Below are positions 1 to 64,000 of a stretch of 64,000 bases of DNA, in pieces (the stretch's first letter is position 1; each line of letters starts with the position of its first letter). Origin of the DNA: Verrucomicrobiales bacterium (GTDB lineage Bacteria > Verrucomicrobiota > Verrucomicrobiia > Verrucomicrobiales > DEV007); assembly GCA_029213195.1 (NCBI GenBank), contig JARGNI010000002.1, positions 124,001 through 188,000 on the forward strand, in the 5' to 3' direction. The notes under the pieces were generated by a model, which saw only the letters and a list, made by a program, of their open reading frames with translations, had not been told where the DNA came from and did not search any database. The position numbers were made by a program, and so were the translations under genes.

Positions 1-519
1 CACATTCAGCTCACGCTGCTTCACGATTTCCTGAGCGACGCGATACGCCTTCTTCTCCTCCCCGTATTCCCGAAAGATCCGAGTCAACTCTTCCAGGGAC
101 CAGTCGTTCACGATTGCCTTGGCCGTCAAAGGCTGACGCTGATCCATTCGCATATCCAGCTCAGCTTCTTCACGAAACGAAAAACCCCTCTCACCATCAT
201 CCAACTGACGAGAACTCACTCCGAGATCGAGAAGAACCCCATCCACGGTATCCACCCCAACCTCATGAAGGAGGGATTTCATCTCTGCAAAATTGCCTCG
301 CACCGGCAGAAATCGATCGGAGTAGGCCTCGAGGCGCTCGGACGCGTAATCGATGGCATCCCCGTCCTGATCAAGACCTATCACGTGGGCCCCATGACGC
401 AGGAGCATTTCCGAGTGACCTCCTCCTCCGAGGGTTCCATCGAGAAACTGCTTTCCTTCAACCGGCTCGAACGCCTGCCGAATCTCAGCTCCCATGATTG
501 GCTCGTGATAAAATTCCAT
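1..519 (-). CDS. rsmH: 16S rRNA m4C1402 methyltransferase RsmH (partial, C-terminus outside window)
   Basis: The product would methylate N4 of C1402 in 16S rRNA in the cytoplasm using SAM. The 173 visible codons match the RsmH N-terminal half: HEPIM at the start, the SAM-binding loop LDGTLGGGGHSE, GLDQD, then LLDLGVSSRQLD and RGFSFR. The reading frame runs off the left edge. I place the start at 519 because HEPIM begins the family fold and AAGG lies seven bases upstream. The same frame stays open without a stop for 62 more codons to an ATG at 705, so a longer N-terminus is possible. No MraZ gene precedes it, although MraZ usually does in the dcw cluster. Confidence 0.93.
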   Translation of the reverse strand, partial: MEFYHEPIMGAEIRQAFEPVEGKQFLDGTLGGGGHSEMLLRHGAHVIGLDQDGDAIDYASERLEAYSDRFLPVRGNFAEMKSLLHEVGVDTVDGVLLDLGVSSRQLDDGERGFSFREEAELDMRMDQRQPLTAKAIVNDWSLEELTRIFREYGEEKKAYRVAQEIVKQRELNV

Positions 520-1039
520 GCGATGTCCTTCCGTCGAAAATACTGTCCCCATTCCTCCTGAGTTCCGCGCGACATCCATCTCTTCCCCCACAGGGTCGGA
601 AGAGAGAACCAGCGCGGACGACCGAAAGTCCTTGGGACGAATCCCTCCCCCGGTTAGCGGTCTGCCATCTGCAAGTTCGAGCCAGGGTTTAATGGGAATG
701 ATCATGAGAGAATAGAGAAGAAACTAAGAATTCCTGAACCTGGAAAGGGTCTCAGCTCAGTTCATAATTTTCACAAAAATAAAAACTATGTGGACTTCAC
801 TATATTGTCTCTAATCATTTTTAGGCAAGCTGAAAAGTTAAGTTTTCCAAAATAAACGGAAGTGGCCATTCCTGGGCGAATGATCCTCTACTTTTTAGAA
901 GATCTCGGAGTTTCCCTACCCTCCATTCTGCAGCGTGGGATCGTGCGTAGCCGATGTCGATACGCGGCTTCGCAGGAAAACATCCTGGAAAGCCTCTGGA
1001 AGGGACACCTTCGTCCCCCGGGATATCCGGGGCTCAGAT
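520..1039. other. Long non-coding or partly coding stretch upstream of rsmH
   Basis: About 520 bases separate the conserved RsmH start from the stop of the next minus-strand gene. The first 186 bases are an open extension of the rsmH frame. Bases 720-860 are AT-rich and hold the candidate promoter. I see no MraZ-like ORF, no RNA gene and no clear terminator here. Confidence 0.5.
799..828 (-). promoter_or_regulatory. Candidate sigma-70 promoter upstream of rsmH
   Basis: On the minus strand a TTGCCT (-35-like) and a TATAGT (-10-like) hexamer are 18 bases apart in an AT-rich stretch. The site lies about 95 bases before the alternative ATG at 705 and about 280 before the ATG at 519. No transcript evidence is available. 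Confidence 0.35.
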
Positions 1040-1801
1040 CTATTCGGAAGGCTTTGGCTTACCTCCCTGAGGGGGGCTCTTGGGTCCACCTTTTTGGCGC
1101 TTTGCCCCCTCGATCCTCCAGGACTGGATCAACTCTTCCTTCAGACCTGCGAGACTCGGATCGATCCGAACCATCTCATCCAAGGTTGCTACGCGGATGG
1201 CACGAAATGCCTCCATCCGTTTGCGGCGAAGCATTTCATCCTCTTTCCGCAATTGTTCGAGTTGTTCCTGCGCTTTACTGACCGCATCGGACTCTCGCGC
1301 TGCCTTTTCTGCTTCGCGAAACTTTTTCCGATCTTCATCAGAAAGGTTTTCCAGAAACGAGGGAGGTCCCATCGGATAATCGCCGTTACGACGAGGCAAC
1401 ATCCTCACCGGGGGGCCTCCCCCGAGACGTTCCTGGCTGCGCCCCTCACTGGTATCCTGGAGTTTCTTCAGCACTCCCGCTACCGAGGGATCCGCTTTTC
1501 CTATCGCATTGCGAATCGCTCTTTGGTAGGCATCGGTTGCTACCTTGACTTCTTCCCGCGCATTCAGCACCGCGGGGTCTGTCCAGACCTCGCGAAGTGC
1601 TTCCCGGAGCTGTTGCTTCTGTCCATCTTCGAGAGAATCCCACGCCCCCTTCTCATTCGCCCCACCGGGCCCTTTCGGCTTCCCCTCGCGAAATGCTTTG
1701 CCCTCGACGGGATCGGCAGCCTCCTGAGCCACTCCCTCGCAAATGCCGCCCAAGAACACCAGCGAGACAGAGAGAGAGCAGAGATAGATTGGAAACTTCA
1801 T
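1040..1801 (-). CDS. Secreted coiled-coil-rich protein of unknown function
   Basis: I do not recognise the family. The 253-residue product begins with a Sec-type signal peptide (MKFPIYLCSLSVSLVFLGG, probable cleavage near AQEA around residue 26). After that come long charged stretches rich in Glu, Lys, Arg and Gln, notably around residues 55-95 and 150-215, which look like amphipathic helices. The tail is rich in Lys, Gly and Pro. It probably works in the periplasm or envelope. It is transcribed away from the next gene, whose product is also secreted and charged. A longer plus-strand frame covers the same bases, but it lacks a signal peptide and looks like a shadow. Confidence 0.7.
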   Translation of the reverse strand: MKFPIYLCSLSVSLVFLGGICEGVAQEAADPVEGKAFREGKPKGPGGANEKGAWDSLEDGQKQQLREALREVWTDPAVLNAREEVKVATDAYQRAIRNAIGKADPSVAGVLKKLQDTSEGRSQERLGGGPPVRMLPRRNGDYPMGPPSFLENLSDEDRKKFREAEKAARESDAVSKAQEQLEQLRKEDEMLRRKRMEAFRAIRVATLDEMVRIDPSLAGLKEELIQSWRIEGAKRQKGGPKSPPQGGKPKPSE

Positions 1802-1893
1802 GCGTCGGATATCGTGATTGATGGATTGCAGTTACCAACTAAAACCCTCAGACTCAAGAAAAGTTACGCAGGAGTTTTCCCCCTTGGCACTTC

Positions 1894-2586
1894 ATGCTCA
1901 TGTTTCGCTACCTACTTATCGCTCTTTTCTGCTGTTCAAGCATTCTTCCTGCACTTTTCGCTGAGGAAGCCTCCATCGAATTCGAGGAGCTCCAAGTCGA
2001 GGGTGGAAAGGTGTATCGAGACTGCAAGGTCACCGCATCTGATGCGGAGGGCTTTCTGATTCGTCACTCCGGCGGCATGGCCCGGATTTCTTTCTTCGAT
2101 GTCGGCAAGGAAATTCAGGAGCAATTCGACTTCGATCCGGTGGAGGCTCTTCGTACTTATAAAACCCGGCTCGAGGAGGAAAGAATGAGGAGAAAACAGC
2201 TCCTCCTCGAAACCGAAAAACAGAAAGCAGCGATCGCCCGAAGAGATGCCATTCGGGAGCAAGAAAGGATCGCCCGGGAAGAATGGATTCCAGTCCAGGC
2301 CGAGATCATCGATCAAACCGAAACCGGGCTTTTCGTGAATGCACAACGCATTACCTTTGTGCCAACCAAGGTCAAGTCGACCCTGGGATTCGAACGAGAC
2401 GGTCCGCCCAAGCGTATCCTGAAACCTTTCTCCAGCGGCACGATCTTCCTTGAGAAGGCGAAAATGTCGGATTCGGTCGAGGGGAAGTGGCTGGGATATG
2501 TTCACCCGCAATCCGCCAAAGGCACTTCTCACCCGAAGTTTCCCAAGAAAACCGTCCCAGTTCACCTTGCCGTGCCCCGGCAGTGA
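1894..2586 (+). CDS. Secreted protein of unknown function with central coiled coil
   Basis: The 230-residue product has an N-terminal signal peptide (FRYLLIALFCCSSILPALF, cleavage near residue 23). Residues about 25-75 form a small beta-rich region (EFEELQVEGGKVYRDCKV), a pattern seen in short exported proteins of planctomycetes and verrucomicrobia. A strongly charged helix follows at about 85-135 (RLEEERMRRKQLLLETEKQK), then a beta-rich C-terminal half. No catalytic motif is visible. ATG at 1900 (MFRYLL) is an equally good start. A DUF2314 gene follows 44 bases downstream on the same strand and may be co-transcribed. Confidence 0.75.
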   Translation: MLMFRYLLIALFCCSSILPALFAEEASIEFEELQVEGGKVYRDCKVTASDAEGFLIRHSGGMARISFFDVGKEIQEQFDFDPVEALRTYKTRLEEERMRRKQLLLETEKQKAAIARRDAIREQERIAREEWIPVQAEIIDQTETGLFVNAQRITFVPTKVKSTLGFERDGPPKRILKPFSSGTIFLEKAKMSDSVEGKWLGYVHPQSAKGTSHPKFPKKTVPVHLAVPRQ

Positions 2587-2630
2587 ATTACTGTGCGTCT
2601 TTTCGGCGCTCCTGCGGCCGGACCGATTCC

Positions 2631-3752
2631 ATGTGGCAAAGATTCAAAACGTTCCCCTTTCTCTCCGCGGTGATCCTGCTGGCTCTGAATATCCGCATGG
2701 TGACCAGTGGATTGACCGGCGTGGGAATCGCCGCTTTTGGCATCACTCTGTTCTGGTTTGGTTTCGAGTTCATCCGTTGGCTGATTCTTCCACCTGCCCC
2801 GGGAGAAGATCCGGAGAACCCCTCCGTATCCGACAGTGCCCCCGAAGAGACAATCACCTCGCTCGTCTACTTCCTCGCCGAGCCTCGAACCGCTGACGAG
2901 CAGATGATCCGCGAGTTGGTCTCCTCGGCTCTGGGGCGCGAATTTTCCACCGACGATTCCGAGCCGGAGAACTTCGTGATTCAGTTTCGAAATCCCGAAT
3001 CGTCCCGTCTCGAAGAGGACGCCATCGTCCGGTTCCTTGTACGAATTCCGGAAGGAAACTTTGCCATCCTGCTTTCCGACTCTCCCTACATCGAAAACCC
3101 CGAGGAATTTGCAGAGCAGTCCATCCGCGACAAACGTCTCCGGAATGCCATCGAAGCTCATCGTGCCTGGCTATCGGTCGACTGGATGGATGACCCTCCG
3201 CCTCCTGAACAGAGTAAGAAAGTCTACGGAATCATCGGGAAAATTCTCTGCGCTTTTGCAGGTCCCGACTGCCTCGCGATCTACTCACCGGAACTTCATC
3301 GCTGCAACGAGTTTGATTTGTCTCTTCTCGAAACGCTTGGGAGTGGCCAACCCCTCGAACTATTCGAGGAACCCACGTTCGAACCCATCATCGAAATTTC
3401 TGACAGCAACCCAAAGATGGCCGCAGCCGTCGCCAAGGCAAAGAAGCGATGGCCCGAATTCACGGATCGGTTTTCCAGGGCCTCGAAAGAAGACCGCGAA
3501 AAATTCATCGTCAAGGCAGAGTTCCGGGAAGGAACTGCCTGCGAGTATATGTGGGTCGCCGTGACCAGGATCGAGCCGGACACGGTGGAGGGCATTCTCA
3601 TGAATGACCCCCACGAACTGCTCGACGTCCACCGGGGCGCCGAGGTCCGCTTCGGAATGGATCGCCTCAACGACTGGATCTACTCAGACGACGACGGCCT
3701 GCATGTCGGCGGATTCACTCTCGATGTCCTTGCCGAGGGAGACGAGGACTAG
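2631..3752 (+). CDS. DUF2314 domain membrane protein
   Basis: The 373-residue product has two hydrophobic helices near its N-terminus (about residues 6-25 and 30-50), then a long cytoplasmic or periplasmic part. The last about 90 residues carry the DUF2314 pattern: EYMWVAVTRIEPDTVEGIL, then NDPHELLDVHRGAEVRF and DWIY. The function of this family is unknown. I chose ATG 2631 because the first membrane segment begins just after it; the frame is open further upstream, but that part overlaps the preceding gene's 3' end and reads as non-coding. A hairpin directly follows the stop. Confidence 0.8.
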   Translation: MWQRFKTFPFLSAVILLALNIRMVTSGLTGVGIAAFGITLFWFGFEFIRWLILPPAPGEDPENPSVSDSAPEETITSLVYFLAEPRTADEQMIRELVSSALGREFSTDDSEPENFVIQFRNPESSRLEEDAIVRFLVRIPEGNFAILLSDSPYIENPEEFAEQSIRDKRLRNAIEAHRAWLSVDWMDDPPPPEQSKKVYGIIGKILCAFAGPDCLAIYSPELHRCNEFDLSLLETLGSGQPLELFEEPTFEPIIEISDSNPKMAAAVAKAKKRWPEFTDRFSRASKEDREKFIVKAEFREGTACEYMWVAVTRIEPDTVEGILMNDPHELLDVHRGAEVRFGMDRLNDWIYSDDDGLHVGGFTLDVLAEGDED

Positions 3753-3777
3753 GGGCGAGATAATCTCGTCTCGCCCC
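3752..3777. terminator. Hairpin between convergent genes
   Basis: A perfect 9-bp inverted repeat (GGGGCGAGA / TCTCGCCCC, 8-base loop) begins on the last base of the DUF2314 stop codon and lies just before the convergent oxidoreductase stop. There is no strong T-run on either side, so it may act as a weak bidirectional terminator or an mRNA 3' end protector. Confidence 0.5.
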
Positions 3778-3791
3778 CTCTCTCGCATGGC

Positions 3792-5159
3792 TCAAAGGCT
3801 CCAGCCGTCCCGGTAATTGTGGAAGACCAGGGCATCGGCGTCGGCATTCCCCGTGGTCATCTTTTCCGCATCCCAGGTCAACTCGGTTCCAGGTCCAAGC
3901 AGTGATCCGATCACGCCCAGCAACAGGGTTTCGGTCAGGGGAACGGCGACATCGAAGTTTGATTTTGCCAGCGAGGGGTCGTTCTTCTGAATCGCGTCGA
4001 TCCACTCCTGGTAGTGCCCGGGAGAACGCTCCTCCGTTTTCTCAGGAGCCTTGTGCGCCGAGTGATTCGCATCGATCACGGTAGGAGCACCGCCATGGCT
4101 TCCGTGCATGATCGTGTGCTCGCTCCCCAGGTAGACGCACCCGTTATCGGGCACCTTTTTATCACCGCGCATCCCGGCAGGGGTGGGAATCTTGTATTTA
4201 CCGTCCAGCCACTGCAACTTCACAGGCCCATGATTTTCAGTGGCGGCAAATTCATAATTGATGATGCAGGAAGAGGGATGCGAGTCTTTCTCCGCACCCG
4301 GAGTCGACCGATCCGCCTTTTCTACGCTTACCTTGGTAGGGAGTCCCAGACCCAGAGCCCACATCGGATGATCGATGATGTGAGCGCCCATATCTCCGAG
4401 AGCACCAGTGCCGTAGTCAAGAAATCCTCGCCATTTGAAAGGAGCAATCTTGCTGCTGAAAGGCTTCTCGGGCGCCGGTCCCAACCAGAGGTCCCAGTCG
4501 AGGGTTTCGGGAACGCCCTCCGCTGCGGGACGGACCAGATCCTGGGGCCAGATTGGACGGTTTGTCCGACAGTAGACCTGCTCGACCTCCCCGATCGAAC
4601 CAGATTGAATGAACTCATTGGTTCGGCGAGCTCCCTCGGCCGCGTGACCCGTGTTTCCCATCTGAGTGCACACCCCTTTTTCTTTGGCTGCGGCATGAAG
4701 AGCCCGCGCTTCTGAGATTGTCAGCGTCAGGGGCTTCTCTACATAGACATGCTTACCCATCTGGATCGCAGCCATCGCAGAAACGGCGTGCAGGTGATCG
4801 GGAGTCGAGATGACGACGGCGTCGATGGCATCCCCCTCCACTTCCAACATCTCCCGCCAATCCGTGTAGCGCTTGGCGTTCGGATACTTCTTGTAGGAGC
4901 CTCCGGCACGAGCCTGATCCACATCGCAGAGTGCATAGACGTTGTGACCGGTCTTGGCACAGCCTTGAATATTGGCATTTGCGCGACCTCCTGCTCCGAT
5001 GAAGGCGATATTGAGCTTTCCTCCCGCACTCTTCGACTCCCCCTGGGCAGCCAGGTAGCCACTGAGAAGGTTGGTCGAGGCGGCTGCACCTGCGGTGACT
5101 CCAAGAAATTTTCGACGGTCGGTTCGGGGAAAACTGGGGTTTTGCTCTGATCTAGTCAT
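3792..5159 (-). CDS. Tat-exported Gfo/Idh/MocA family oxidoreductase
   Basis: A 455-residue NAD(P)-dependent oxidoreductase-like protein, probably acting on a sugar or cyclitol in the periplasm. The N-terminus has a twin-arginine signal (TDRRKFLGVTAGAAAS). The Rossmann motif IAFIGAGGRANANIQG follows near residues 48-63, then VISTPDHLHA and the family hallmark EKPL (HVYVEKPLT). The C-terminal domain includes GDMGAHIIDHPMWAL. I chose ATG 5159 because it places the RR motif at the usual distance; longer upstream starts add unrelated sequence. The length and the glycine-rich insert match the planctomycete/verrucomicrobial exported subgroup. The substrate is unknown. Confidence 0.9.
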   Translation of the reverse strand: MTRSEQNPSFPRTDRRKFLGVTAGAAASTNLLSGYLAAQGESKSAGGKLNIAFIGAGGRANANIQGCAKTGHNVYALCDVDQARAGGSYKKYPNAKRYTDWREMLEVEGDAIDAVVISTPDHLHAVSAMAAIQMGKHVYVEKPLTLTISEARALHAAAKEKGVCTQMGNTGHAAEGARRTNEFIQSGSIGEVEQVYCRTNRPIWPQDLVRPAAEGVPETLDWDLWLGPAPEKPFSSKIAPFKWRGFLDYGTGALGDMGAHIIDHPMWALGLGLPTKVSVEKADRSTPGAEKDSHPSSCIINYEFAATENHGPVKLQWLDGKYKIPTPAGMRGDKKVPDNGCVYLGSEHTIMHGSHGGAPTVIDANHSAHKAPEKTEERSPGHYQEWIDAIQKNDPSLAKSNFDVAVPLTETLLLGVIGSLLGPGTELTWDAEKMTTGNADADALVFHNYRDGWSL

Positions 5160-5300
5160 GATAGCGCTACTACAATCCGCGATGAACACTTCGTCAATTC
5201 CGCGAACCAGCCCCAAGCCTCGAACACGAGCACTACACCACCCGGACCTTCCTCGAGAATCAGGTCTGGGAGCTCGCCAGAAAAGATCCCAGAAAGGCCC

Positions 5301-5328
5301 TTGCATTTCCGTCTATTCCGCCTAGAGT
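5301..5328 (+). promoter_or_regulatory. Candidate promoter of the small basic protein gene
   Basis: TTGCAT and TAGAGT are 16 bases apart, ending 32 bases before the ATG at 5361. The match is moderate and rests on sequence alone. Confidence 0.3.
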
Positions 5329-5360
5329 CCCGCTCACCTCAATTTTACCTTTCTTTCATC

Positions 5361-5516
5361 ATGTCCCAACACGCCAGCCTGAAAAAATCAAGTAGTGTCG
5401 GTGCAAAGCGTAGCGTTCTGAAGAGATACGAGCGCGTTAAGCTCCTGCAGAAGCGTGGTGAGTGGGAAGAGGGCAAAAGCCCTCTCGGTCTCCCGAAGAC
5501 CAAGCCAGAGGCCTGA
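5361..5516 (+). CDS. Small basic protein of the Chlamydiae/Verrucomicrobia family
   Basis: A 51-residue, strongly basic protein beginning MSQHASLKKSSSVGAKRSVL. It matches the small basic protein family I know from Verrucomicrobia and Chlamydiae (TIGR04137 as I recall it), thought to be associated with ribosomes or rRNA although its role is not established. The start at 5361 is fixed by this conserved N-terminus; an upstream in-frame ATG at 5301 would add non-conserved residues. It has its own promoter-like sequence and terminator-like hairpin, and precedes a pseudouridine synthase gene on the same strand, consistent with a link to ribosome biogenesis. Confidence 0.85.
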   Translation: MSQHASLKKSSSVGAKRSVLKRYERVKLLQKRGEWEEGKSPLGLPKTKPEA

Positions 5517-5528
5517 TTTCGGTCTTTT
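5496..5528 (+). terminator. Terminator-like hairpin after the small basic protein gene
   Basis: AAGACC (5496-5501) pairs with GGTCTT (5521-5526), and the right arm runs into a short T-run. The left arm lies inside the last codons. It is weak but well placed. Confidence 0.4.
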
Positions 5529-5581
5529 CCCAACGGCTCCCCATTTTGCCCCTTTCGCTTCGATAAGGGCTTCCTTTCCCG

Positions 5582-6307
5582 ATGAGTGCTGAGCCGAATC
5601 GAGGCATTCGTCTCAACAAATTCCTGGCATCCTGTGATGTCGGTTCCCGTCGCGGATGCGAAGAGTTCATCCGGACCGGTCGTGTCGAGATCAATGGAGA
5701 TATCGTGACGGACTTGAGTCGTCGCGTCCTGCCGGATGATCACGTGAAATTCGATGGCAAGCTTCTCCAGAAGAAGACGCCGCTGACGCTCGCTCTCAAC
5801 AAGCCCGTGAAGTATCTGTGCACTCGTGATGACCCCCAAGGACGCAAGACCATCTACGATCTCATTCCGAAGAAGTTCTCCGGTCTTCACTACATCGGAA
5901 GGCTCGACTACCAGAGTTCGGGTCTCATCATGATGACCAATTGCGGGGAACTGACGGAGCATCTTTCTCATCCTCGCTTTCACGTCGAAAAAGAATATGT
6001 GGTGCATCTGGATCGCCCATTCGACTCGGTCGAGACCCAGAAACTGCTTGATGGCATCCATCTCTCAGAAGGACTCGCCAAAGCGGAATCACTGAATTTC
6101 GAGACGAGACGCCGACTTCGGATGGTTCTTACCCAGGGATACAACCGCCAGATACGAAGGATGTTCTCCAAGCTGGGATACAAAGTGAAACGACTGGAGC
6201 GAGTCCGAATCGGGAGCCTCGTTCTACCAGGCCTTTCCACCGGCGACTATCAGATCCTGAATCACGCACAAATCGAAAGTGCACGAACCTCGACCTTGGC
6301 TTCGTAG
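5582..6307 (+). CDS. RsuA/RluB/RluE-family rRNA pseudouridine synthase
   Basis: A 241-residue pseudouridine synthase. Residues about 9-70 form an S4 RNA-binding domain (RLNKFLASCDVGSRRGCEEF). The catalytic domain carries the family motif GRLDYQSSGLIMMTN near residues 100-115, with the catalytic Asp in GRLD, then HPRFHVEKEYVV and the C-terminal QGYNRQIRRMFSKLGYKV. The target could be 23S (RluB/E type) or 16S (RsuA type) rRNA; the sequence alone does not decide. It is cytoplasmic and lies 65 bases after the small basic protein gene. Confidence 0.92.
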   Translation: MSAEPNRGIRLNKFLASCDVGSRRGCEEFIRTGRVEINGDIVTDLSRRVLPDDHVKFDGKLLQKKTPLTLALNKPVKYLCTRDDPQGRKTIYDLIPKKFSGLHYIGRLDYQSSGLIMMTNCGELTEHLSHPRFHVEKEYVVHLDRPFDSVETQKLLDGIHLSEGLAKAESLNFETRRRLRMVLTQGYNRQIRRMFSKLGYKVKRLERVRIGSLVLPGLSTGDYQILNHAQIESARTSTLAS

Positions 6308-6320
6308 CCAACGGCGTCGC

Positions 6321-6353
6321 CCGAGCGAGTCGAGATACGAGTCGAGCGCTCGG
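6321..6353. terminator. Hairpin between convergent genes
   Basis: CCGAGCG (6321-6327) and CGCTCGG (6347-6353) form a 7-bp stem between the pseudouridine synthase stop and the convergent SGNH gene stop. No clear T-run is present. Confidence 0.35.
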
Positions 6354-6355
6354 CC

Positions 6356-8554
6356 TCAATAAATCCGCGTCGACCAGCTGGCAACCGGCTGACGAATGAG
6401 GCGCAAACTCATCAGCGAACGGGCATCATTTTCAGCCATTCCTCGAATGCTTTGATTGTCGAAGGCAAAAGTAGGGCTATGGCTGACCCACCGATTCGAA
6501 GGAGGAAACGGCTTGGGATCGGAATCATTCGCGGTCGCAACCGTGATCTCAACCTTGATGCCGAGGACCGACTCGATATTCTCCAAGCTCCATGGGTGAC
6601 GATGCAAATAGCTTCTCGGAATCCGAACCTCGAGAAGCCTGCTCCCGTCTTCGGCCGTTCGTAAGACGGAAGCAATCCCACGGGGATCGAGAATCATATC
6701 GTATCCGGCACCGAATGATCCCAGGAGAATTTCAGGCGTAACGCCCGGTCCATCCTTGGCCTTGGCAAAGACCCGTATGGGCTCGATCGCACCAAAGCTC
6801 ATCACTTCTTCGGAGGGCCTCGCGTCGAGAAAGATCTTGGCTTCGAGCGCGGGACGCTCCCCGAGATCAGGAAGCCTCACTCCCTGGATCGCGGCCACCA
6901 TGTAAAGCGCGTTTTCATCCGCTTCAAACCGAACAGCAACGCGCTCGGTCTCTCGTGCAGCCGCACGCCGTTCCCCGGCCGGGAGAGCGTTTGCATACCG
7001 AGTCCACTTTCGAAGCTCACGGGGTTCTCCGAGCACCAGGTCACGGGTTGCCTCCATCTCACGGCTGAATCTTGTTACCACCCCTCCCACATCTACCTGG
7101 ATCCAGATGTCTCGCTGGAACTGATCAAGATCGGCTTCCGGAACGAAGTCAAAAAGAGAAAACACGGTCTTCGTTCCGAGAGGTGAAGCCGAAAAATTGG
7201 TGGGCTGCCCGACCTTGTCTCCATAGCCAACCTGGAAGGTCCCCGAAACGGGCTTATCCGTTCCATTGACAAGGTCCCACTCCACCCGGATGCGATCGTC
7301 CACATTGAGGAATTGCCGGGACTTCCAAACCGCAGTAATGGGGCCGATTCGTAAAGGAAGATCGACCAACTCTGAGCGGAAAGAGTCTTCGACAAAGAAA
7401 CTGAAACGACTGAACTCATCGGAAGGCTCGAGGGGATACAGGATATCACTTCCGTCACGAGCCTGACCTACAACCGGTCTCCGATACCGAAACGAAAGTT
7501 GCGCCGTCCCACCTGGAGCGATCGAGAATCGCTTCGCAGCCTCGACAGGAATCAATCCCCCACCGACCGCTAGGGCACCGATCGTGCCTTCCTGTGGATC
7601 CTCCGTTTGATTCCGAATCGCGAGGACGACTCCCACAGTTCCAGAGGAGTCGAACTGGGCAATACCCGCGTAGGAGAAGGGAGAACTGCCTGGCCCATCC
7701 TTGAGCGTATTGAAGAGGGCTTCCCCGAGGTAGTCGTTTGCTCGCTCCCCAGGATGGACACGCTCAGCAGGGATCCCCGGACCAAAACGGAAGATCTGGC
7801 TCAATCGATCGCTCAACACCGCAATGACCGCTCCCGGTTCCGTGTCGGCATTGACGCCGCCTCCAAACTTGGCGAGAAGCTTCCCGCAATCAAGATAGAG
7901 GACGTTCTCACTCCGTGCGACCTCTCTCGCCACAGTGGCGTAGGGCCGGGTAACGCCCCACCCCACTTCACCCGCTCCATATTTGACGAGACTGGGAGAA
8001 AAAAGGATCACATCGGCATTCTCTTCCTTGGCGCGAGCTACGATGCCGAGCAGCGCTTTCCGATACGTATCGACCGAGATCCTCCCGAAAGCATCGTAGA
8101 TTCCATACTGAACCAAGACCAAGTCCGGATTGTGAACAAACGCATCCGTAGTCGCATGACGAAGGCCCGTCAGGGAAGTCGCATCGAGGTGGCTGAAATT
8201 CTCGAGGGTGATCTCATCCCCAAGATATGGAGAAATCTTCGCCTTTCCGCCCGAGGGCGGGTTCAGGAGTCTCACTCCCCCTGGATAGAAGAATTCCTTG
8301 GCGATCTGCGAAAGAAAGACCCCAGTGAAACCATACAGCGGATTGTTGGGTTCCCAGGCTTTCGGATCCGGAGTATAGCCCCCCGTCACACTGTCGCCTA
8401 ATTGGATGACATGAACGGGATCGCGAGCTTCCAGTTTCGGAAACGTACGCGGAAGGAACTGATGGAAACGCTCCCGCTGCTCCAGTGTGAATGGAAAAGA
8501 GAAGACCGGTGCGACGAAGAAAATCGCACAAAAAAGAACGCCGACAAATTTCAT
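6356..8554 (-). CDS. Secreted SGNH/GDSL hydrolase with C-terminal beta-rich domain
   Basis: A 732-residue exported hydrolase. It opens with a signal peptide (MKFVGVLFCAIFFVAPVFS). The catalytic SGNH module occupies about residues 30-280: VIQLGDSVTGGY carries the nucleophile Ser, LVQYGIYD is the block III equivalent, and RVHPGERANDYLGEAL carries the terminal His. A long beta-sandwich region follows, and the last about 200 residues resemble a CBM9/DOMON-like carbohydrate-binding module (IESVLGIKVEITVATANDSD, SHSPTFAFDNQSI). It may de-esterify a polysaccharide outside the cytoplasm. ATG 8554 was chosen because the signal peptide begins there. It is separated from the PKS-NRPS by a terminator, so a link to that enzyme is not implied. 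Confidence 0.82.
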   Translation of the reverse strand: MKFVGVLFCAIFFVAPVFSFPFTLEQRERFHQFLPRTFPKLEARDPVHVIQLGDSVTGGYTPDPKAWEPNNPLYGFTGVFLSQIAKEFFYPGGVRLLNPPSGGKAKISPYLGDEITLENFSHLDATSLTGLRHATTDAFVHNPDLVLVQYGIYDAFGRISVDTYRKALLGIVARAKEENADVILFSPSLVKYGAGEVGWGVTRPYATVAREVARSENVLYLDCGKLLAKFGGGVNADTEPGAVIAVLSDRLSQIFRFGPGIPAERVHPGERANDYLGEALFNTLKDGPGSSPFSYAGIAQFDSSGTVGVVLAIRNQTEDPQEGTIGALAVGGGLIPVEAAKRFSIAPGGTAQLSFRYRRPVVGQARDGSDILYPLEPSDEFSRFSFFVEDSFRSELVDLPLRIGPITAVWKSRQFLNVDDRIRVEWDLVNGTDKPVSGTFQVGYGDKVGQPTNFSASPLGTKTVFSLFDFVPEADLDQFQRDIWIQVDVGGVVTRFSREMEATRDLVLGEPRELRKWTRYANALPAGERRAAARETERVAVRFEADENALYMVAAIQGVRLPDLGERPALEAKIFLDARPSEEVMSFGAIEPIRVFAKAKDGPGVTPEILLGSFGAGYDMILDPRGIASVLRTAEDGSRLLEVRIPRSYLHRHPWSLENIESVLGIKVEITVATANDSDPKPFPPSNRWVSHSPTFAFDNQSIRGMAENDARSLMSLRLIRQPVASWSTRIY

Positions 8555-8614
8555 ACAATCGTGATCGCCGCTCCCTAGACGAACGCCAACCGTCAATCCT
8601 TAGGAGAGCTTACC

Positions 8615-8653
8615 CAAAAACTCCACAGCCCCCGACAATCAGGGACTGTGGAA
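8615..8653 (-). terminator. Rho-independent terminator of the PKS-NRPS gene
   Basis: On the minus strand TCCACAG (arms at 8646-8652 and 8622-8628, extended by partly paired C/G bases) forms a strong stem followed by GTTTTT. It begins 13 bases after the megasynthase stop. Confidence 0.75.
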
Positions 8654-8665
8654 TATTGAATGATA

Positions 8666-11600
8666 TCACGACGTTGTCGAGCTACCGCGCTGTTTTTCTC
8701 GAAATTCCTGGATTCCTTCTTCGGGAAGGAAGAATCCAGTCATTTGCAGCTTAGCCGGTGAAGCTCCCATCTCTTCCAGGAACTCGTAATGTGCGAGGGC
8801 ATCGTCGTTCTCCAACTCACCCAGTGTCGGAGCCACGTCCTCACTGAGCCCCGTAAGGAGACTGACGAGCACACAGCCCGTAATTTCGTTCTTGTCCCGA
8901 CTCTGGAGAAACTTCAGGAAACCGAACTGAACGGAATCGTCGACCTCTTCCATCTCTTCTGGCAGATAGATCGTCTCCGCGACGACATCAGACATTCGGA
9001 GTTCTCCGCCAGTGGTGAAAAGAATGTCTCTTTCCTGGGTGAAACGCTTGATCGCTTCATCAACACGGAACACAGGTGGGAAACTGTAATCCACCACCAG
9101 GGTTCCCGGCTTCAGAGAATCCATATCCAGCACTCCAGGAAGATTGGTCGAGGCAATGACCAGGGAAGCATCATAGACCTCCGGAGGAAGCGCCCCGCCG
9201 TTCTTGACGATGTCGATCTGGCCCTGGAATCCGGCATCGCGAACGCGATCCCGAATTCGGCTCATCTGGTCATCCGTTTGATACGGATCGCAAAGAATCA
9301 GATGCTTTGGATGGTCGAGAACATCGAGCATGAGACGGAGGGTGCCGAATCCAATCGAACCCAGCCCGACAACCGAGATCGTCTCGCCCGGAATTTCCCT
9401 CTTTGCCTCGGCCAGAATCCCCTCCACCGACTTCACGATGGTCGCAGAACGCGTCGCATCACCTGTCGTGATTTCAGGGAGATTCTCCCGATCTTCCATC
9501 CACTCTTCGATATCCCGTCCATGACGAGTCGTGGAAGGAATCACGCCGGTCAGAGAAACGGTCTTCGCCCCTGCCTTCCCGGCCATCTCCAGCGCTGCCA
9601 GTGTGGTCGCTTTCGTGGAAGCTGGGTCCGTGTAGAAGTCAGCTTCGAAACAAGGCAACATGATGACCCCGATCTTGCCCTGCTCCAGGGTATAGGTATT
9701 GCTCAAGAGAGGCTTGCCGCCAAAGAGTCGCTCCGAAATCTCATCACGGGTCATGCCTGACATGCTCGCAAGGACCTCCGGGATGTATGTCAGAGCCACG
9801 GCATCCAGATCAGGCAGATCGTCGGAAGCCATCTCCACGTCGATGTGCTCCAAGTCCTCGATATCGAGATCAGCCAAGGCTGGACTCTCATCGGTAGTGG
9901 TCTTCACCGGCTTTGTATCACTGGAGAGGTAGCCTGCCAGTTGCTCGATCGTTGGATTCGTCAGGAAGGCATCGACAGCCACGTCTCTCTTGAACGATTC
10001 CGAAACGTCCACAACGATTCGCAAAGCCATCAGGGAGTCTCCCCCCATCTCGAAGAAATTGTCGGTCACGCCAATGTCTTCCGAGTCGAAGTTCCGGCTG
10101 AAAATTTCCCAGAGCTGCTTCTCGACTTCCGAGCGAGGCTGAACTCTCTCGCCGACGCTGGCAGCTCCGATCTTCGGCATCGGCAGTTGCTTGCGATCAA
10201 TCTTCTTGTTCGGAGTCAAAGGGAACTCCGGTAGGACCGCAAAATAGGCCGGGATGTAGCTGGCCGGAAGCTTGCGGGAAAGCTGACTCCGAATCTGGGA
10301 AGCTTCGAGAGCAGGACCTTCGGCAATATAATAACCGACAAGCCCCTCCCCACTCGGGAGATCCTCTCGCTTCGTCACGACGGCTTGCTTGATGCCATCG
10401 ATGGCTTCCATCTGGGTCTCGATATCCCCGAGTTCCATCCGAACGCCTCGGACTTTGACTTGGAAATCGACACGACCGAGACACTCAAGTTTGCCTTCCC
10501 GATTCCAACGGGCGAGGTCACCAGTGCGATAAATCCGCTGGGTTCCGACCTCGGGAAGCTCGACTTCCTGGAAGGCAGCCGAGGTCAACTCAGGCTGATT
10601 TCGGTAGCCGCGAGCCAGTCCATCACCACCGATCCATAGTTCTCCCGTAAAGCCCTGGGGAACAGGTTTGTGATTCGTATCGAGGATGTAGACCTGCGTG
10701 TTGGCAATCGGGGTTCCGATGGAAATCGCGGCATCGCTCTCTTCGATCTTTTCAACTGAAGACCAAACCGTCGTCTCCGTAGGACCATAGAGGTTCCACA
10801 GTTCATCGGCAGAATGGACCAGAGTATTCGCGAGAGTGCGATTGAGCGCCTCTCCACCACAGAAAATGCGGAGACCACTGTTTCCTTCCCAACCGCTGTC
10901 GAGAAGCATCTGCCAGGTCGCAGGGGTCGCCTGCATCACGGTGATGTCCTCCTCGGTGATCAGGTTGGCGAGGCGTCGTCCATCCTTCACATCATCCGCA
11001 TCGGCAATCACTACCGTAGCACCAGCCAGTAGAGGCAGGAACATCTCAAGAAGAGAAATATCGAAAGACAGGGTCGTAACGGCAAGGAGGCGATCCTTGC
11101 TGGTCAGTCCGGGAGTCTTCTCCATCGAGCGCAAGAAATTTACGGCTGCGCGGTGAGGAATCTCGACCCCTTTCGGTTTTCCAGTCGAACCCGAGGTGTA
11201 GATGATGTAGGCAAGAGAATCTGATGCCAATCCAGACGGTGTCGGAGCTTTCGAAGTGCCTTCGATCTCATCGAGATCGAGAACTTTCCAATCTCCTTCC
11301 GGGAGAGAACCGAGGAGACGGGACGAGGCGACCAGCGCCTTCGGTGCCGCATCTGCGAGCATCATCTCCAACCGCTCTTCCGGAAACTCCGGATCCAGCG
11401 GGATGTAGGTCGCACCGGCCTTGAGTGCGCCAAGGAGCGCGGTGATCATCTTGGGAGAACGATCGGCCAACACTCCGACATTGTCGCCCGGCTTCACACC
11501 GGCCTCGATCAGGTCGCGTGCCACTCCGTTTGCCTGGCGATTGAGAGACCCGTAGGTCATGTGCGTCTCTCCAAAAATCACGGCAGTGTCTTCATCGCGA

Positions 11601-14600
11601 TCTGCGACGACAGCCTCGACCAACTCGTGAAGCAATCCATCGGTCTCGTAGTCCGAAGCGGTGTCGTTGAAGTCGACGAGAACCTCTTTTTCCTCTTCGC
11701 TTCCGAGGAGATTCAGCTCCGAAAGTCGTGTATCGGGACTGGAGGTAATTTCCTTGAGGACTTGCTCGTAGAGTCCGCTGAGTTCCTGAATGGTGGCTTC
11801 GTCGAACAGATCGCTGTTGTACTGCCAGCATCCAAAGAGCTGTCCTCCGGCTTCCTCGAGCACGAGGGTAATCTCAAACTGCGACTGTCTCGTCGTCAGG
11901 TCGATGGTCTCCATGGAGAGGTCCCCCACATGGAAGGTATGCCCCCCCTGTCCGATCAGGAAAACGGCGATTCCCGCCTCGTCAATTCCCGGCACCTTCT
12001 CCATCGAGAAGCTCACCTGGAACAGCGGCGAACGCCCTGGATCCCGAGGCACCTTGAGACGATCGACCATGCGAGCAAGAGGATACTGCTGGTTCTCCAG
12101 CGCTCCGTTCACTTGCAGGCTGTTGTTCGAAAGAAACTCGGAAACAGTGGGATCGCCCTCGACTGTGCTGCGAACGGGGACCGGGTTGATGTAGTATCCG
12201 ACCGTGCTTCGCAGCTCCGGCTGCGTTCTGCCCGCGAGCGGAACCCCCACCACGATATCGTCCTGCTGACAATAACGGTGCATGAGAATGTCGTAGGCGG
12301 AAAGCAGGGTCGTGAAGAGCGTCACGTTGTTGGCCTTCGCCAACTCATCGACCGCCGTGGTCAGTTCTTCGCCATACTGAAATCCATGGGTTCCCCCATT
12401 GAAGGTCTGAATCGCAGGACGCGGACGATCCGTCGGCAGATCGATCACGCTGGGAGCACCGGCCAGATGCTCTTTCCAGAAATCGAACATCTGTTCGCCC
12501 GCCTCGCTCTCTAGGTGCGCACTTTCCCACTTCACGAAATCCGCATAGCTGGCCTCGACAGGCTCGACCTGAGGAGTCCGACCGCCTTTAGCTGCAAAGT
12601 AGTATTCAATGAGGTCCTGAATCACGACCGACACCGACCATGCATCGGAAACGATATGATGCATCGTGAGCAGCGCGACGTGAGCGTCGTCTGCCGTCAG
12701 GAAGAGTTCCAAGCGCACCACCGGTCCCCGTTCCAAGTTGAAGGGGCGAGCGGCGTGCTCACTGATCATCTTCTTCAGTTCCTCGTCATCGAGATTGGTG
12801 CAGTCATGCTCTCGAAAATCGACGGTGCGTCCTTTGTGAACAACCTGCATCGGCTCTCCGTCCTTCGTCGTGAAGGTCACGTCGATCAGAGGATGGCGCT
12901 CGAAAAGCAGGGAGAAGGCGGTCTTCATCGCCTCGATGTCCAGCTTGGGACGGAACTTGCCTGAAAAGTTCAGGTTGTAAGCGGAAGAGTCCGGAGCCAA
13001 ACGGTTGAGGAACCAGAGAGCTTTCTGCCCCTCGGAAAGAGGAAAGACATCGGGCATATCCCCGGTCGCCTCGAACTCGACGAGACTGCCTGCATCGATC
13101 CCGCCCCCTTCGCTGGAGGCACCTCCACCATTCTCGAGAAGCTTCTCGAGGACGGGTTCGGAGAGGTCCCGAATATTGGGTCCATTAAGAACCGATCCCA
13201 TTGGCATGGTCATGCCCAGCTTCTCCTCGATCCGGTTGACCAGCTCGATCGCCATCAGCGAATCCAGTCCCAGGTTGGTCAGCGGGGTATCCTTGTCGAG
13301 GCGTGCCGCATCGGTTCCAAGAACCGCTCCGACCTGTGTTGCAATCAAGTCCTCAACCATCCCCATCCGCTTCTCCGCAGGGGCTTCGAGAATCCGAGCC
13401 GCCATGGAGTCTCCTCCTCCGGAACTGGAGCGAGGAACGACGGGGAGGAACATGTTCGACCCGCCCACGGAAGGACTGAATCGTCCAAGCGCCTGCCAGT
13501 CACAGCGGGCAGCTCCAAGCTGGTAGGCATCCGAGGGCACCCCGAGACTGAAGAGATAGAGGGTCTCCTCCATGTTGGTGGCACCCAATCCAACCATCTC
13601 CAGGTATTGCTGCGTCTTCTCGTTCCGCGCGACAAAACCGGCTCCCTCGAGAGCTCCCCAGTTGAAGGTGAGCGAAGGAAGTCCCAGCGAACGGCGATAA
13701 TGCGACAACTGATCGAGAAAGACATTACCCGCGTTGTAATTCGACTGCTTCACTGCGCCAATCACCGCAGAGAAGGAAGAGAAATTGATGAAATGCTCGA
13801 GCGGAATATCGAGCGTAGCCTCGTGAAGATTCCAGGCTCCCAGCATTTTCGGCAGGAGAACCCGATCGAAGCGCTCTGCATCGAGTTCATTGAGAAACTC
13901 GTCATCGAGAACCATCGCCCCGTGAATCACTCCAATCAGCGGGGCATCACTTTCCTGAATGTCCGCCACGATCCGATCGATATCGGCACGGCTCGTGACA
14001 TCTCCCCGAGCATCCATGATGGAGACTCCGGAAGCCTTGAGCTTCTCGATTTTTTCCTGCGCGTCCTCCTTGGGACCGGAACGGCTCATCAGCGCAAAAT
14101 GACGCGCTCCATTCTGGGTCATCCATTCCGCCAATTCTAGTCCGAAACCTCCGGCTCCGCCTGTAATCAAGTAGGTGCCGTCTCCGCGGAAACGGTGACC
14201 TTCCTCGGTAGGTTGCCCGATCTCAATCTCCGGAACATCGAAGTCGAGAACATTCTTTCCGATGTGCTTTCCGGCCGCCATGAAGCGGAAGGCTTCGACC
14301 ACCTCTGTGATCGGGAAAACTTCGTTCGGCAGCGGCACATAGGACTGATCGTAAAAGAGGGCTTCCAGATCCGAGAACATCCGCGCGACATACGAGGGCT
14401 TGCTCTGCAGGTGCTGAGCAAGGTCGATGACAAAGAAGCTGATATTGTTCCGCAGGGGCTCGAGACCAATTTTGGAATTGCCATAGACATCGACTTTCCC
14501 GATCTCCATGTATCTTCCAAAGGTCTTGAGGACACTGAAATTCTTGGGAATGAAATCCCCGGCAAGAGAGTTCAGGACCGCATCGACCCCTTCCCCATCG

Positions 14601-17600
14601 GTAATTCGCATGATCTCGTCCGCGAACTCCAGGGTTCGGGAGTCAAGCACGTGGTCGACTCCCATATCTTCAAGTAGCTTGCGCTTCTCAGGAGTCCCGG
14701 CAGTGGAAAAGATCTCGAGTCCAAGGTGCTTGGCAATCTGGATCGCCGCTTGGCCGACACCACCAGTTCCTGCATGAATGAGAATGCTCTCGCCTTTCTC
14801 CATGCGAGCCAGCTCGTTGATCGCGTAGTGCGAGGTCAGGAAAACGGTAGGCAGAGTCGCCGCCTCGACGTGAGTCATCGTATCCGGCTTCCGGAAGACC
14901 ATGTCCCGATGCACCGTCACAAAGCTACGGAAGCAATAGGGCGCCATTCCGACAACGTTGTCTCCGACACTGAGATCTTTCACATTCTTGCCGACCTTGA
15001 CGACAGTTCCCGAGAAATCATCTCCGAACCACTTGAGGTCGACCGGGTTGCCCGGATAAATTCCGAGAGCCTTCATGACATCCCGGAAGTTGATTCCGCC
15101 GGCCTTGATCTGAATCTCGATCTCGTCCTCTTCTGGATCGCGACGCACCGTCTCGTTGAGAGAAAGGTTGGTGAGAATCCCTGGCTTGTCGATTTGAAGT
15201 CGGTAGGGCAGCACGGAACCGTCCTCTTGGACCGCATTCCGGGTTCTCGGTGGCAGGTCCTCGGCTTTGACACGATGAACCCGTCGCGCATAGCGGCTGT
15301 TACCGCGAAACGCGATCTCGTGCTCACGATCCGAATGGAGAATCTCTGCAATCAGATCTTCGAGTTCGAATTCATTCTCGTTCGGATCGAGATCAATCTG
15401 GCCCCAGCAGTATTCCGCCGCCTCGTTGTTGGCGACGCGAAGAAGACCGGTGATGGGTGCCGAAGCAAGCCCCGGAAGCATCTCTCCGCGAATGACCGGC
15501 ATCGTTCCTCGAGTCAGGAAGGTCACATCTGGTTTGGACGTCCACTCCCGACCCGTCAGGTGCTGAAACAACTCGTGGGCAAATCGAACTCCCGAATCCT
15601 GCGCCTTGTTGAGCACCTCGAGATTCAATGCATCCGCTCTCGGATGATCGAGAGGAAGCGTAACGACGATTTTCTTGATCGTACGCTCCTCCTCACCGGC
15701 TTTTGAAATGGCTGTATCGATCGCTTCGACGCTGCCTTCCACCAGCAACGGCTCGAAAACATCACTACCCAACGAGGTAACGAGCTCCCTTCCGAGACCG
15801 GACTTGTCTTCCGTAACCAGGACCAGCGGAAGCGCGATCGCCTCCTCGGCTCCACTTTCTTCCTCCTGAGCCCCCTCGACGTCGTCCTCGACCGATGGCT
15901 CGACGGGCTCCGGTGCTCGACCGATGAGACAGGCCTGCTGGTTTTGCTTCGGATCTTCCGAACTGATGAAACTGTCTACTCCCCGGTAGCCGAGATCGCT
16001 CAGGAATGCCTCCCACTCTTCACGAGAGAGAAGGGCGGAATCCTTCCGTAGATCCGTGTCCTTGAAACGCCACCAACCTGGGAGAAGTCCAAAAACATTG
16101 TCGAGAGCCGCTCGACGCCAGGTCACCTCGAGGAACATGAGGACCCCATCAGGAGCGAGCGCTCGCTGGAGATTTCGAAACGTCGCCTTCAGATCCTCGG
16201 TCGCATGAATGACATTGGAAGCCAGGATGATATCAAAGTGGTGCGGATCGAATCCCTGAGATTCCGGATCTTTCTCACAGTCGAACATCTTGTATTCGAC
16301 AAAGGGAAATTCCTCCCCAAATCGGTCTTCCGCAGCCTGCAGGAAAAGCGGGCCGTTGTCGGTGAACACATACTCTGTCCGGTCCGAAGGGAAGACGCTG
16401 AGGATGTTGCTGGTGAGTGAGCCCGTTCCGGCCCCCACTTCGAGGACGCGGATGGCCCGTCGCTCAGGCAGATCGGCTACCGCCTTGACGAGAGCATCCC
16501 GAATCTGGTCATTGATCACGGGAAAGTCAGCACCCTCGCGGTAGAAACGCTCCATGATGCGTGAAGAGCCGCCTGGGAAGAGAACTTCCAGGGGATCGGT
16601 TTCTCCACTGAGAACGCCCGCTAGATTGGGGCCTGAAAGTCGCTGGAGTTCCGCTTCGGAAGCGAAGTCGGGCATATCCTCAGCGAGCTTGTCGAGGTAG
16701 GGCAAGGCGTCTTCGTCGCCCGGCACTTCGATGACCTTCCATTCGTCTTCACTCGACGGCTTGAGGAATCCCCCTTCTTCGAGAGATTTGAACTGTCCCC
16801 GAATGAGCTTGGTATGCTGGTCCGCAATCGCGAGATCCCTCATCAGCCCCTCGATCGTCAGGGTGTCGCCCTCGCTGGGATTCCATCCCAATTCGAAGTA
16901 GGCGTTGATGATGAACTGGCGCGAGATTTCATCCAAGGCAGGAAGGAACTTGCCGTAATGATTGGCCAGTCCTCGCTTCTCGTAGTACTCCGGCAGCTTC
17001 TCGTTGGCGGCAGAAACCAGCTCCTTCGGATCTGGCAGTTTCGCATCACCGTCTTCCCGAGTGCCTTTGAGACGAGCAATCTCCCACTTCGCCTGGTAGA
17101 GACATTTCTCGAGATCGTCGTTGTTGCTCTGCTCGATGCGATCCGCGCGGAACCCATAGATCTCGGCCACAAGTTCCCCGGCATCGTCATAGACGTCGAT
17201 GTCAGCAATGATGTATTCGCGATCGTTGTCTGAGTTCACCTTGGCATGGCCCCAGAGGCGCAGCGGAGGACGCTCCACATGCAGACGAATGCTTCGAATC
17301 GCCGCCGGCAGATAGAAATAGTCCTCGGCATTCGCTCCATCGGGAATGACCTGGCCACCTTTTACGGTGTGGAAACACGCATCGAGAACGGCGGGATGGA
17401 AATGATGATCCGGGATCGTGTCATAGAGCCCTTCCGGTGCGACAATCTCCGCGAGACACTCTCCGTCTTTTCTCCAGACATTCTGCAAGTGCTGGAAAAG
17501 AGGACGGAATTGATACCCAGCCTCTTCGTAATCCTCGTAGTATTCGTCGTGATCGAAATGACGCGGCAGCTCCGCCTTCACCTTTTCGAAATCGAGCGTC

Positions 17601-20600
17601 GGTTTGTGCGGCGCGGGCTGCTTTCGAAGTACGCCCTGGGAGTTCAAATCCCACTCACCCTTGTCCCCGGTCGAAGAGAACACCTGGAAGATGCGGGTGT
17701 CGGGATCGAATACGACCTCGACGGTGGGCACCTTCTCCTCGGAAACGAAGAGTGCTTTCTTCATCTCGAGGTCTTCGACGACATAATTTTCGTCAGGGAA
17801 GAGCTTGCGTGCGATCGCAATCCCGATCTCGCCATAGCCAGCCGCCGGAAAGACGACGCTGTCCCAGAAACGGTGATCGTCGAGCCAAGTGAAATAGCGG
17901 GGATCAAGTTCGAAACGCCAGGTCGGATGCGGCGCAGTCTGCTTGAGCCCAAGCAAGGGATGCTCGAGGGGAGCGCACCGGAGGTATTCCCCCTCCTTGG
18001 ACTCCAACCAGAAGATTTCCTTCTGCCAGGCGTAGGTAGGCAGGCGAACTCCTTTGGGCGAAGCCTGGTTCACAGATTCCCAATCGAGTTCGTAGCCGTG
18101 ATTGTGCAGGCGAGCCAGGTTCGAAAGCATCTCGACGGACTCGTCCGTCTTCCGCTTGAGACTGGAGAAATAGAATCCTTTCCGACTTTGATCGGAGAGA
18201 CACTCCATGATGGGATTCTGAAGAGCCGGGTGAGGTCCCAGCTCGAGGAAAGAATCCTCTCCCGAGCGAATCAGGTTTTGAATCGCGGGAGCAAACAAGA
18301 CCGCTTCCCGAACGTTGTTCCACCAGTATTCGGCGTCGATCTTGGCCCCCTCGTAGACACCTCCAGTCACCGTCGAGATGTAAGGAATCGTCGTTGCACG
18401 CGGCTTGATGTCCTTGAGGACCTCGAGAAGCTCGTCCTTGATCGGCTCCATCTGGTGCGTGTGAAAAGCGTAGTCGATGCGAAGCCAGCGGACGAATTTG
18501 CCCTGCTCTTCCAAATCGGCGACCACCTCCTCGAGAGGCTCGGTATCCCCTGCCAGGGTAAGAAGACCGGGACTGTTGACCACGGCGACCTCGACCTGGT
18601 CCTCTTTTCCTGCGATCGCCTTCCTGGCTTCGGCTTGCGAAAGGCCGACCGCCACCATGCGACCGTTTCCACCGGTTTGGTCCTGAAGTCGAGAACGATG
18701 ATAAATCACCGTGACGGCGTCTTCCATCGTGTAGGCGCCAGCCACGTAAGCCGCAGCCACTTCTCCGACCGAGTGCCCGACAACCTTGGACGGCACGATG
18801 CCCCACGATTTCCACAATTCTGCGAGAGCAACCTGGAGTCCGAAAATTGCGGGTTGGGCGATGTTCGTCCGATTGATCTGCGAACTCTCCTCGTCCTTGG
18901 TCATCTCGTCGATAAGCGACCATCCTGCGAGAGGTTTGAGATGGGTATCGATCTCCTCGAGTACGGCGCGAAAGACGGGCTCCCGCTCGAGAAGGTGTTG
19001 ACCCATCGCCCACCACTGGGCTCCCTGTCCGGTAAAGACGAAAACAAGAGGGTGAGTTTCTCCCGACGGTTTGCCCGAGATCGCAGCCTCACTGTCTCCC
19101 GTGGCGAGCCACTCCGTCATCTCATGGATGAAGTCGTTCTTGGTCTGAGCCACGAACGCGAGTCGATTGTCGTGATGCTCGCGCTTCAGGCCGGCCGCGG
19201 CTCCGATCGCTGCGATGTCTGCAGTGGAACCGCGAAGGAAACGCTTCCAGCGCTTGACGGTGTCACGAAGCGCATCGTCACCTCGAGCTGACAAAGGCAG
19301 GAGGACGGGACGTACCGCTTTCTCCTCCGTGGCACTTCCACTGAGAGTGACGCTGTCCTGAGAGGACGGCTTTGCCGCCTCTTGCGCCGGCGCGGCCTCG
19401 AGGACGATGTGGGAATTGGTTCCCCCAAAACCGAAGCTGTTGACCCCGACCACGGGAAGCTTTCCATCGAGATGAGGCAGCGGTTGCAACTCGGTGCAGA
19501 CCTTGAATTTGAACTCATCGAACGGAATGTTCGGGTTCGGGTTCTTGAAATTCAGGTTCGCCGGAACCTGGTCATGATGAAGGACCAGGGCAGCCTTGGC
19601 GAGTCCGGCAACTCCGGATCCCGATTCGAGGTGGCCGACATTGGTCTTCACCGATCCAAGCAGGCAATAGTCATCCTCATCACGGCCCTGCGAGAGGACT
19701 TGCCCAAGGGCACGAGTCTCAATCGGATCTCCGACCGGAGTGCCCGTTCCATGAGCCTCCATGTAGCGAACCGCCTTTGGCTCCAAACCAGCCTGATCGT
19801 AGGCGATTCGAAGCATTTCGGCCTGGGTCTCCACACCGGGAACGGTCATCGAGGAGGTGTTTCCATCCTGGTTGATGACCGCTGCCTTGATCGTGCAATA
19901 CACCCGATCGCCATCCGCCTGAGCTTGGCTCAGCGGCTTGATCACGAACATTCCGGCGCCCTCGCCTCGCACGTAACCGTTGGCACGATCATCGAAAGCG
20001 AAACACTGACCCGTCGGCGACAGCATCGTCGCCTTGGAGAATCCGATGGAAGCGTCCGGAGTAAGCAGGGCATTACACCCCCCAGCCAACGCCATGTCCG
20101 CCATTCCGGACCAAACCGATTCACAGGCGAGATTGATTGCGACGAGAGCCGACGAACAAGCCGTGTCAACGGAGACCGCGGGTCCCTTGAAATCGAGCAG
20201 GTAAGAGATCCGGTTGGAAGCAATCGAGAGCGTCGAACCGGAATTCGTGTGCACGTCGACATTCCGAGGATCGCTCTGGGCGACGTTGGCGTAGTCGTTC
20301 GAGGCGATACCGACGTAGACGGCTGTGTTTGATCCACGGAGCTTGTCCGGAGCCATTCCCGCATCTTCGAGAGACTCCCAGGCCGTTTCCAGCATCCAGC
20401 GCTGCTGGGGATCCATCCGCAGCGCCTCTCGGGGTGAAATCCCGAAGAACTGGGCATCGAACCGGTCGAAGTCGTGAATGAATCCACCCCACTTCGTGAT
20501 CATCTTTCCCGGGATGTCGACATTGTCGTGATGCCAACGCTCTCGATTCCAGCGATTGGAGGGAACAGGGACGATCCCGGATCGCTCCTCCACCATCATT

Positions 20601-20698
20601 TGCCAGAAAGATTCGGGCCCCGTGACACCGCCGGGGAGGCGGCATCCAATCCCTACAATAGCCAGGGGCTCACGCGTCGCTGATTGGTTCTCAGACAT
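8666..20698 (-). CDS. Iterative-type hybrid PKS-NRPS megasynthase with terminal acyl-ACP-reductase-like domain
   Basis: A 4010-residue cytoplasmic assembly line. Domains by motif: KS about 10-435 (DTACSSA, Cys181; EAHGTGT near 317); AT 550-850 (GHSVGE, Ser643; AFH near 741, the malonyl-type signature); DH 910-1215 (HxxxDxxxxP near 940; HPAVLDACFH near 1103); C-methyltransferase about 1330-1600 (VLEVGAGTGSLT); KR structural part 1640-1830; ER 1836-2155 (HAGTGGVGQ); KR 2170-2420 (YLITGGAGGFG, YNAGN); ACP (GLDSL, Ser2480); C 2549-3000 (HHIVSDAW); A 3022-3505 (YTSGSTGKPKG, YGPTE); PCP (GGDSL, Ser3555). Residues about 3640-4010 resemble cyanobacterial acyl-ACP reductase. Known chemistry suggests a methylated, reduced polyketide joined to one amino acid, probably glycine, and released by reduction. 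There is no loading module or TE. It is the only biosynthetic gene recognised here. Confidence 0.95.
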   Translation of the reverse strand: MSENQSATREPLAIVGIGCRLPGGVTGPESFWQMMVEERSGIVPVPSNRWNRERWHHDNVDIPGKMITKWGGFIHDFDRFDAQFFGISPREALRMDPQQRWMLETAWESLEDAGMAPDKLRGSNTAVYVGIASNDYANVAQSDPRNVDVHTNSGSTLSIASNRISYLLDFKGPAVSVDTACSSALVAINLACESVWSGMADMALAGGCNALLTPDASIGFSKATMLSPTGQCFAFDDRANGYVRGEGAGMFVIKPLSQAQADGDRVYCTIKAAVINQDGNTSSMTVPGVETQAEMLRIAYDQAGLEPKAVRYMEAHGTGTPVGDPIETRALGQVLSQGRDEDDYCLLGSVKTNVGHLESGSGVAGLAKAALVLHHDQVPANLNFKNPNPNIPFDEFKFKVCTELQPLPHLDGKLPVVGVNSFGFGGTNSHIVLEAAPAQEAAKPSSQDSVTLSGSATEEKAVRPVLLPLSARGDDALRDTVKRWKRFLRGSTADIAAIGAAAGLKREHHDNRLAFVAQTKNDFIHEMTEWLATGDSEAAISGKPSGETHPLVFVFTGQGAQWWAMGQHLLEREPVFRAVLEEIDTHLKPLAGWSLIDEMTKDEESSQINRTNIAQPAIFGLQVALAELWKSWGIVPSKVVGHSVGEVAAAYVAGAYTMEDAVTVIYHRSRLQDQTGGNGRMVAVGLSQAEARKAIAGKEDQVEVAVVNSPGLLTLAGDTEPLEEVVADLEEQGKFVRWLRIDYAFHTHQMEPIKDELLEVLKDIKPRATTIPYISTVTGGVYEGAKIDAEYWWNNVREAVLFAPAIQNLIRSGEDSFLELGPHPALQNPIMECLSDQSRKGFYFSSLKRKTDESVEMLSNLARLHNHGYELDWESVNQASPKGVRLPTYAWQKEIFWLESKEGEYLRCAPLEHPLLGLKQTAPHPTWRFELDPRYFTWLDDHRFWDSVVFPAAGYGEIGIAIARKLFPDENYVVEDLEMKKALFVSEEKVPTVEVVFDPDTRIFQVFSSTGDKGEWDLNSQGVLRKQPAPHKPTLDFEKVKAELPRHFDHDEYYEDYEEAGYQFRPLFQHLQNVWRKDGECLAEIVAPEGLYDTIPDHHFHPAVLDACFHTVKGGQVIPDGANAEDYFYLPAAIRSIRLHVERPPLRLWGHAKVNSDNDREYIIADIDVYDDAGELVAEIYGFRADRIEQSNNDDLEKCLYQAKWEIARLKGTREDGDAKLPDPKELVSAANEKLPEYYEKRGLANHYGKFLPALDEISRQFIINAYFELGWNPSEGDTLTIEGLMRDLAIADQHTKLIRGQFKSLEEGGFLKPSSEDEWKVIEVPGDEDALPYLDKLAEDMPDFASEAELQRLSGPNLAGVLSGETDPLEVLFPGGSSRIMERFYREGADFPVINDQIRDALVKAVADLPERRAIRVLEVGAGTGSLTSNILSVFPSDRTEYVFTDNGPLFLQAAEDRFGEEFPFVEYKMFDCEKDPESQGFDPHHFDIILASNVIHATEDLKATFRNLQRALAPDGVLMFLEVTWRRAALDNVFGLLPGWWRFKDTDLRKDSALLSREEWEAFLSDLGYRGVDSFISSEDPKQNQQACLIGRAPEPVEPSVEDDVEGAQEEESGAEEAIALPLVLVTEDKSGLGRELVTSLGSDVFEPLLVEGSVEAIDTAISKAGEEERTIKKIVVTLPLDHPRADALNLEVLNKAQDSGVRFAHELFQHLTGREWTSKPDVTFLTRGTMPVIRGEMLPGLASAPITGLLRVANNEAAEYCWGQIDLDPNENEFELEDLIAEILHSDREHEIAFRGNSRYARRVHRVKAEDLPPRTRNAVQEDGSVLPYRLQIDKPGILTNLSLNETVRRDPEEDEIEIQIKAGGINFRDVMKALGIYPGNPVDLKWFGDDFSGTVVKVGKNVKDLSVGDNVVGMAPYCFRSFVTVHRDMVFRKPDTMTHVEAATLPTVFLTSHYAINELARMEKGESILIHAGTGGVGQAAIQIAKHLGLEIFSTAGTPEKRKLLEDMGVDHVLDSRTLEFADEIMRITDGEGVDAVLNSLAGDFIPKNFSVLKTFGRYMEIGKVDVYGNSKIGLEPLRNNISFFVIDLAQHLQSKPSYVARMFSDLEALFYDQSYVPLPNEVFPITEVVEAFRFMAAGKHIGKNVLDFDVPEIEIGQPTEEGHRFRGDGTYLITGGAGGFGLELAEWMTQNGARHFALMSRSGPKEDAQEKIEKLKASGVSIMDARGDVTSRADIDRIVADIQESDAPLIGVIHGAMVLDDEFLNELDAERFDRVLLPKMLGAWNLHEATLDIPLEHFINFSSFSAVIGAVKQSNYNAGNVFLDQLSHYRRSLGLPSLTFNWGALEGAGFVARNEKTQQYLEMVGLGATNMEETLYLFSLGVPSDAYQLGAARCDWQALGRFSPSVGGSNMFLPVVPRSSSGGGDSMAARILEAPAEKRMGMVEDLIATQVGAVLGTDAARLDKDTPLTNLGLDSLMAIELVNRIEEKLGMTMPMGSVLNGPNIRDLSEPVLEKLLENGGGASSEGGGIDAGSLVEFEATGDMPDVFPLSEGQKALWFLNRLAPDSSAYNLNFSGKFRPKLDIEAMKTAFSLLFERHPLIDVTFTTKDGEPMQVVHKGRTVDFREHDCTNLDDEELKKMISEHAARPFNLERGPVVRLELFLTADDAHVALLTMHHIVSDAWSVSVVIQDLIEYYFAAKGGRTPQVEPVEASYADFVKWESAHLESEAGEQMFDFWKEHLAGAPSVIDLPTDRPRPAIQTFNGGTHGFQYGEELTTAVDELAKANNVTLFTTLLSAYDILMHRYCQQDDIVVGVPLAGRTQPELRSTVGYYINPVPVRSTVEGDPTVSEFLSNNSLQVNGALENQQYPLARMVDRLKVPRDPGRSPLFQVSFSMEKVPGIDEAGIAVFLIGQGGHTFHVGDLSMETIDLTTRQSQFEITLVLEEAGGQLFGCWQYNSDLFDEATIQELSGLYEQVLKEITSSPDTRLSELNLLGSEEEKEVLVDFNDTASDYETDGLLHELVEAVVADRDEDTAVIFGETHMTYGSLNRQANGVARDLIEAGVKPGDNVGVLADRSPKMITALLGALKAGATYIPLDPEFPEERLEMMLADAAPKALVASSRLLGSLPEGDWKVLDLDEIEGTSKAPTPSGLASDSLAYIIYTSGSTGKPKGVEIPHRAAVNFLRSMEKTPGLTSKDRLLAVTTLSFDISLLEMFLPLLAGATVVIADADDVKDGRRLANLITEEDITVMQATPATWQMLLDSGWEGNSGLRIFCGGEALNRTLANTLVHSADELWNLYGPTETTVWSSVEKIEESDAAISIGTPIANTQVYILDTNHKPVPQGFTGELWIGGDGLARGYRNQPELTSAAFQEVELPEVGTQRIYRTGDLARWNREGKLECLGRVDFQVKVRGVRMELGDIETQMEAIDGIKQAVVTKREDLPSGEGLVGYYIAEGPALEASQIRSQLSRKLPASYIPAYFAVLPEFPLTPNKKIDRKQLPMPKIGAASVGERVQPRSEVEKQLWEIFSRNFDSEDIGVTDNFFEMGGDSLMALRIVVDVSESFKRDVAVDAFLTNPTIEQLAGYLSSDTKPVKTTTDESPALADLDIEDLEHIDVEMASDDLPDLDAVALTYIPEVLASMSGMTRDEISERLFGGKPLLSNTYTLEQGKIGVIMLPCFEADFYTDPASTKATTLAALEMAGKAGAKTVSLTGVIPSTTRHGRDIEEWMEDRENLPEITTGDATRSATIVKSVEGILAEAKREIPGETISVVGLGSIGFGTLRLMLDVLDHPKHLILCDPYQTDDQMSRIRDRVRDAGFQGQIDIVKNGGALPPEVYDASLVIASTNLPGVLDMDSLKPGTLVVDYSFPPVFRVDEAIKRFTQERDILFTTGGELRMSDVVAETIYLPEEMEEVDDSVQFGFLKFLQSRDKNEITGCVLVSLLTGLSEDVAPTLGELENDDALAHYEFLEEMGASPAKLQMTGFFLPEEGIQEFREKQRGSSTTS

Positions 20699-20849
20699 GT
20701 TATTTACCGGTCAAAAAAGAAAACGAATAAGCGGGACGAAGCATCCGCCTCTCCCGCAAGTGTAGAAGAAAAATATGGGGCTATTCAGCGTAAAACCGAA
20801 GCATGTAGCGAGCAAAAGTTCAAATCGGCAGGCTCGTTTCAGGACGGTG

Positions 20850-20877
20850 ATTTAATCCCGAAGAGCCACAGAGTCAA
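20850..20877 (-). promoter_or_regulatory. Candidate sigma-70 promoter of the PKS-NRPS gene
   Basis: On the minus strand TTGACT and TTAAAT are 16 bases apart, about 150 bases before the ATG at 20698. They lie in the 242-base gap after mdh, the longest gap in this minus-strand run, which supports an independent transcript with a leader of about 145 bases. Confidence 0.5.
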
Positions 20878-20940
20878 CAGGGTATAGGCGATGGATTGAC
20901 CGAGTCTAATATTTACTATTTCCAAACTTTTTAGACCGAA

Positions 20941-21921
20941 TTACAGGAGGTCGGAAACGGCTTCCCGCTCTTCACGAAGTTCCTGCACGGAAAGATCGAT
21001 TTTTTCGCGGCTGAACTCATCCACGGGCACATCCTGCACAATTTCCCAGTTCTCGCCATCGGAGCGGATTGGAAAAGAGGAGATCAGCCCCTCGTCGACG
21101 CCATAGGAACCATCGGAACAGACACAAACGCTGTTCCAGTCTCCTTCCGGCGTGGGTGTCGTCAGTCCTTTCACGGTATCGACAACCGCGTTGGCCGCTG
21201 ACGCCGCAGAAGAAAGCCCTCGAGCAGCAATGATGGCCGCGCCACGCTTCTGAACCGTCTCGATAAACTCACCCTTCAACCAGGCATCATCTCCGATCTT
21301 TTCCACCGCAGGAGCGCCCCCGATCCTGGCATTGGTGAAATCAGGATACTGCGTCGCCGAGTGATTGCCCCAGATCGTTGTGTTGCTGACTTCGCTGACG
21401 TGAACTCCCGCTTTCTGTGCAAGCTGGGTCTTGGCCCGATTCTCGTCCAGTCGAGTCATCGCAAACCAACGGTCGCTCGGAACGTCTGACCCACTGTTCA
21501 TCGCGATGAGACAGTTCGTATTGCAGGGATTCCCGACCACGAGAGTGCGGACATCGGAAGCTGCGTTGGCAGCGATCGCCTGCCCCTGTCCCGTAAAAAT
21601 CTTGCCGTTGATCCCCAGCAGATCACCACGCTCCATTCCTGCCTTCCTAGGGACACTTCCCACGAGAAGCGCCCAGTTCACATCCGAAAACCCTTCGTTC
21701 AGATCGGAACTGGCACGAATATCCGTCAGCAAAGGAAAAGCACAGTCATCCAACTCCATCACGACCCCTTCGAGGGCGTTCATGGCCGGTTCGATCTCGA
21801 TCAAGTTCAAGGCGACCTTCTGGTCAGGACCGAACATGGCCCCGCTGGCAATGCGGAAGAGCAGGGAATATCCGATTTGACCGGCGGCTCCGGTGACAGC
21901 GACGCGAATGGGGTTACTCAT
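20941..21921 (-). CDS. mdh: NAD-dependent malate dehydrogenase
   Basis: A 326-residue cytoplasmic TCA-cycle enzyme interconverting malate and oxaloacetate. The N-terminal dinucleotide motif [19 protein letters not shown] is that of the type 2 (cytosolic-like) MDH group. Further hallmarks are [36 protein letters not shown] (substrate-binding Arg) and the catalytic His in [12 protein letters not shown]. The length is as usual for the family. It is the last gene of a minus-strand run with malQ 66 bases upstream. Confidence 0.97.
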
Positions 21922-21987
21922 AGTGTGGGAGGAGATTGAATGAAGTTTATTGCGAATGGGGAAGAAAAAACGTCTCAGGAAGAAGCC

Positions 21988-23742
21988 TCAGACGCTGCCA
22001 ACACTTCGCGTGCGACTCGTCTCGTTCAACAATTTTTTTGTCGACTCTCGCAGCTCCCAATGAGGCTCGGAAATGGCCAGTTCCCGACATGTCGCCGGGA
22101 CTCGATAGCTCCAGTTCGTGCCATCCATGACTCCCGGAACGTTGATGCGCTCCGTTTCGCCGAGGAGATCGGATATCATGATCGCAACGCGATCGGAATG
22201 GGAAAACAGAATCTCGCGGAAGAGCGCAGTCCAAATCTCGGGAGTGAAGGCCGGCAGCATCCCATCCGGCATCTCGATCCGGGCAAAATGACAAAGGGTC
22301 GCAAGGAAATTCCGTGCTTCCCACCACTCGCCACTCTCGTGCTCTGACTCCTCGAGAGTTTTCATCGCCTCGTCCCATTGGGCTTTCATGGGCTGATGAT
22401 CATGTGTCGCATAGGCGGCAAAGGAGCACTCCGGATAATGCAGCCCAGAGGTCACATGTCCGTCGGAGAATTCCCATTGAGGAACTTTCATTCCGGCGAT
22501 CCCCAGATCCGCAAGCGAAGGTCTTACGTAGTCGGGAACCGTTCCCAGATCTTCGGCAATCACTTCGGCATCTCCAGCCGCTTCCTGGATCATGCGGAGA
22601 TACTTCTCCCCTTCCTGCCGATTGGCCTGCTTGGCCTCCTCAGAATGATCGCCTCGAGGTCGAAATCCCGGCAGCTTTCCATCGCAACGGGCCGCCGCCT
22701 CTTCATGCGATAAGGGTAAAAACTCCGCGTTACGGACTGGATTCCAGGGGAAGGAGTAAATTCGATAGAAGCCGAGAGCGTGATCCACTCGGAACATCCC
22801 GAAGATTTCTGTCGTTTTCCGAATTCGTTGTTTCCACCAGTCGAACTCTCGCCCCTCCAGAACATCCCACCGGTAATTTGGGATTCCCCAGTTCTGCCCC
22901 CATTTCTGGACGAACTCGTCATCCTTGAAAAGCGTCTCCGGAGGCGCTCCGCCATACCACTCCAGATCGAAAATATCGAGGTTGGCCCAGACATCGACAC
23001 TGTAGAGACTCACGCCAAAGGGAATATCTCCCATGAGGCAGACGTCCTTCGACGCCGCATACTCGGCGAGATTCGTCCACTGCTCGAATGCGATCCATTG
23101 CACGTAGGCATAGTAGCGGAGCTCTCGATCGATCTCATTGGCTGCCGCTTTGGCTTCCTCTCCCAGGGCCTCGAGCGCCGACTCCTTGGTCCGATACGCT
23201 TCTCGCCAGTCCTGCCAGACCTGGCTGCCCCCCTCTCGGTCCATCAACAAGCGAAAGACGCAGTAGTCATTCAGCCATTCGGACTCGGTCTCACAGAAGG
23301 CTTCGAAGCGCTCAGCCCGGAGATCGACCCGTCCATACACATTCTCGAGGAACGACTCGTAAGCTTTGTGCAACAAGGCCCCCTTGAGCTTTCTGACCGG
23401 CTCATACTGAACGTTCCCGCGGTTCAAGCCTTCGAGATCCACCGAGGAAACAACACTTTGAAACGACTCTTCACTGAGATCCTTCAGTCCGTTCGTCGTG
23501 CAATCGAGCGTCATCGGCTCGATCGCAACCGAGCTGATGGCATTGTAGGGGCTGTTGTCCGGCCCGGTCTCGTTGATCGGGAGCAATTGAACAAACCCGA
23601 ACCCAAGATCGGAAGCGAAGTTCACAAACTCATGAAGACCGGCGACATCTCCGATTCCCAGATCATTCTCCCCTCGGACGGAGAAAACCGGGACAAGAAT
23701 CCCTGCCAGGCGGCGATTCATACTATGACGTGTCTCTGGCAT
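21988..23742 (-). CDS. malQ: 4-alpha-glucanotransferase (GH77)
   Basis: A 584-residue disproportionating enzyme that moves alpha-1,4-glucan segments in glycogen or maltodextrin metabolism. The GH77 signature residues are visible: RVDHALGFYRIY (nucleophile Asp), VIAEDLGTVPDYV (acid/base Glu) and ATHDHQPMKAQW (third Asp region; the usual THDN is THDH here). The N-terminus LGIGDVAGLHEFVNFA and LLPINETGPDNSPYNAIS are standard. Met8 is an alternative start (MNRRLAGILVP). It lies 79 bases after the methyltransferase gene, probably in the same transcript. Confidence 0.93.
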   Translation of the reverse strand: MPETRHSMNRRLAGILVPVFSVRGENDLGIGDVAGLHEFVNFASDLGFGFVQLLPINETGPDNSPYNAISSVAIEPMTLDCTTNGLKDLSEESFQSVVSSVDLEGLNRGNVQYEPVRKLKGALLHKAYESFLENVYGRVDLRAERFEAFCETESEWLNDYCVFRLLMDREGGSQVWQDWREAYRTKESALEALGEEAKAAANEIDRELRYYAYVQWIAFEQWTNLAEYAASKDVCLMGDIPFGVSLYSVDVWANLDIFDLEWYGGAPPETLFKDDEFVQKWGQNWGIPNYRWDVLEGREFDWWKQRIRKTTEIFGMFRVDHALGFYRIYSFPWNPVRNAEFLPLSHEEAAARCDGKLPGFRPRGDHSEEAKQANRQEGEKYLRMIQEAAGDAEVIAEDLGTVPDYVRPSLADLGIAGMKVPQWEFSDGHVTSGLHYPECSFAAYATHDHQPMKAQWDEAMKTLEESEHESGEWWEARNFLATLCHFARIEMPDGMLPAFTPEIWTALFREILFSHSDRVAIMISDLLGETERINVPGVMDGTNWSYRVPATCRELAISEPHWELRESTKKLLNETSRTRSVGSV

Positions 23743-23821
23743 ATCACTTTCCCTCCCCCCATCGGGCTTTCATTATCTTCACTTGCATCTTCCCCCCTCA
23801 GCAGAGCAACTATCGAACCAC

Positions 23822-24799
23822 TCAGGAACGACTTTCTGCGATCGTTCCATAGAGATGATCGAGAATCGCGCGAGGCTCGGCGAGTCGGGAACTGATCATC
23901 TTCTCCCGGCTCCGCTGCACGAGGCGACGCGGGACCTTGAGATAGGTATCCGGCAGCGTCCAGTAACGATCCGTCGCCGAAGTCAGACGTTCGAGGGCGG
24001 ACTCGGCGTGTCCCTCGATCAAGCCGGGATTCAGTTCGACTCCGGGTGTCTTCTCGAACACCCCATAGATATTGCCCGGCAGGACGTTCACGAACACTTT
24101 CTTGAGTCCTGCACAGGCGGCCACAGCCTCGAGAGTCACCTCATCGAATCCGAAGAGGTGGCCGTCGTGCCATTTGTGATCAAAACGCATACCGGGAAAC
24201 AGGATATCGGGAACCTCGATGACAAATTTGCCACCCGGCTTGAGATACTCGGACATCGCCTTGAGATCGACGACAGGATCGGCAAGATGCTCCAAGACCT
24301 GGAAGAGAGTGACAACATCGAAGGACTCTTTCTCGAAACTCGCGTCCTGATACATCCCGAGAAAAACCTCGACGTCATAGTTGTCTCTCGCAAATGAGCC
24401 ATAACCCGTGTTCGGCTCCACCCCGACCGAGTCGCATCCGATTTGGTCGAGAAGGTAGACCCATTCCCCACCGCCGGCACCGATATCGAGGCAACGCATG
24501 CCTTGTTTCATCAGCTCGCCAGAATGCCCATACCGTTTGAGGGCGACATTCCCAGCTCGGTAGATGTGCTTTGCCTTCGGAGTAAACGTCTTCTTGTAGG
24601 AGACTCGATAATCGTCACGGTAATACTCGGCGAGATCCTCGATCGGAAGCGGGTCGACGTAGATCAAGCCACTCTGACCCGACATCACGTTTCTCAGGTC
24701 GTGCCCCTCCCGAGCCTTGGTCGCCACCACGGTGGCTTCGTGACTCCCGGTAATCGGACAGGGTCTTTCAGCTTGGATCTGCGTATCGGAATCGCTCAT
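23822..24799 (-). CDS. Class I SAM-dependent methyltransferase
   Basis: A 325-residue protein. The first about 70 residues form a small N-terminal module (CPITGSHEATVVATKAREG, then DPLPIEDLAEYYRDDY), reminiscent of sugar/O-antigen methyltransferases with a Zn-binding-like start, but with only one clear Cys. The SAM domain spans about 85-230 with CLDIGAGGGEWVYLL, VGVEPN and VTLFQVLEHLADPV. The substrate is unknown. Start 24799 (MSDSDTQ) is chosen over the ATG seven codons upstream, without strong evidence. It is embedded between nagA and malQ. Confidence 0.85.
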   Translation of the reverse strand: MSDSDTQIQAERPCPITGSHEATVVATKAREGHDLRNVMSGQSGLIYVDPLPIEDLAEYYRDDYRVSYKKTFTPKAKHIYRAGNVALKRYGHSGELMKQGMRCLDIGAGGGEWVYLLDQIGCDSVGVEPNTGYGSFARDNYDVEVFLGMYQDASFEKESFDVVTLFQVLEHLADPVVDLKAMSEYLKPGGKFVIEVPDILFPGMRFDHKWHDGHLFGFDEVTLEAVAACAGLKKVFVNVLPGNIYGVFEKTPGVELNPGLIEGHAESALERLTSATDRYWTLPDTYLKVPRRLVQRSREKMISSRLAEPRAILDHLYGTIAESRS

Positions 24800-24853
24800 C
24801 GGACGCGCAGTAAGTAACACAGTCCCGGCGGAATTCCAGACCGAAACCTCATC

Positions 24854-25762
24854 TCAGATTCGGAGTGCGCTTCTCGGGTGATCGTGAAAGCAGGCTTGGA
24901 TCTCGGAAGGAGAGAGCCCGAGTTCTCGAGAAAGATTCTCGGCGACCTGCATCCCTCGAATCGTCGAGCCAGCGAGGTTTTCCGATCCGGGACGACGCGC
25001 GACACCATTCTCATCGATCTCCACCGGAACGCCTGAGAGTTCATACCGCCCCGGACCTAGCCCAGCAGCCATGATCGCATCGGTCGTGACGATCACGCGA
25101 TCGACACCCACCAAGCGCAGATAATTGCGGAGCGCAAAAAACGGAACGTGAACCCCGTCCGGGATGAAGCAAATCCAGAGACGTTCCGAGAGACTGAGGC
25201 ATCGCTGGATGATGTTGTCGTGTCGAGGAAGGTCGACCGGGCAACCGTTTCCGAGATGGGTCACCATGGAGAGCCCCGCATCGATGGATATTTCCAACTC
25301 ATCGAGAGAGGGATCGCAATGGCCGGCCGAGACAGTGACGCCCTCCGCGACAAGAAACTTCGTGGTTCGAGCCTTTGCATCCTGCTCGGGAGCCAGGGTC
25401 ACGAGCCGGACCAGTCCACTGCCTGCCTCCAGGATCCGCTTGGCCCGGTCTTCTGTGGCCTCGCAAACCTCCTCAGCAGGGTGCGCCCCGACAAAACCAG
25501 GCTTGGGACTGATGAACGGTCCCTCGACATGAAACCCCGCGATCACACTCGCGATGAACTCATCATCCTCCCGGATTCGCACCAGGTTCGCCAACTTCCG
25601 CTCGATCGCCTCGACCGAATCCGTGATCACCGTCGCAAGGATCTGCTCGATCCCATCGGCACGGAGCGCCTCACAAGCTCTTCGAACATCCTCGGCCTGC
25701 AAGGAGGCTGAGCAGAAGTCGACCCCCTGGTATCCGTTGACTTGAAGATCGAAAAATCCCAT
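24854..25762 (-). CDS. nagA: N-acetylglucosamine-6-phosphate deacetylase, short form
   Basis: A 302-residue amidohydrolase that would convert GlcNAc-6-P to GlcN-6-P in amino-sugar use or wall recycling. The active-site landmarks are all present: DLQVNGYQGVDF, GFHVEGPFI (metal-binding Glu), VSAGHCDPS (His), MVTHLGNGC (His) and IVTTDAIMAAGLGPG (catalytic Asp). It lacks the about 50 N-terminal residues that form the small beta-sandwich in longer NagA proteins (about 380 residues in E. coli). The frame opens directly at the TIM barrel, and only seven bases separate the ATG from the preceding helicase stop. No nagB or transporter is nearby. Confidence 0.88.
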   Translation of the reverse strand: MGFFDLQVNGYQGVDFCSASLQAEDVRRACEALRADGIEQILATVITDSVEAIERKLANLVRIREDDEFIASVIAGFHVEGPFISPKPGFVGAHPAEEVCEATEDRAKRILEAGSGLVRLVTLAPEQDAKARTTKFLVAEGVTVSAGHCDPSLDELEISIDAGLSMVTHLGNGCPVDLPRHDNIIQRCLSLSERLWICFIPDGVHVPFFALRNYLRLVGVDRVIVTTDAIMAAGLGPGRYELSGVPVEIDENGVARRPGSENLAGSTIRGMQVAENLSRELGLSPSEIQACFHDHPRSALRI

Positions 25763-25769
25763 TTCTTTG

Positions 25770-27776
25770 CTACTCGGCGATGTTTACAGGAGCGTCGGGA
25801 AGAGCATTGAGAAAGGCTTTCCCATAACGCTTGCTGAGGACGCGATTGTCGAGGAGCACGACCATTCCCTCGTCCTCGCCGCTCCGAATGAGACGCCCCA
25901 CTCCTTGTCTCAGTTTCAAGATCGCCTCGGGAACACTGTATTCCATGAAGGAATTTCCGCCTTCCTCTTCGATCTTCTCGAGTCGAGCCTGGGTCAGGGG
26001 ATGATCCGGCACCGCAAAGGGCAACCGGGTAATGATGACATTGGTCAGCGCTTTCCCAGGGACGTCCACGCCCGTCCAGAAACTATCCGTCCCGAAAAGG
26101 ACACTCGAAACGTCCTTCTTGAATTCCTCGATCAGTTGAGCCCTCGATCGGCCTCTTCCCTGCCGAAGCAATTGCAGGTCCTGATCGGCGAAAAAACTTT
26201 CCATCTGGTCGCCGACCCGTTGCAGGAGCGAGTAACTTGTGAAGAGAACAAAGGCACTGCCCTTCGATTCGGAAACGAAGTGCCGAATCCACCGACAGAG
26301 CGCCTCTTCGTATCCGCTCTCCTTTGGCTGCGGCATCTCCTTGACGAGGTGAATGGTCATCTGTTCCTCGTAGAGAAAAGGGCTTCCGATCTGGATCGCC
26401 TCGACCTCCTCCGCTCCGACTCGATTCCGGAAATACCCGAGATCTCGATCTCCGATCCCAAGGGTTGCACTCGTGAAGACACAGGGCCGATTTCTCTCGA
26501 AAAACACCGGACGTAGCAACTCGGCAACATCGACCGGTGCCGCGTTCAGGCTGATCGATTCCCGGTCGCTCTTCTCAACCCAGTAGACCAGGCCATCTTC
26601 ACTCTGGTCAAGAAACGTCGCCAAAGCGGCGCGGCAATCGGCGAGACGTCGAGCGAGTTCCGTCAGTTCATTCTTCGCCGTGTCCTCCGCCAGATCCGCG
26701 ACAGTTCTGGCCCGGCGACCAACCTCGATCAGTCCCGCTCCGAGGGTGTCTTCCACAAACTCGGGGTCTCGGATCCGAAACTCGCGGCCATAGTCGCCCC
26801 ACTGACAGGAAGCTTCGACCTCGTCGAAAAACTCATCGATATCATCGAGCAGTTTCATCGTCGCTCGGCGCCCCTGGGAATCCCCCGCTTTCGTGAAGAG
26901 CCCTTTTTTGTTCTTGGGATTGAAGAGGCGATGAAGGTCGAATTTCATACCGACCTGGGAAAGTGACAGCCCAAGCTGGCGAGCGGCCACCTGCTCCAGG
27001 GTATGCGCCTCATCGAAGACGAGGAAGTCTCCCGCGAACAGAAAGCCCTCTCCTGATTCGGTGAACTCCGCCTGGCTGTTGAGGAGAGTAAAGAACAGCG
27101 TGTGGTTCACGACGACGACATCGGCCTCCGCGACTTTCTTTTTCACCTCCTGGTAGTAACAGGCACCGGTCGAACCACAGCGACGCGGGGTGCAGGCATG
27201 CGACTCACTGCAGACCTGGGACCAGACGCGGCCTGCGGGAACGAAATCGAGATCGCTCAGGGTTCCGTCTTTCGTTTTCTGCGCCCACTCCCAGATCGCT
27301 TTCAGCTCTTCGACTTCGGAACTGGTGAACAATTCGCCACCACCGGCCATGGCCGTTTGCAACCGAGCCGGGCAGAGATAGTTGCGTCGCCCTTTGAGCA
27401 AGAGGGCGCGAAATGGTTCCTCCATCACCGACTGGAGCAAGGGGATATCCTTCTCGATCAGCTGTTCTTGAAGGTTGATGGTGTGAGTGGAGATGATCGC
27501 CTTGCGATTCTCATTCAAAGCCTTTCGAACGGCAGGAGCCAGGTAGGCGAGCGACTTTCCGACCCCTGTCCCAGCCTCGACCACCAGCGGACGCTCTTCC
27601 TCCAGCGCTCCTGCCACGGCAACCGCCATCTGCTGCTGCTGCGGACGAAACTCGAAATCACGAAGCTTCGACAACGCTCCACTGGCTCCGAAAAATTCGG
27701 CAGTCGTGCGCGAGAGCGTGTCCGAGGAAGAACCAAAATCGGAAATCGAAATCACAGTAGGTAGACTTCCGATCAA
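25770..27776 (-). CDS. DinG-family ATP-dependent DNA helicase
   Basis: A 668-residue superfamily 2 (XPD/DinG-type) helicase. Motif I is VVEAGTGVGKSLAYLAP, motif II FDEAH. Between them four cysteines (VCSESHACTPRRCGSTGACYY) form the expected Fe-S cluster site near residues 198-220. Motif VI lies near LRQGVGRLIRSGEDEG. It probably resolves R-loops, G4 or damage-related structures, 5'-3', with ssDNA. It heads the minus-strand run dinG-nagA-methyltransferase-malQ-mdh. Start Met1 fits; a few residues either way cannot be excluded. Confidence 0.92.
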   Translation of the reverse strand: MIGSLPTVISISDFGSSSDTLSRTTAEFFGASGALSKLRDFEFRPQQQQMAVAVAGALEEERPLVVEAGTGVGKSLAYLAPAVRKALNENRKAIISTHTINLQEQLIEKDIPLLQSVMEEPFRALLLKGRRNYLCPARLQTAMAGGGELFTSSEVEELKAIWEWAQKTKDGTLSDLDFVPAGRVWSQVCSESHACTPRRCGSTGACYYQEVKKKVAEADVVVVNHTLFFTLLNSQAEFTESGEGFLFAGDFLVFDEAHTLEQVAARQLGLSLSQVGMKFDLHRLFNPKNKKGLFTKAGDSQGRRATMKLLDDIDEFFDEVEASCQWGDYGREFRIRDPEFVEDTLGAGLIEVGRRARTVADLAEDTAKNELTELARRLADCRAALATFLDQSEDGLVYWVEKSDRESISLNAAPVDVAELLRPVFFERNRPCVFTSATLGIGDRDLGYFRNRVGAEEVEAIQIGSPFLYEEQMTIHLVKEMPQPKESGYEEALCRWIRHFVSESKGSAFVLFTSYSLLQRVGDQMESFFADQDLQLLRQGRGRSRAQLIEEFKKDVSSVLFGTDSFWTGVDVPGKALTNVIITRLPFAVPDHPLTQARLEKIEEEGGNSFMEYSVPEAILKLRQGVGRLIRSGEDEGMVVLLDNRVLSKRYGKAFLNALPDAPVNIAE

Positions 27777-27867
27777 ACCCTGTCAGGTGCAACCGCAAAC
27801 AGGGTTGAATCCAAATGCGCCTCCCTCCCTCTCAGAATCTTTTTTACAGGAATAGGTAGATTTTCAC

Positions 27868-27895
27868 TTTACAGACAAACCGGTCTGTTTATATT
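27868..27895 (+). promoter_or_regulatory. TetR-gene promoter with embedded operator palindrome
   Basis: TTTACA (27868-27873) and TATATT (27890-27895) are 16 bases apart. The spacer is almost filled by the inverted repeat ACAGAC-N6-GTCTGT (27871-27888), a typical TetR-type operator arrangement, pointing to autorepression. The predicted start of transcription is within a few bases of the ATG at 27904, so the mRNA would be leaderless or nearly so. Confidence 0.65.
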
Positions 27896-27903
27896 GATGG
27901 CAG

Positions 27904-28461
27904 ATGAGAAAACCGAACGCCAAAGAACGCATCCTCGAGACTGCAGGAGAACTCTTCCACAAACGTGGCTACTCGGAGGTGGGGATCAATGAGATCATCG
28001 CCGCTGCGGAAACGGCCAAGGCGAGTTTCTATCAACACTACCCGTCCAAGGAGTCCCTCTGCGAAGCTTGGCTTTCAAGTGTCCATGAAAGATCCGAGAT
28101 CGGACGGGCAGAGATTCTCGAGAAGGAGATCTCTCCTTCTGAGAAAGTCGCCCTCTATTTCGACCATCTGGAGCAGTTCATGACGAACAGTGAGTTTCGC
28201 GGCTGCCCCTATTCCAACACCAGCGCAGTTTCCGACGAGGGGTGCACCGGCATCGTTGAACAGATCCAGGGTCACAAAGAGTCCATCCGAGAATTCTTTC
28301 ACCAGATCTGCCTCGAGAAGTTCGAGAATGCTGAAGAAGCCCAAAGGATTGGAGACCGAATCTTTCTTCTCTACTCGGGAGCAGCGACCGAAAGCCAGAA
28401 TCTCAAGTCACTTTGGCCAGTCCAAGAGGCACGCGCCGGGGCTGTCGACCTTCTTTCCTGA
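27904..28461 (+). CDS. TetR/AcrR family transcriptional regulator
   Basis: A 185-residue repressor-type regulator. Residues about 5-50 form the TetR helix-turn-helix: KERILETAGELFHKRGYSEVG, then AAAETAKASFYQHYPSKESL, which matches the consensus closely. The C-terminal ligand-binding part (about 60-185) is of the AcrR/NemR-like type and contains CPYSNTSAVSDEGC; the two cysteines could be a redox or electrophile sensor, but that is inference. An operator-like palindrome lies in its own promoter, and a related half-site pair precedes the next gene, an ECF sigma factor. Confidence 0.93.
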   Translation: MRKPNAKERILETAGELFHKRGYSEVGINEIIAAAETAKASFYQHYPSKESLCEAWLSSVHERSEIGRAEILEKEISPSEKVALYFDHLEQFMTNSEFRGCPYSNTSAVSDEGCTGIVEQIQGHKESIREFFHQICLEKFENAEEAQRIGDRIFLLYSGAATESQNLKSLWPVQEARAGAVDLLS

Positions 28462-28490
28462 TCCCGAACCCCTTTTTTCACCGAAAACAA

Positions 28491-28504
28491 ACAGACCATT
28501 CTGT
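28491..28504 (+). promoter_or_regulatory. Second operator-like inverted repeat, before an ECF sigma gene
   Basis: ACAGA-CCAT-TCTGT lies 18 bases before the ATG at 28522 and shares half-sites ACAGA/TCTGT with the palindrome in the TetR promoter, although the spacing differs (4 against 8 bases). It could let the TetR protein control the sigma gene. Confidence 0.4.
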
Positions 28505-28521
28505 ATTTACCACCTGACCTT

Positions 28522-29112
28522 ATGACAACGAACACCATCAATCCAGAAAACTGGAATATCGCCTATCGCGACTACCTCGTCCGCTTTGCCCTTCAACGTG
28601 TATCGGACTATGGAAGCGCCGAAGACCTCGTCCAGGAGACCTTCCTTTCGGCATGGAATGCCAAGGAGAGATTCCGCGGTGATTGCACGGAGCGAACCTG
28701 GCTCACAGGTATCCTCAGAAACAAGATCATCGACCTGTATCGCAAAACCGGTCGTCGCCCCTCGGTTCTGGCAACGGATCTTGAATTCCGATCCTCTGAT
28801 TCCGAAGAGACAGTCTCCTGGATGGACCAGCAGGCCGATCCAAAGCGGACCAATCAGCCCGAAGCAGAAACGGAAAAACAAGAGTTTCTCCACGACTTGG
28901 AAAACGCGGTCACCAATCTCCCATCGAAGATGGGAAAGGCCTTCTCGATGAGAGAACTCCAGGGTTTGTCGACCGAGGAAATCACGGAAGAACTCAATAT
29001 CTCGAAGGCGAATCTCTGGGTCCTCATTCACCGAGCCAAACAGAATCTCAGCAACGAACTCAGCGCCGAGTGGGATGAGGTCGAGGAGTTCGGACAGCGC
29101 AGAGCCGCCTGA
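28522..29112 (+). CDS. ECF-type sigma-70 family RNA polymerase sigma factor
   Basis: A 196-residue sigma factor. Region 2 lies near residues 15-85 (YRDYLVRFALQRVSDYGSAE, DLVQETFLSAW, RTWLTGILRNKIIDLYR). An acidic linker follows (about 90-125), then region 4 at about 130-185 (LPSKMGKAFSMRELQGLSTE, EELNISKANLWVLIHRAK) with a helix-turn-helix. It resembles ECF factors that work with a very small partner protein. No classical anti-sigma factor with a membrane segment is adjacent; a 46-residue ORF follows. An operator-like repeat is just upstream. Confidence 0.92.
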   Translation: MTTNTINPENWNIAYRDYLVRFALQRVSDYGSAEDLVQETFLSAWNAKERFRGDCTERTWLTGILRNKIIDLYRKTGRRPSVLATDLEFRSSDSEETVSWMDQQADPKRTNQPEAETEKQEFLHDLENAVTNLPSKMGKAFSMRELQGLSTEEITEELNISKANLWVLIHRAKQNLSNELSAEWDEVEEFGQRRAA

Positions 29113-29276
29113 TCCCTCCCCTCTCGAATTTTCTTTCCATTCCCCTGCATAGAACATGTGCCCTGTCCGTCACTAGCTCCGACCGCCAAGCATTCCAGTT
29201 CGTTTTCGACGTCGCGTTGTCACATCGAAACGGGTTGGGACAAGAATATCTGAACACTCAACGCAGGGACTGTAAC

Positions 29277-29417
29277 ATGGCCGAAAAGGCAAAACAGATT
29301 ATCCGCCAACACTGGGCGAAACGACACGATCCGGATCCATTGATCCGTCAAAGAGCCTTGAGCCTCGTGAAAACCCACGTCGTTATGCTTCGAACCTGGC
29401 AGCGAACCGATCCTTAG
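29277..29417 (+). CDS. Small basic hypothetical protein downstream of the sigma factor
   Basis: A possible 46-residue product (MAEKAKQIIRQHWAKRHDPD at its start), rich in Arg, Lys and His and probably helical. AGGGA lies eight bases before the ATG. An in-frame ATG at 29217 would add 20 residues. I do not recognise it. Its position 164 bases after the ECF gene recalls small anti-sigma proteins, but the zinc-binding His/Cys pattern of those is missing, so that role is speculation. Confidence 0.4.
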   Translation: MAEKAKQIIRQHWAKRHDPDPLIRQRALSLVKTHVVMLRTWQRTDP

Positions 29418-29529
29418 ACCACCGGGAAAAACAGGGGTCTCGGCGAAGCGAGATTAGAGTTTTACAAAATTATTCCTAAAATTTTAAAATTTATTTAAGA
29501 TTTCCTGATATTTAGGCTACAGTTAAAGA

Positions 29530-30372
29530 ATGCGCCCGTTGTACGCCTTCACTCTGGTAGCCGTATCCAGCTCCTTCCTTCTCTCTACCTTCGAGAATTT
29601 GGAAGCAGCCCCCGGAAAACGTTCTTTCCGGACGATCGTTCCGATCAAGCAGTCCGTGCCCCCTGGAAAGACGGGAATGAAGACCCAAAGTGTCTCGGTC
29701 AAGATCCCTCCCCCTCCGGTTCCCCAGATTCAAAACTCTCTTTTTCCGGAAGACAGTGTTCCCGATACCGACCTTCCGCCTGAAGCCATCGAGGTGCCAA
29801 TCGAGAAAGCATCGGAGAAGGAATTGGGAAACCAGGATGATTCCGGAACCTCGGAAAAGGCTGCGAAAACTTCTCAGAAAGACGTCGATGGCCCCACTCT
29901 CTATCGACTCCGCGAGGAAGCTCACCGCCTTGCCGATATGGGATTGAAATACAAGTTCGGAGAAGATGATCCGAATGACGGAGGCCTTGATTGCTCCAGC
30001 ACGATGCAATATCTGCTGACCAAGATCGGGATCGACGGCGTTCCCCGGACTTCCTATGACCAGTACTACTGGCTCAGAAAGAAAAAACTGATCCGAGACC
30101 TCTCGGGAAAGAACGCCTCCAAGAAGCTCTTCGAAAAGCTTTCCCCCGGTGACCTCATCTTCTGGGGTGGAACCTGGAAGTCAGGACACAAGGTGTCTCA
30201 TGTCATGATCTACATGGGCTATGACGCCGATGCCGACAAGCACTACGTCTTCGGGGCACGCGGAAAATCCTCCAAGGGGCTCCTCGGAAATGGCGTCGAC
30301 ATTTTCGAGCTCGAACCCAACCGGGGGCGCCTTGTCGCCCACGGCAAGATTCCGGGGCTTATCTATCCGTGA
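29530..30372 (+). CDS. Exported NlpC/P60-family cell-wall peptidase
   Basis: A 280-residue protein with an N-terminal signal peptide (RPLYAFTLVAVSSSFLLS). A Pro/Ser/Lys-rich low-complexity linker covers about residues 30-120. The NlpC/P60 domain occupies about 125-280: GGLDCSSTMQYLL carries the catalytic Cys, SPGDLIFWGG is a standard family block and KVSHVMIYMG carries the catalytic His. It probably cleaves peptide stems of peptidoglycan in the periplasm. An AT-rich leader of about 110 bases precedes it. A perfect palindrome GATCCGCGCGGATC overlaps the end region (30371-30384). Confidence 0.88.
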   Translation: MRPLYAFTLVAVSSSFLLSTFENLEAAPGKRSFRTIVPIKQSVPPGKTGMKTQSVSVKIPPPPVPQIQNSLFPEDSVPDTDLPPEAIEVPIEKASEKELGNQDDSGTSEKAAKTSQKDVDGPTLYRLREEAHRLADMGLKYKFGEDDPNDGGLDCSSTMQYLLTKIGIDGVPRTSYDQYYWLRKKKLIRDLSGKNASKKLFEKLSPGDLIFWGGTWKSGHKVSHVMIYMGYDADADKHYVFGARGKSSKGLLGNGVDIFELEPNRGRLVAHGKIPGLIYP

Positions 30373-30407
30373 TCCGCGCGGATCGCCCTTCGCCAGGCCG
30401 AGCGCCT

Positions 30408-33047
30408 TTACTTCATCGGCGAGAGCAGATCATCGAGTTCCTCTTCGGAGAAGCTCAATTTCTGAGGCGTTCCTTCCAGGATGCCCTCGAAGAGCGCTTT
30501 CTTCTTCTGCTGCAACATCAGGATCTTTTCCTCGATTGTTCCCGAGGAGATCAGCTTGTAGACGAAAACGGGATTCTTTTGACCGATTCGATACGCCCGG
30601 TCCGTCGCCTGGGCCTCGAGGGCCGGGTTCCACCACGGATCGAAATGGATCACGGTATCCGCAGCCGTAAGATTCAGGCCGGTACCTCCGGCTCGAAGAC
30701 TGATCAGGAATACCGGTGCTTTGCCGGCCTGAAAGTCATCGCATAGTTTCCCTCGATCCTTGGACTGTCCAGTGAGGATCAAGTAGCGAATCCGCTCCTT
30801 TTGCAGCGCCTCCTCGATCAGGGAGAGCATCCCCGTAAACTGGGAAAAGATCAGAACCCTCCGCCCCGCCTGGACCATGGACGGAAGCATCTCCATGAGG
30901 AGATCCATCTTTGCAGACCCTTTCACCTTCTGCGCCGAAGGAAGATTGAGGAGCCGGGGGTGATTGCAGACCTGGCGCAGCTTCAGGAGCGCCTCGAGTA
31001 CGAGGAGTCTCGACTTCTCAACGCCCAGCCTCTCGATCTCCTCGTGCACCTCCCGACTCACTGCAGCACGAACCGCTTCATACAGCTCCACCTGCTTGGG
31101 CAGCAACTCCAGTGTCCGGACGATCTCATTCTTCGGCGGAAGATCTTTCGCGACAAGAGCCTTGGTCCGCCGAAGCATCAGCGGGGAAACTCGATCCGCG
31201 AGTCGCTTTCTCAAGCCCTCGTCCCGGTGCTTTTCGATCGGAGCCCGAAACGATCGATTGAATCCCTCCTCGCTCCCCAGGAACCCGGGCATGAGAAAGT
31301 GGAAGAGAGACCAGAGTTCGCCCAGGTTGTTTTCAATCGGAGTTCCCGAGAGACAGAGCCGGTGCCGCGCATCGATCCGATAGGCGACTTTCGTGACCTG
31401 GGAAGCGGTGTTCTTGATCGTATGAGCTTCGTCGAGGACGACGTAGTGAAAGGGCTGGTTGAGCAACTCCTCGGCATCCCGCAGCAGGACCGGGTAGGAG
31501 GTGATGACCAAATCACAATGACCGAGGACCGAGTAGTATTTCTTACGATTCGGCCCTTGCAGGGCCAGCACGGTGAGAGACGGAGCAAACTTTTTGGCCT
31601 CTTTCTCCCAGTTCGGAACGACGCTCTTGGGGGCGAGGATCAGGCAAGGCAGATTTCCCCGCCCCGACTTCTTCTCGTAGTGAAGATGACAAAGGGTCTG
31701 GATCGTTTTTCCCAATCCCATATCATCGGCGAGAATGCCACCGAGCCCTTGCTCGCGGAGAAACTGGAGCCACTCAAATCCATCCTGCTGATAAGGTCGC
31801 AGTGTCGCCAGGAATCCCTCCGGTGCTTCCGGATTCTTTTTCGGTTTCAGCGACTCGATCTCTTCCGCTTGTCGCAGCAATTCCTCCGGGGCAGTTTCAA
31901 CCAATGCCTCTTGGCCTTCTGCTCGAATCAACTGAGCCGCTCTGACCTTGTGGAGCCGCACCGTCCCCTCCTCGCTGACGGAATCTCGATCGAAGAGCTC
32001 CGAGAGAATTCCAAGAATCGAATGCAACTTGGCCGCAGGAAGCGCGACAAACTTTCCCGACTCGCCCAGCTGGATCGGGATCTTTTTTTCTTTGGGCCAT
32101 TTCTCGATGGCGGAGAGAGAACAGGAGGAAGGCCGGGTCTCAAGGTAGCGAACCAAGCAAGGCAGGAGATTGACTCTCTCTCCGTTCAAGCGAATTCCAT
32201 ATTCGAAGCCAAACCAATCGGTCTCGCGTTCTTCTTCGGTAACTTCCCCATAGAAGTCCATCGGCTCCACCACCTGAAGACCGAACTCCTCATCAACGAT
32301 GATCTCGCAGTCCAAGGCCTCTAGCTCTGACCTGCGATTCGACAAGAAATCGGCCCAGAAAACTTCCTGCATCCCTCTACGAATCGCCGAGTAGGCATAG
32401 CACTGGCGACAAGCTGGCTCGATCTCATCCCAGGGATAAAGCTCGACCAACCTTTTCAATCCCATTTCCCGAAGCTTGGTCTCGATCCGGGGGTCCTTTC
32501 CCTGCACCTCCGCCAGGGGCATGTTCTCGAGAACGGAACGCGCGTCGGAATCATCCCAGTGCAGAATTCCCGCCCTGACATCCGCAGAAAACAAGCGGAC
32601 CCTGGTAACCGCATTTTCTGCCTCAAACTCTTCTTCGGCAATCAAGCCTCGCTCCCGCATCGCTGCGATCAACAGGGCCGCGACATGGGCATCATTTCGT
32701 CCATCCCCCTGGCTGCTCTTGCCATCGACCTTCCAATCCGACTCCCCACCCAGATGAATGACCATGCTGACTTCGGCAGCTTCGGGTTTTCCCTCTTCCT
32801 CGATCTGACCAAAAATTCCGGCAAAGCCGCCCTGTACATTGGCCGTCACCACCCGCACGTTCCCCGAACGGCAGAGTGAGAAACCGAACCGGATCTGCTC
32901 GGGAGAAAAAATCGTCCCGGCGAAGGGCTCCGAACGGAGATCGATCTTGCGCAAAACTCCTGCAGGATCGGGGTTCTCGATCGAAGGGATTCGAGAGCTT
33001 GACGAGGTCAGAGAGTCTTTCAAGAGAAGGTTCGGGTCAGAAAACAA
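30408..33047 (-). CDS. SNF2/SWI-type DNA-dependent ATPase
   Basis: An 879-residue SNF2-family protein. An N-terminal region of about 400 residues includes a Cys-containing patch and a SNF2-associated segment. The ATPase core follows: LRPYQQDGFEWLQFL, ILADDMGLGKTIQTL (Walker A), VVLDEAHTIKN (DEAH), LCLSGTPIENNLGELWSLFH, then the second RecA lobe with RVLIFSQFTGML and ATDRAYRIGQKNPVFVYKLI. Bacterial members remodel protein-DNA complexes such as RNA polymerase; the exact target is not known here. It converges on the NlpC/P60 gene with 35 bases between the stops. Confidence 0.93.
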   Translation of the reverse strand: MFSDPNLLLKDSLTSSSSRIPSIENPDPAGVLRKIDLRSEPFAGTIFSPEQIRFGFSLCRSGNVRVVTANVQGGFAGIFGQIEEEGKPEAAEVSMVIHLGGESDWKVDGKSSQGDGRNDAHVAALLIAAMRERGLIAEEEFEAENAVTRVRLFSADVRAGILHWDDSDARSVLENMPLAEVQGKDPRIETKLREMGLKRLVELYPWDEIEPACRQCYAYSAIRRGMQEVFWADFLSNRRSELEALDCEIIVDEEFGLQVVEPMDFYGEVTEEERETDWFGFEYGIRLNGERVNLLPCLVRYLETRPSSCSLSAIEKWPKEKKIPIQLGESGKFVALPAAKLHSILGILSELFDRDSVSEEGTVRLHKVRAAQLIRAEGQEALVETAPEELLRQAEEIESLKPKKNPEAPEGFLATLRPYQQDGFEWLQFLREQGLGGILADDMGLGKTIQTLCHLHYEKKSGRGNLPCLILAPKSVVPNWEKEAKKFAPSLTVLALQGPNRKKYYSVLGHCDLVITSYPVLLRDAEELLNQPFHYVVLDEAHTIKNTASQVTKVAYRIDARHRLCLSGTPIENNLGELWSLFHFLMPGFLGSEEGFNRSFRAPIEKHRDEGLRKRLADRVSPLMLRRTKALVAKDLPPKNEIVRTLELLPKQVELYEAVRAAVSREVHEEIERLGVEKSRLLVLEALLKLRQVCNHPRLLNLPSAQKVKGSAKMDLLMEMLPSMVQAGRRVLIFSQFTGMLSLIEEALQKERIRYLILTGQSKDRGKLCDDFQAGKAPVFLISLRAGGTGLNLTAADTVIHFDPWWNPALEAQATDRAYRIGQKNPVFVYKLISSGTIEEKILMLQQKKKALFEGILEGTPQKLSFSEEELDDLLSPMK

Positions 33048-33133
33048 GGCGGCATTCTGACCAATAAGACTGAAAATTCAACCTTTACGAAGAATAAATT
33101 CGAAAGTTCTCGCCGACGCTTTCGGGCGACTCC

Positions 33134-33170
33134 AAAAAAATGGGCCGGATGGATTGCTCCACCCGGCCCA
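33134..33170 (-). terminator. Rho-independent terminator of the sigma/anti-sigma operon
   Basis: On the minus strand GGGCCGG (33163-33169) pairs with CCGGCCC (33142-33148) and is followed by an A/T boundary and TTTTTTT. It lies 44 bases past the stop of the anti-sigma-like gene at 33214. Confidence 0.8.
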
Positions 33171-33213
33171 ACAGGTTTACGTCCACAACCGGAACGAGTC
33201 CGGTCGCGAAATT

Positions 33214-34263
33214 CTATCGCGAAAACTGACTCTTGAGTCCACTGATCACGGATCGATTTCGATCGAGAAGTTGAATCAGCTCGGCGCGCTGGGGCGAAGC
33301 GTCAGGAAGTTGCTCCACCACGGAGAGGATCTCCTGCTGGATGGTCTGGAGTTCCGCCATGAGGCGCAAGTCGTCTTCGCTCGAACGAACGGGATTTCCA
33401 CTCATCGACACAGGCTGAAATCCGCGCAGGACCTGGCCGGTCTGGCTACGGAGCGAACGAGCGACATCATCGAGGGAAACGAATCCACGAACTACAACAT
33501 TCGAGGAATTTCCGACAGGGATCCGCATCGCACCCTCTTTACTCTTGACCCGTCGCTCGATGAGTCCCGTCTTAGGACCTTCTTCTCCGATGACCGGCGG
33601 CAGGTAGGAATCGACACGATCCGCCGTGCTCCCGGAAAAACTGGCGGGGATGATGCCCGAAGAATGAGATCCCGGGATCTCTTGCGATGCAGGAACCATT
33701 CCCTGAGCGTCCAAGTAGGAAGCATCGACAGGTGCGGCGAGATTCTCAAGATTCTCGATGGCTTCGGAAAGAGCCATGTTCCCAATCACTTCGGTCTCCT
33801 GATCGATCACGAGTTTCGGCACATGAACTCCGCTGGCATTGCCCAGGGAAGCTACCAGCAAAGTCCGATCGACCTCATTGTCACCGTCAGCCACCAAACT
33901 CGAAGGGACATTCTGAAAAGAGACCATGGAGCCAGCAATCAACGCAACCGCAGCAGCAACGCCAGCCACAGCTCCGATCGCCTTCTTGGCACGACCAAAC
34001 TGGAAGGGAATGATTTTCGAGTCGGATTCCTCGGCGAGAGCTGGCAGAACCTTGAGACTCGGTTCCTTCATTTCTACTGACCATTCATTCTTCAACCCCC
34101 TCGAAAGAAGCGACATGATTTCATCCATCGATTCCAACTCCTCCTGCGCATTCGGGGAGGCATCGAGTTTGGTTTCAAATTCGCGTCTCTCGGAGAGGCT
34201 CATCTCACCCAACGCATAGGCGGTGAGATCTGGATCGTCAGGGTTGATCGGTTCACGATTCAT
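33214..34263 (-). CDS. Membrane-anchored anti-sigma factor-like protein
   Basis: A 349-residue protein encoded 23 bases after an ECF sigma gene. The N-terminus (DPDLTAYALGEMSLSERREF, then LDASPNAQEELESM) matches the anti-sigma N-terminal fold seen in PVC bacteria, without a His-Cys-Cys zinc motif. One membrane helix lies at about residues 95-115 (AIGAVAGVAAAVALIAGSMV). The C-terminal 230 residues would be periplasmic, mostly low complexity, ending in a coiled coil (LRLMAELQTIQQEILSVVEQ). It probably holds the sigma factor at the membrane until an envelope signal arrives. Confidence 0.8.
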   Translation of the reverse strand: MNREPINPDDPDLTAYALGEMSLSERREFETKLDASPNAQEELESMDEIMSLLSRGLKNEWSVEMKEPSLKVLPALAEESDSKIIPFQFGRAKKAIGAVAGVAAAVALIAGSMVSFQNVPSSLVADGDNEVDRTLLVASLGNASGVHVPKLVIDQETEVIGNMALSEAIENLENLAAPVDASYLDAQGMVPASQEIPGSHSSGIIPASFSGSTADRVDSYLPPVIGEEGPKTGLIERRVKSKEGAMRIPVGNSSNVVVRGFVSLDDVARSLRSQTGQVLRGFQPVSMSGNPVRSSEDDLRLMAELQTIQQEILSVVEQLPDASPQRAELIQLLDRNRSVISGLKSQFSR

Positions 34264-34286
34264 AGGTTTAGGCAGGTGGGAAAAAT

Positions 34287-34823
34287 TCAGGAGAGTTCGA
34301 CGCCCATGAGGGAACGGAGACGCTTGATACCGGTATGGATAAGGAATCCGACGTTGCTGACACTGAGGCCGGTCACCTCGGAAATTTCTTTGTAGCTCAA
34401 ATCACCCTGGAATTTCAATCGAATGACTTCGCGCTGATTGTCGGGAAGGCGATCAAGAAATTTGAGCACTTCTTCAAAGCGCTCCTTCTGCTGCATCGCA
34501 CTCGAGGGATCCGGCTCCGAATCATTGAGATTCTCGAATGCCTCACCGGAAGAGGTCAGCATAGGATTCTCTTTCCGAAGAACATCGATCGACCGATTCC
34601 GGCAGACGGTGTAAAGCCAGCTCTTCAGCTTACCTCGGATCATCTCGGGATCCTGACGATGCAGCTTGATGAACGTATCCTGCACCACATCCCGGGCACG
34701 ATCCCAGTCTCCACCCAGGAGGCCAGCCGCATAGCCCGTCAACGGGCCTTCGAAATCCGCCTGAGCGGACTCGACTAATTCACGAGGGGAAACCTCCATT
34801 GCTTGTAGGGAAGCGGCGGACAT
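34287..34823 (-). CDS. ECF-type RNA polymerase sigma factor
   Basis: A 178-residue sigma factor. Region 2: DRARDVVQDTFIKLHRQD and KLKSWLYTVCRNRSIDVLR, about residues 40-85. Region 4: LDRLPDNQREVIRLKFQGDL, then YKEISEVTGLSVSNVGFLIH, about residues 120-170. It forms an operon with the downstream anti-sigma-like gene. A palindrome GGTGTACTACACC sits six bases before the start codon. It is divergent from the NtrC-like gene across a 356-base gap. Confidence 0.93.
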   Translation of the reverse strand: MSAASLQAMEVSPRELVESAQADFEGPLTGYAAGLLGGDWDRARDVVQDTFIKLHRQDPEMIRGKLKSWLYTVCRNRSIDVLRKENPMLTSSGEAFENLNDSEPDPSSAMQQKERFEEVLKFLDRLPDNQREVIRLKFQGDLSYKEISEVTGLSVSNVGFLIHTGIKRLRSLMGVELS

Positions 34824-35179
34824 GAGTAGGTGTACTACACCGTATGGAACGCACGTCTTTGCTTCTTCTTAGAAAATATTCGAAAAATCTCTCAGAAAGC
34901 TAAGCCATTTTTACCGATTCCTCAAATCGATGCTGAGAAGAGGCGCTGCATTTACAGAGACAACGGTAGCCTCGAGCCAATCGAACTTGTCGTCCCGATC
35001 CCGCGCCAGCCCCCGCCAGTCGGGGGAATTCGGCGATTCGACCCGCCGATCGATCCAAGGAATGAGAATTGAGATTTTCAAAAATGAGATTTTTCTGTTG
35101 CGTTAGTTAAGAAAACCGTAGTATTTGATTACATTAAGTATTTCGACCCCACCACTCTACAACCAACGAACCCCGACAA
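34824..35179. other. Divergent intergenic region between ECF sigma and NtrC-like gene
   Basis: The 356 bases hold the palindrome near the sigma start, an AT-rich block (34860-34910), a GC hairpin CCCCC-N7-GGGGG at 35010-35026, and a second AT-rich block before the NtrC-like gene (35070-35145, with several TTTT/AAAA runs and TTGATTACATTAAGTAT). Promoters for both genes are expected, but I could not place them firmly. No ORF looks real. Confidence 0.5.
34829..34841 (-). promoter_or_regulatory. Palindrome directly before the ECF sigma start codon
   Basis: GGTGTA-C-TACACC is a perfect inverted repeat with 6-base arms, ending six bases from the ATG. It could be an operator or, with a one-base centre, a DNA rather than an RNA signal. 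No Shine-Dalgarno sequence is obvious here. Confidence 0.4.
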
Positions 35180-36553
35180 ATGGCTAACATACTGATCATC
35201 GACGACGAGGCCGCGATCCTCAACCTCATGGCAAAATCCTGTCGTCAGCAAGGACACGATGTGACCGCAGTGCAAACGGGCAAGGAAGGCCTTCAGGCCC
35301 TCGACGCCCAGCAGCCCGAACTCATGATTGTTGACCTGCTCATCGGCGACATGAACGGACTGGATATCATTCGCTACAGTGAGGAGCACTACCCGTCCAC
35401 GGAAGTGATCATGGTCACCGGAAACGGTTCCGTCGAGACCGCTGTGAAAGCAATGCGACTCGGCGCTTTCGACTACCTCACAAAGCCTTTCGAGTTGGCG
35501 GACCTTCAACGCACCGTGGAACTGGGCCTGCAGCATCGCGATCAGCCGGCTACCGCGTTGGAAGAAGGATTTCGCTCCGCCTCGATCACCCCTCCTTCCA
35601 GCGGGATGATCGGCGAGAGCGCCAAGGTCAAGGAGATCCAATCCATCATCGATCGAATCGCTGACAACGACTCCCCCGTTCTTCTCGAAGGCGAGTTTGG
35701 CTCTGGAAAACAGATGGTCGCTCGCAGCATTCACAATGCGAGCACTCGGAAGGATGCTCCGTTCAAAGTCCTCCAATGTTCCGCCCTGCCAGAGGAACTG
35801 TTGGAGACAGAGCTCTTTGGTTCCCCCACAAGCCGCGGAGAGACGATTTTTTCACGAGCTGCTGGCGGCACCGTTCTTCTCGAAGAGATCCATGTCCTCC
35901 CCGTTCGACTTCAATCCAAACTCGACAGCTACCTCGAAGAGATTACCACTCGTCGCATGATGGGAGATCTGCCTCGTGCGATGGATGTTCGATTCATCGC
36001 TTCCTCGGCCAAACCTCTCCAGGAAGGCATCGAAAACGGAAGCTTCCGAGAAGATCTCTACTACAAGATCTCGATCATCCCGATCGAAGTGCCTCCTCTC
36101 CGGAGTCGAGTTGAGGACATCGATCCCCTCGCCGCCCATTTCCTGAAGCAGTATTCAGATCGCACCGGGGCTCCGGTGCCCGAAATCGACAAGTATGCAA
36201 AGCGACTTCTCGAGAGCTACAGCTGGCCAGGCAACGTTGGAGAGCTACAGAATGCAATCGAGCGAGCCTGTGCTTTCTCCAAAGAAAATCGAATTCGCCC
36301 TGTCGATCTGCCGCCGAAGGTCACCCAGAAAGTTGAGATCACCGACGAAGACGAGAAGACTACCCATCATCTTCCCATCGGGACAGGACTGTCCGATTAC
36401 ATCCGGAAACAGGAAAAGTTGTTCATCCGCGAGACGCTCAAGTACAACGAGGGCTCTCGTGAGAAAGCGGCAAGCATGCTGGGAGTCAGTATCGCCACGC
36501 TCTATCGCAAGATGGGCCTGAAGCTGGAGAAAGATAAAATGCTCGCTAAGTAG
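35180..36553 (+). CDS. NtrC-like response regulator lacking the sigma-54 contact motif
   Basis: A 457-residue three-domain regulator. Receiver, residues 1-120: Asp8/9, phosphoacceptor Asp52 (IVDLL), VTGNG and TKPF. AAA+ domain, about 145-385: MIGESAKVKEI, Walker A GEFGSGKQ near 170, Walker B LLEEI near 234 (Glu for the usual Asp) and FREDLYYKISIIPIEVPPLR with the Arg fingers. Between ELFG and GGT there are only about 14 residues and GAFTGA is missing. The C-terminal Fis-type helix-turn-helix is SREKAASMLGVSIATLYRKM. Known GAFTGA-less relatives act on sigma-70 promoters or as repressors; the same is inferred here. No sensor kinase gene is adjacent. Confidence 0.92.
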   Translation: MANILIIDDEAAILNLMAKSCRQQGHDVTAVQTGKEGLQALDAQQPELMIVDLLIGDMNGLDIIRYSEEHYPSTEVIMVTGNGSVETAVKAMRLGAFDYLTKPFELADLQRTVELGLQHRDQPATALEEGFRSASITPPSSGMIGESAKVKEIQSIIDRIADNDSPVLLEGEFGSGKQMVARSIHNASTRKDAPFKVLQCSALPEELLETELFGSPTSRGETIFSRAAGGTVLLEEIHVLPVRLQSKLDSYLEEITTRRMMGDLPRAMDVRFIASSAKPLQEGIENGSFREDLYYKISIIPIEVPPLRSRVEDIDPLAAHFLKQYSDRTGAPVPEIDKYAKRLLESYSWPGNVGELQNAIERACAFSKENRIRPVDLPPKVTQKVEITDEDEKTTHHLPIGTGLSDYIRKQEKLFIRETLKYNEGSREKAASMLGVSIATLYRKMGLKLEKDKMLAK

Positions 36554-36580
36554 CGGCGCACTTCCAAAACGCCTTCCGAA

Positions 36581-36616
36581 AACCACTCTCCCTCGTCTCG
36601 AGGCAGGGTGGTTTTT
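36581..36616 (+). terminator. Rho-independent terminator of the NtrC-like gene
   Basis: AACCAC (36581-36586) pairs with GTGGTT (36608-36613), with an inner CCTCG-TCT-CGAGG hairpin, followed by TTTTT. It lies 28 bases past the stop. Confidence 0.7.
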
Positions 36617-36717
36617 CGTTTGGGACTTTCCCAAACTGCCTCTCCCTGAAGCGAAGATAGCTTGGGGTAGGGCATAAACTCACCGCGAACCCAAAATGGA
36701 GGGAGTGGAAGTTGCGC

Positions 36718-37869
36718 TCAGGAGACACCCACTTCCTCGAGAACGGGAAGAAGGATAGTTCGCTGCCAATCTTGAAGTCCCTGCAAACGCTCTGGGTCGC
36801 TGAGATTCTTTGAGGCGAGCCTTTCCATAATCGATCGGGTCGCGATCATCGTGCTGTCGACCTTCAGAGAATCAGCCGCCTGGTTACGAAACGCACGAAT
36901 CTTCTCGAATCGAGCTTCGTCGATGTCGAGACGAGGCCCCGTAGCCTTGAGCCGTTTCGAAGGAAACTCGGATTCCGGCACCTGTCGGGCTTCATCAATC
37001 GCCACATTCATTCGACGAACGTGGCGCTCTTTCAGATAATGGGGAGGTTTTGCGGATCCGTTCTCGTCCAGGGAAATGGACATCCGGAGGATCTCCTGAT
37101 TGCTCAGGAATTTGAAGGCCGGTCGATCCAGCTTCTTGCACTCCGAGTCTCTCCAGAGCCAGAGGTGAAGCAGGTAGTTCAAACCTCTGCGCGATAGTTT
37201 TCCCCAACCCGAAATTCTCCAGACCTCATCTTCCGATTTGCCATCTCGCCCTAGAACCGAAGTCCGCGCAGCGTCACAACTTTCGACAAACCACTCGTAT
37301 CGCCCACACTCCTTCAATTGCTGGACAAACTTCTCTCCGAGGTCCAGAAGATACCGGACGTCATTGTAGGCATACGCCAGCATCTTCTCGCTAAGCGGAC
37401 GACGACTCCAATCCGCCTTTTGTGATTGCTTCGAAACCTTGATCCCGTACTCCTCCTCCAGGAGATTCGCGAGACCAAACTTGGGAACACCAAGCAATCG
37501 CGCTGCGATCTGGGTATCGTCAATTCTGCGGGGAACCCATCCGAATGTCATTTCGAACATCGAAATATCATAGTCGGCCCCATGCATCCAGACGGTCCCG
37601 AACCGGTCGATGAATTCTGGAAAACGAGACATCCCCTCTTTCCCGATGGAAAGCGGATCGATGATCGCCAACATGCTTGGAAGCGAAAACTGAATGAGAC
37701 AGAGCTTCGTCTCATAGGAGTGCATGCTGTCCGCTTCGGTATCGATCGAGCAGCACTCGTAGAACCCCTGCGAATCCACTTCCGCGATGAACTCTTCGAA
37801 TTGCTCCGCAGTCTCGATGTAATGCTCGGGAAGAGAATAAAACGGATCCTTTGCTTCCAAATCAGACAT
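36718..37869 (-). CDS. rnd: Ribonuclease D-like 3'-5' exonuclease
   Basis: A 383-residue DEDD-type exoribonuclease for tRNA and stable RNA 3' processing. Exo I is CCSIDTEADSMHSY (DxE), Exo II VWMHGADYDISMFE (D) and Exo III AYAYNDVRYLLDL (YxxxD). Two HRDC-like helical regions fill the C-terminal half; the RRGLNYLLHLWLWRD segment corresponds to HRDC1. The length is close to E. coli RNase D. It lies 24 bases after rho on the same strand, so it is probably the last gene of coaE-rho-rnd. Confidence 0.92.
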   Translation of the reverse strand: MSDLEAKDPFYSLPEHYIETAEQFEEFIAEVDSQGFYECCSIDTEADSMHSYETKLCLIQFSLPSMLAIIDPLSIGKEGMSRFPEFIDRFGTVWMHGADYDISMFEMTFGWVPRRIDDTQIAARLLGVPKFGLANLLEEEYGIKVSKQSQKADWSRRPLSEKMLAYAYNDVRYLLDLGEKFVQQLKECGRYEWFVESCDAARTSVLGRDGKSEDEVWRISGWGKLSRRGLNYLLHLWLWRDSECKKLDRPAFKFLSNQEILRMSISLDENGSAKPPHYLKERHVRRMNVAIDEARQVPESEFPSKRLKATGPRLDIDEARFEKIRAFRNQAADSLKVDSTMIATRSIMERLASKNLSDPERLQGLQDWQRTILLPVLEEVGVS

Positions 37870-37893
37870 GATGAAGACAGCTCGTGAGAGATC

Positions 37894-39291
37894 TTATTGG
37901 ATCCCGCGGAGCAGGAGCTCTGCGTTGGAATTAGTTGTTTTGATCAGCTTGAGCAGAACTTCCATGGCCTCGGGTGCAGGACGCTGCGCCATCTGCTTCC
38001 GCAGGCTATTGATGCGCTGAAACTCCTCGGGATGATAAAGCAGGTCGTCCTTTCGCGTTCCGCTCTTCAAGAGGTGGATCGCGGGGAAGATCCTGGACTC
38101 GGCCATCTCGCGATCCAGGGTGATTTCCATATTTCCCGTGCCTTTGAATTCCTCAAAAATCACATCGTCCATCTTGCTGTCCGTCTCGATCAGACAAGTA
38201 GCAAGAATGGTGAGGCTGCCACCCTCCTCGACATTTCGAGCCGCACCGAAGAATCGTCGGGAACGCTCGAGTGCCTTGGGAGAGATGCCCCCGCTGCCAA
38301 TAGGACCTCCGCCCCCTCGGCCACCGCGACGCCCCTTCTTCCCGTGACCGCCTCCACCCGACTGGTTGGCCGAGTTGTGCGCACGCGCCAGTCGTGTGAG
38401 ACTATCGAGCAAAACGACAACGTCCTTTCCGTTCTCCACGATCCGCTTGGCGCGATTCAGAACCATATCGGCAACCTCGACGTGCCGCTTCGAAGATTCA
38501 TCAAAGGTCGAGCTGTAAACCGAGGCATTGACCGTCTCTCGGAAATCCGTGACCTCTTCAGGTCTCTCGTCGAGCAGCAGGATGATCAGTTCCACATCCG
38601 GGCTATTCTCTCGAATCGATACCGCAACATTCTTGAGAAGGATCGTCTTCCCTCCCCTCGGAGGAGCAACAATCAACCCCCTCTGCCCTTTTCCAAGGGG
38701 AGCAATCAAATCGATCACCCTGGTAGAAGGGGCTCCCTCTGGAAGCTCGAGAATGAGACGTTCGGATGGGAACAAGGCGGTGAGATGATCAAAGCCGGTA
38801 GGCTCTTCCCAGTCCTCCGAAGGGGTATCCTCAATCTCCAGGACCGTTTCGACCGACAAGAACTTCTCACGGTCTTTGGGAGCCCGGATCTCGCATCGAA
38901 GCTTCTGCCCCACCTGCAAACTGTGATTCTTGATCAGTGCCGCCGGGACATAGACGTCATCCGCGTTCGAGGCAAAACTGAAATCCGGCCAACGGAGAAA
39001 GCCAAAATTGTCACCCGAAAAATCGAGGAACCCCTCGCCCTCCATCTTGGTCCCGTGCTTGCCGTAGTGTTTCAGCAATTCGAACACCAGTTGATGCTTC
39101 GACTGAATCCCCGCTACCCTCAAGTCGGCGTCCTGTGCCTGTTGATGAAGCTCATTGAGCGAAAGGTTTTGAAAATCGTTGAGATTGATCTTCTCGGGAA
39201 CTTTCACCTCCTTCTTTTCGTCCTTTCCTGCCTCCTGGTCCTCGTTTGGCTTCTCGTCTGCTGACGGTTCCGCTGCTGTCTTATCTGTCAT
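37894..39291 (-). CDS. rho: Transcription termination factor Rho with Gly/Arg-rich loop insertion
   Basis: A 465-residue hexameric RNA translocase that ends transcription. An acidic/Lys-rich N-terminal extension (about residues 1-35) precedes the helical N-domain ([17 protein letters not shown]) and the cold-shock RNA-binding domain ([26 protein letters not shown]). The ATPase part has Walker [10 protein letters not shown], Walker [14 protein letters not shown] and FFGAARN. Between ARAHNSANQ and [14 protein letters not shown], residues about 311-335 are an inserted [14 protein letters not shown]-type segment next to the Q-loop that contacts RNA in the central channel. Its start overlaps the coaE 3' end by 11 bases. 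Confidence 0.96.
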
Positions 39292-39898
39292 TCGCTACGT
39301 AGGGTTGGCACCGCCCTGCCAAATGCAGGGTCTGTGCCTCGAAGAGATCTTCGGATCCATCATTCCAGACGACGAGATCGCTTCGGGATATCTTTGTTTC
39401 AATCGGGATTTGGGAGTCCAGGATCTGCTCCCCCATCTTTCGGGAGAGCTTTCTCTGATGCATGATTCTTTTGATCTGGGTTGCTCTAGAAGCGGCCACG
39501 ACAAGTTCGATATCCCTTGAGACGGGAAACTCTACCTCGTAGAGGAGAGGCACTTCAAGCAGAACGACCGCTCGCTGGCCCAACCGCTTCTCTCGAAACG
39601 ATTCCGCTCGCTCCAAAACGAACGGGTGCAAGAGCGCTTCAAGTTTCTCACGGAATTCAGAATTTTCAAACACCAGTTTCCTCAAAGACGCACGATTCAG
39701 CAGCCCTTCCTCAAAAACCGAAGAGCCTCCTTTCAACTCGCGAACCCGACGAAGAATCGCATCCTCTTTGAGCAGCTCTGCAACGACCTGGTCGCTGCAG
39801 AACCAGGAGCAGGTTCCTTCCGGTAATGCCCCAACAAAGGTATGACAGAATCGACTCTTCCCACAAGCTGCGCCTCCAGTTACGGCTATCGCGATCAT
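39281..39898 (-). CDS. coaE: Dephospho-CoA kinase
   Basis: A 205-residue enzyme for the last step of coenzyme A synthesis, phosphorylating the 3'-OH of dephospho-CoA with ATP. The P-loop is AVTGGAACGKSRFCHTF, followed by the D-loop (SWFCSDQVVAELL), ALLHPFVLERAE and LEVPLLYEVEFP, all typical. The C-terminus matches the lid and base-binding part (QIKRIMHQRKLSRKMGEQIL). It is translationally coupled to rho by an 11-base overlap and lies upstream of rho and rnd in one operon. CoA is also the donor for phosphopantetheine on the PKS-NRPS, but there is no evidence of a specific link. Confidence 0.93.
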   Translation of the reverse strand: MIAIAVTGGAACGKSRFCHTFVGALPEGTCSWFCSDQVVAELLKEDAILRRVRELKGGSSVFEEGLLNRASLRKLVFENSEFREKLEALLHPFVLERAESFREKRLGQRAVVLLEVPLLYEVEFPVSRDIELVVAASRATQIKRIMHQRKLSRKMGEQILDSQIPIETKISRSDLVVWNDGSEDLFEAQTLHLAGRCQPYVANDR

Positions 39899-39931
39899 CC
39901 CCTCCTGCTACATCTAGATTTTGCGTTCGGC

Positions 39932-39962
39932 AAAAAAAGAGCGCGACCAACCAGTCGCGCTC
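39932..39962 (-). terminator. Rho-independent terminator of the secretin operon
   Basis: On the minus strand a perfect 9-bp stem GAGCGCGAC / GTCGCGCTC (arms 39954-39962 and 39939-39947) with a 6-base loop is followed by TTTTTTT (39932-39938). It lies 56 bases past the secretin stop. Confidence 0.9.
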
Positions 39963-40017
39963 CGCAGTGTCCGGTCATTCGCAGGAACGCCGGAACACGA
40001 TCTTCAAACGGGCCCTA

Positions 40018-42654
40018 TCACTTCTGGTATGGCATCGCCGCCGCAGGAGCAAAGTTGGTAGGAGCACCGATCGGCGGGCGAGGAACCGGCTCTGGGAGCG
40101 GTTCGTCGACGAGACCTCCATTGACTGGCATGCCGGCAGGATCCATCAGTTGAGCCCGGACAAAGATCGTCAGGTTCTTCTTCAGGTGTTCCTCGACACT
40201 GGAGCGGAAGAGTCGACCCACCACCGGGAGATCACCGATGAAGGGAATCTTGTCTTCCACGTCCTGGATGTCTTCCCGGATTAACCCACCAAGGGCGACA
40301 GTCTGGCCATCCCAGATCGTAACTTGCGTCGTCACTTTCCGAGTGTTGAAGACCGGCATATTGATGATGTTTGGAGTGATCGGAACGAGGACAGGGTTTC
40401 CGAGGAGGTCTGTCGTCGTCGTGTTGATCGGGCTTCCGTAGTTGATGAAGCCGTCGAACTCGACCACCTCGGGGGCAAGGTTCAGATCGATGGTAAAATC
40501 ATCTGCACCGAGAACAGGATCGACTTCCAGGGTCACACCCGTGTTTCTGGTCTCAAAAGCCGTGGGAGTTGCAGGAGTGACCGGGAACGTGGTAATCGTA
40601 ACGTTACCTCCGGCGTTACCGCCGCCACCACCACCGAAGTTGGTGGGAATCTCGGGTGGATCATACTCGGTCGGGTAGATGAACTCCCGAATGACCTCGA
40701 TCTTGGCACGTTGTCCGCTTCGAGCCATTACCGACGGAGCGGAAAGCAAGTCCGTCCCTTTACGCTGGCTCAGCGCACGGATCATGACGGCAAACTGTGG
40801 ATCGGTGAAGACGCCTGCGATTCCGAAAACCGCAGGAGAGCTTCCCAACGGAGCTACTCCGTTGATGAGTGCATCAATTCCGTTCTGATCGAGCGCCCGG
40901 CTTCCGGAGCGAAGCGCCGCAGTGAGTGGGTTACCACCTACAGGCAACCCCGTCGCAGGATTGACGAAATTGAAGTCACCAGCAGCAGAAGGGTTGGAGA
41001 CATTTCCATTCGTTCCTCCCCCTGCGAAAACACGAGGAGTTCCTCCCCCGACATTGAAGCCGCCCAGCGTCCAATCAAAGCCGAGCTCCTCATTGTCAGT
41101 TTCAGAAATTTCGACAAATCGCGAAGTGATGTAGATCTGCTTCTCGACGCCACCGCGAAGCGAGTCGATGAACGCCTCAACCAGTTCCATCTGGTCCTGG
41201 GTGTTTCTCACGATGAGCTGAGAACTCGTTTTGTTGTAGATCGCACTTGATCCCGGAGGGAAGGAAATACCGGCATCAGCAAGGATGTCTTTCGCCTTCG
41301 GGCGCCCTACGAGTGGACCACCTCCAGCCTCTACCGGATCTGCAAAGGGATCGGCAGCCGCAGCTCCACCACCACCCGCGCCACCAGCATCAGTGGAGAG
41401 AAAGGTTGGAGGGACGACATAGACGTTGGTAAACATGTCAGCCACTGGTGCGGAAAGAGGAACAACGACCACGGCGTTCGTTTCGACCTTATACTTGAGC
41501 TGCGCGAGGGAAGTCGTGTAACGAAGAGCTTCCGCGAGAGGAACGTTTCCAAGTCGCAGGGTGATAAGGGTATTCTCCAAGCCCCCTCCTCCACCTCCCC
41601 CGGGGGCGGCACCGCCACCGCCGCCGAAGGCAAATCCACCGCCATCTGCACCACCCGCAGCAGGTGCAGCTGCGCCGCCTCCGCCGAGGATACCCGCGTC
41701 GAGAACGATGTTGATTCCCTTACGAGCAGGATCGGTCTCATTGACATCCAGTTCGGTGCTCCGCTGCTGGAGGAAGTTCAAGGCCTCTTTCAACGGAGTC
41801 TCGGAAAACTCGATGCTTGGAATGATGATGTTCTTCAGCTTGTCCTCGATTCGACGAATCTCCGTCGTGCTCGTATCGGTGGGAATATCGACGATGGGAC
41901 CACCGTCAATTCCGGCAGGCACAGGTGACTCCCAGCCCTCCTTGATCTCACGAAGCATCTTGGCCCGGGTGTGATCGTATGCAGCGTCGTAGTAGTTCAT
42001 CTTGAACCGCTCGTTCTCTTCCATCCCTCTGCGGGCAGCGGTGTTGTAGCGGTCATCGTTCAGGGCTTTGTTGTACTCCCGGTCTGCACGATCATAATCG
42101 CCCAGGTCCATGTAGCCTTGAGCCGTCTTAAGCGCCAGCTTGACCCGGCGGACCCGTTCCAGGTGGCTCGGGGTCATCGCAGGCGAATAGTAGTCGGGAT
42201 CGTTGAGCTGCTGGAGCAGACGCTTTGCATCAATGTTGTCTGGATCAACACTGGGCTGAAGAACCTCTTCGACGATCGCAAGTGCCTCTGGATAGCGTCC
42301 CTCATCTGCACGCTGGCGAGCTAGCAATACACTGGCGCGGGAGAACTGCGTAATGTATGCGCGCCGCCGAGGCTCTGTCATGGGAGCTTCAGGAAGCAGG
42401 TCAAGAGCCGCACGGTAGGAATCGATCGCTCCCTGATAGTCCCCGTCAGCCATCAACTGGGAACCACGAAGTGCCGCTTCATCCGCCTTCTTCACGTTCT
42501 CTTGAAGCCGAATCACGTAGGATTGAGCAATCTCGGGGACACTTCCGTAGCCAGCGGGGCCAGCGATGGAGGTATCCACAACAGCCAATCCAGCTAGACC
42601 ACAAAGTGCCAGAATCTTCGGAAAGGATTCGCGGGTAAGGTTCATCATTTTCAT
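40018..42654 (-). CDS. Secretin with N-terminal TPR region (PilQ/GspD type, Amuc_1098-like)
   Basis: An 878-residue outer-membrane secretin. A signal peptide (FPKILALCGLAGLAVVD) is followed by TPR-like helices at about residues 35-235 (ADGDYQGAIDSYRAALDLLP). A secretin N-domain begins near IIIPSIEFSETPLKEALNFL, interrupted by a Gly/Ala-rich low-complexity stretch at about 318-361. The secretin core ends with DKIPFIGDLPVVGRLFRSSV and LTIFVRAQLMDPAG, the classical C-terminal signature. It would form the gated ring through which a pilus or secreted substrate passes. ATG 42654 gives the best signal peptide. It is last in a five-gene operon corresponding to Amuc_1102-1098. Confidence 0.92.
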   Translation of the reverse strand: MKMMNLTRESFPKILALCGLAGLAVVDTSIAGPAGYGSVPEIAQSYVIRLQENVKKADEAALRGSQLMADGDYQGAIDSYRAALDLLPEAPMTEPRRRAYITQFSRASVLLARQRADEGRYPEALAIVEEVLQPSVDPDNIDAKRLLQQLNDPDYYSPAMTPSHLERVRRVKLALKTAQGYMDLGDYDRADREYNKALNDDRYNTAARRGMEENERFKMNYYDAAYDHTRAKMLREIKEGWESPVPAGIDGGPIVDIPTDTSTTEIRRIEDKLKNIIIPSIEFSETPLKEALNFLQQRSTELDVNETDPARKGINIVLDAGILGGGGAAAPAAGGADGGGFAFGGGGGAAPGGGGGGGLENTLITLRLGNVPLAEALRYTTSLAQLKYKVETNAVVVVPLSAPVADMFTNVYVVPPTFLSTDAGGAGGGGAAAADPFADPVEAGGGPLVGRPKAKDILADAGISFPPGSSAIYNKTSSQLIVRNTQDQMELVEAFIDSLRGGVEKQIYITSRFVEISETDNEELGFDWTLGGFNVGGGTPRVFAGGGTNGNVSNPSAAGDFNFVNPATGLPVGGNPLTAALRSGSRALDQNGIDALINGVAPLGSSPAVFGIAGVFTDPQFAVMIRALSQRKGTDLLSAPSVMARSGQRAKIEVIREFIYPTEYDPPEIPTNFGGGGGGNAGGNVTITTFPVTPATPTAFETRNTGVTLEVDPVLGADDFTIDLNLAPEVVEFDGFINYGSPINTTTTDLLGNPVLVPITPNIINMPVFNTRKVTTQVTIWDGQTVALGGLIREDIQDVEDKIPFIGDLPVVGRLFRSSVEEHLKKNLTIFVRAQLMDPAGMPVNGGLVDEPLPEPVPRPPIGAPTNFAPAAAMPYQK

Positions 42655-42671
42655 AAAATCGTCTGAATCGT

Positions 42672-42715
42672 TGGTTTCCAGTAACGGCCTGATGCAGAAA
42701 CTCCAATGGAAACCA
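42672..42715 (-). promoter_or_regulatory. 9-bp inverted repeat in the leader of the secretin cistron
   Basis: TGGTTTCCA (42672-42680) and TGGAAACCA (42707-42715) pair perfectly across 26 bases, in the 84-base gap between the Amuc_1099-like stop and the secretin start. As RNA it would form a stem-loop just ahead of the secretin start, perhaps stabilising the message or setting its translation level. No T-run follows, so it is not a typical terminator. Confidence 0.5.
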
Positions 42716-42738
42716 GAATATGGGCCTACTGTCAACCT

Positions 42739-43698
42739 CTACTTCTTCTCAATTTCGAGAGAAACTTCCGGTCCTTCTCCGGTTTGATAAAGAACAATGA
42801 CAGAATTTTCTTTGACCTCTTTCACCCGATACTTGGTCTCGGGGTCTTTGAGGAGGTTGAAGGCTTCGCCTTCCTTTACATAAAATTTCTTTCCTGGCTC
42901 GAGCAGAAACTCAAGTTCAGCGAAATAAGTGGGCATGAGCTTCTCGTCGTTCTTGACCAGCTGGTGCTGGGACTGCTTCGGAAGAAAGGTGATCGTGAGC
43001 ACGGAGACATCCTCCGTAATGCCATTTGGCTTCGCCTCTTTCTTTTCAACAAAGTTGTCGATTCGAAACTGCCCGTCCTCGGATGTCTCCCCCATCGCCA
43101 TGATAAAGGTTTTCCGCTGAGGCCATTTCGCGGTTGGAATTTGCTGAATCTGGAATTTTGGCTCGGGAGTCGCGCTGAACTTGAGCTTGTATTCCTCTTG
43201 CTGACGCGAGTGCATCACCAGTTTTTCCGCATACGGAGGATGGGAAGCGGGATCGATTGGATCCGTCTTCGCGTTCCACTCTTTTTCGTTGGTGAATCCA
43301 TCACCATCGGGATCCTGCTGAAGAACGCTCGAATTGAGATAATCCAGATTGTTTGCGATCAACCACGCATTGGTAACCGGAGGGCGCAACGGGATCGAAC
43401 CTGGATCCGTCATCTGAATCAACTGCCCTTTGGACTCGACGATGGGAACCGACACGAAGAGCGGAACCGGCTTCGGCCCCATCATCATGTTTTTCCAGAC
43501 ACTCTCCTTGTTCACGAACCGCTCGGCAATAACGGCCTGTTGCTTGGTGGATTCCGGAATCTCATTGTCCGGAGCGACCTCCTGCAAAACGAATCGCTCC
43601 CCAAATCCCAGAGCCTTCGTCAGGAGAAGCCCGGAGAGACCGGCGACGATCACTCCAATGGCTATCAGTAGAAACTTATCCCAGGGCTGACTTTTCAT
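42739..43698 (-). CDS. Amuc_1099-like pilus-locus protein
   Basis: A 319-residue membrane-anchored protein. One membrane helix lies at about residues 9-28 (LLIAIGVIVAGLSGLLLTKA), and the rest is presumably periplasmic. A thrombospondin-type Ca-binding-like loop is at about 125-150 (DPDGDGFTNEKEW). The C-terminal part is beta-rich (FYVKEGEAFNLLKDPETKYR), like small periplasmic partners of secretins. Its position between the Amuc_1100-like and secretin genes matches Amuc_1099 of Akkermansia. Its start overlaps the previous stop in ATGA, indicating translational coupling. The biochemical role is unknown. Confidence 0.8.
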   Translation of the reverse strand: MKSQPWDKFLLIAIGVIVAGLSGLLLTKALGFGERFVLQEVAPDNEIPESTKQQAVIAERFVNKESVWKNMMMGPKPVPLFVSVPIVESKGQLIQMTDPGSIPLRPPVTNAWLIANNLDYLNSSVLQQDPDGDGFTNEKEWNAKTDPIDPASHPPYAEKLVMHSRQQEEYKLKFSATPEPKFQIQQIPTAKWPQRKTFIMAMGETSEDGQFRIDNFVEKKEAKPNGITEDVSVLTITFLPKQSQHQLVKNDEKLMPTYFAELEFLLEPGKKFYVKEGEAFNLLKDPETKYRVKEVKENSVIVLYQTGEGPEVSLEIEKK

Positions 43699-44708
43699 CG
43701 CTTTCTTCCTCCTTTTGACGTCTTCTCACTTTCTTTGCTAGCCTCAACCTCTTCGGGTTTCAGGAAACGGACGATATCGACCACCATGAAAACCGTGAGT
43801 TCTTCCTGCCCCATGAGAACCCGAGCATCCTGGTCGGAACGGACAAAACCTTCCTCGCTGGCTTTCGCATCGAGTTCGTTCTGGGAAATATTTTCGTAGT
43901 CCCACTCCTGGAGCTTCTCGATCCCGGCGACCTCTTGAGTCTCGGGATTGGAGTAGCGCGGCAATGATTCGTTGGGATCGGCAGCCAGCAACTTGATAGG
44001 GCCTTCCAAGTTGTCATTTTTCACCTTGAGGACGCGGACGATGTAAAAGAAATCCTTATCATTCGCCAGTGCGTTGATGAAATCCTGGAAAGCTCCATGA
44101 CTCGACTTGAATCGAAGGCGAACCGGATATTTGTGAACGACAGCCCCTTGCTCGGCTTCTTCGCCACCTGGTTCACCCGGGATCGGATCCCGGTCGAAGG
44201 TCATCAGTTGGCGCACGTCCGAATCGACCAGTGTGCGCAAGAGATCATCGATCGCTTCCAGCTCATAGTCGAGATAAGGGACCAGCTCTTGTGGCGGAAT
44301 CAGGTTGCTGTAGGCATTGAACCCAAGTTGGAACTCGGCCGGGCTCTCCATCTCCAGTCCCCCCTCCTGGGCAAAGGATCGAAAATCCTGAATCCGATTT
44401 TTCACCAACTGCTGAAACTCGGTGGCTGCCAAGGTCGTGTTCAATGGCCGGTTGAAAGAAGTCAATCCGTCAAAGAGCGCATCTACTGCCGCTTGAAACT
44501 CGGCCACTTCTTTGGCCAAGGCTTCCGCATTCTCCGAATTGGGATACGGCTTCCGGCGCTCAAGCCCCTCGATCGTACCCACCCGACTGTCCCAGTTCGC
44601 GAGAGACTCTGAATATTTGCCGTAACTGGAAAACGCGTAAAAGCCAGCTCCCCCGAGGAGCAAAACGGATACGATTCCAAAAACGGTTAACCAAACCTTA
44701 TAATTCAT
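43695..44708 (-). CDS. Amuc_1100-like pilus-locus membrane protein
   Basis: A 337-residue protein with one N-terminal membrane helix (about 6-27) and a mainly periplasmic body beginning with a coiled coil (ENAEALAKEVAEFQAAVDAL). Residue patterns match my memory of Akkermansia Amuc_1100: ELEAIDDLLRTLVDSDVRQL, then a repeat of a PilO-like alpha/beta fold (DFFYIVRVLKVKND), and near the end LMGQEELTVFMVVDIVRFLK. Amuc_1100 is a pilus-associated outer-surface protein reported to signal through host TLR2; no such activity can be inferred here. The Lys/Ser-rich tail (KESEKTSKGGRKR) is unusual. It is a PilO-like partner of the following PilM/N protein. Confidence 0.85.
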   Translation of the reverse strand: MNYKVWLTVFGIVSVLLLGGAGFYAFSSYGKYSESLANWDSRVGTIEGLERRKPYPNSENAEALAKEVAEFQAAVDALFDGLTSFNRPLNTTLAATEFQQLVKNRIQDFRSFAQEGGLEMESPAEFQLGFNAYSNLIPPQELVPYLDYELEAIDDLLRTLVDSDVRQLMTFDRDPIPGEPGGEEAEQGAVVHKYPVRLRFKSSHGAFQDFINALANDKDFFYIVRVLKVKNDNLEGPIKLLAADPNESLPRYSNPETQEVAGIEKLQEWDYENISQNELDAKASEEGFVRSDQDARVLMGQEELTVFMVVDIVRFLKPEEVEASKESEKTSKGGRKR

Positions 44709-44721
44709 AGACGATGGATCC

Positions 44722-46464
44722 CTATTTCGTAAATTTTACCTGGTTCTCTTCCGGAAGCGGAAGTGTCATCCTCCAGAAATAAGCGAAGCGATTGTTCTGA
44801 GCGCCGGAGTCGACTTCACTCACCTCTCCGATTTCCACTTCCTCAAGTGCGAAAAATGACTGGGCGTTTTCATCTTTCGAATCCGCCTGCAAGCGCTCGA
44901 AGAAGTCGTACACGACCTCCGAGCCACTGGAATTTTCACGCCAGAGTCCCTGCATCAGGAAAGAATCGATGATTGCCTCGGTTCCAGCAGGGACCGCCGC
45001 AAGGAGAGAATTCTCATCCTCAATGACCGGCTGCCCATCCGCGAGGGGCTCGAGGAGAGTGAGATATAAATCATCCCCTTCCATACGAGAACTCAGGTAG
45101 TTGAATACCTGAACCCAGTAAACGCGATGCCGGATCGCTTCCACATAGGGGTTTTTCTGAGCATCGATTCGAGCCATCTCGGCCTTGAGGTCTTCGATCT
45201 CTTTGTTGTATTTCCCAAGCGCATCCGCCTTCTTTTCGATTTCGTTGGCTTTCGCCTCCGATACCTCAGCGCCCTTCGAGAAAAAGAATCCCAAGGCCCC
45301 GAGAAAAAGAGCGAGAGTCGCCACGGCCAGTACCAGGGCTGGCTTTCGTTGATTCAGATCCTTGGCCTTTTGCGCCGATTCAGGAACGAGATCCAAGCGA
45401 ATCGGAACCTCTCCTGACTGGGCGAGCGCACTTCCGACCAACTCACCGAGAGTGTGTGCGTTGGAGCTGACCAATTCCTGGTCGGCAGAAGGAGCGACCG
45501 TAACGTTCCGGACTGCATTGAAGTAGTCGACCGGCAGACTCAGCTTCTCCGCGAAAAATTCACGGATAAATGGCAGCGCGGCAGTCGCGCCACTCAGAAG
45601 AATGAACGCGGGGGCAGAACCTCCCTGCTGACTGCGGTAGAAAGTGATCGTCCGCATGATCTCGGAATGCAGACGCGTAAGCGAGTTGCGCAGCACTTTG
45701 GAAATGGCCGCTATTTCCGGGTCCTCATGGTCGGCGTAGGCACCCCCCAAGGACACAAATCCATCATTGATCTTCTTCAGATCGGCCTCGACGAATTCAC
45801 TTCCGAATTCCTTGGCAATAGCGCGAGTGAGATCCCCTCCCCCGATTTTGACGGTTCGGATAAATACCTTGTTCCCCTCGCGGAAAATCATGTCCGTCGT
45901 CCGAGCTCCGATATCGACGAGAAGCATGCAATCTTCGATATCCGCGTAGTTGAACGCAAGAGAGTTGTAGAGTGACACCGGGGCGACTTCGGCGCCGAGG
46001 GATTTGAGGCCGGATTCTTCGACGATGGCGTCGATCTCGTTGATCTCATCGGATTTAACGGCAGCAAGGACCACCTCTACCTCGATGTCATCAGGATCGC
46101 CCATGAGCTGGTATCCCCATACCACCTCATTGATTGGATAAGGCACCTGCTGCTGCGCCTCGAATTCAACGATCTGATCGACCTGCTCTCCGTCAAGCGC
46201 AGGAAGGCTGGCAAACTTCATCAGCACAGGAAAGGAGGAAACCACGTAGTGGGTCTTTGCTCCTTTCACCTTGAGACCCGAAACAATCTCTTTCAGCGCG
46301 GCACCCGTCTGGGCCTGCCGGTTCGAATCATCGGAAGGATCTCCGATAAAGTCACGCCGTTCGAGCCGGTCCATGCGCAGGCCGCCTCCTGCCGTCTTGG
46401 AGAATACCGCTCCAGTGACCTGCTGGGAACCAATGTTAAAAACTATCAATCGATCGTCTGCCAT
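44722..46464 (-). CDS. PilM-PilN fusion, pilus assembly protein (Amuc_1101-like)
   Basis: A 580-residue protein joining an actin-like PilM half to a PilN-like half. Residues about 1-345 carry the PilM/FtsA fold (LIVFNIGSQQVTGAVF, LPALDGEQVDQIVEFEAQQQ, CMLLVDIGARTTDMIF, FILLSGATAALPFI). One membrane helix follows at about 374-397 (ALVLAVATLALFLGALGFFF), then a coiled coil (ANEIEKKADALGKYNKEIED) and a PilN-type periplasmic domain. It would link the cytoplasmic motor side to the PilO-like Amuc_1100 homolog. In most bacteria PilM and PilN are separate and bind through a short PilN tail; here they are one chain. Confidence 0.9.
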   Translation of the reverse strand: MADDRLIVFNIGSQQVTGAVFSKTAGGGLRMDRLERRDFIGDPSDDSNRQAQTGAALKEIVSGLKVKGAKTHYVVSSFPVLMKFASLPALDGEQVDQIVEFEAQQQVPYPINEVVWGYQLMGDPDDIEVEVVLAAVKSDEINEIDAIVEESGLKSLGAEVAPVSLYNSLAFNYADIEDCMLLVDIGARTTDMIFREGNKVFIRTVKIGGGDLTRAIAKEFGSEFVEADLKKINDGFVSLGGAYADHEDPEIAAISKVLRNSLTRLHSEIMRTITFYRSQQGGSAPAFILLSGATAALPFIREFFAEKLSLPVDYFNAVRNVTVAPSADQELVSSNAHTLGELVGSALAQSGEVPIRLDLVPESAQKAKDLNQRKPALVLAVATLALFLGALGFFFSKGAEVSEAKANEIEKKADALGKYNKEIEDLKAEMARIDAQKNPYVEAIRHRVYWVQVFNYLSSRMEGDDLYLTLLEPLADGQPVIEDENSLLAAVPAGTEAIIDSFLMQGLWRENSSGSEVVYDFFERLQADSKDENAQSFFALEEVEIGEVSEVDSGAQNNRFAYFWRMTLPLPEENQVKFTK

Positions 46465-46499
46465 AATGAAATCAGAACCGTTGGTGCAAAGAATTTCCC

Positions 46500-47108
46500 C
46501 TATCGTGGTTTCTCGGACTCCGCATAGCGGTCGATCCAGAGCAGGGCGAAAGGAGTCTCATGCTTGGAGAGAATACCAGGCTGGGTTCCCGTTGCCTGCC
46601 AGAACTTGGCCCGGGCTCCGCTCTGGGTCGACTTTCCGCCCACGATGACCCCGTTGTAGATGACTTCTACGCCCATTGCTTCCACCGCGGAATCCTGAAA
46701 ACGTCGGAAATCACCGGTGATCTCTCCGAGAGTATTGGGGGCCACATAGACGACGGAGTAGTACTCTTCTCCCGCCTGCATGTTGGTGTGCTTTACATCT
46801 CCGGTGAGGACCCGGGGATTGCCATTCTGATCTCGAAATCCGATGTAGTAGCGGAACAGCAGCTCCGGGACCACGGCCTTGGAAGGTCCGTCGATTTTGA
46901 ATTCCACTTCGACTTCCAGCCAATCACGCGGATTGGGAACGTTCTTATCCTTCACCGCGTCCGCCTGGAAAATGGGAGTCTTCTGTGTCTGCTTATCCAT
47001 CTTCTTGACGTCCACATCGCCCACCTGCAGTTGGATCTGCTGGGGCTGCGCGGAAACGCTGAGGCCTGAAAGCCCAAGGAATACGAGAGTAGAAAGTAGG
47101 AATTTCAT
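46500..47108 (-). CDS. Amuc_1102-like secreted protein of the pilus locus
   Basis: A 202-residue exported protein with a signal peptide (KFLLSTLVFLGLSGLSVSAQ). The mature part is beta-rich (EVEVEFKIDGPSKAVVPELL, FRYYIGFRD, GVEVIYNGVIVGGKS), fitting the single-domain beta/OB-like fold I remember for Amuc_1102. It is the first gene of the operon, 35 bases ahead of the PilM/N gene, matching Akkermansia order. No pilin prepilin-cleavage motif is visible, so it is not a type IV pilin itself. Confidence 0.78.
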   Translation of the reverse strand: MKFLLSTLVFLGLSGLSVSAQPQQIQLQVGDVDVKKMDKQTQKTPIFQADAVKDKNVPNPRDWLEVEVEFKIDGPSKAVVPELLFRYYIGFRDQNGNPRVLTGDVKHTNMQAGEEYYSVVYVAPNTLGEITGDFRRFQDSAVEAMGVEVIYNGVIVGGKSTQSGARAKFWQATGTQPGILSKHETPFALLWIDRYAESEKPR

Positions 47109-47210
47109 GAAATATAAGTTCGGGGGATAATTGAGATGAGAACGGATCTCCGCACTCTAACAAGAGAATTCTAAGACAGTTGTTTCAAAGAGGTAAAGGC
47201 CCAAATCGAT

Positions 47211-48173
47211 TCAATTTCCGGTTTTTTTTCGAAAGTAGCCAATCGTTTCCACAATTCCTTCTTCAAAGGGGACCTGCGGCTGCCAGTTGAGGATCTCCTC
47301 GGCCCTCGAAATATTTGGCTGACGAACCTTCGGATCATCTTCAGGAAGAGGCCGAAATTCAATGGTTGAACCGGTGTCGATCAACTCCGTGATTTTTTCC
47401 GCAAACTCCAGAATGCTCATCTCGCGAGGATTCCCGATGTTGACGGGTTCATGGGTCTCGCTTTGCGACAATCGGAAAATTCCATCGACGAGGTCACTCA
47501 CGTAGCAAAAGCTCCGGGTCTGGCTCCCGTCACCAAAGACGGTGATGGAGCTGCCTTCCAGTGCCTGCCCGATGAATGCCGGCACCACTCGTCCATCGCG
47601 AAGACGCATGCGTGGCCCGTAGGTATTGAAAATCCGGACGATCTTGGTATCGACCCCATGGGTTCGGTGGTAAGCCATCGTGATGGCCTCCGCGAAGCGC
47701 TTCGCCTCGTCGTAGACTCCTCTTGGTCCTATGGGATTGACATTGCCCCAGTAATCCTCCGTCTGCGGATGAATCAGGGGGTCTCCATAGACTTCCGAAG
47801 TCGATGCGAGGAGAAAAGTAGCCCCCTTGTCCTTGGCAAGCCCGAGGGCATTGTGGGTTCCCAGGGAGCCCACCTTCAGGGTCTGAATCGGCAACTCGAG
47901 ATAGTCGACCGGACTTGCCGGCGACGCAAAATGGAAAACGAAATCAACTGCCTCGTCGACCGAGATATACTCGGTAACATTGTGTACGATCAGGCGAAAA
48001 TCAGGATGGTCCGCAAGATGAGCCACATTGTCTCGTGACCCCGTAATCAGGTTGTCGATCGCAATCACGCGATGTCCTTCGGAGAGGAGTCGATCGGAGA
48101 GATGGGATCCCAGAAATCCGGCGCCACCTGTGACGACGGATGTAGGTTTTTTTGAGTCCCCGGAAACTTGCAT
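47211..48173 (-). CDS. UDP-glucuronate decarboxylase-like NAD-dependent epimerase/dehydratase
   Basis: A 320-residue extended SDR enzyme. The dinucleotide motif is [18 protein letters not shown], the catalytic pair [12 protein letters not shown] (YxxxK), with [20 protein letters not shown] and [20 protein letters not shown] downstream. This set, particularly the [20 protein letters not shown] block, is that of UDP-xylose synthase. It would make UDP-xylose from UDP-glucuronate for surface polysaccharide. It stands apart from other sugar genes. The OmpA-like gene is upstream with a gap of 90 bases. Confidence 0.9.
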
Positions 48174-48263
48174 GCGGGTGTGTTCTCACATGGAGAGGCG
48201 AGCCGGTCAACTGATTTCAAGCTCTTCCTCCAGACGATTGTTAACAAAGGCAAACTAATGGGT

Positions 48264-48962
48264 TCATTCCGTATTTTCCGTAATTTCAACAAACCGCTTC
48301 GGTCCCTGGTCATCCAAAGTGGAACGCCGTGTCCCGACCTGGAACAGGTCCTTGGAAAGCCCGTGAGCAGACAAAAACTGAATCAGGAATCGAACCCGGT
48401 TGTCTGCGATCTCCTCGTTGGCTATCTCGTAGGGGGTATCGTCGGCACCCCCCTCGATGACAAAGCGTATCTTGGGATTCTCCCTGATCGCTTTGCGGAG
48501 GATCGCAACTGACTCCTCTCTCGCGGTGTAATTGACCGCAGATCGTTTCTCAAAATCCGTCGTGAGACGAAACACCTTCTTCTCCGGTGGAGCTTTTTTC
48601 ATCACTTCGCTCCCTCCGGCTTTCTCCTCCTTGCCGGTTCCTGAGGAAGCCATCTGCTGCGATTCTGAACCCTCTTTCAACGAGGGCTCTTCAGCACTAC
48701 GTTTACCCTTTCCTCTCTTTCGCTTGGAACTGGCATCGCCCGGCTTCTCATACTTTTCCAGGGCTCGCTCCAATTCTGCGATTTGCCTCGTCTTTCGCGC
48801 CAGCTCTTCCTGGGCAAGATGGAGACTTTCCCGCATACGATTCAGCTCATTCCGAAGCTCTTGGATACGATCTTGTCCCCTACCCAAAATGGGGAATAGC
48901 CACACCAAACAGAAAAAGAGGATGATCACTCTTCCGCCTCTTCTTGATCTCGAACGCATCAT
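48264..48962 (-). CDS. OmpA-like envelope protein with coiled coil
   Basis: A 232-residue protein. After a basic N-terminus (MMRSRSRRGGR) comes a membrane-anchor or signal helix (VIILFFCLVWLFPILG), then a long coiled coil at about 30-70 (IQELRNELNRMRESLHLAQE). A Ser/Lys/Glu-rich linker (about 70-130) leads to a C-terminal domain (residues 140-232) resembling OmpA/MotB (IRFVIEGGADDTPYEIANEE, IADNRVRFLIQFLSAHGLSK), suggesting peptidoglycan contact. The canonical TDxxG sequence is degenerate, so the assignment is tentative. Confidence 0.65.
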   Translation of the reverse strand: MMRSRSRRGGRVIILFFCLVWLFPILGRGQDRIQELRNELNRMRESLHLAQEELARKTRQIAELERALEKYEKPGDASSKRKRGKGKRSAEEPSLKEGSESQQMASSGTGKEEKAGGSEVMKKAPPEKKVFRLTTDFEKRSAVNYTAREESVAILRKAIRENPKIRFVIEGGADDTPYEIANEEIADNRVRFLIQFLSAHGLSKDLFQVGTRRSTLDDQGPKRFVEITENTE

Positions 48963-49055
48963 GGTTCGAATGATGTCGGAGAGTGTGACGCAATGCCACC
49001 GAAATCTGATGGCGGAACTGAAATGGACCGACTGAACAGGAGAAGGAACTTCTCC

Positions 49056-49307
49056 CTACTCGTCGTCGATTTCCACATCGACACGAATGCCGTGCTTCTG
49101 AGCGGATGCGATCGCGAGCGAGCGAATCGAACCGATCGTCTTGCCACTTTTCCCGATGACGCGACCGGCGTCGTCCGGGTGCAACCGAATGCGATAGAGG
49201 TGTCGATCCCCGTCCCGCTCGTGCAGAACACTGGCTTGATCTGGATGAGTGATCAGCTGGACCACCACATATTCCAGAAATTCCTGGATCGCGAGTTCAG
49301 GCTCCAT
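49056..49307 (-). CDS. khpA: KH-domain RNA-binding protein
   Basis: An 83-residue single KH-domain protein of the KhpA/YlqC group. The RNA-contacting GxxG loop is present in GRVIGKSGKTIGSIRSLA, and the start LAIQEFLEYVVVQLITHPDQ is typical. It lies 43 bases after rpsP, a common arrangement in many bacteria. It probably acts as an RNA chaperone or RNA stability factor; in Gram-positives it influences cell division, which cannot be inferred here. Confidence 0.92.
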   Translation of the reverse strand: MEPELAIQEFLEYVVVQLITHPDQASVLHERDGDRHLYRIRLHPDDAGRVIGKSGKTIGSIRSLAIASAQKHGIRVDVEIDDE

Positions 49308-49350
49308 GTGCCTCGAACAGGAAACTCCGCCTCTGCGGAATCGTTCACTC

Positions 49351-49596
49351 CTAGGCGGAAGCCTGACGAGCTTTCTTGATCAGGCTTCGGACGGTATCCG
49401 ACGGCTGTGCGCCTTTGGAAATCCACTCGTCGACCTTCTCGAGATCCACGGTAGCACCGTCTTCTTCCTTGAGAGGATCATACGTTCCTACGGTATCGAT
49501 AAAGGCTCCCTCGCGACGCGAACGCCCATCGGCAACGACAATACGGTAGTAAGGACGTCCTTTGGCTCCTTCGCGTCTCAATCTGATCTTAACCAT
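49351..49596 (-). CDS. rpsP: 30S ribosomal protein bS16
   Basis: An 81-residue ribosomal protein with the full bS16 pattern: [20 protein letters not shown] at the start, then [20 protein letters not shown] and the C-terminal half [13 protein letters not shown]. It is required for 30S assembly. It heads an operon with khpA; rimM, trmD and rplS, which often follow, are not in this window. Confidence 0.98.
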
Positions 49597-49868
49597 TTCC
49601 CTGTAGTAGTGATGTAGGATGAAGTCCTCTCGGACCGGAACTCCATGCTCTTCTGCAGGAGTCTGACCCGGTTATTTCCGGAGGGGATGACTCTGTACGG
49701 CTGAATTCTGAAAAATCAAACGGTTGTTTTTCGATTCTTTCCCGACCTGAAACAACATATCTCCCTTCCCTTCCCAGGCACGGAGTCTGCTCCATTGCCT
49801 GCAGACCAGGTTTTGAAAGAACGAAACTTGCACGATTCCTCGACCGACGTCAGAAGTAAGCTCTCTCC

Positions 49869-50864
49869 ATGAACCCAGATCTGGACCCCGGACTCGCTTC
49901 TACGATCCTCTCGCAAACGGGAGCGAGCGAAATCGCGTCGGTCAGCACGATCCAGGATCTCTGGAGCGGCTATGGCAAGATACTTCGCATACATCTCGCC
50001 GGGGGTTCGAGAAAGTCTCTCGTCGCCAAGCAGATTCGCTTTCCAAGCCAGAATGATCACCCGCGCGGGTGGAATTCGGATTTCGCCCATCAGAGAAAGG
50101 TAAAATCCTATGAAGTGGAAACCGAATGGTATCGACACTGGGCGCATCGCTGCCTCGGCAACTGTCGGATTCCCGAGTTCCTCGGGTTTTTCTCCCTGGA
50201 GCATTGCGATCTCCTTCTTCTTGAAGATCTCGATGACGCCGGATTTCCGAAGCGGCGATCCCAGCTCTCCCGTTCCGAGATCGCTCCATGTCTCGAGTGG
50301 CTTGCTCGATTCCATGCGTGCTTTCTGTCCTCCGTTCCCGAAGGTCTCTGGAAGACCGGAACCTACTGGCACTTGGAAACTCGACCTGATGAATGGCGAG
50401 CCATCAAGGAATCGAGTCTCAAGCAATCGGCGGCAGCAATCGATCAACAACTCTCGAGGGCGCGATTTCTAACCCTCGTCCATGGAGACGCCAAGCTGGC
50501 AAATTTCTGTTTCAGCCCCAACGGCGATCAGGTCGCCATGGTCGATTTCCAGTATGTCGGCGGAGGATGCGGAATGAAGGATGTCGCCTATTTCCTCGGC
50601 AGCTGTCTCGCGGAAGAGGAGTGCGAGAAATGGGAAAGCTCCCTTCTGCAAATCTACTTCGATGAATTTCGAAAATCGGTGAGAGAGCATCATCCCAAGA
50701 TTGACCCGGAGGAGATCGTCCGCGAATGGACAAGCCTGTTCCCCGTCGCCTGGACCGATTTCCATCGCTTCCTGATGGGGTGGTGTCCGGATCATTGGAA
50801 AGTCAATCGCTACAGCCTCCGCCTGGCCAAGCAAGTTACAGACCGCCTCCTCCCTGCCCCATGA
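49869..50864 (+). CDS. Phosphotransferase (APH/EcKinase-like) family protein
   Basis: A 331-residue protein with the kinase-like fold of aminoglycoside/choline phosphotransferases. The catalytic loop is FLTLVHGDAKLANFCF (HGDxxxxN), followed by a metal-binding MVDFQYVGGGCGMKDVAYFL (DFQ in place of the usual DxE/DF). The ATP-binding N-lobe holds KSLVAKQIRFPSQ and LLLLEDLDDAGFPKR. The substrate is unknown; it looks closest to the ecdysteroid-kinase-like branch. Its last bases overlap the next start (ATGA), so the two products are probably translated together. Confidence 0.82.
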   Translation: MNPDLDPGLASTILSQTGASEIASVSTIQDLWSGYGKILRIHLAGGSRKSLVAKQIRFPSQNDHPRGWNSDFAHQRKVKSYEVETEWYRHWAHRCLGNCRIPEFLGFFSLEHCDLLLLEDLDDAGFPKRRSQLSRSEIAPCLEWLARFHACFLSSVPEGLWKTGTYWHLETRPDEWRAIKESSLKQSAAAIDQQLSRARFLTLVHGDAKLANFCFSPNGDQVAMVDFQYVGGGCGMKDVAYFLGSCLAEEECEKWESSLLQIYFDEFRKSVREHHPKIDPEEIVREWTSLFPVAWTDFHRFLMGWCPDHWKVNRYSLRLAKQVTDRLLPAP

Positions 50865-51748
50865 CCCTGACAGATCACGAACTCGAGGACTTTGCCGACC
50901 GAGCGTTGCGCGCCGCTCGACGGGCTTCGACGCACATCCAGACGTGGGTCGGAGAACATCGTGAGGTCAACACCAAGCAGGGAAGCGGATCGCTTGCTTC
51001 GCAGGTAGTCACCGAGGTGGATATCGCCTGCCAGGAGTTGATCCTGTCGGAGTTGGAGTCAACTCTCACGCCAAATCAGATCGGACTTCTCACCGAAGAA
51101 AGCGAAGACGACTCGAGCCGACTGCGGAGCGATTATTTCTGGTGCATCGATCCTCTCGACGGCACGCTCCCTTTCATCGAGGGAATCCCGGGCTACTCCG
51201 TTTCCGTTGCCCTGGTCTCCCGGGAAGGAAATTCGGTTTTGGGCGTCGTCATTGATCCCAGAACAGGAGAGGAGTTCAAGGCGGTTCGAGGACAGGGGCT
51301 CCAAATCAATGGCAATCCCTTTGTCACCCCTTCCGCCCACGGCACCAATTCGCTCCATTGGATGATGAACCGAAGCATGAAAACACATCCTCGATACACG
51401 GAAATCGATTCCGCGATGCAGACCCTCGCGAAGCGTCTCGGATTCCAGCGCATCGAAGAATCTTCGACCAGCGGAGGAGTTCTCCACGCCTGCCGCGTCC
51501 TTCGGGAAGGACCCGCGGTCTATTTCACCCTCCCAAAGACGGGAACAGGTGGCGGATCCATATGGGACTATGCAGCGACCGCGTGCTTCTTCGAAGAGGC
51601 GGGAATCCCCGTCACGACCCCTCGAGGGGATCGCCTGCACCTCAACCACTCCGAAACCACTTTCATGAGCCATTGCGGCGTCCTCTACGCCTCATCGATG
51701 GAATTGCGGAAGGCAGTCGAGGAACTCTGTGCCGGCTTTCTGCCTTGA
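50861..51748 (+). CDS. Inositol monophosphatase/CysQ-family phosphatase
   Basis: A 295-residue Mg/Li-type phosphatase. The family motifs are WCIDPLDGTLPFIEGIPGYS and SIWDYAATACFFEEAG, and the metal-binding Glu sits in LLTEESEDD. ATG 50861 is fixed by its overlap with the upstream stop and by TDHELEDFADRALRAARRAS, the usual first helix; an in-frame ATG at 50726 would lie inside the preceding gene. Substrate candidates are inositol phosphate or a 3'-phosphoadenosine nucleotide. Coupling to a kinase-like gene suggests both act on one small phosphorylated metabolite (inference). Confidence 0.88.
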   Translation: MTLTDHELEDFADRALRAARRASTHIQTWVGEHREVNTKQGSGSLASQVVTEVDIACQELILSELESTLTPNQIGLLTEESEDDSSRLRSDYFWCIDPLDGTLPFIEGIPGYSVSVALVSREGNSVLGVVIDPRTGEEFKAVRGQGLQINGNPFVTPSAHGTNSLHWMMNRSMKTHPRYTEIDSAMQTLAKRLGFQRIEESSTSGGVLHACRVLREGPAVYFTLPKTGTGGGSIWDYAATACFFEEAGIPVTTPRGDRLHLNHSETTFMSHCGVLYASSMELRKAVEELCAGFLP

Positions 51749-51764
51749 GGCGGATCCCAATCCC

Positions 51765-52592
51765 TCATCTCTGCGACCGCAGTTTTCGATAGGCCTCCGC
51801 GTATCGTTTTCCGAAGGTAAGATAGGACTCCCGGTCGAAATGGACGCCGTCTCGGTCTTTGAGACCGTCCGATGAGACAAAGGCGGTGGAAGGAACCTTC
51901 GACGGGATCGAGCGGTGAACCTCATCGACCTGCCGTTTCCATTCGTTCCAGGGCTTCTTCTGCCACTCCCCCATTCCTCCAATAAGAAACGGGACCTCAG
52001 GGGCATCGAAGGTCTTGCGGAAACGCGCAATCAACTCAAGCATCTTTGCCTCGTAGAGCGGAGCCAGTTTTTCGTTCGAATCGGACTCCCCCTGGTGCCA
52101 GAGAATCCCTTTGAGCACGCCATGCGGCAAAGCTACTTCGGCTCGCTTCTTCATATCGTCCCACGGATGAGTTTTGGTGGATGGATGATACCCTCCTGGT
52201 TCCCACGCGGCGATGGGAGAACCTCCCACGGCACAAGGAATCAATCCAATCACGACGTTGGGATCTGCCTTCGCCATTTCGAGGCCAAAAGTTCTTCCGA
52301 GACCAACCCCAGCGATAGGCTTGTCGAAATGGAGAGGGTCGACGGCCGGCACCCATTCCCTGTCCTTGTTGAACATGAGAACCCGGGCCTGTGGTTCCTT
52401 GTCCTTTTTCGTCACCTTTCCTCGACCGGCCATGTTGGATTGCCCGACGAGGAGATAGAGATGAAAATTCTCCTTCTCGATGTCCTTCACCTCCTGCGAT
52501 AGGCCTTCGACCGAGAAAACAGAAAGCAGTCCGAGCGCGAGGCAGAGAAGCGAAGTTCGAAAACAGGCTGGGGAACAATACAGAATCGTCAT
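51765..52592 (-). CDS. Secreted sialate O-acetylesterase-like (SASA/DUF303) protein
   Basis: A 275-residue exported SGNH-type esterase. The signal peptide (SLLCLALGLLSVFSVEGLSQ) follows a short basic start, and ATG 52592 was chosen to place it near the N-terminus. Motifs: LLVGQSNMAGRG (nucleophile Ser), LIPCAVGGSPIAAWEPGG, LWHQGESDSN and DGVHFDRESYLTFG (catalytic Asp-His). It would remove acetyl groups from carbohydrate in the periplasm. It converges on the phosphatase gene with 16 bases between stops. The neighbouring sulfatase region suggests polysaccharide breakdown. Confidence 0.87.
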   Translation of the reverse strand: MTILYCSPACFRTSLLCLALGLLSVFSVEGLSQEVKDIEKENFHLYLLVGQSNMAGRGKVTKKDKEPQARVLMFNKDREWVPAVDPLHFDKPIAGVGLGRTFGLEMAKADPNVVIGLIPCAVGGSPIAAWEPGGYHPSTKTHPWDDMKKRAEVALPHGVLKGILWHQGESDSNEKLAPLYEAKMLELIARFRKTFDAPEVPFLIGGMGEWQKKPWNEWKRQVDEVHRSIPSKVPSTAFVSSDGLKDRDGVHFDRESYLTFGKRYAEAYRKLRSQR

Positions 52593-52894
52593 GAAGGTGG
52601 GGGTTCGATCAGGGCGCAACGCGTCAGCTGTAGAGCATGCGATATTGATAGAATCGGTCAAGCCTCGGAGCAGGCGGAGTCGCGATGCGGTCCGAGGTCT
52701 CGTTATCTGTTGAATCGATCGCCCGCTTCCAGTTTAGCTCCTTCGCCAGATTCCGTAAAATAACGGAAGGTCGGCGAACGAGGCATGATCGAATCCCGGG
52801 GCTCTGTCTTCAATTACTCCTTATCCGACTGCTGACGGGTGCGGGATCCTGACAGACAAAACGAGACAGATCATCTCGCGATCCAGCCAACCAC
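52593..52894. other. Gene-free gap between esterase and DUF1501 gene
   Basis: About 302 bases without a supported ORF. The left part would hold the promoter of the esterase gene. The right part lies after the DUF1501 stop. I see no strong hairpin with a T-run, no repeat and no RNA gene. Confidence 0.5.
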
Positions 52895-54301
52895 CTACCC
52901 GATCAGTTCCGGGATAACCTGCCCCCCGAATTGGGAGAGCTGCTTGTATCTTCCCCCGTGGAAATAGGTCAGCTTGTTGTCGTCTAGCCCCAGCAGTTGC
53001 AGGATCGTGCAATGAACATCACGGATCGGGTGAACGCATTCTACTGCCTCGGCTCCGATCTCATCGGTGGCTCCGACCACGGCTCCCTTTTTCACTCCGC
53101 CGCCCGCAAACAGCATCGTCATGGCATCGACATTGTGGCCTCGCCCGAGCGAGTAGACACCGCCTCTTCGGTTGTTGTCCGGGGTGCGTCCGAACTCACC
53201 CGTCCAGATGACAAGGGTGTCGTCGAGCATCCCCCTCTGCTTGAGATCCTTGATCAGGGCCGCCATCCCTTGGTCGACGCTGCGAATACGAGCAGAATGT
53301 CCTCGCTCGAGGTAATCGTGGCTATCCCACCCACCTGAAAAGATCTGGACGAACCGAACCCCTTTCTCGACGAGACGTCGAGCCAAGAGACATTGTTTCC
53401 CAAAGGTTTCCGTCTCTTTTTTCCCCATTCCATACATCTCCTTGATGTATTCGGGCTCGCTCTCGACATCGACGACTCCAGGGACTTCCATCTGCATGCG
53501 ATACGCGAGTTCGTAGTTCTCCATCCGAGCCGCAAGCGCTTCGTGCTGCGGATTCTCGGCGGCATGCTTCTGATTGAGAAAAGCCAGCTCGTCGAGAGCG
53601 CGTCGCTGATGCTCCCGACTCTTGAAAGACTGCGAATCGAGATCGAGAATAGGAGATCCCTCGGGTCGGAGTCGAGTTCCCTGGTAGTGCGCGGGAAGGA
53701 ATCCGTTGCTCCAGTTGCGGGAACCTCCCTGGGGAAGGGCCAACTCAGTCATCACGACATAGCCCGGCAGATTCTGGTTCACCGAACCCAGTCCATACGT
53801 CGCCCACGATCCGACCGCGGGATCGCCTCCGAGTCGGCTGCCCGTGTTCATGTGGAAGAGCGCCTCAGGATGATTCAGGGATTCGGCCTGGCACCCGCGA
53901 TAGTTGCATAGCTCGTCGGCCACCTCCGGGTCCGCCATGTGCACCCATTGATCGCTCATTTCCAGCCCCGCGTTGCCGACTTTTCTCGAACCAAAGGGGC
54001 TTCCGACATAGAATCGAAATCCGGTTGCGAGCCCCGCCGTCCGCTTCGACTCCTGTTTGTGCAACTCCTGCAGCTTCGGCTTGGGATCGAAAGTATCGAC
54101 CTGGCTCGGGCCTCCTTCCATGAAGAGCATGATGACATTCTTGGCCTTCGCAGGAAGCATCGGCTTCTTGACGGCCAGCGGAGATTCCGCGGCGAGCATG
54201 TCGGTCATGGCGACGCCACCAAGGGTGGCTCCGAGTCCGTAGATAAACTCTCTGCGTGAAGTGGCCGTAGAGATCGGTCGAGAACAGATAGGTGATTTCA
54301 T
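52895..54301 (-). CDS. DUF1501 family protein, exported
   Basis: A 468-residue protein of a sulfatase-like alkaline-phosphatase superfamily branch abundant in planctomycetes and verrucomicrobia; function unknown. The N-terminus has a Tat-type signal (TSRREFIYGLGATLGGVAMT). Family blocks are NVIMLFMEGGPSQVDTFDPK, MHGSR-free segment HMNTGSRLGGDPAVGSWATY and VIWTGEFGRTPDNNRRGG. It is last in a four-gene operon, 21 bases after the PSD1 gene, with which it nearly always pairs in these phyla. Confidence 0.92.
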   Translation of the reverse strand: MKSPICSRPISTATSRREFIYGLGATLGGVAMTDMLAAESPLAVKKPMLPAKAKNVIMLFMEGGPSQVDTFDPKPKLQELHKQESKRTAGLATGFRFYVGSPFGSRKVGNAGLEMSDQWVHMADPEVADELCNYRGCQAESLNHPEALFHMNTGSRLGGDPAVGSWATYGLGSVNQNLPGYVVMTELALPQGGSRNWSNGFLPAHYQGTRLRPEGSPILDLDSQSFKSREHQRRALDELAFLNQKHAAENPQHEALAARMENYELAYRMQMEVPGVVDVESEPEYIKEMYGMGKKETETFGKQCLLARRLVEKGVRFVQIFSGGWDSHDYLERGHSARIRSVDQGMAALIKDLKQRGMLDDTLVIWTGEFGRTPDNNRRGGVYSLGRGHNVDAMTMLFAGGGVKKGAVVGATDEIGAEAVECVHPIRDVHCTILQLLGLDDNKLTYFHGGRYKQLSQFGGQVIPELIG

Positions 54302-54322
54302 GATCGGGATAGAGGAAAAGGG

Positions 54323-57208
54323 TTAGTAGACGTAGACAAATTCGTTGGCGTTGAAGAGGAGGAGACAAAGGTCGGCCAGGGCTCGCGTCTCGGCATCGAC
54401 ATCCCTTGCCTTGAGGTCTGGCTGATAGTTGCGAAAGGCGGGAAGGATCTCCTCGTACTCAAAGGTATCTCCGGAAAACTCCTCGACGAGGGAACGCGTG
54501 ATCTCCGTCGGATAGACAGGAGCTTCGGGCTCAACCCCTCGGTGGTAATCCGTCATCTCCCTGACATACCTCCCGAGCCGTTTCTTTTCGATTCCATCAG
54601 GAGCACGCCCGAGGGTGCGCCGAAAGGCATTTCCGATCTGGGTTTCGAGATCGGTTGCCTCTTCGCGAAGACTCTTCGCAAAGGCGATGGAGCGGTCCGT
54701 GATCTGATCGCTGTTGAGAAGGGTAAACGCCTGGGGCGAAACCGCGGCGCTGTCTCGGACTTCGCACGAGTCGTTCGGGTTGGGCTGATTGAACAGCTCG
54801 AGGAACGGATCGGCCATCCCTCGAACCCGATATGCATAAATCGTTCGCCGATTCCGCCGCTCCGGAATCGGATCCGGCTGATAGGCAGGAGCCAGAGAGA
54901 ACTGAATCATGCGAGGCTGCAAGGCCACTTCCATGTTGATCTCGGGTTTGATCGGGAGCCCTCCTGCGTCCGTTTCCAACTCACCCGTGATCGCGAGCAG
55001 AGAGTCTCGGATCTCCTCCGCAGTCAGCCTCCGGGTGGGGAAATAGGCGAGCCACTGGTTCTCCGGATCTTCCGCGGCGAGATATTCTCTTCGTGGATGC
55101 TCCGCAGCCAACCGATAGGCTCGGGAGGTCATGATAAGACGATGCAGGCGCTTGAGAGTCCATCCGTTCTCCACGAAATCCGCTGCGAGCCAGTCGAGCA
55201 GTTCGGGATGCGTGGGCTTCTTCCCTTTCACTCCGAAGTTGTTGGGATTCCCCGCCAGCGCCTGGCCAAAATGCTGCTGCCACACTCGGTTGACGAAGGA
55301 TCTTGCGGTCAGGGGATTCTCGGGGTGAGCGATCCACTGAGCCAGGGCAAGACGCCGACCTTCGATCGCATCCGGAATCTGATAGGGATCGTCCTCGGAC
55401 GCACCCTGGACCGGAACTCCGAGTGCGCTGAGCACTCCGGGTGTCACGGCCTCCCCTTTCGCCTCGAGTGCTCCCCCCGTGAGGATGTGGCTCTCGGGTC
55501 GCCAGTTGATGTTCGGATTGCCCGACATGCGAAGCTTCCTTGCATTGAGGAACTTGGGATCCGGACCGTTGTAGACCGTTTGCGCGAGGGGCTCATAGCG
55601 ATCGAGACGGCGTTCCCAGATCCAGACATCCTGCTCTCTTACTTTCAGCTGCCCCTGCTCTTCCACGGAAAGTCCTACATGACGAGGGGGCTTGACGTGA
55701 TCGGGGAGTTCTTTGCGATCGGCATGGGAGACATAGTCGAGACCATTCTCCTGAAACCAGGCCCGTGCCGCTTTTTCCCGCTTGTTGGTCAACGTCTTGA
55801 CCTCGGCACGAGCGAAGTCCAGCAACTCCTTGCTCATCTCCCGACTTTCTTCAAACCCATCGCGATTTTCTTCGGGAAGAAACGGAACAGCACGCTCTGC
55901 CATCTGGGTGCCCGCAAAGGCAGCGTAGAATCGATAGTAGTCCCGGGTCGGAAGAGGATCGAACTTGTGGTCGTGGCACTTGAAGCACCGCATTGTCGTG
56001 GAAAGAAAGGTCTGCCCGACGGAGTTGACGACATCATCGAGATAGAGCTGGCGAGCTTCCTCGCGCTTGACCATGGCTGGATCCCAGGGCCCCATCCGGA
56101 GAAACCCGGTGGCGATGATCTTCTCCGCCTCTTCGGGAAGGTAATTCCCTTCCTGTCTGCCTTTCACATAAGCTTGGTAGTCGCCCTGCAAGCGCTCCCT
56201 CAGGGAACGGTCAACCAACTCGTCACCAGCCAGTTGCTCGAGGACAAACTCGTCGTAGGGCTTGTCTTCGTTGAACGCTCGGATCACATAGTCGCGATAT
56301 CGCCAAGCATTCGAACGTTCGTAGTCGTTCGACATTCCTCCCGTATCCGCATACCTCGCTACATCCAACCAGTGCTGAGCCCAACGCTCCCCATAACGAG
56401 GACTGACGAGGAGTCGATCGATCAGTTCGGACCAGGCAGCCTCCGAATTTTTCTCCCAACTCTTTTGAAAATGATCGATCTCTTCCGCTGTCGGCGGAAG
56501 CCCCGTCAAGTCGCGCGTGGCTCGGCGAATCAAGGTCCCCGGACTGGCTTGGGCAGCCGGCTTCACACCCGATTCCGCCCACTTTGCTTCGAGGAACGCA
56601 TCGACGGGATTCGATGAAACAGGGTGAGATCCATCATTCAACACGGTTGGATTCGGCTGAGGAACATCAGGACGAACCAACTTCTGGAACGCCCAGAGAT
56701 CCTCGGGATTGTATCTCCGATAGGTCCATTCGTCTCCCAGTCCTCCGCTGGTCTGAACGATCATCCCTTCCTCGGTCACCGCCTCTTCGGCCGCTGCCTT
56801 TCGGATCGCGAGCTGTACAGACTCCTCGGGCCAGGCGACACCGTCCTCGATCCATTTCTCCAAATCCGCAATTTGCTCCTTGGTGAGGCGATCGTTCTCC
56901 TTCGGAGGCATCTCCCAATCCGGGTCCGCCCACTTCACGGTCTCGATGAGAAAACTCTTCTTCGCGTCTCCAGGCACCAGCACCTCATCGCCCCATTCCT
57001 CTCCGCCTCGAATCAAGTCTTCCCGGGTCAGCATGTTGAGCCCGCCCTTGATCTTCTCGGCGTCGTCTCCATGACAGCCATTGCACTTCTCGGAAAGCAG
57101 GGGCTGCACTTTCAAGGTAAAGTGTCGGTCTTCCTCGCGGAACTCATCCGCGAGAATGCTCGTGCAAGACAGAATGAGCCCGTAGGAAAATAGCGTTTTG
57201 AATTTCAT
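54323..57208 (-). CDS. PSD1 / planctomycete cytochrome C, DUF1549 and DUF1553 protein
   Basis: A 961-residue exported protein. A signal peptide (residues 1-20) leads into a planctomycete cytochrome-C-like domain with one heme site CNGCHG near residue 43. DUF1549 follows from about 195 (DAFLEAKWAESGVKPAAQAS, RYGERWAQHWLDVARYADTG), then CFKCHDHKFDPLPTRDYYRF, another CxxCH site. DUF1553 fills the C-terminal third (RRLTAEEIRDSLLAITGELE, FDQPNP-like LFNQPNPNDSCEVRDS). It is believed to act in the periplasm with DUF1501, perhaps in sugar or sulfated-polymer breakdown; the reaction is unknown. Confidence 0.94.
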   Translation of the reverse strand: MKFKTLFSYGLILSCTSILADEFREEDRHFTLKVQPLLSEKCNGCHGDDAEKIKGGLNMLTREDLIRGGEEWGDEVLVPGDAKKSFLIETVKWADPDWEMPPKENDRLTKEQIADLEKWIEDGVAWPEESVQLAIRKAAAEEAVTEEGMIVQTSGGLGDEWTYRRYNPEDLWAFQKLVRPDVPQPNPTVLNDGSHPVSSNPVDAFLEAKWAESGVKPAAQASPGTLIRRATRDLTGLPPTAEEIDHFQKSWEKNSEAAWSELIDRLLVSPRYGERWAQHWLDVARYADTGGMSNDYERSNAWRYRDYVIRAFNEDKPYDEFVLEQLAGDELVDRSLRERLQGDYQAYVKGRQEGNYLPEEAEKIIATGFLRMGPWDPAMVKREEARQLYLDDVVNSVGQTFLSTTMRCFKCHDHKFDPLPTRDYYRFYAAFAGTQMAERAVPFLPEENRDGFEESREMSKELLDFARAEVKTLTNKREKAARAWFQENGLDYVSHADRKELPDHVKPPRHVGLSVEEQGQLKVREQDVWIWERRLDRYEPLAQTVYNGPDPKFLNARKLRMSGNPNINWRPESHILTGGALEAKGEAVTPGVLSALGVPVQGASEDDPYQIPDAIEGRRLALAQWIAHPENPLTARSFVNRVWQQHFGQALAGNPNNFGVKGKKPTHPELLDWLAADFVENGWTLKRLHRLIMTSRAYRLAAEHPRREYLAAEDPENQWLAYFPTRRLTAEEIRDSLLAITGELETDAGGLPIKPEINMEVALQPRMIQFSLAPAYQPDPIPERRNRRTIYAYRVRGMADPFLELFNQPNPNDSCEVRDSAAVSPQAFTLLNSDQITDRSIAFAKSLREEATDLETQIGNAFRRTLGRAPDGIEKKRLGRYVREMTDYHRGVEPEAPVYPTEITRSLVEEFSGDTFEYEEILPAFRNYQPDLKARDVDAETRALADLCLLLFNANEFVYVY

Positions 57209-57214
57209 GGTTCG

Positions 57215-58795
57215 TCAGGGTTTTCCTTTTTCGTAAAGTTGTTGAATTTCGTCAGCCAAAAGGGGTTCAGAAAAGAGAATCATTTCATCCATCTTCCCAT
57301 TGAGATTGCGGATCGCGAACTCCGGGGTCTCTCGGTATCTTGGCTCGCTCCAGTTTCCGATCGAAGCCGGACCGATCCTCACCTCGGCGGGCGCCAGCTC
57401 TTGGGGAATCGTCTCTTCACTCACCTTCGTCCCGTTCATGTAGTGTGAAACGATTTTGGATTCTCCATCGAAGACCGTGGCAATCTGCATCCAGTGCCCG
57501 ATCCGCGAGGGATTCCAGATCGATGGCGAATAGACATTGTATTTGTCTGGCCCCTTCTCCCCCTCCTTCGCCTTCACCGAAAAGAAGATACGACCATCTC
57601 GCATCAGCTGCCAATGGGGCTCGAACTGCTCGTGACCATCCGTCAGGAAGAGGGAATTGAACTGCCGGTCGAGGCTGTCGATCTTCACCCAGCAAACGAG
57701 AGTGAGCGAGGAAAAAGCCCCGGGGATGTCGACCCGGACCCGACTCCCGGTAGGAGAGAAATCCAATGCCCTCGAACGCTCTCCCCAACGATCTTCCACT
57801 TTCTGCGAACGGATAATCTCTCCACCAGCCTGCTTTCCGGAGCGCTCTTTCATCATCGAACCGGGATTCCCCTCGTTTCCCAGGAGATACCAGGCGATGA
57901 CGCGTTCGTCCTTCAACCAGGATTCCCTTGCCCTTTCCCAAGCCTCGCGGCGTTGGGCTGAGCGCTGAGAAAGCTTCGCCTCTACCTGGCTCATCGAATC
58001 TCCCTCCCTCTCGATCACCTGCCATTCTCCAGCCGCGTCGAGCCGAAGCCCGGTGCCCGCCATGACACGTCTCGGCTCCTCGAGATCGCGATCCCATTCC
58101 ACCTGCCCGGAAAGGACCTCGACCAGCTCCGAATCTCGACTGACCTCGACGAAAAACTCGGGCCCCGCCTTCGTGAGGGTTCCCGACGGAAGCTCCACCG
58201 AAACCTTCGTGACCGACTCGGGAACGCGAATCCACCCTCGTCCGGAGGAGAGACGAAATTGCAAATCCGAGAGAACTTCAAAAGAAACAGGGCCTGACAA
58301 GACCACCTCGACCCCGTTGAAGAATTCCAACTTGGCGGTGCCAGATCGAAGGTCGAGCAGCCCTGCCTCGACCAAATCGCCTTCCTTCAACCGGGATTGA
58401 CCTCCCCACTCGATCTCCGACTCCGAAGCGAGAACCCCAAACCCAAAGACGACGGGTTCGTCAACGATTTCCGCCGCTTGAGACTCTTGTCCGACCTTCC
58501 ACCCGACGAATCCCACCAGAATCATGAGGAGAGTCAGCGCGGTCAAAACGAGACGATCGAGAGGAACCCTCCGAGGGACACCGGATCGAGTTCCTACGGG
58601 ATCTTCTCCGAGGACATTGGAAGCGGTTTCGTTCGCCTCGAGATGCAGTCCTGTATCCAGTTTCTGCCGCTCGTAGTAGGCCTTCCGAGCCTCTTCACTG
58701 ACGATCATCTCCGCCTCGAGACGCAGGAAATCCGCCTCGGACAACTCTCCATCGAGGAGATCATCGATGAGCTGAGATCTTTCCGAAGCCTTCAT
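57215..58795 (-). CDS. FecR-like anti-sigma regulator with LamG domain
   Basis: A 526-residue single-pass membrane protein. The short cytoplasmic N-terminus (SQLIDDLLDGELSEADFLRL) resembles anti-sigma domains of this group. The membrane helix is at about 82-104 (LVLTALTLLMILVGFVGWKV). A FecR-like beta domain (about 120-240, AKLEFFNGVEVVLSGPVSFE) and a LamG concanavalin-like domain (about 355-510, LTLVCWVKIDSLDRQFN) would be periplasmic and could sense a ligand. The ATG overlaps the upstream sigma stop in ATGA. Known genomic pairs of this type control the downstream PSD1/DUF1501 genes. Confidence 0.87.
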   Translation of the reverse strand: MKASERSQLIDDLLDGELSEADFLRLEAEMIVSEEARKAYYERQKLDTGLHLEANETASNVLGEDPVGTRSGVPRRVPLDRLVLTALTLLMILVGFVGWKVGQESQAAEIVDEPVVFGFGVLASESEIEWGGQSRLKEGDLVEAGLLDLRSGTAKLEFFNGVEVVLSGPVSFEVLSDLQFRLSSGRGWIRVPESVTKVSVELPSGTLTKAGPEFFVEVSRDSELVEVLSGQVEWDRDLEEPRRVMAGTGLRLDAAGEWQVIEREGDSMSQVEAKLSQRSAQRREAWERARESWLKDERVIAWYLLGNEGNPGSMMKERSGKQAGGEIIRSQKVEDRWGERSRALDFSPTGSRVRVDIPGAFSSLTLVCWVKIDSLDRQFNSLFLTDGHEQFEPHWQLMRDGRIFFSVKAKEGEKGPDKYNVYSPSIWNPSRIGHWMQIATVFDGESKIVSHYMNGTKVSEETIPQELAPAEVRIGPASIGNWSEPRYRETPEFAIRNLNGKMDEMILFSEPLLADEIQQLYEKGKP

Positions 58796-59331
58796 GCCTT
58801 CACCTCCGATTCCTGGCTCTGTTTCTCGATGCACTGCGCAAGGATATTGCGCAGCCGGTGGAGGCTGACTTTCACCCCGCCGGCGCTGCGCCCGATCTTC
58901 GCCGCGTAGTCACGAAGGGAAGTGGATTCGAAATAGCGATGAAAGAGCAACTCTCGATCGGATGCCTTCAATTTTTGCAGACAGGTCCTCAGGGCTTCTC
59001 TCCGTCCCTCGAGATCATCCGTCTCGCGAGAAAGTTCTTCCGATAGGATGCCATCCAGTTCATCACTGAACTGCAACCGGGCATCCCGGGCCTCCTTCTT
59101 CCGAAAGTTCAGAACCTCGTATCGGGCAATCTGGAAAGCCCACGCCTTGAAATTCGTGCCGATCTCGAAATCGCTCCGCTTCTCCCAGATCTTCAGATTG
59201 GTCTGCTGAGCCACGTCCGACGCCTTCGAATCGCCCGGGAGCAGAGAGCGAACGTAAAAAAGAATCGCCGACTGATGAGTCGTGAGCAGGGCCACGAACT
59301 CGCTGTCAGGATCTGGGGGCAATGACGACAT
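58792..59331 (-). CDS. ECF sigma factor of the Rhodopirellula/Verrucomicrobium family
   Basis: A 179-residue ECF factor (the TIGR02989-type group as I recall it). Region 2: LLTTHQSAILFYVRSLLPGD, ASDVAQQTNLKIWEKRSDF, FKAWAFQIARYEVLNFRKKE, about 12-85. Region 4: ELLFHRYFESTSLRDYAAKI then GRSAGGVKVSLHRLRNILAQ, about 120-168. It heads the operon with FecR-LamG, PSD1 and DUF1501 genes and is translationally coupled to the next gene, indicating that these are its regulators and targets. Confidence 0.94.
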   Translation of the reverse strand: MSSLPPDPDSEFVALLTTHQSAILFYVRSLLPGDSKASDVAQQTNLKIWEKRSDFEIGTNFKAWAFQIARYEVLNFRKKEARDARLQFSDELDGILSEELSRETDDLEGRREALRTCLQKLKASDRELLFHRYFESTSLRDYAAKIGRSAGGVKVSLHRLRNILAQCIEKQSQESEVKA

Positions 59332-59495
59332 GGGGATTTACCTGCAAATGCCGTTCCGCCAGGAAAGGTTAACGCCTTTTTTGATTTTTTTCCCGCAGGA
59401 CAAGAGGCCGCCTACTTTACGGGGAAGTGAACCGTCGTCACCAACTCCTCGCGATCGGACTCGTAGATCTCGAAGGGATGAATTCAATGCCGGAT

Positions 59496-60563
59496 CTACT
59501 CGACCGGCATGTCGCTCGCGCGAAGCACGGTCTCCTGCACGGCGAGGTCATGAGCGGAAGGATAACGATTCTCCTGCTCCCCTCGGACCGTCGCCGCGAG
59601 GTCGGCCGCATCGCCGACATAGCGAGCATAGGGGGGATCGAAGGAGATGGTCTGTCGCCCTTTCTTGAATTCCCGACCGCCCGGGAAACTTCGTGCTTGG
59701 CTCAGAGAAAGCTCCATCACGGGGCGATCGAGGGGTTGAATGTGACAAGTGCCCTCCGTTCCACAGACCGTGAAATGCCGCCTTGAAAAGCCTTCGACCT
59801 CGAGAGCCGTCGAGCGGACCGTTGCGGTGGCGGTGGGATACTCCAACACCGCGAGCATGTTGTCGACGAGCGTATCGTCGGCATCGACGAGGGTGCGCCG
59901 AGGGTGGGACTGCACTTTCTCCGGAGCTCCCAGCACCCCCACCGTCAGGTCGATGATATGACATCCCAGCTCGAACATCGTCCCTCCATCGAACTCGTCG
60001 ATGACCTGGCGGGAGGCCGACGGCATCACCTTCGACATGACCGCGTGTGTCTCGAATACCTGTCCCAGCCATCCCTCGTCGAGGATCTGGTGCAGGAGTT
60101 GGATCGCCGGGTTGAAACGATACATGTATCCCATCTGGACTACGAGTCCCTTGGCATCCGCCCGTTGCAGCAACTCGCGGTATTCGGAGAAGGAAGTCCC
60201 CGCGGGCTTGTCGAGATGAACGTGAAAACCAGCATCCACCGCGACCCTGGCATATCTCAAGAGATCACGAACCTCAGTTTCAATTCCCACCACCTTCAAG
60301 CCGGGGCTCTGAAGTCCCTCATCGAGAGAAAGAAACGGCAGATCCTGATATTCCTTTTTCTTCTTCGCTGCTTCCCGCAGTTTTTCATCCTCTTCCACCA
60401 CACCGATCACTTCCCAGTCCTCGCTGGCCCGATACACCCCGATCTTGTTGGCATGGGGATGCCCCACCCCGATCTGGAGATAGGGAAGTTTCTTTTTCGT
60501 TGCGCCAGAAGCGAGCAAAGGACTTGTGGCCGCAGCCGCGAGAAGGGTTCGTCGAGTGATCAT
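59496..60563 (-). CDS. Exported Gfo/Idh/MocA family oxidoreductase
   Basis: A 355-residue NAD(P)-binding oxidoreductase. A twin-arginine-like start (MITRRTLLAAAATSPLLASG) is followed by the nucleotide fold (YLQIGVGHPHANKIGVY, unusually GVGHPH instead of the usual GxGxxG), EKPA-like HVHLDKPAGTSFSEY and MGYMYRFNPAIQLLHQIL. The C-terminal domain holds MFELGCHIIDLTVGVLGAPE. Only the second Gly pattern departs from the family, as also seen in other planctomycete/verrucomicrobial members. ATG 60563 fixes the signal. The substrate is unknown. It is divergent from the SDR gene. Confidence 0.87.
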   Translation of the reverse strand: MITRRTLLAAAATSPLLASGATKKKLPYLQIGVGHPHANKIGVYRASEDWEVIGVVEEDEKLREAAKKKKEYQDLPFLSLDEGLQSPGLKVVGIETEVRDLLRYARVAVDAGFHVHLDKPAGTSFSEYRELLQRADAKGLVVQMGYMYRFNPAIQLLHQILDEGWLGQVFETHAVMSKVMPSASRQVIDEFDGGTMFELGCHIIDLTVGVLGAPEKVQSHPRRTLVDADDTLVDNMLAVLEYPTATATVRSTALEVEGFSRRHFTVCGTEGTCHIQPLDRPVMELSLSQARSFPGGREFKKGRQTISFDPPYARYVGDAADLAATVRGEQENRYPSAHDLAVQETVLRASDMPVE

Positions 60564-60775
60564 AGGGATTGCTAAAAGAATGGGCCAAGTCAGCGCCGCC
60601 AAGCCGCTTCTTCCCTGGGAAATTGAGGCGGGTGACAGCGACGGACAGTGTCGCGGATGCTACCAGATTTCGATCTCTTCCCAAGGACGAATCAACCGCG
60701 ATTTCGTAGGACCCTTTCATCTCTTTCCTCCACGAATCACTTCGCAAGCCCGGGGTCTTCTGTCATACTTCGCGC

Positions 60776-61537
60776 ATGGATGAGCTTCGTTTTCAAGATC
60801 AGGTCGCGATTGTCACCGGCGGTGGAGATGGCATCGGCAAATCGGTGGCCACCCGATTGGCCGAAGAAGGAGCCAACGTAACGCTATTCGACATCAGTGT
60901 GGACAGAGCCGAGTCGGTCGCCGGAGAACTCGCCGAGTCGGGACTGCGTTGCGAGGTCGAGATCGTCGATGTCTCCGATGAGGAATCTGTCCGAGCGGGA
61001 ATCGAGGCCGTCGCAGGACGGAACGAAGGGAAACTCGACATCGTCGTACACTGCGCCGGAATTGTGGGACCGAACGCGACCAGGATCACGGAAGTATCGG
61101 TGGAAGATTTTGATCGCACCCAGGCAGTGAACCTGCGGGGCACCTTCCTGATGACCAAGTATTCGCTCCAAGTCATGGAGAAACAGGACTACGGCCGCAT
61201 CCTCAATTTTGCCTCCATAGCCGGGAAAGAGGGGAACGCCGGCATGAGCCCCTATTCCTCTTCCAAGGCCGGTGTCATTGGGCTGGTAAAGTCGGCCGGC
61301 AAGGAGTTCGCGGAGACCGGAATCACCGTGAATGCCATCGCCCCCGCCGTGATTCGTACCCCTATGGTCGAGGGCGTGCATCCCGACCAGGTCAAATACA
61401 TGACCGACAAGATTCCAATGAAACGCTGTGGCACCCTTGAAGAAATCGCGTCGCTGAGTTGCTGGATCGTTTCTCCCGAAGCCTCGTTCTGCACCGCCTT
61501 CACCTTCGACCTTTCGGGGGGACGTGCCGTCTACTGA
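60776..61537 (+). CDS. Short-chain dehydrogenase/reductase
   Basis: A 253-residue classical SDR, cytoplasmic, NAD(P)-dependent. Cofactor motif: VAIVTGGGDGIGKSVATRLA (TGxxxGxG); then VHCAGIVGPN (NAG replaced by CAG), catalytic Ser in ILNFASIAGKEG and the pair PYSSSKAGVIGLVKSAGKEF (YxxxK). The end ASFCTAFTFDLSGGRAVY is typical. The substrate cannot be read from the sequence; it resembles 3-oxoacyl or sugar-alcohol dehydrogenases. Its stop overlaps the convergent sulfatase stop by seven bases. Confidence 0.93.
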   Translation: MDELRFQDQVAIVTGGGDGIGKSVATRLAEEGANVTLFDISVDRAESVAGELAESGLRCEVEIVDVSDEESVRAGIEAVAGRNEGKLDIVVHCAGIVGPNATRITEVSVEDFDRTQAVNLRGTFLMTKYSLQVMEKQDYGRILNFASIAGKEGNAGMSPYSSSKAGVIGLVKSAGKEFAETGITVNAIAPAVIRTPMVEGVHPDQVKYMTDKIPMKRCGTLEEIASLSCWIVSPEASFCTAFTFDLSGGRAVY

Positions 61538-63093
61538 TCCGCCCGAGGCAATGGAGCGACTGCAGGCAGGCTATCCGCCATCCCCGCGCCCGTACGCCTG
61601 AGTTCCGAGATCGTGGCTTCGCGGAGTCGCATCACTTCATCCCGATACCTCGGATCCCGGGCGAGGTTTACCAGTTCCTCGGGATCCGTCCCGAGGTCGT
61701 AGAGTTCCTCCGGCTCATCCGGGACCAGCGTGCGGATGTATTTTTTCTCCCCATCGACGAGAGACACCCACCAGGGAACAGAACCCCGCATGTAGAGTTT
61801 CTGCTTCGTCGCAGGATCATCTCCCACTGGAACTTCGTCGGCACTCGACCCATAGCTGTCGCCGGTAAAGGTAGTCAGCACCGGATGCCCCCACTCGTCC
61901 GCTGGATTTTTCAGGAGCGAGGAAAGATCCCTCCCATGCATTTTCCAGGGCAAATCCAGTCCGGCGGCCCCAAAGAACGTCGGGACGAGGTCGACTCCTC
62001 CCACGGGATGACGGCAGACGGCTCCTGCCGCAACCTTGCCCGGCTGGTGGACGATCAGGGGAGATCGGATGTTGGCGTCGTAGGGTGCCTTCTTCACCTG
62101 GAAGCCATGCTGTCCCCAGGCAAAACCCTGGTCCGAAGTGAAAACGACGAGAGTATTTTCCAACTGACCAGTCTCTCGTAAGGCCGCCATGACCTCCCCC
62201 ACCCCCTCATCCAGAGAGCGAACCGCCTGGTTGACCTGGCGAACCCAATCCGTGAGCGTCTTCCTCCCATCGGCGTGGATCCCTCCCTTCGTCTTTCCCT
62301 TGATGAGAACAGGTTCCCCCGAGGGCCCCTTCTCCCATTGCTCCACCTGCCGCGAGTAGGTAGGCTTGCCATCGCGGGGAGGATAGATGTCAGCGGGATC
62401 TTCGACCTGTGCATCCGGGTAGTCCTCGAGATGACGATCGGCAGGAGTGAAGGGCCCATGCACGCCACCATAGCAGAGCCAGAGATACCAGGGCTTGTCT
62501 TCGCTTCGGCCTTTCTCGCCCCGGATGTATTCCACTGCCCATCGAGTGTAGTTGTCCGTCGAGTACCCGGTTGTCATTTCCGGAGCCCCTCCATTCTTCT
62601 CGATCAACTGATCATAGTAGTAATTTCTCGAGTTCTCGGGATAGCGAGGACGATTCCACACAATTTGATAATCCCAGTCCCGACCGAAACCGGTATCGGT
62701 GCCCGTATGCCATTTTCCGATCTGGGCAGTTTGGTAGCCATTTTTTCGAAAAACCGAGGGCCAGAAACGGCACTTTTCGGGATCGTATTCGCTACCGGGG
62801 TAGGCTCCCTCCATCCTCATAGACTCGATCCCGAATCCGTGATGCCCCGTAAGCAGCATCGCCCGAGAAGGCATGCACCAAGTCCCGATCGTGGCGTGAT
62901 GAAAGCGCACCCCGTTCTCGGCGAGAGCATCGATATGGGGGGTGCTCACCCAATCGTAAGACTCCGGATAGCAGGATATAGTGCGATGTGAGTGATCGTC
63001 GGTGTAGATGAAAAGAATATTGGGTTTCTCCTCTCCACGCACCGTGAAACTCAACCCCGCGATGAAAAGGAGAGAAAACAAGCGAATCGGCAT
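61531..63093 (-). CDS. Exported type I sulfatase
   Basis: A 520-residue sulfatase acting on a sulfated carbohydrate, probably in the periplasm. The signal peptide is MPIRLFSLLFIAGLSFTVRG. Metal-binding NILFIYTDDHSHRTISCYPE begins the domain. The formylglycine motif is GTWCMPSRAMLLTGHHG (C-x-P-S-R), requiring a maturase elsewhere. Further blocks are IGKWHTGTDTGFG, LVVFTSDQGFAWGQHGFQVK and RSPLIVHQPG. ATG 63093 was chosen since the signal peptide starts there; the frame upstream reads as non-coding. Confidence 0.93.
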   Translation of the reverse strand: MPIRLFSLLFIAGLSFTVRGEEKPNILFIYTDDHSHRTISCYPESYDWVSTPHIDALAENGVRFHHATIGTWCMPSRAMLLTGHHGFGIESMRMEGAYPGSEYDPEKCRFWPSVFRKNGYQTAQIGKWHTGTDTGFGRDWDYQIVWNRPRYPENSRNYYYDQLIEKNGGAPEMTTGYSTDNYTRWAVEYIRGEKGRSEDKPWYLWLCYGGVHGPFTPADRHLEDYPDAQVEDPADIYPPRDGKPTYSRQVEQWEKGPSGEPVLIKGKTKGGIHADGRKTLTDWVRQVNQAVRSLDEGVGEVMAALRETGQLENTLVVFTSDQGFAWGQHGFQVKKAPYDANIRSPLIVHQPGKVAAGAVCRHPVGGVDLVPTFFGAAGLDLPWKMHGRDLSSLLKNPADEWGHPVLTTFTGDSYGSSADEVPVGDDPATKQKLYMRGSVPWWVSLVDGEKKYIRTLVPDEPEELYDLGTDPEELVNLARDPRYRDEVMRLREATISELRRTGAGMADSLPAVAPLPRADQ

Positions 63094-63161
63094 ACGCACC
63101 TTACTGAAGAAAATCCCGGATCTGCTCAAGAGCAATTGTTCCAAAAAAAGAAAAAGCGACA

Positions 63162-63194
63162 CAAAAACGGGGCAGCCACAAGTGACTACCCCGT
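63162..63194 (-). terminator. Rho-independent terminator of the His-rich protein gene
   Basis: On the minus strand ACGGGG (63189-63194) pairs with CCCCGT (63167-63172) around a 16-base loop, followed by TTTTTG. It lies 42 bases past the stop at 63237. Confidence 0.6.
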
Positions 63195-63236
63195 CCCTGG
63201 TCGCTGTCAGGAGGAGCGTTTGGAAGGTGGCAATTC

Positions 63237-63647
63237 CTAGGGGAAAGTCCGGGTGTAGGTGCGATACGTGCCGTTGGAATACTGGTCGCGGTAGGTCACG
63301 ACGGTCATGTGAACTGGGTAAGGCCGACCGCAAGAGGTGTAAGCCGTGACACAGTGCTGTCTGCGACTGATTTCACAGGTACGAACCACATAGGGGGTCG
63401 CGCAATGCCCTCCCGTCACAAAGCCGCTGTGGCCACCCTGATAGGAGTGAGACTGATGTGATCCGTGATGGGGGCGATGCACGCTGTGCCCCTGGAAGGG
63501 CGAAAAGGGAACGCGAGGAGGAACGATATGGTTCCCGAAAGGTGAGTGCCCGAATCCGATGGAGAAGCGTGGGCCAGCCTGTGCTTCGGGTGCCAATCCG
63601 ATGAAGGCCAGGGCGCCGAGGGCGAGAGTCAGAACAGCAGTTTTCAT
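63237..63647 (-). CDS. Small exported His/Tyr-rich protein of unknown function
   Basis: A 136-residue product with a signal peptide (KTAVLTLALGALAFIGLAPE, cleavage near AQA). The mature part is rich in His, Gly, Ser and Pro (for example GHSVHRPHHGSHQSH) and has four cysteines in the C-terminal third. I do not recognise the family. The composition suggests metal binding or an envelope-structural role, which is inference. ATG 63647 is preferred to the upstream ATG at 63701 because the signal peptide starts there. Confidence 0.6.
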   Translation of the reverse strand: MKTAVLTLALGALAFIGLAPEAQAGPRFSIGFGHSPFGNHIVPPRVPFSPFQGHSVHRPHHGSHQSHSYQGGHSGFVTGGHCATPYVVRTCEISRRQHCVTAYTSCGRPYPVHMTVVTYRDQYSNGTYRTYTRTFP

Positions 63648-63777
63648 GAGTAGAAGTGGGGTTGATGTGGTTTCAGCAATAATGCTGGGAGATGGACGCA
63701 CGAATAAGTGCGTCTATGCAGAAGATTTAGAAAATCGAACGATTTTCCTATTCGAGCGCCCCTCCCCTTTTCCAGAC

Positions 63778-64000
63778 CTAGCGAGAGTTGGCGAGCCAAT
63801 CGACAAGACTGGCGAGGTCCTCGCGAGACATGATCCGTTGCAATCCCGGCGGCATCAGGGAAACCGAGATCTGCTTCCGCTCGAGAATGTCCCGATAGTC
63901 GATCGTGAATTCATTGCCTGCGATATCGGCAAAGAAGCTCTTCCCGCCTTTCTGGCCAAGGAGAAATCCGATCCGCTGCGAGCGATCTTTGAGCAATAGC
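63778..64000 (-). CDS. C-terminal end of a PVC-type heme-binding domain protein (partial)
   Basis: About 74 residues are visible and the frame is open to the right edge, so the N-terminus lies outside. The sequence ADIAGNEFTIDYRDILERKQ and SLMPPGLQRIMSREDLASLV matches the end of the large PVC-type heme-binding/dehydrogenase-like proteins, where the usual ending is a DGS/SLMPxGL pattern. The CxxCH heme site is not in the visible part. The protein probably acts in the periplasm, perhaps with the DUF1501/PSD1-type system of the neighbourhood. Confidence 0.75.
   Translation of the reverse strand, partial: LLLKDRSQRIGFLLGQKGGKSFFADIAGNEFTIDYRDILERKQISVSLMPPGLQRIMSREDLASLVDWLANSR

Follow-up and report, generated by a model that had tools for sequence, protein, structure and literature searches.

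A verrucomicrobial PKS-NRPS with fungal-type domain order and a carmabin-type terminal domain

The release domain of fungal highly reducing PKS-NRPSs (HR-PKS-NRPSs) is of the SDR-type R/Dieckmann kind. In bacteria, the polycyclic tetramate macrolactam (PTM) PKS-NRPSs have the order KS-AT-DH-KR-ACP-C-A-PCP-TE, without cMT and ER domains, and the available sections of the same source describe a monomodular KS clade from Verrucomicrobia, Planctomycetes, Bacteroidetes, and Proteobacteria as uncharacterized, with architectures termed PTM-like (PMC10308959). A terminal domain related to the one treated here sits after the PCP in the vatiamide and hectoramide synthases, and carmabin A is tied to the same ending; primary amide release has been proposed for the vatiamide/hectoramide-type domain, and the enzymology of terminal amidation is stated, in the part of that article drawn on here, to be not yet studied (PMC10949194).

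The window, i.e., the whole stretch of DNA that was analyzed, comprises 64,000 nucleotides of a Verrucomicrobiales genome and carries a single uninterrupted ORF of 4010 aa on its minus strand. Pfam searches recovered from this protein, in order, KS (residues 10-384), AT (552-868), DH (913-1191), a methyltransferase (within ~1401-1572), ER (1857-2151), KR (2174-2351), a carrier (2451-2514), Condensation (2550-3005), AMP-binding (3029-3365), and a second carrier domain; the chain is closed by a homolog of the carmabin TAD, an acronym that we take to mean "terminal amidation domain." The features, with the evidence for each in parentheses, are as follows.

8666..20698, minus strand: hybrid PKS-NRPS gene, KS-AT-DH-cMT-ER-KR-ACP-C-A-PCP-TAD, 4010 aa (ORF, Pfam, phmmer)
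19379..20671, minus strand: ketosynthase, residues 10-440, with C181, H316, and H356 (Pfam, residue check, tree)
18095..19045, minus strand: acyltransferase, residues 552-868, with GHSVGE and YAFH (Pfam, motifs)
17126..17962, minus strand: dehydratase, residues 913-1191, with H942 and D1106 (Pfam, residue check)
15983..16498, minus strand: C-methyltransferase, residues 1401-1572, with SAM motif, H1498, and E1524 (Pfam, motifs)
14243..15199, minus strand: enoylreductase, residues 1834-2152, with GGVGQAA motif (Pfam, motif)
13646..14179, minus strand: ketoreductase, residues 2174-2351, with S2307 and Y2321 (Pfam, residue check)
13157..13348, minus strand: acyl carrier protein, residues 2451-2514, with S2480 (Pfam, residue check)
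11684..13051, minus strand: condensation domain, residues 2550-3005, with HHIVSDA (Pfam, residue check)
10184..11614, minus strand: adenylation domain, residues 3029-3505, pocket DILQFGLVWK, predicted for glycine (Pfam, pocket comparison)
9899..10111, minus strand: peptidyl carrier protein, residues ~3530-3600, with S3555 (Pfam, residue check)
8693..9820, minus strand: terminal release domain, residues 3627-4002, carmabin TAD homolog with NAD-type Rossmann motif and C3942 (phmmer, fold match)
20941..21921, minus strand: lactate/malate dehydrogenase, next gene upstream, in 16/16 genus loci with room (neighbor survey)
6356..8596, minus strand: SGNH/GDSL-type hydrolase, next gene downstream, in 12/16 genus loci with room (neighbor survey)

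Domain order and conserved residues

All of the catalytic residues checked are unchanged across every genus sequence that covers them. The AT motifs are read by us as malonyl-type, and the first DH motif has a D at a position where, as we take it, the consensus usually has G. In pairwise comparisons with six genus relatives, dN was 0.02 to 0.27 and dS at least 1.3 or saturated in each domain tested, values that indicate strong constraint and suggest that purifying selection acts on all tested domains, ER and cMT among them. One open frame of 3991 to 4039 codons with an identical domain order was found in 17 of the 18 genus loci fetched, the 18th being truncated at a contig end; hence, the ORF is neither a chance nor a frameshift product. 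This disposes of the frameshift that the original prediction had named as a possible refutation. Its domain list, KS-AT-DH-cMeT-ER-KR-ACP-C-A-PCP in one chain of 4010 residues, was right in order, length, and intactness of the frame but stopped short of the terminal TAD and came without a strand. The resemblance that it drew to fungal HR-PKS-NRPSs likewise stands for layout and size, given that the solved enzyme PsoA has 4007 aa, but does not extend to the release domain, which is not of the fungal type. Its description of a single PKS module lacking a loading domain agrees with the one KS that was found, merely 9 residues lying ahead of the KS motif.

The adenylation pocket code, DILQFGLVWK, may be set beside the glycine code DILQLGLIWK. 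Within the domain, D3213, Q3256, and W3312 are spaced by 43 and 99 residues, identical to the spacing of D656, Q699, and W755, which the available text of PMC11253843 describes for glycine-activating DhbF (PDB code 5U89). Among one-stretch PDB matches, the A domain scores highest against this same 5U89 (423 bits), followed by the glycine-activating 4ZXH (415 bits). The triad is kept in 41/41 readable verrucomicrobial copies (40 complete A-domain codes among 44 verrucomicrobial loci, plus the window), as well as in an alphaproteobacterial copy; outside this count stand L054, which agrees at the 8 of 10 positions read, and L068, L074, and L084, which are cut off. The adenylation domain is predicted from this pocket to select glycine.

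The terminal domain and the phylogeny of both protein ends

The chain extends ~400 residues past the PCP, and residues ~3627 to 4002 form an extra domain of ~375 residues for which no Pfam family was found. A phmmer search against PDB sequences matched it to 9e4x and 9e4s (E = 2e-71). The model generated from a 30-row alignment (mean pLDDT, 91) had as its best fold match the entries entitled "TAD from Carmabin Biosynthetic Pathway" (Foldseek TM, 0.9; VIA-align Z, 54), with 35% identity between the two domains. Next came the cyanobacterial acyl-ACP reductase (AAR; PDB code 6jzu; Z, 29; ~17% identity), and the remaining fold matches listed had Z values of at most 14. From C3942, which is column C332 of the alignment and invariant in 30/30 rows, to the C terminus, the phmmer alignment with the carmabin chain is free of gaps; by the chain numbers of the structural alignment, C3942 falls on Cys2238, which is disulfide-linked to dephospho-CoA according to the title of PDB entry 9e56. 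Other entry titles record that the carmabin TAD was crystallized with NADH and NAD. With a TAD homolog and its cysteine directly behind the last carrier domain, the protein belongs among the TAD-terminated synthetases. We rejected a C-terminal thioester reductase or TE of the ordinary kind for want of any such Pfam match, and no Pfam family of an SDR-type reductase or Dieckmann domain was found anywhere in the chain. Our search of the open-licence literature found no paper on the carmabin TAD structures or on an HR-PKS-NRPS-TAD layout.

In a tree of 49 KSs, in which 13 of 46 inner branches were drawn open and resolution is poor at depth, those from Verrucomicrobia group together as one clade (support, 100/98). 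Constraining them to a joint clade with modular KSs (four from Streptomyces plus CurL) was rejected (P = 2e-7), and with it membership in modular assembly lines, for the references used; the original prediction had named just such a placement as grounds for its refutation. A joint clade with the KSs of TAD-bearing actinobacteria and Chloroflexi was marginal (P = 0.04). One with the fungal KSs PsoA and LovB was not rejected (P = 0.12) but is absent from the best tree, although a first FastTree had placed the fungal pair inside the same wider clade (0.86); these two fungal KSs sit on a long branch. In the best tree, an alphaproteobacterial KS groups with the verrucomicrobial ones (65/97), and the KS appears as a separate lineage of its own. 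The phylogenetic check proposed at the outset sets the KS apart from modular KSs, with a fungal grouping neither demonstrated nor rejected. By bit score, the KS is closer to the bacterial PikA (449) and CurL (447) than to the fungal PsoA (337) and LovB (328); no PTM KS to serve as a reference was found among nine Streptomyces genomes. In the TAD tree, grouping the verrucomicrobial TADs with the alphaproteobacterial one was not rejected (P = 0.17), and the branching order within Verrucomicrobiota matches that of the KS tree, from which it follows that the KS and TAD ends of the protein were probably inherited together.

Genomic setting and distribution

The TAD was found in 29 of 56 relatives, all of them in the genus of the window, a genus of uncultured Verrucomicrobia. 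There, the gene is present in 29 of 33 genomes, including all 25 with a completeness of 80% or more, and the four genomes without it are 53 to 77% complete. The upstream malate dehydrogenase gene (mdh) serves us as a marker of the fixed site, with no pathway role claimed for it, and the surrounding stretch also carries rho and pilus-type genes. A mobile or strain-specific island was rejected since the site is fixed across the genus loci with room. Whole-protein identity to relatives is 71 to 89% for the synthase, against 79 to 90% for MDH and 58 to 78% for a GH77 neighbor; i.e., the synthase is conserved about as well as its housekeeping neighbors.

Elsewhere in the same genome, two ACPS-family (PPTase) matches were found, one of them within a 258-codon frame, and the condensation domain of the synthase is the only one found. 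A second type I PKS locus lies on another contig (G000:C81:50001-70000, L051) and encodes KS-AT-DH-KR-ACP-KS-AT plus an A-PCP gene; the PKS gene has no C domain, both of its KSs group elsewhere in the tree, and the leader ahead of its KS is longer than the 9 residues of the synthase, which looks self-contained by these comparisons.

A survey of 387 genomes of the phylum with the TAD profile returned one positive, the window's own. Outside the genus, the gene is thus probably rare, although the survey may undercount, as few candidates were scored per genome and a scan of GTDB genome contigs did find other lineages. From the latter scan, 80 of 107 confirmed places were kept, 44 of them verrucomicrobial. 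These 44 loci share the layout wherever there is room, except for L091, which is split over three frames; 29 have all eleven domains, and contig ends truncate 14. In the domain survey, KS matches are partial because the loci comprise 10 kb upstream. One locus, L088, belongs to a record entitled Akkermansia muciniphila; with a genome of ~6.5 Mb and this PKS-NRPS, the MAG is probably mislabeled. Among the same 80 places, one alphaproteobacterial MAG has the same layout without cMT, the TAD terminates plain NRPSs in cyanobacteria, Chloroflexi, and Planctomycetales and A-CP-KS-AT-KR-CP-C-A-CP-C chains in actinobacteria, and it stands alone in Hahella, Erwinia, and Robbsia. A plasmid search for the TAD returned 3 records.

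Several side observations concern other loci. In Oscillatoria sp. PCC 10802, an NRPS that ends in a TAD (L096:4487-11122) contains in its final module a PilZ-type domain, a type that usually binds c-di-GMP. In Pantoea, Hahella, and Erwinia (L029:10537-16101, L103, L108, and L110), a stand-alone TAD gene has large NRPS genes and a gene for a KS-AT-CP protein in its vicinity, with a gene for a MupA-type luciferase-like monooxygenase in between in the Pantoea region. In Paraburkholderia and Caballeronia (L136 and L201), reducing PKS genes with a single module adjoin an LTA synthase-family gene, and the Caballeronia PKS also neighbors a UDP-3-O-acyl-N-acetylglucosamine deacetylase gene; these neighbors hint at envelope lipids.

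In distant genomes, the PKS-NRPS gene can be accompanied by the following gene.

L087:11243-12400 and L092:11283-12395, also in the genomes of L085, L091, and L093: PKS-NRPS-adjacent sulfotransferase (PF13469)

Such a Sulfotransfer_3 gene lies next to the PKS-NRPS in five of the nine distant genomes searched (downstream in 4 and divergent in 1) and is unlinked in 3 and absent in 1, a pattern that is no more than suggestive of a pathway partner and of a possible sulfation of the product. Homologs occur in 29 of 33 genus genomes versus 1 of 23 others. In the genus they are unlinked to the PKS-NRPS and have lpxB and a gene for an M28 peptidase as neighbors in 5/5 fetched loci other than the window's own; hence, we claim no pathway link for the genus of the window.

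Proposed mechanism and comparison with known systems

We propose, with a probability of roughly 0.55, that the gene encodes a self-contained, iteratively acting bacterial HR-PKS-NRPS that makes a methyl-branched acyl-glycine, which its TAD releases as a primary amide. The simplest reading is an iterative enzyme that works alone: it has one KS, lacks a loading domain, and begins with a leader of nine residues, and neither a linked PKS nor any further C domain was found in the genome. The single PKS module would load a small acyl starter, add malonyl units repeatedly, and reduce the chain fully or nearly so, with the cMT methylating some alpha carbons. The C domain would then couple the acyl chain to PCP-held glycine, and the TAD would take the N-acyl-glycyl thioester off the PCP, using its conserved cysteine together with a nicotinamide cofactor that it binds, presumably yielding an N-acyl-glycinamide. 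We infer the iteration, the starter and extender, the methylation pattern, and the chemistry of amide release, as well as the product's role as a lipid-like metabolite that is conserved; the primary amide is chosen because the nearest TAD homologs end pathways with primary amide products.

The main rival to this amide release keeps the iterative enzyme and has its TAD act reductively, as in acyl-ACP reductase, to give an N-acyl-aminoacetaldehyde and perhaps from it an N-acyl-ethanolamine. NAD(H) is bound in the solved TAD entries, and the second-closest fold match is a reductase that forms aldehydes, with which the domain shares the fold, a catalytic-type cysteine, and the Rossmann motif, making the aldehyde a real alternative, which we rate as possible. 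The sulfotransferase paired with the gene in some distant lineages would also fit, since such an enzyme requires a hydroxyl or amine acceptor. Against it, the domain is closer in sequence to the carmabin TAD (35% identity) than to AAR (~17%), and the named products of TAD pathways in the relevant part of PMC10949194 are primary amides.

Two further readings concern the PKS half. The synthase may be fed in trans from the second PKS locus, its module acting once, in ordinary modular fashion, on a chain made by another PKS such as the one on contig C81; the presence of that gene and its adjoining A-PCP gene speaks for such an arrangement, which the short leader, the separate contigs, the rejected clade with modular KSs, and the constant position of the gene in all genus loci with room render improbable. 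A gene of fungal origin, or a derivation of the fungal HR-PKS-NRPSs from this bacterial lineage, could account for the common order and size and would accord with the P value of 0.12 and the first FastTree, but we consider it very unlikely because the KS, the PKS half, and the A domain all score closer to bacterial enzymes, the best tree puts the sampled pair of long-branched fungal KSs elsewhere, and the release domain is of a bacterial type.

Bacteria, too, have the full fungal HR-PKS-NRPS layout, cMT and ER included, and it has stayed stable across deep divergences within Verrucomicrobia. It offers a second natural system, with an intact and conserved ER motif, in which the choice of methylation, reduction, and chain length by iterative enzymes is open to study, and it couples an HR-PKS to a release domain of a type for which the accessible text of PMC10949194, a recent article, calls the chemistry unstudied. 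Every genus genome of 80% completeness or more has the gene, and its site is the same in each case with readable flanks, which raises the question of whether a core component of the cell may be made by a megasynthase. We would advance only tentatively, as a somewhat doubtful idea, that this is a core, near-housekeeping megasynthase of fungal style whose amidated, methyl-branched N-acyl-glycine lipid, sulfated in some lineages, serves the envelope or signaling rather than chemical warfare.

Among known systems, the fungal pseurotin synthase PsoA (PDB code 9x29) is likewise one chain, and both its PKS half and its C-A-PCP half align with the verrucomicrobial enzyme over most of the length (4007 versus 4010 aa). 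The latter differs in being bacterial, in having a KS and an A domain closer to bacterial enzymes and an intact, conserved ER motif, and in carrying a TAD where fungi have their R/Dieckmann domain. Mycocerosic acid synthase (MAS), the best whole-chain PDB match, is likewise a fully reducing PKS, though one that, as we understand it, has no cMT, NRPS module, or TAD. AAR shares the fold and the cysteine of the release domain but is a stand-alone protein. The carmabin, vatiamide, and hectoramide terminal modules have a homologous (carmabin, tested here) or reportedly equivalent release domain right after the PCP; they are NRPS modules, and the part of PMC10949194 consulted mentions no chain that joins them to an iterative HR-PKS. 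The PTM enzymes, which are iterative, also fuse a single PKS module to one NRPS module, but the verrucomicrobial protein falls outside their layout in having cMT, ER, and TAD and no TE family found by Pfam. With the monomodular KS clade of PMC10308959, it shares the phyla and the single module, and the available description of that clade names no cMT, ER, or TAD. The two probably overlap, so that the existence of the family had already been hinted at; what is new relative to that account is the cMT, the ER, the glycine pocket, the TAD, and the core-genome position.

Follow-up and report, generated by a model that had tools for sequence, protein, structure and literature searches.

A TAD/AAR-type domain at the end of a predicted iterative-type PKS-NRPS in one genus of Verrucomicrobiota

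The PKS-NRPS gene and its genomic setting

The window, that is, the whole stretch of 64,000 nucleotides that was analysed (contig JARGNI010000002.1 of a Verrucomicrobiales bacterium), carries on its minus strand a PKS-NRPS gene that is open over its full length on translation. The domain order of the 4010-residue protein from the Pfam scan is KS-AT-DH-MT-ER-KR-ACP-C-A-PCP (MT being a cMT), and the protein ends in a domain resembling acyl-ACP reductase (AAR) and the carmabin TAD. The features are as follows, in window coordinates.

8666-20698, minus strand: PKS-NRPS open reading frame, 4010 residues (Pfam scan, translation, and catalytic motifs)
13139-20698, minus strand: PKS part, highly reducing and of predicted iterative type, KS-AT-DH-MT-ER-KR-ACP (Pfam; similarity to PDB entries)
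11684-13051, minus strand: condensation domain with the HHIVSDA motif, residues 2550-3005 (PF00668, E 1e-104)
10190-11671, minus strand: adenylation domain, predicted for glycine, code DILQFGLVWK (PF00501; code comparison)
10025-10057, minus strand: phosphopantetheine site of the PCP, FFEMGGDSLMA, residues 3548-3558 (PF00550)
8669-9856, minus strand: C-terminal TAD/AAR-type release domain, residues ~3615-4010 (phmmer, model superposition, and hhalign)
9344-9367, minus strand: Rossmann dinucleotide loop GLGSIGFG, residues 3778-3785, corresponding to the GATGDIG loop of AAR (PMC7089970)
9281-9301, minus strand: LILCDPY, with the acidic residue that closes strand β2, pointing to NAD(H) over NADP(H) in the alignment
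9068-9097, minus strand: VVDYSFPPVF, clade-specific motif of the active-site cleft, aligned with AAR residues 244-250 containing Y247
8873-8875, minus strand: Cys3942, predicted acyl-enzyme cysteine, equivalent to AAR Cys294 and carmabin TAD Cys2238 (alignments)

The catalytic motifs DTACSS, EAHGTGT, KTNVGH, GHSVGE, HHIVSDA, LGLDSL, and GGDSLMA were found, and the canonical motifs of the KS, AT, ACP, C, and PCP domains are kept. The closest solved structure to the PKS part is that of mycocerosic acid synthase (MAS), itself iterative, and this part is predicted to be iterative and MAS-like. The code of the A domain, which is constant or shows one conservative change across 15 genomes, is close to the glycine code DILQLGLIWK; on this basis the A domain is predicted to select glycine. 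A glycine-like code behind a MAS-like PKS leads us to expect an N-(fatty acyl)glycyl thioester on the PCP. Two candidate phosphopantetheinyl transferases are encoded in the same genome. Of the 31 Pfam families matched by this protein, the 25 that are listed include no aminotransferase, and the listed domains span its length.

The methyltransferase region of the PKS (window 15839-17086) has its best matches in the plasmid collection mostly among cyanobacterial PKSs, at 34-38% identity, which is in line with the cyanobacterial link of the TAD. Its matches in other Verrucomicrobiota lie mostly in frames of ~2,300-2,600 residues, and none is near 4,000 residues.

Within the genus, the megasynthase was matched in 30 of 34 genomes. 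Every one of the 24 with a completeness of 90% or more has it, and the four genomes with no match are 53-77% complete. The 12-kb gene lies at one syntenic position in all near-complete genomes of the genus (the window and loci L002-L022), as against the usual patchy spread. It adjoins mdh and, wherever this was looked at, a gene for a GDSL hydrolase; in four relatives outside the genus mdh is present and the PKS is not beside it. The megasynthase domain was not found in two other genera of the family or in the other families of the order that were sampled, and a search of 286 genomes of the class gave none except its own. When 388 genomes of the phylum were searched with the family profile, no full-length relative was obtained; the matches were Rossmann fragments of ~40-75 residues, mostly in frames of ~300 residues. 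The megasynthase thus appears to belong to the core genes of the genus and to have been acquired no later than the origin of the genus. Natural-product genes are seldom found at one locus in every near-complete genome, and this position suggests that the lipid has a core role.

The GDSL-hydrolase-like protein (746 residues, window 6356-8596) is encoded directly downstream of the PKS-NRPS gene on the same strand. It is kept beside the PKS-NRPS in many of the genomes examined, at 53-60% identity, and a functional link between the two is possible.

Fold and active site of the terminal domain

The terminal domain runs from residue ~3615 to 4010, directly after the last PCP, and is followed by the stop codon; the linker between the PCP and this domain is poorly conserved. 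The first-pass annotation had correctly placed the segment at the C-terminus of the frame, and the residue 3640 given there as its start lies about 25 residues inside the domain, which starts at window ~9856. No Pfam family is above threshold, the sole weak match being a FolD fragment (E 0.14). No thioesterase, SDR-type reductase, or Dieckmann domain was found by Pfam, as had been stated from inspection of the sequence, and the domain searched alone gave no match to NAD_binding_4 or Epimerase at E values up to 10.

In a phmmer search of the PDB, the best solved relative is the carmabin TAD (9e4x/9e50/9e56, 9e4s/9e4u; E 3e-68 over 357 residues), and AAR was not found with the single sequence. 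With the family profile, TAD (E 1.8e-109) is followed by PigE (E 9e-10) and AAR (E 1.5e-4). Comparison of profiles by hhalign joined the terminal domain to an AAR and PigE-like profile with 99.2% probability and an E value of 4e-19; the 267 aligned columns take in the catalytic Cys. The S. elongatus AAR query sequence was checked against the PDB, and the carmabin TAD sequence was taken from the HMMER alignment.

The domain was modelled with AlphaFold2 (pLDDT 77, pTM 0.80). The model superposes on the carmabin TAD with Z scores of 42.6-44.5, rmsd values of 2.4-3.1 Å over 373-383 residues, and 34-35% identity; the best superposition has a Z score of 44.5 and an rmsd of 2.4 Å (376 aligned residues). 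Against AAR, the Z scores were 25.2-25.5 (311-312 residues, spanning AAR 1-341). This means that the model aligns from residue 1 of AAR to its end, and therefore that the N-terminal substrate region is kept. The remaining structures, unrelated Rossmann enzymes included, gave Z scores of 13.9 or less, mostly over 130-160 residues. Foldseek ranks TAD, AAR, and the others in the same order (best E values of 1e-37, 1e-12, and 1e-7).

The resemblance to AAR along the length of the domain, which had been noticed by eye, is thus confirmed, and is remote by sequence. The kinship with AAR stands, and AAR as the best match does not: the closest characterised member of this AAR-fold family of release domains is the carmabin TAD. 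The structure search proposed in the first-pass annotation brought up no other Rossmann family as best match. An unrelated Rossmann dehydrogenase of the FolD or shikimate dehydrogenase type, suggested by nothing more than the sub-threshold FolD fragment in Pfam, or a degenerate, inactive appendix has a negligible chance of being right and is refuted by the fold scores (at most 13.9, as against 25 for AAR and 44 for TAD) together with strong purifying selection. The omega values of the terminal domain are 0.03-0.06 for the pairs that could be computed, comparable to those of KS, C, and A. The domain is an intact TAD/AAR-type release domain.

The TADs described so far, to our knowledge, belong to a few cyanobacterial pathways, and the chemistry put forward for them is a proposal. 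A structure paper reportedly appeared under the title 'Structure of a putative terminal amidation domain in natural product biosynthesis' (Structure, 2025). We take TAD to stand for terminal amidation domain, in line with PMC10949194. The carmabin TAD entries 9e4s, 9e4u, 9e4x, 9e50, and 9e56, released on 2025-02-26 as 'TAD from Carmabin Biosynthetic Pathway', include NAD, NADH, and a disulfide of Cys2238 with dephosphoCoA.

A scan of genome contigs matched relatives of the terminal domain in Verrucomicrobiota only, the plasmid collection gave three relatives, and the phage collection gave none. A Streptomyces fungicidicus plasmid (L025:4327-16101) encodes a 3925-residue FAAL-ACP-KS-AT-KR-ACP-C-A-PCP-C megasynthase ending in an AAR-type domain. 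A Pantoea stewartii plasmid (L024:14767-16053) has a stand-alone TAD-like gene between genes for a MupA/Atu3671 luciferase-like monooxygenase and an NRPS. The plasmid of Streptomyces NBC_00470 (L026:7839-9032) has a stand-alone, distant AAR-like gene, annotated as hypothetical, near ACP and KS genes. These cases indicate that assembly-line-linked AAR-type domains have spread beyond one pathway. The S. fungicidicus domain follows a condensation domain and not directly a PCP, and it keeps the Glu of CxxE. In a small maximum-likelihood tree (15 sequences; AAR and PigE-like proteins as outgroup; carmabin as the only cyanobacterial TAD), TAD and Pantoea are sisters (support 0.98), the Verrucomicrobiota domains lie beside them (support 0.99), and the two Streptomyces domains branch further away.

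Cys3942, which had gone unmentioned among the AAR features named in the first-pass annotation, aligns with AAR Cys294 in both hhalign and MAFFT. All 22 of the Verrucomicrobiota domains in the alignment have it, as do the relatives from Pantoea and Streptomyces. In the carmabin TAD, the title of entry 9e56 describes Cys2238 in a disulfide with dephosphocoenzyme A. An offset of 1886 is the sole numbering that fits the chain, so that Cys2238 must be the cysteine at chain index 352, which is aligned with Cys3942. Since the acyl group is bound to Cys294 in AAR (PMC7089970) and the disulfide in TAD mimics such a state, we infer that Cys3942 takes the acyl group.

The dinucleotide loop GLGSIGFG corresponds to GLGSVG in TAD. 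In one relative (L018, 9881-11110) the sequence GLDSIG replaces GLGSIG, with loss of one loop glycine; this may be an error in the sequence or may mean that the cofactor is no longer bound. The end of strand β2 reads LCDPY in the window, LCDVY in TAD, and TARNQ in AAR, where R189 and R193 bind the phosphate of NADPH (PMC7089970). In the window, CDPYQTDDQ stands in place of the region with R189 and R193, which speaks against NADPH, in an alignment that is remote and unreliable in the R314 region. Since an Asp ends the strand as in TAD, instead of TARNQ with Arg189/193, we predict NAD(H) as the cofactor rather than the NADPH assumed before.

Two further positions set the relatives apart. The Glu three residues after the Cys (CxxE) is present in AAR, four PigE-like proteins, and the two Streptomyces relatives, and is lost in TAD, Pantoea, and the Verrucomicrobiota clade. 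The carmabin TAD, Pantoea, and S. fungicidicus share DDSxPHC, a motif defined here from these three and not established as family-defining. The Verrucomicrobiota clade has DYSFPPV instead, invariant in 22 sequences in which DDSxPHC does not occur. DYSFPPV lies where AAR has Y247, a residue lining both the acyl tunnel and the NADPH site. Loss of DDSxPHC weakens the case for a function identical with that of TAD, and not the kinship.

The release reaction

It seems that the PKS part would build a reduced, probably methyl-branched fatty acyl chain, which the C-A-PCP module would join to glycine. The N-acylglycyl group might then move from the PCP to Cys3942, in a cleft that would also bind NAD(H), and the terminal domain might resolve the acyl-enzyme with ammonia to give an N-acyl-glycine primary amide. 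Our best explanation is that the domain is a TAD-like off-loading domain of an iterative-type PKS-NRPS, with this amide as the most likely product; we regard it as about evenly poised between right and wrong.

The amide is proposed because of the kinship with the carmabin TAD, and the loss of the CxxE Glu common to TAD, Pantoea, and the Verrucomicrobiota clade supports it. HcaD (hectoramide B) and VatR (vatiamide) have a domain of ~430 residues after the last PCP for which ammonolytic release was proposed, and the products of both synthetases, as well as carmabin A, end in a primary amide (PMC10949194). It should be mentioned that the amidation is a proposal, and that according to its authors neither mechanism nor enzymology had yet been investigated (PMC10949194). 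NAD is not required for simple ammonolysis, and the change from DDSxPHC to DYSFPPV means that the TAD reaction itself may not be conserved in this clade.

The principal alternative, possible but the less probable of the two, is a true reductase, in which hydride from NAD(P)H would reduce the Cys-bound N-acylglycyl thioester to an N-acyl-glycinal aldehyde. The AAR fold extends through the entire domain, which also keeps the catalytic Cys and the dinucleotide loop, and the activities known to have been demonstrated in the superfamily are reductions to aldehyde: AAR acts through acyl-Cys294 with NADPH (PMC7089970), and TamH, whose AAR-type domain takes a carrier-bound chain, is specific for NADH (PMC9594044), with which the likely NAD(H) site is compatible. 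However, the closest relatives are the TADs of amide-ending pathways and not AAR, and the Glu of CxxE, which AAR and the PigE-like proteins keep without exception, is replaced here. Furthermore, no aminotransferase, aldehyde dehydrogenase, or ADO was found among the neighbouring window genes scanned. Release as an aldehyde, which had been suggested from the AAR likeness, is thus not established and ranks second; the amide is favoured over it only modestly.

A separate AAR-fold clade with its own active-site motif (DYSFPPV, CxxE Glu lost), which performs neither AAR reduction nor the proposed TAD amidation on the fatty acyl-glycine, seems unlikely to us. If it is true, the product would be a house-keeping lipid of these Verrucomicrobiota and not an accessory metabolite. 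We likewise doubt a third type of reaction, such as four-electron reduction to the alcohol, hydrolysis, cyclisation, or transfer of the acyl-glycyl group to another nucleophile. DYSFPPV, which around the position of the cleft-lining Y247 is unlike both TAD and AAR, and the lost Glu could mark such a reaction; nothing else, however, points to a different substrate or nucleophile, and both differences could be neutral tuning.

For the preferred amide and its aldehyde alternative, about thirty natural variants are available in the genus, all of a simple enzyme with one fatty chain and one glycine, and the choice between amide and aldehyde is therefore directly testable.

Comparison with known systems

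The first-pass annotation correctly recognised a release domain of the AAR fold, fused behind a PCP: the active-site Cys, the dinucleotide motif, and the N-terminal region are all kept. The statement there that no described megasynthase has such an ending does not hold, since the carmabin TAD structures, HcaD, and VatR have it (PMC10949194). An AAR/TAD-type ending is thus already known from carmabin-type TADs. What is new is the fusion of an iterative MAS-like PKS to a glycine module and a TAD, conserved and syntenic across one genus of Verrucomicrobiota, with a terminal domain that is a taxonomically distinct and motif-divergent relative of TAD and AAR.

Compared with cyanobacterial AAR (TIGR04058; PDB 6jzq, 6jzu, 6jzy, 6jzz), the domain has the full-length fold, the equivalent of Cys294, the dinucleotide loop, and the N-terminal region, whereas the identity is ~17%, E297 is missing, the Arg pattern for the NADPH phosphate appears to be missing in the remote alignment, and the domain is fused to a megasynthase. 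The terminal domain scores below the curated TIGR04058 cut-off of 449.7 bits; this model gave no match in the genome itself at E values up to 0.001, and the best of 16 relatives reached 9e-4. The N-terminal domain of PigE and the C-terminal thioester reductase of TamH belong to the same superfamily, TamH also sharing a carrier-bound substrate and use of NADH; in contrast, both are fused to a class III aminotransferase, which is not among the Pfam families listed for the gene in the window, and CxxE is kept in the PigE-like proteins aligned. The SDR-type R domains of NRPSs (nostocyclopeptide NcpB type) likewise follow the terminal PCP and have an NAD(P)H-linked Rossmann fold, but they are of another fold family, the present domain having no Pfam match and an expected Cys acyl-enzyme.

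The nearest systems are the carmabin TAD, VatR, and HcaD, in which the domain stands C-terminal to the last PCP of an NRPS, as here. With the carmabin TAD in particular, the domain shares the fold, 34-35% identity, the active Cys, the NAD(H) cleft, and loss of the CxxE Glu; the difference lies in DYSFPPV in place of DDSxPHC. The three also differ from the present case in what surrounds the domain: here an iterative-type reducing PKS with one glycine module stands upstream instead of a cyanobacterial modular NRPS, and the gene belongs to the core of a genus in Verrucomicrobiota instead of to a patchy cluster.
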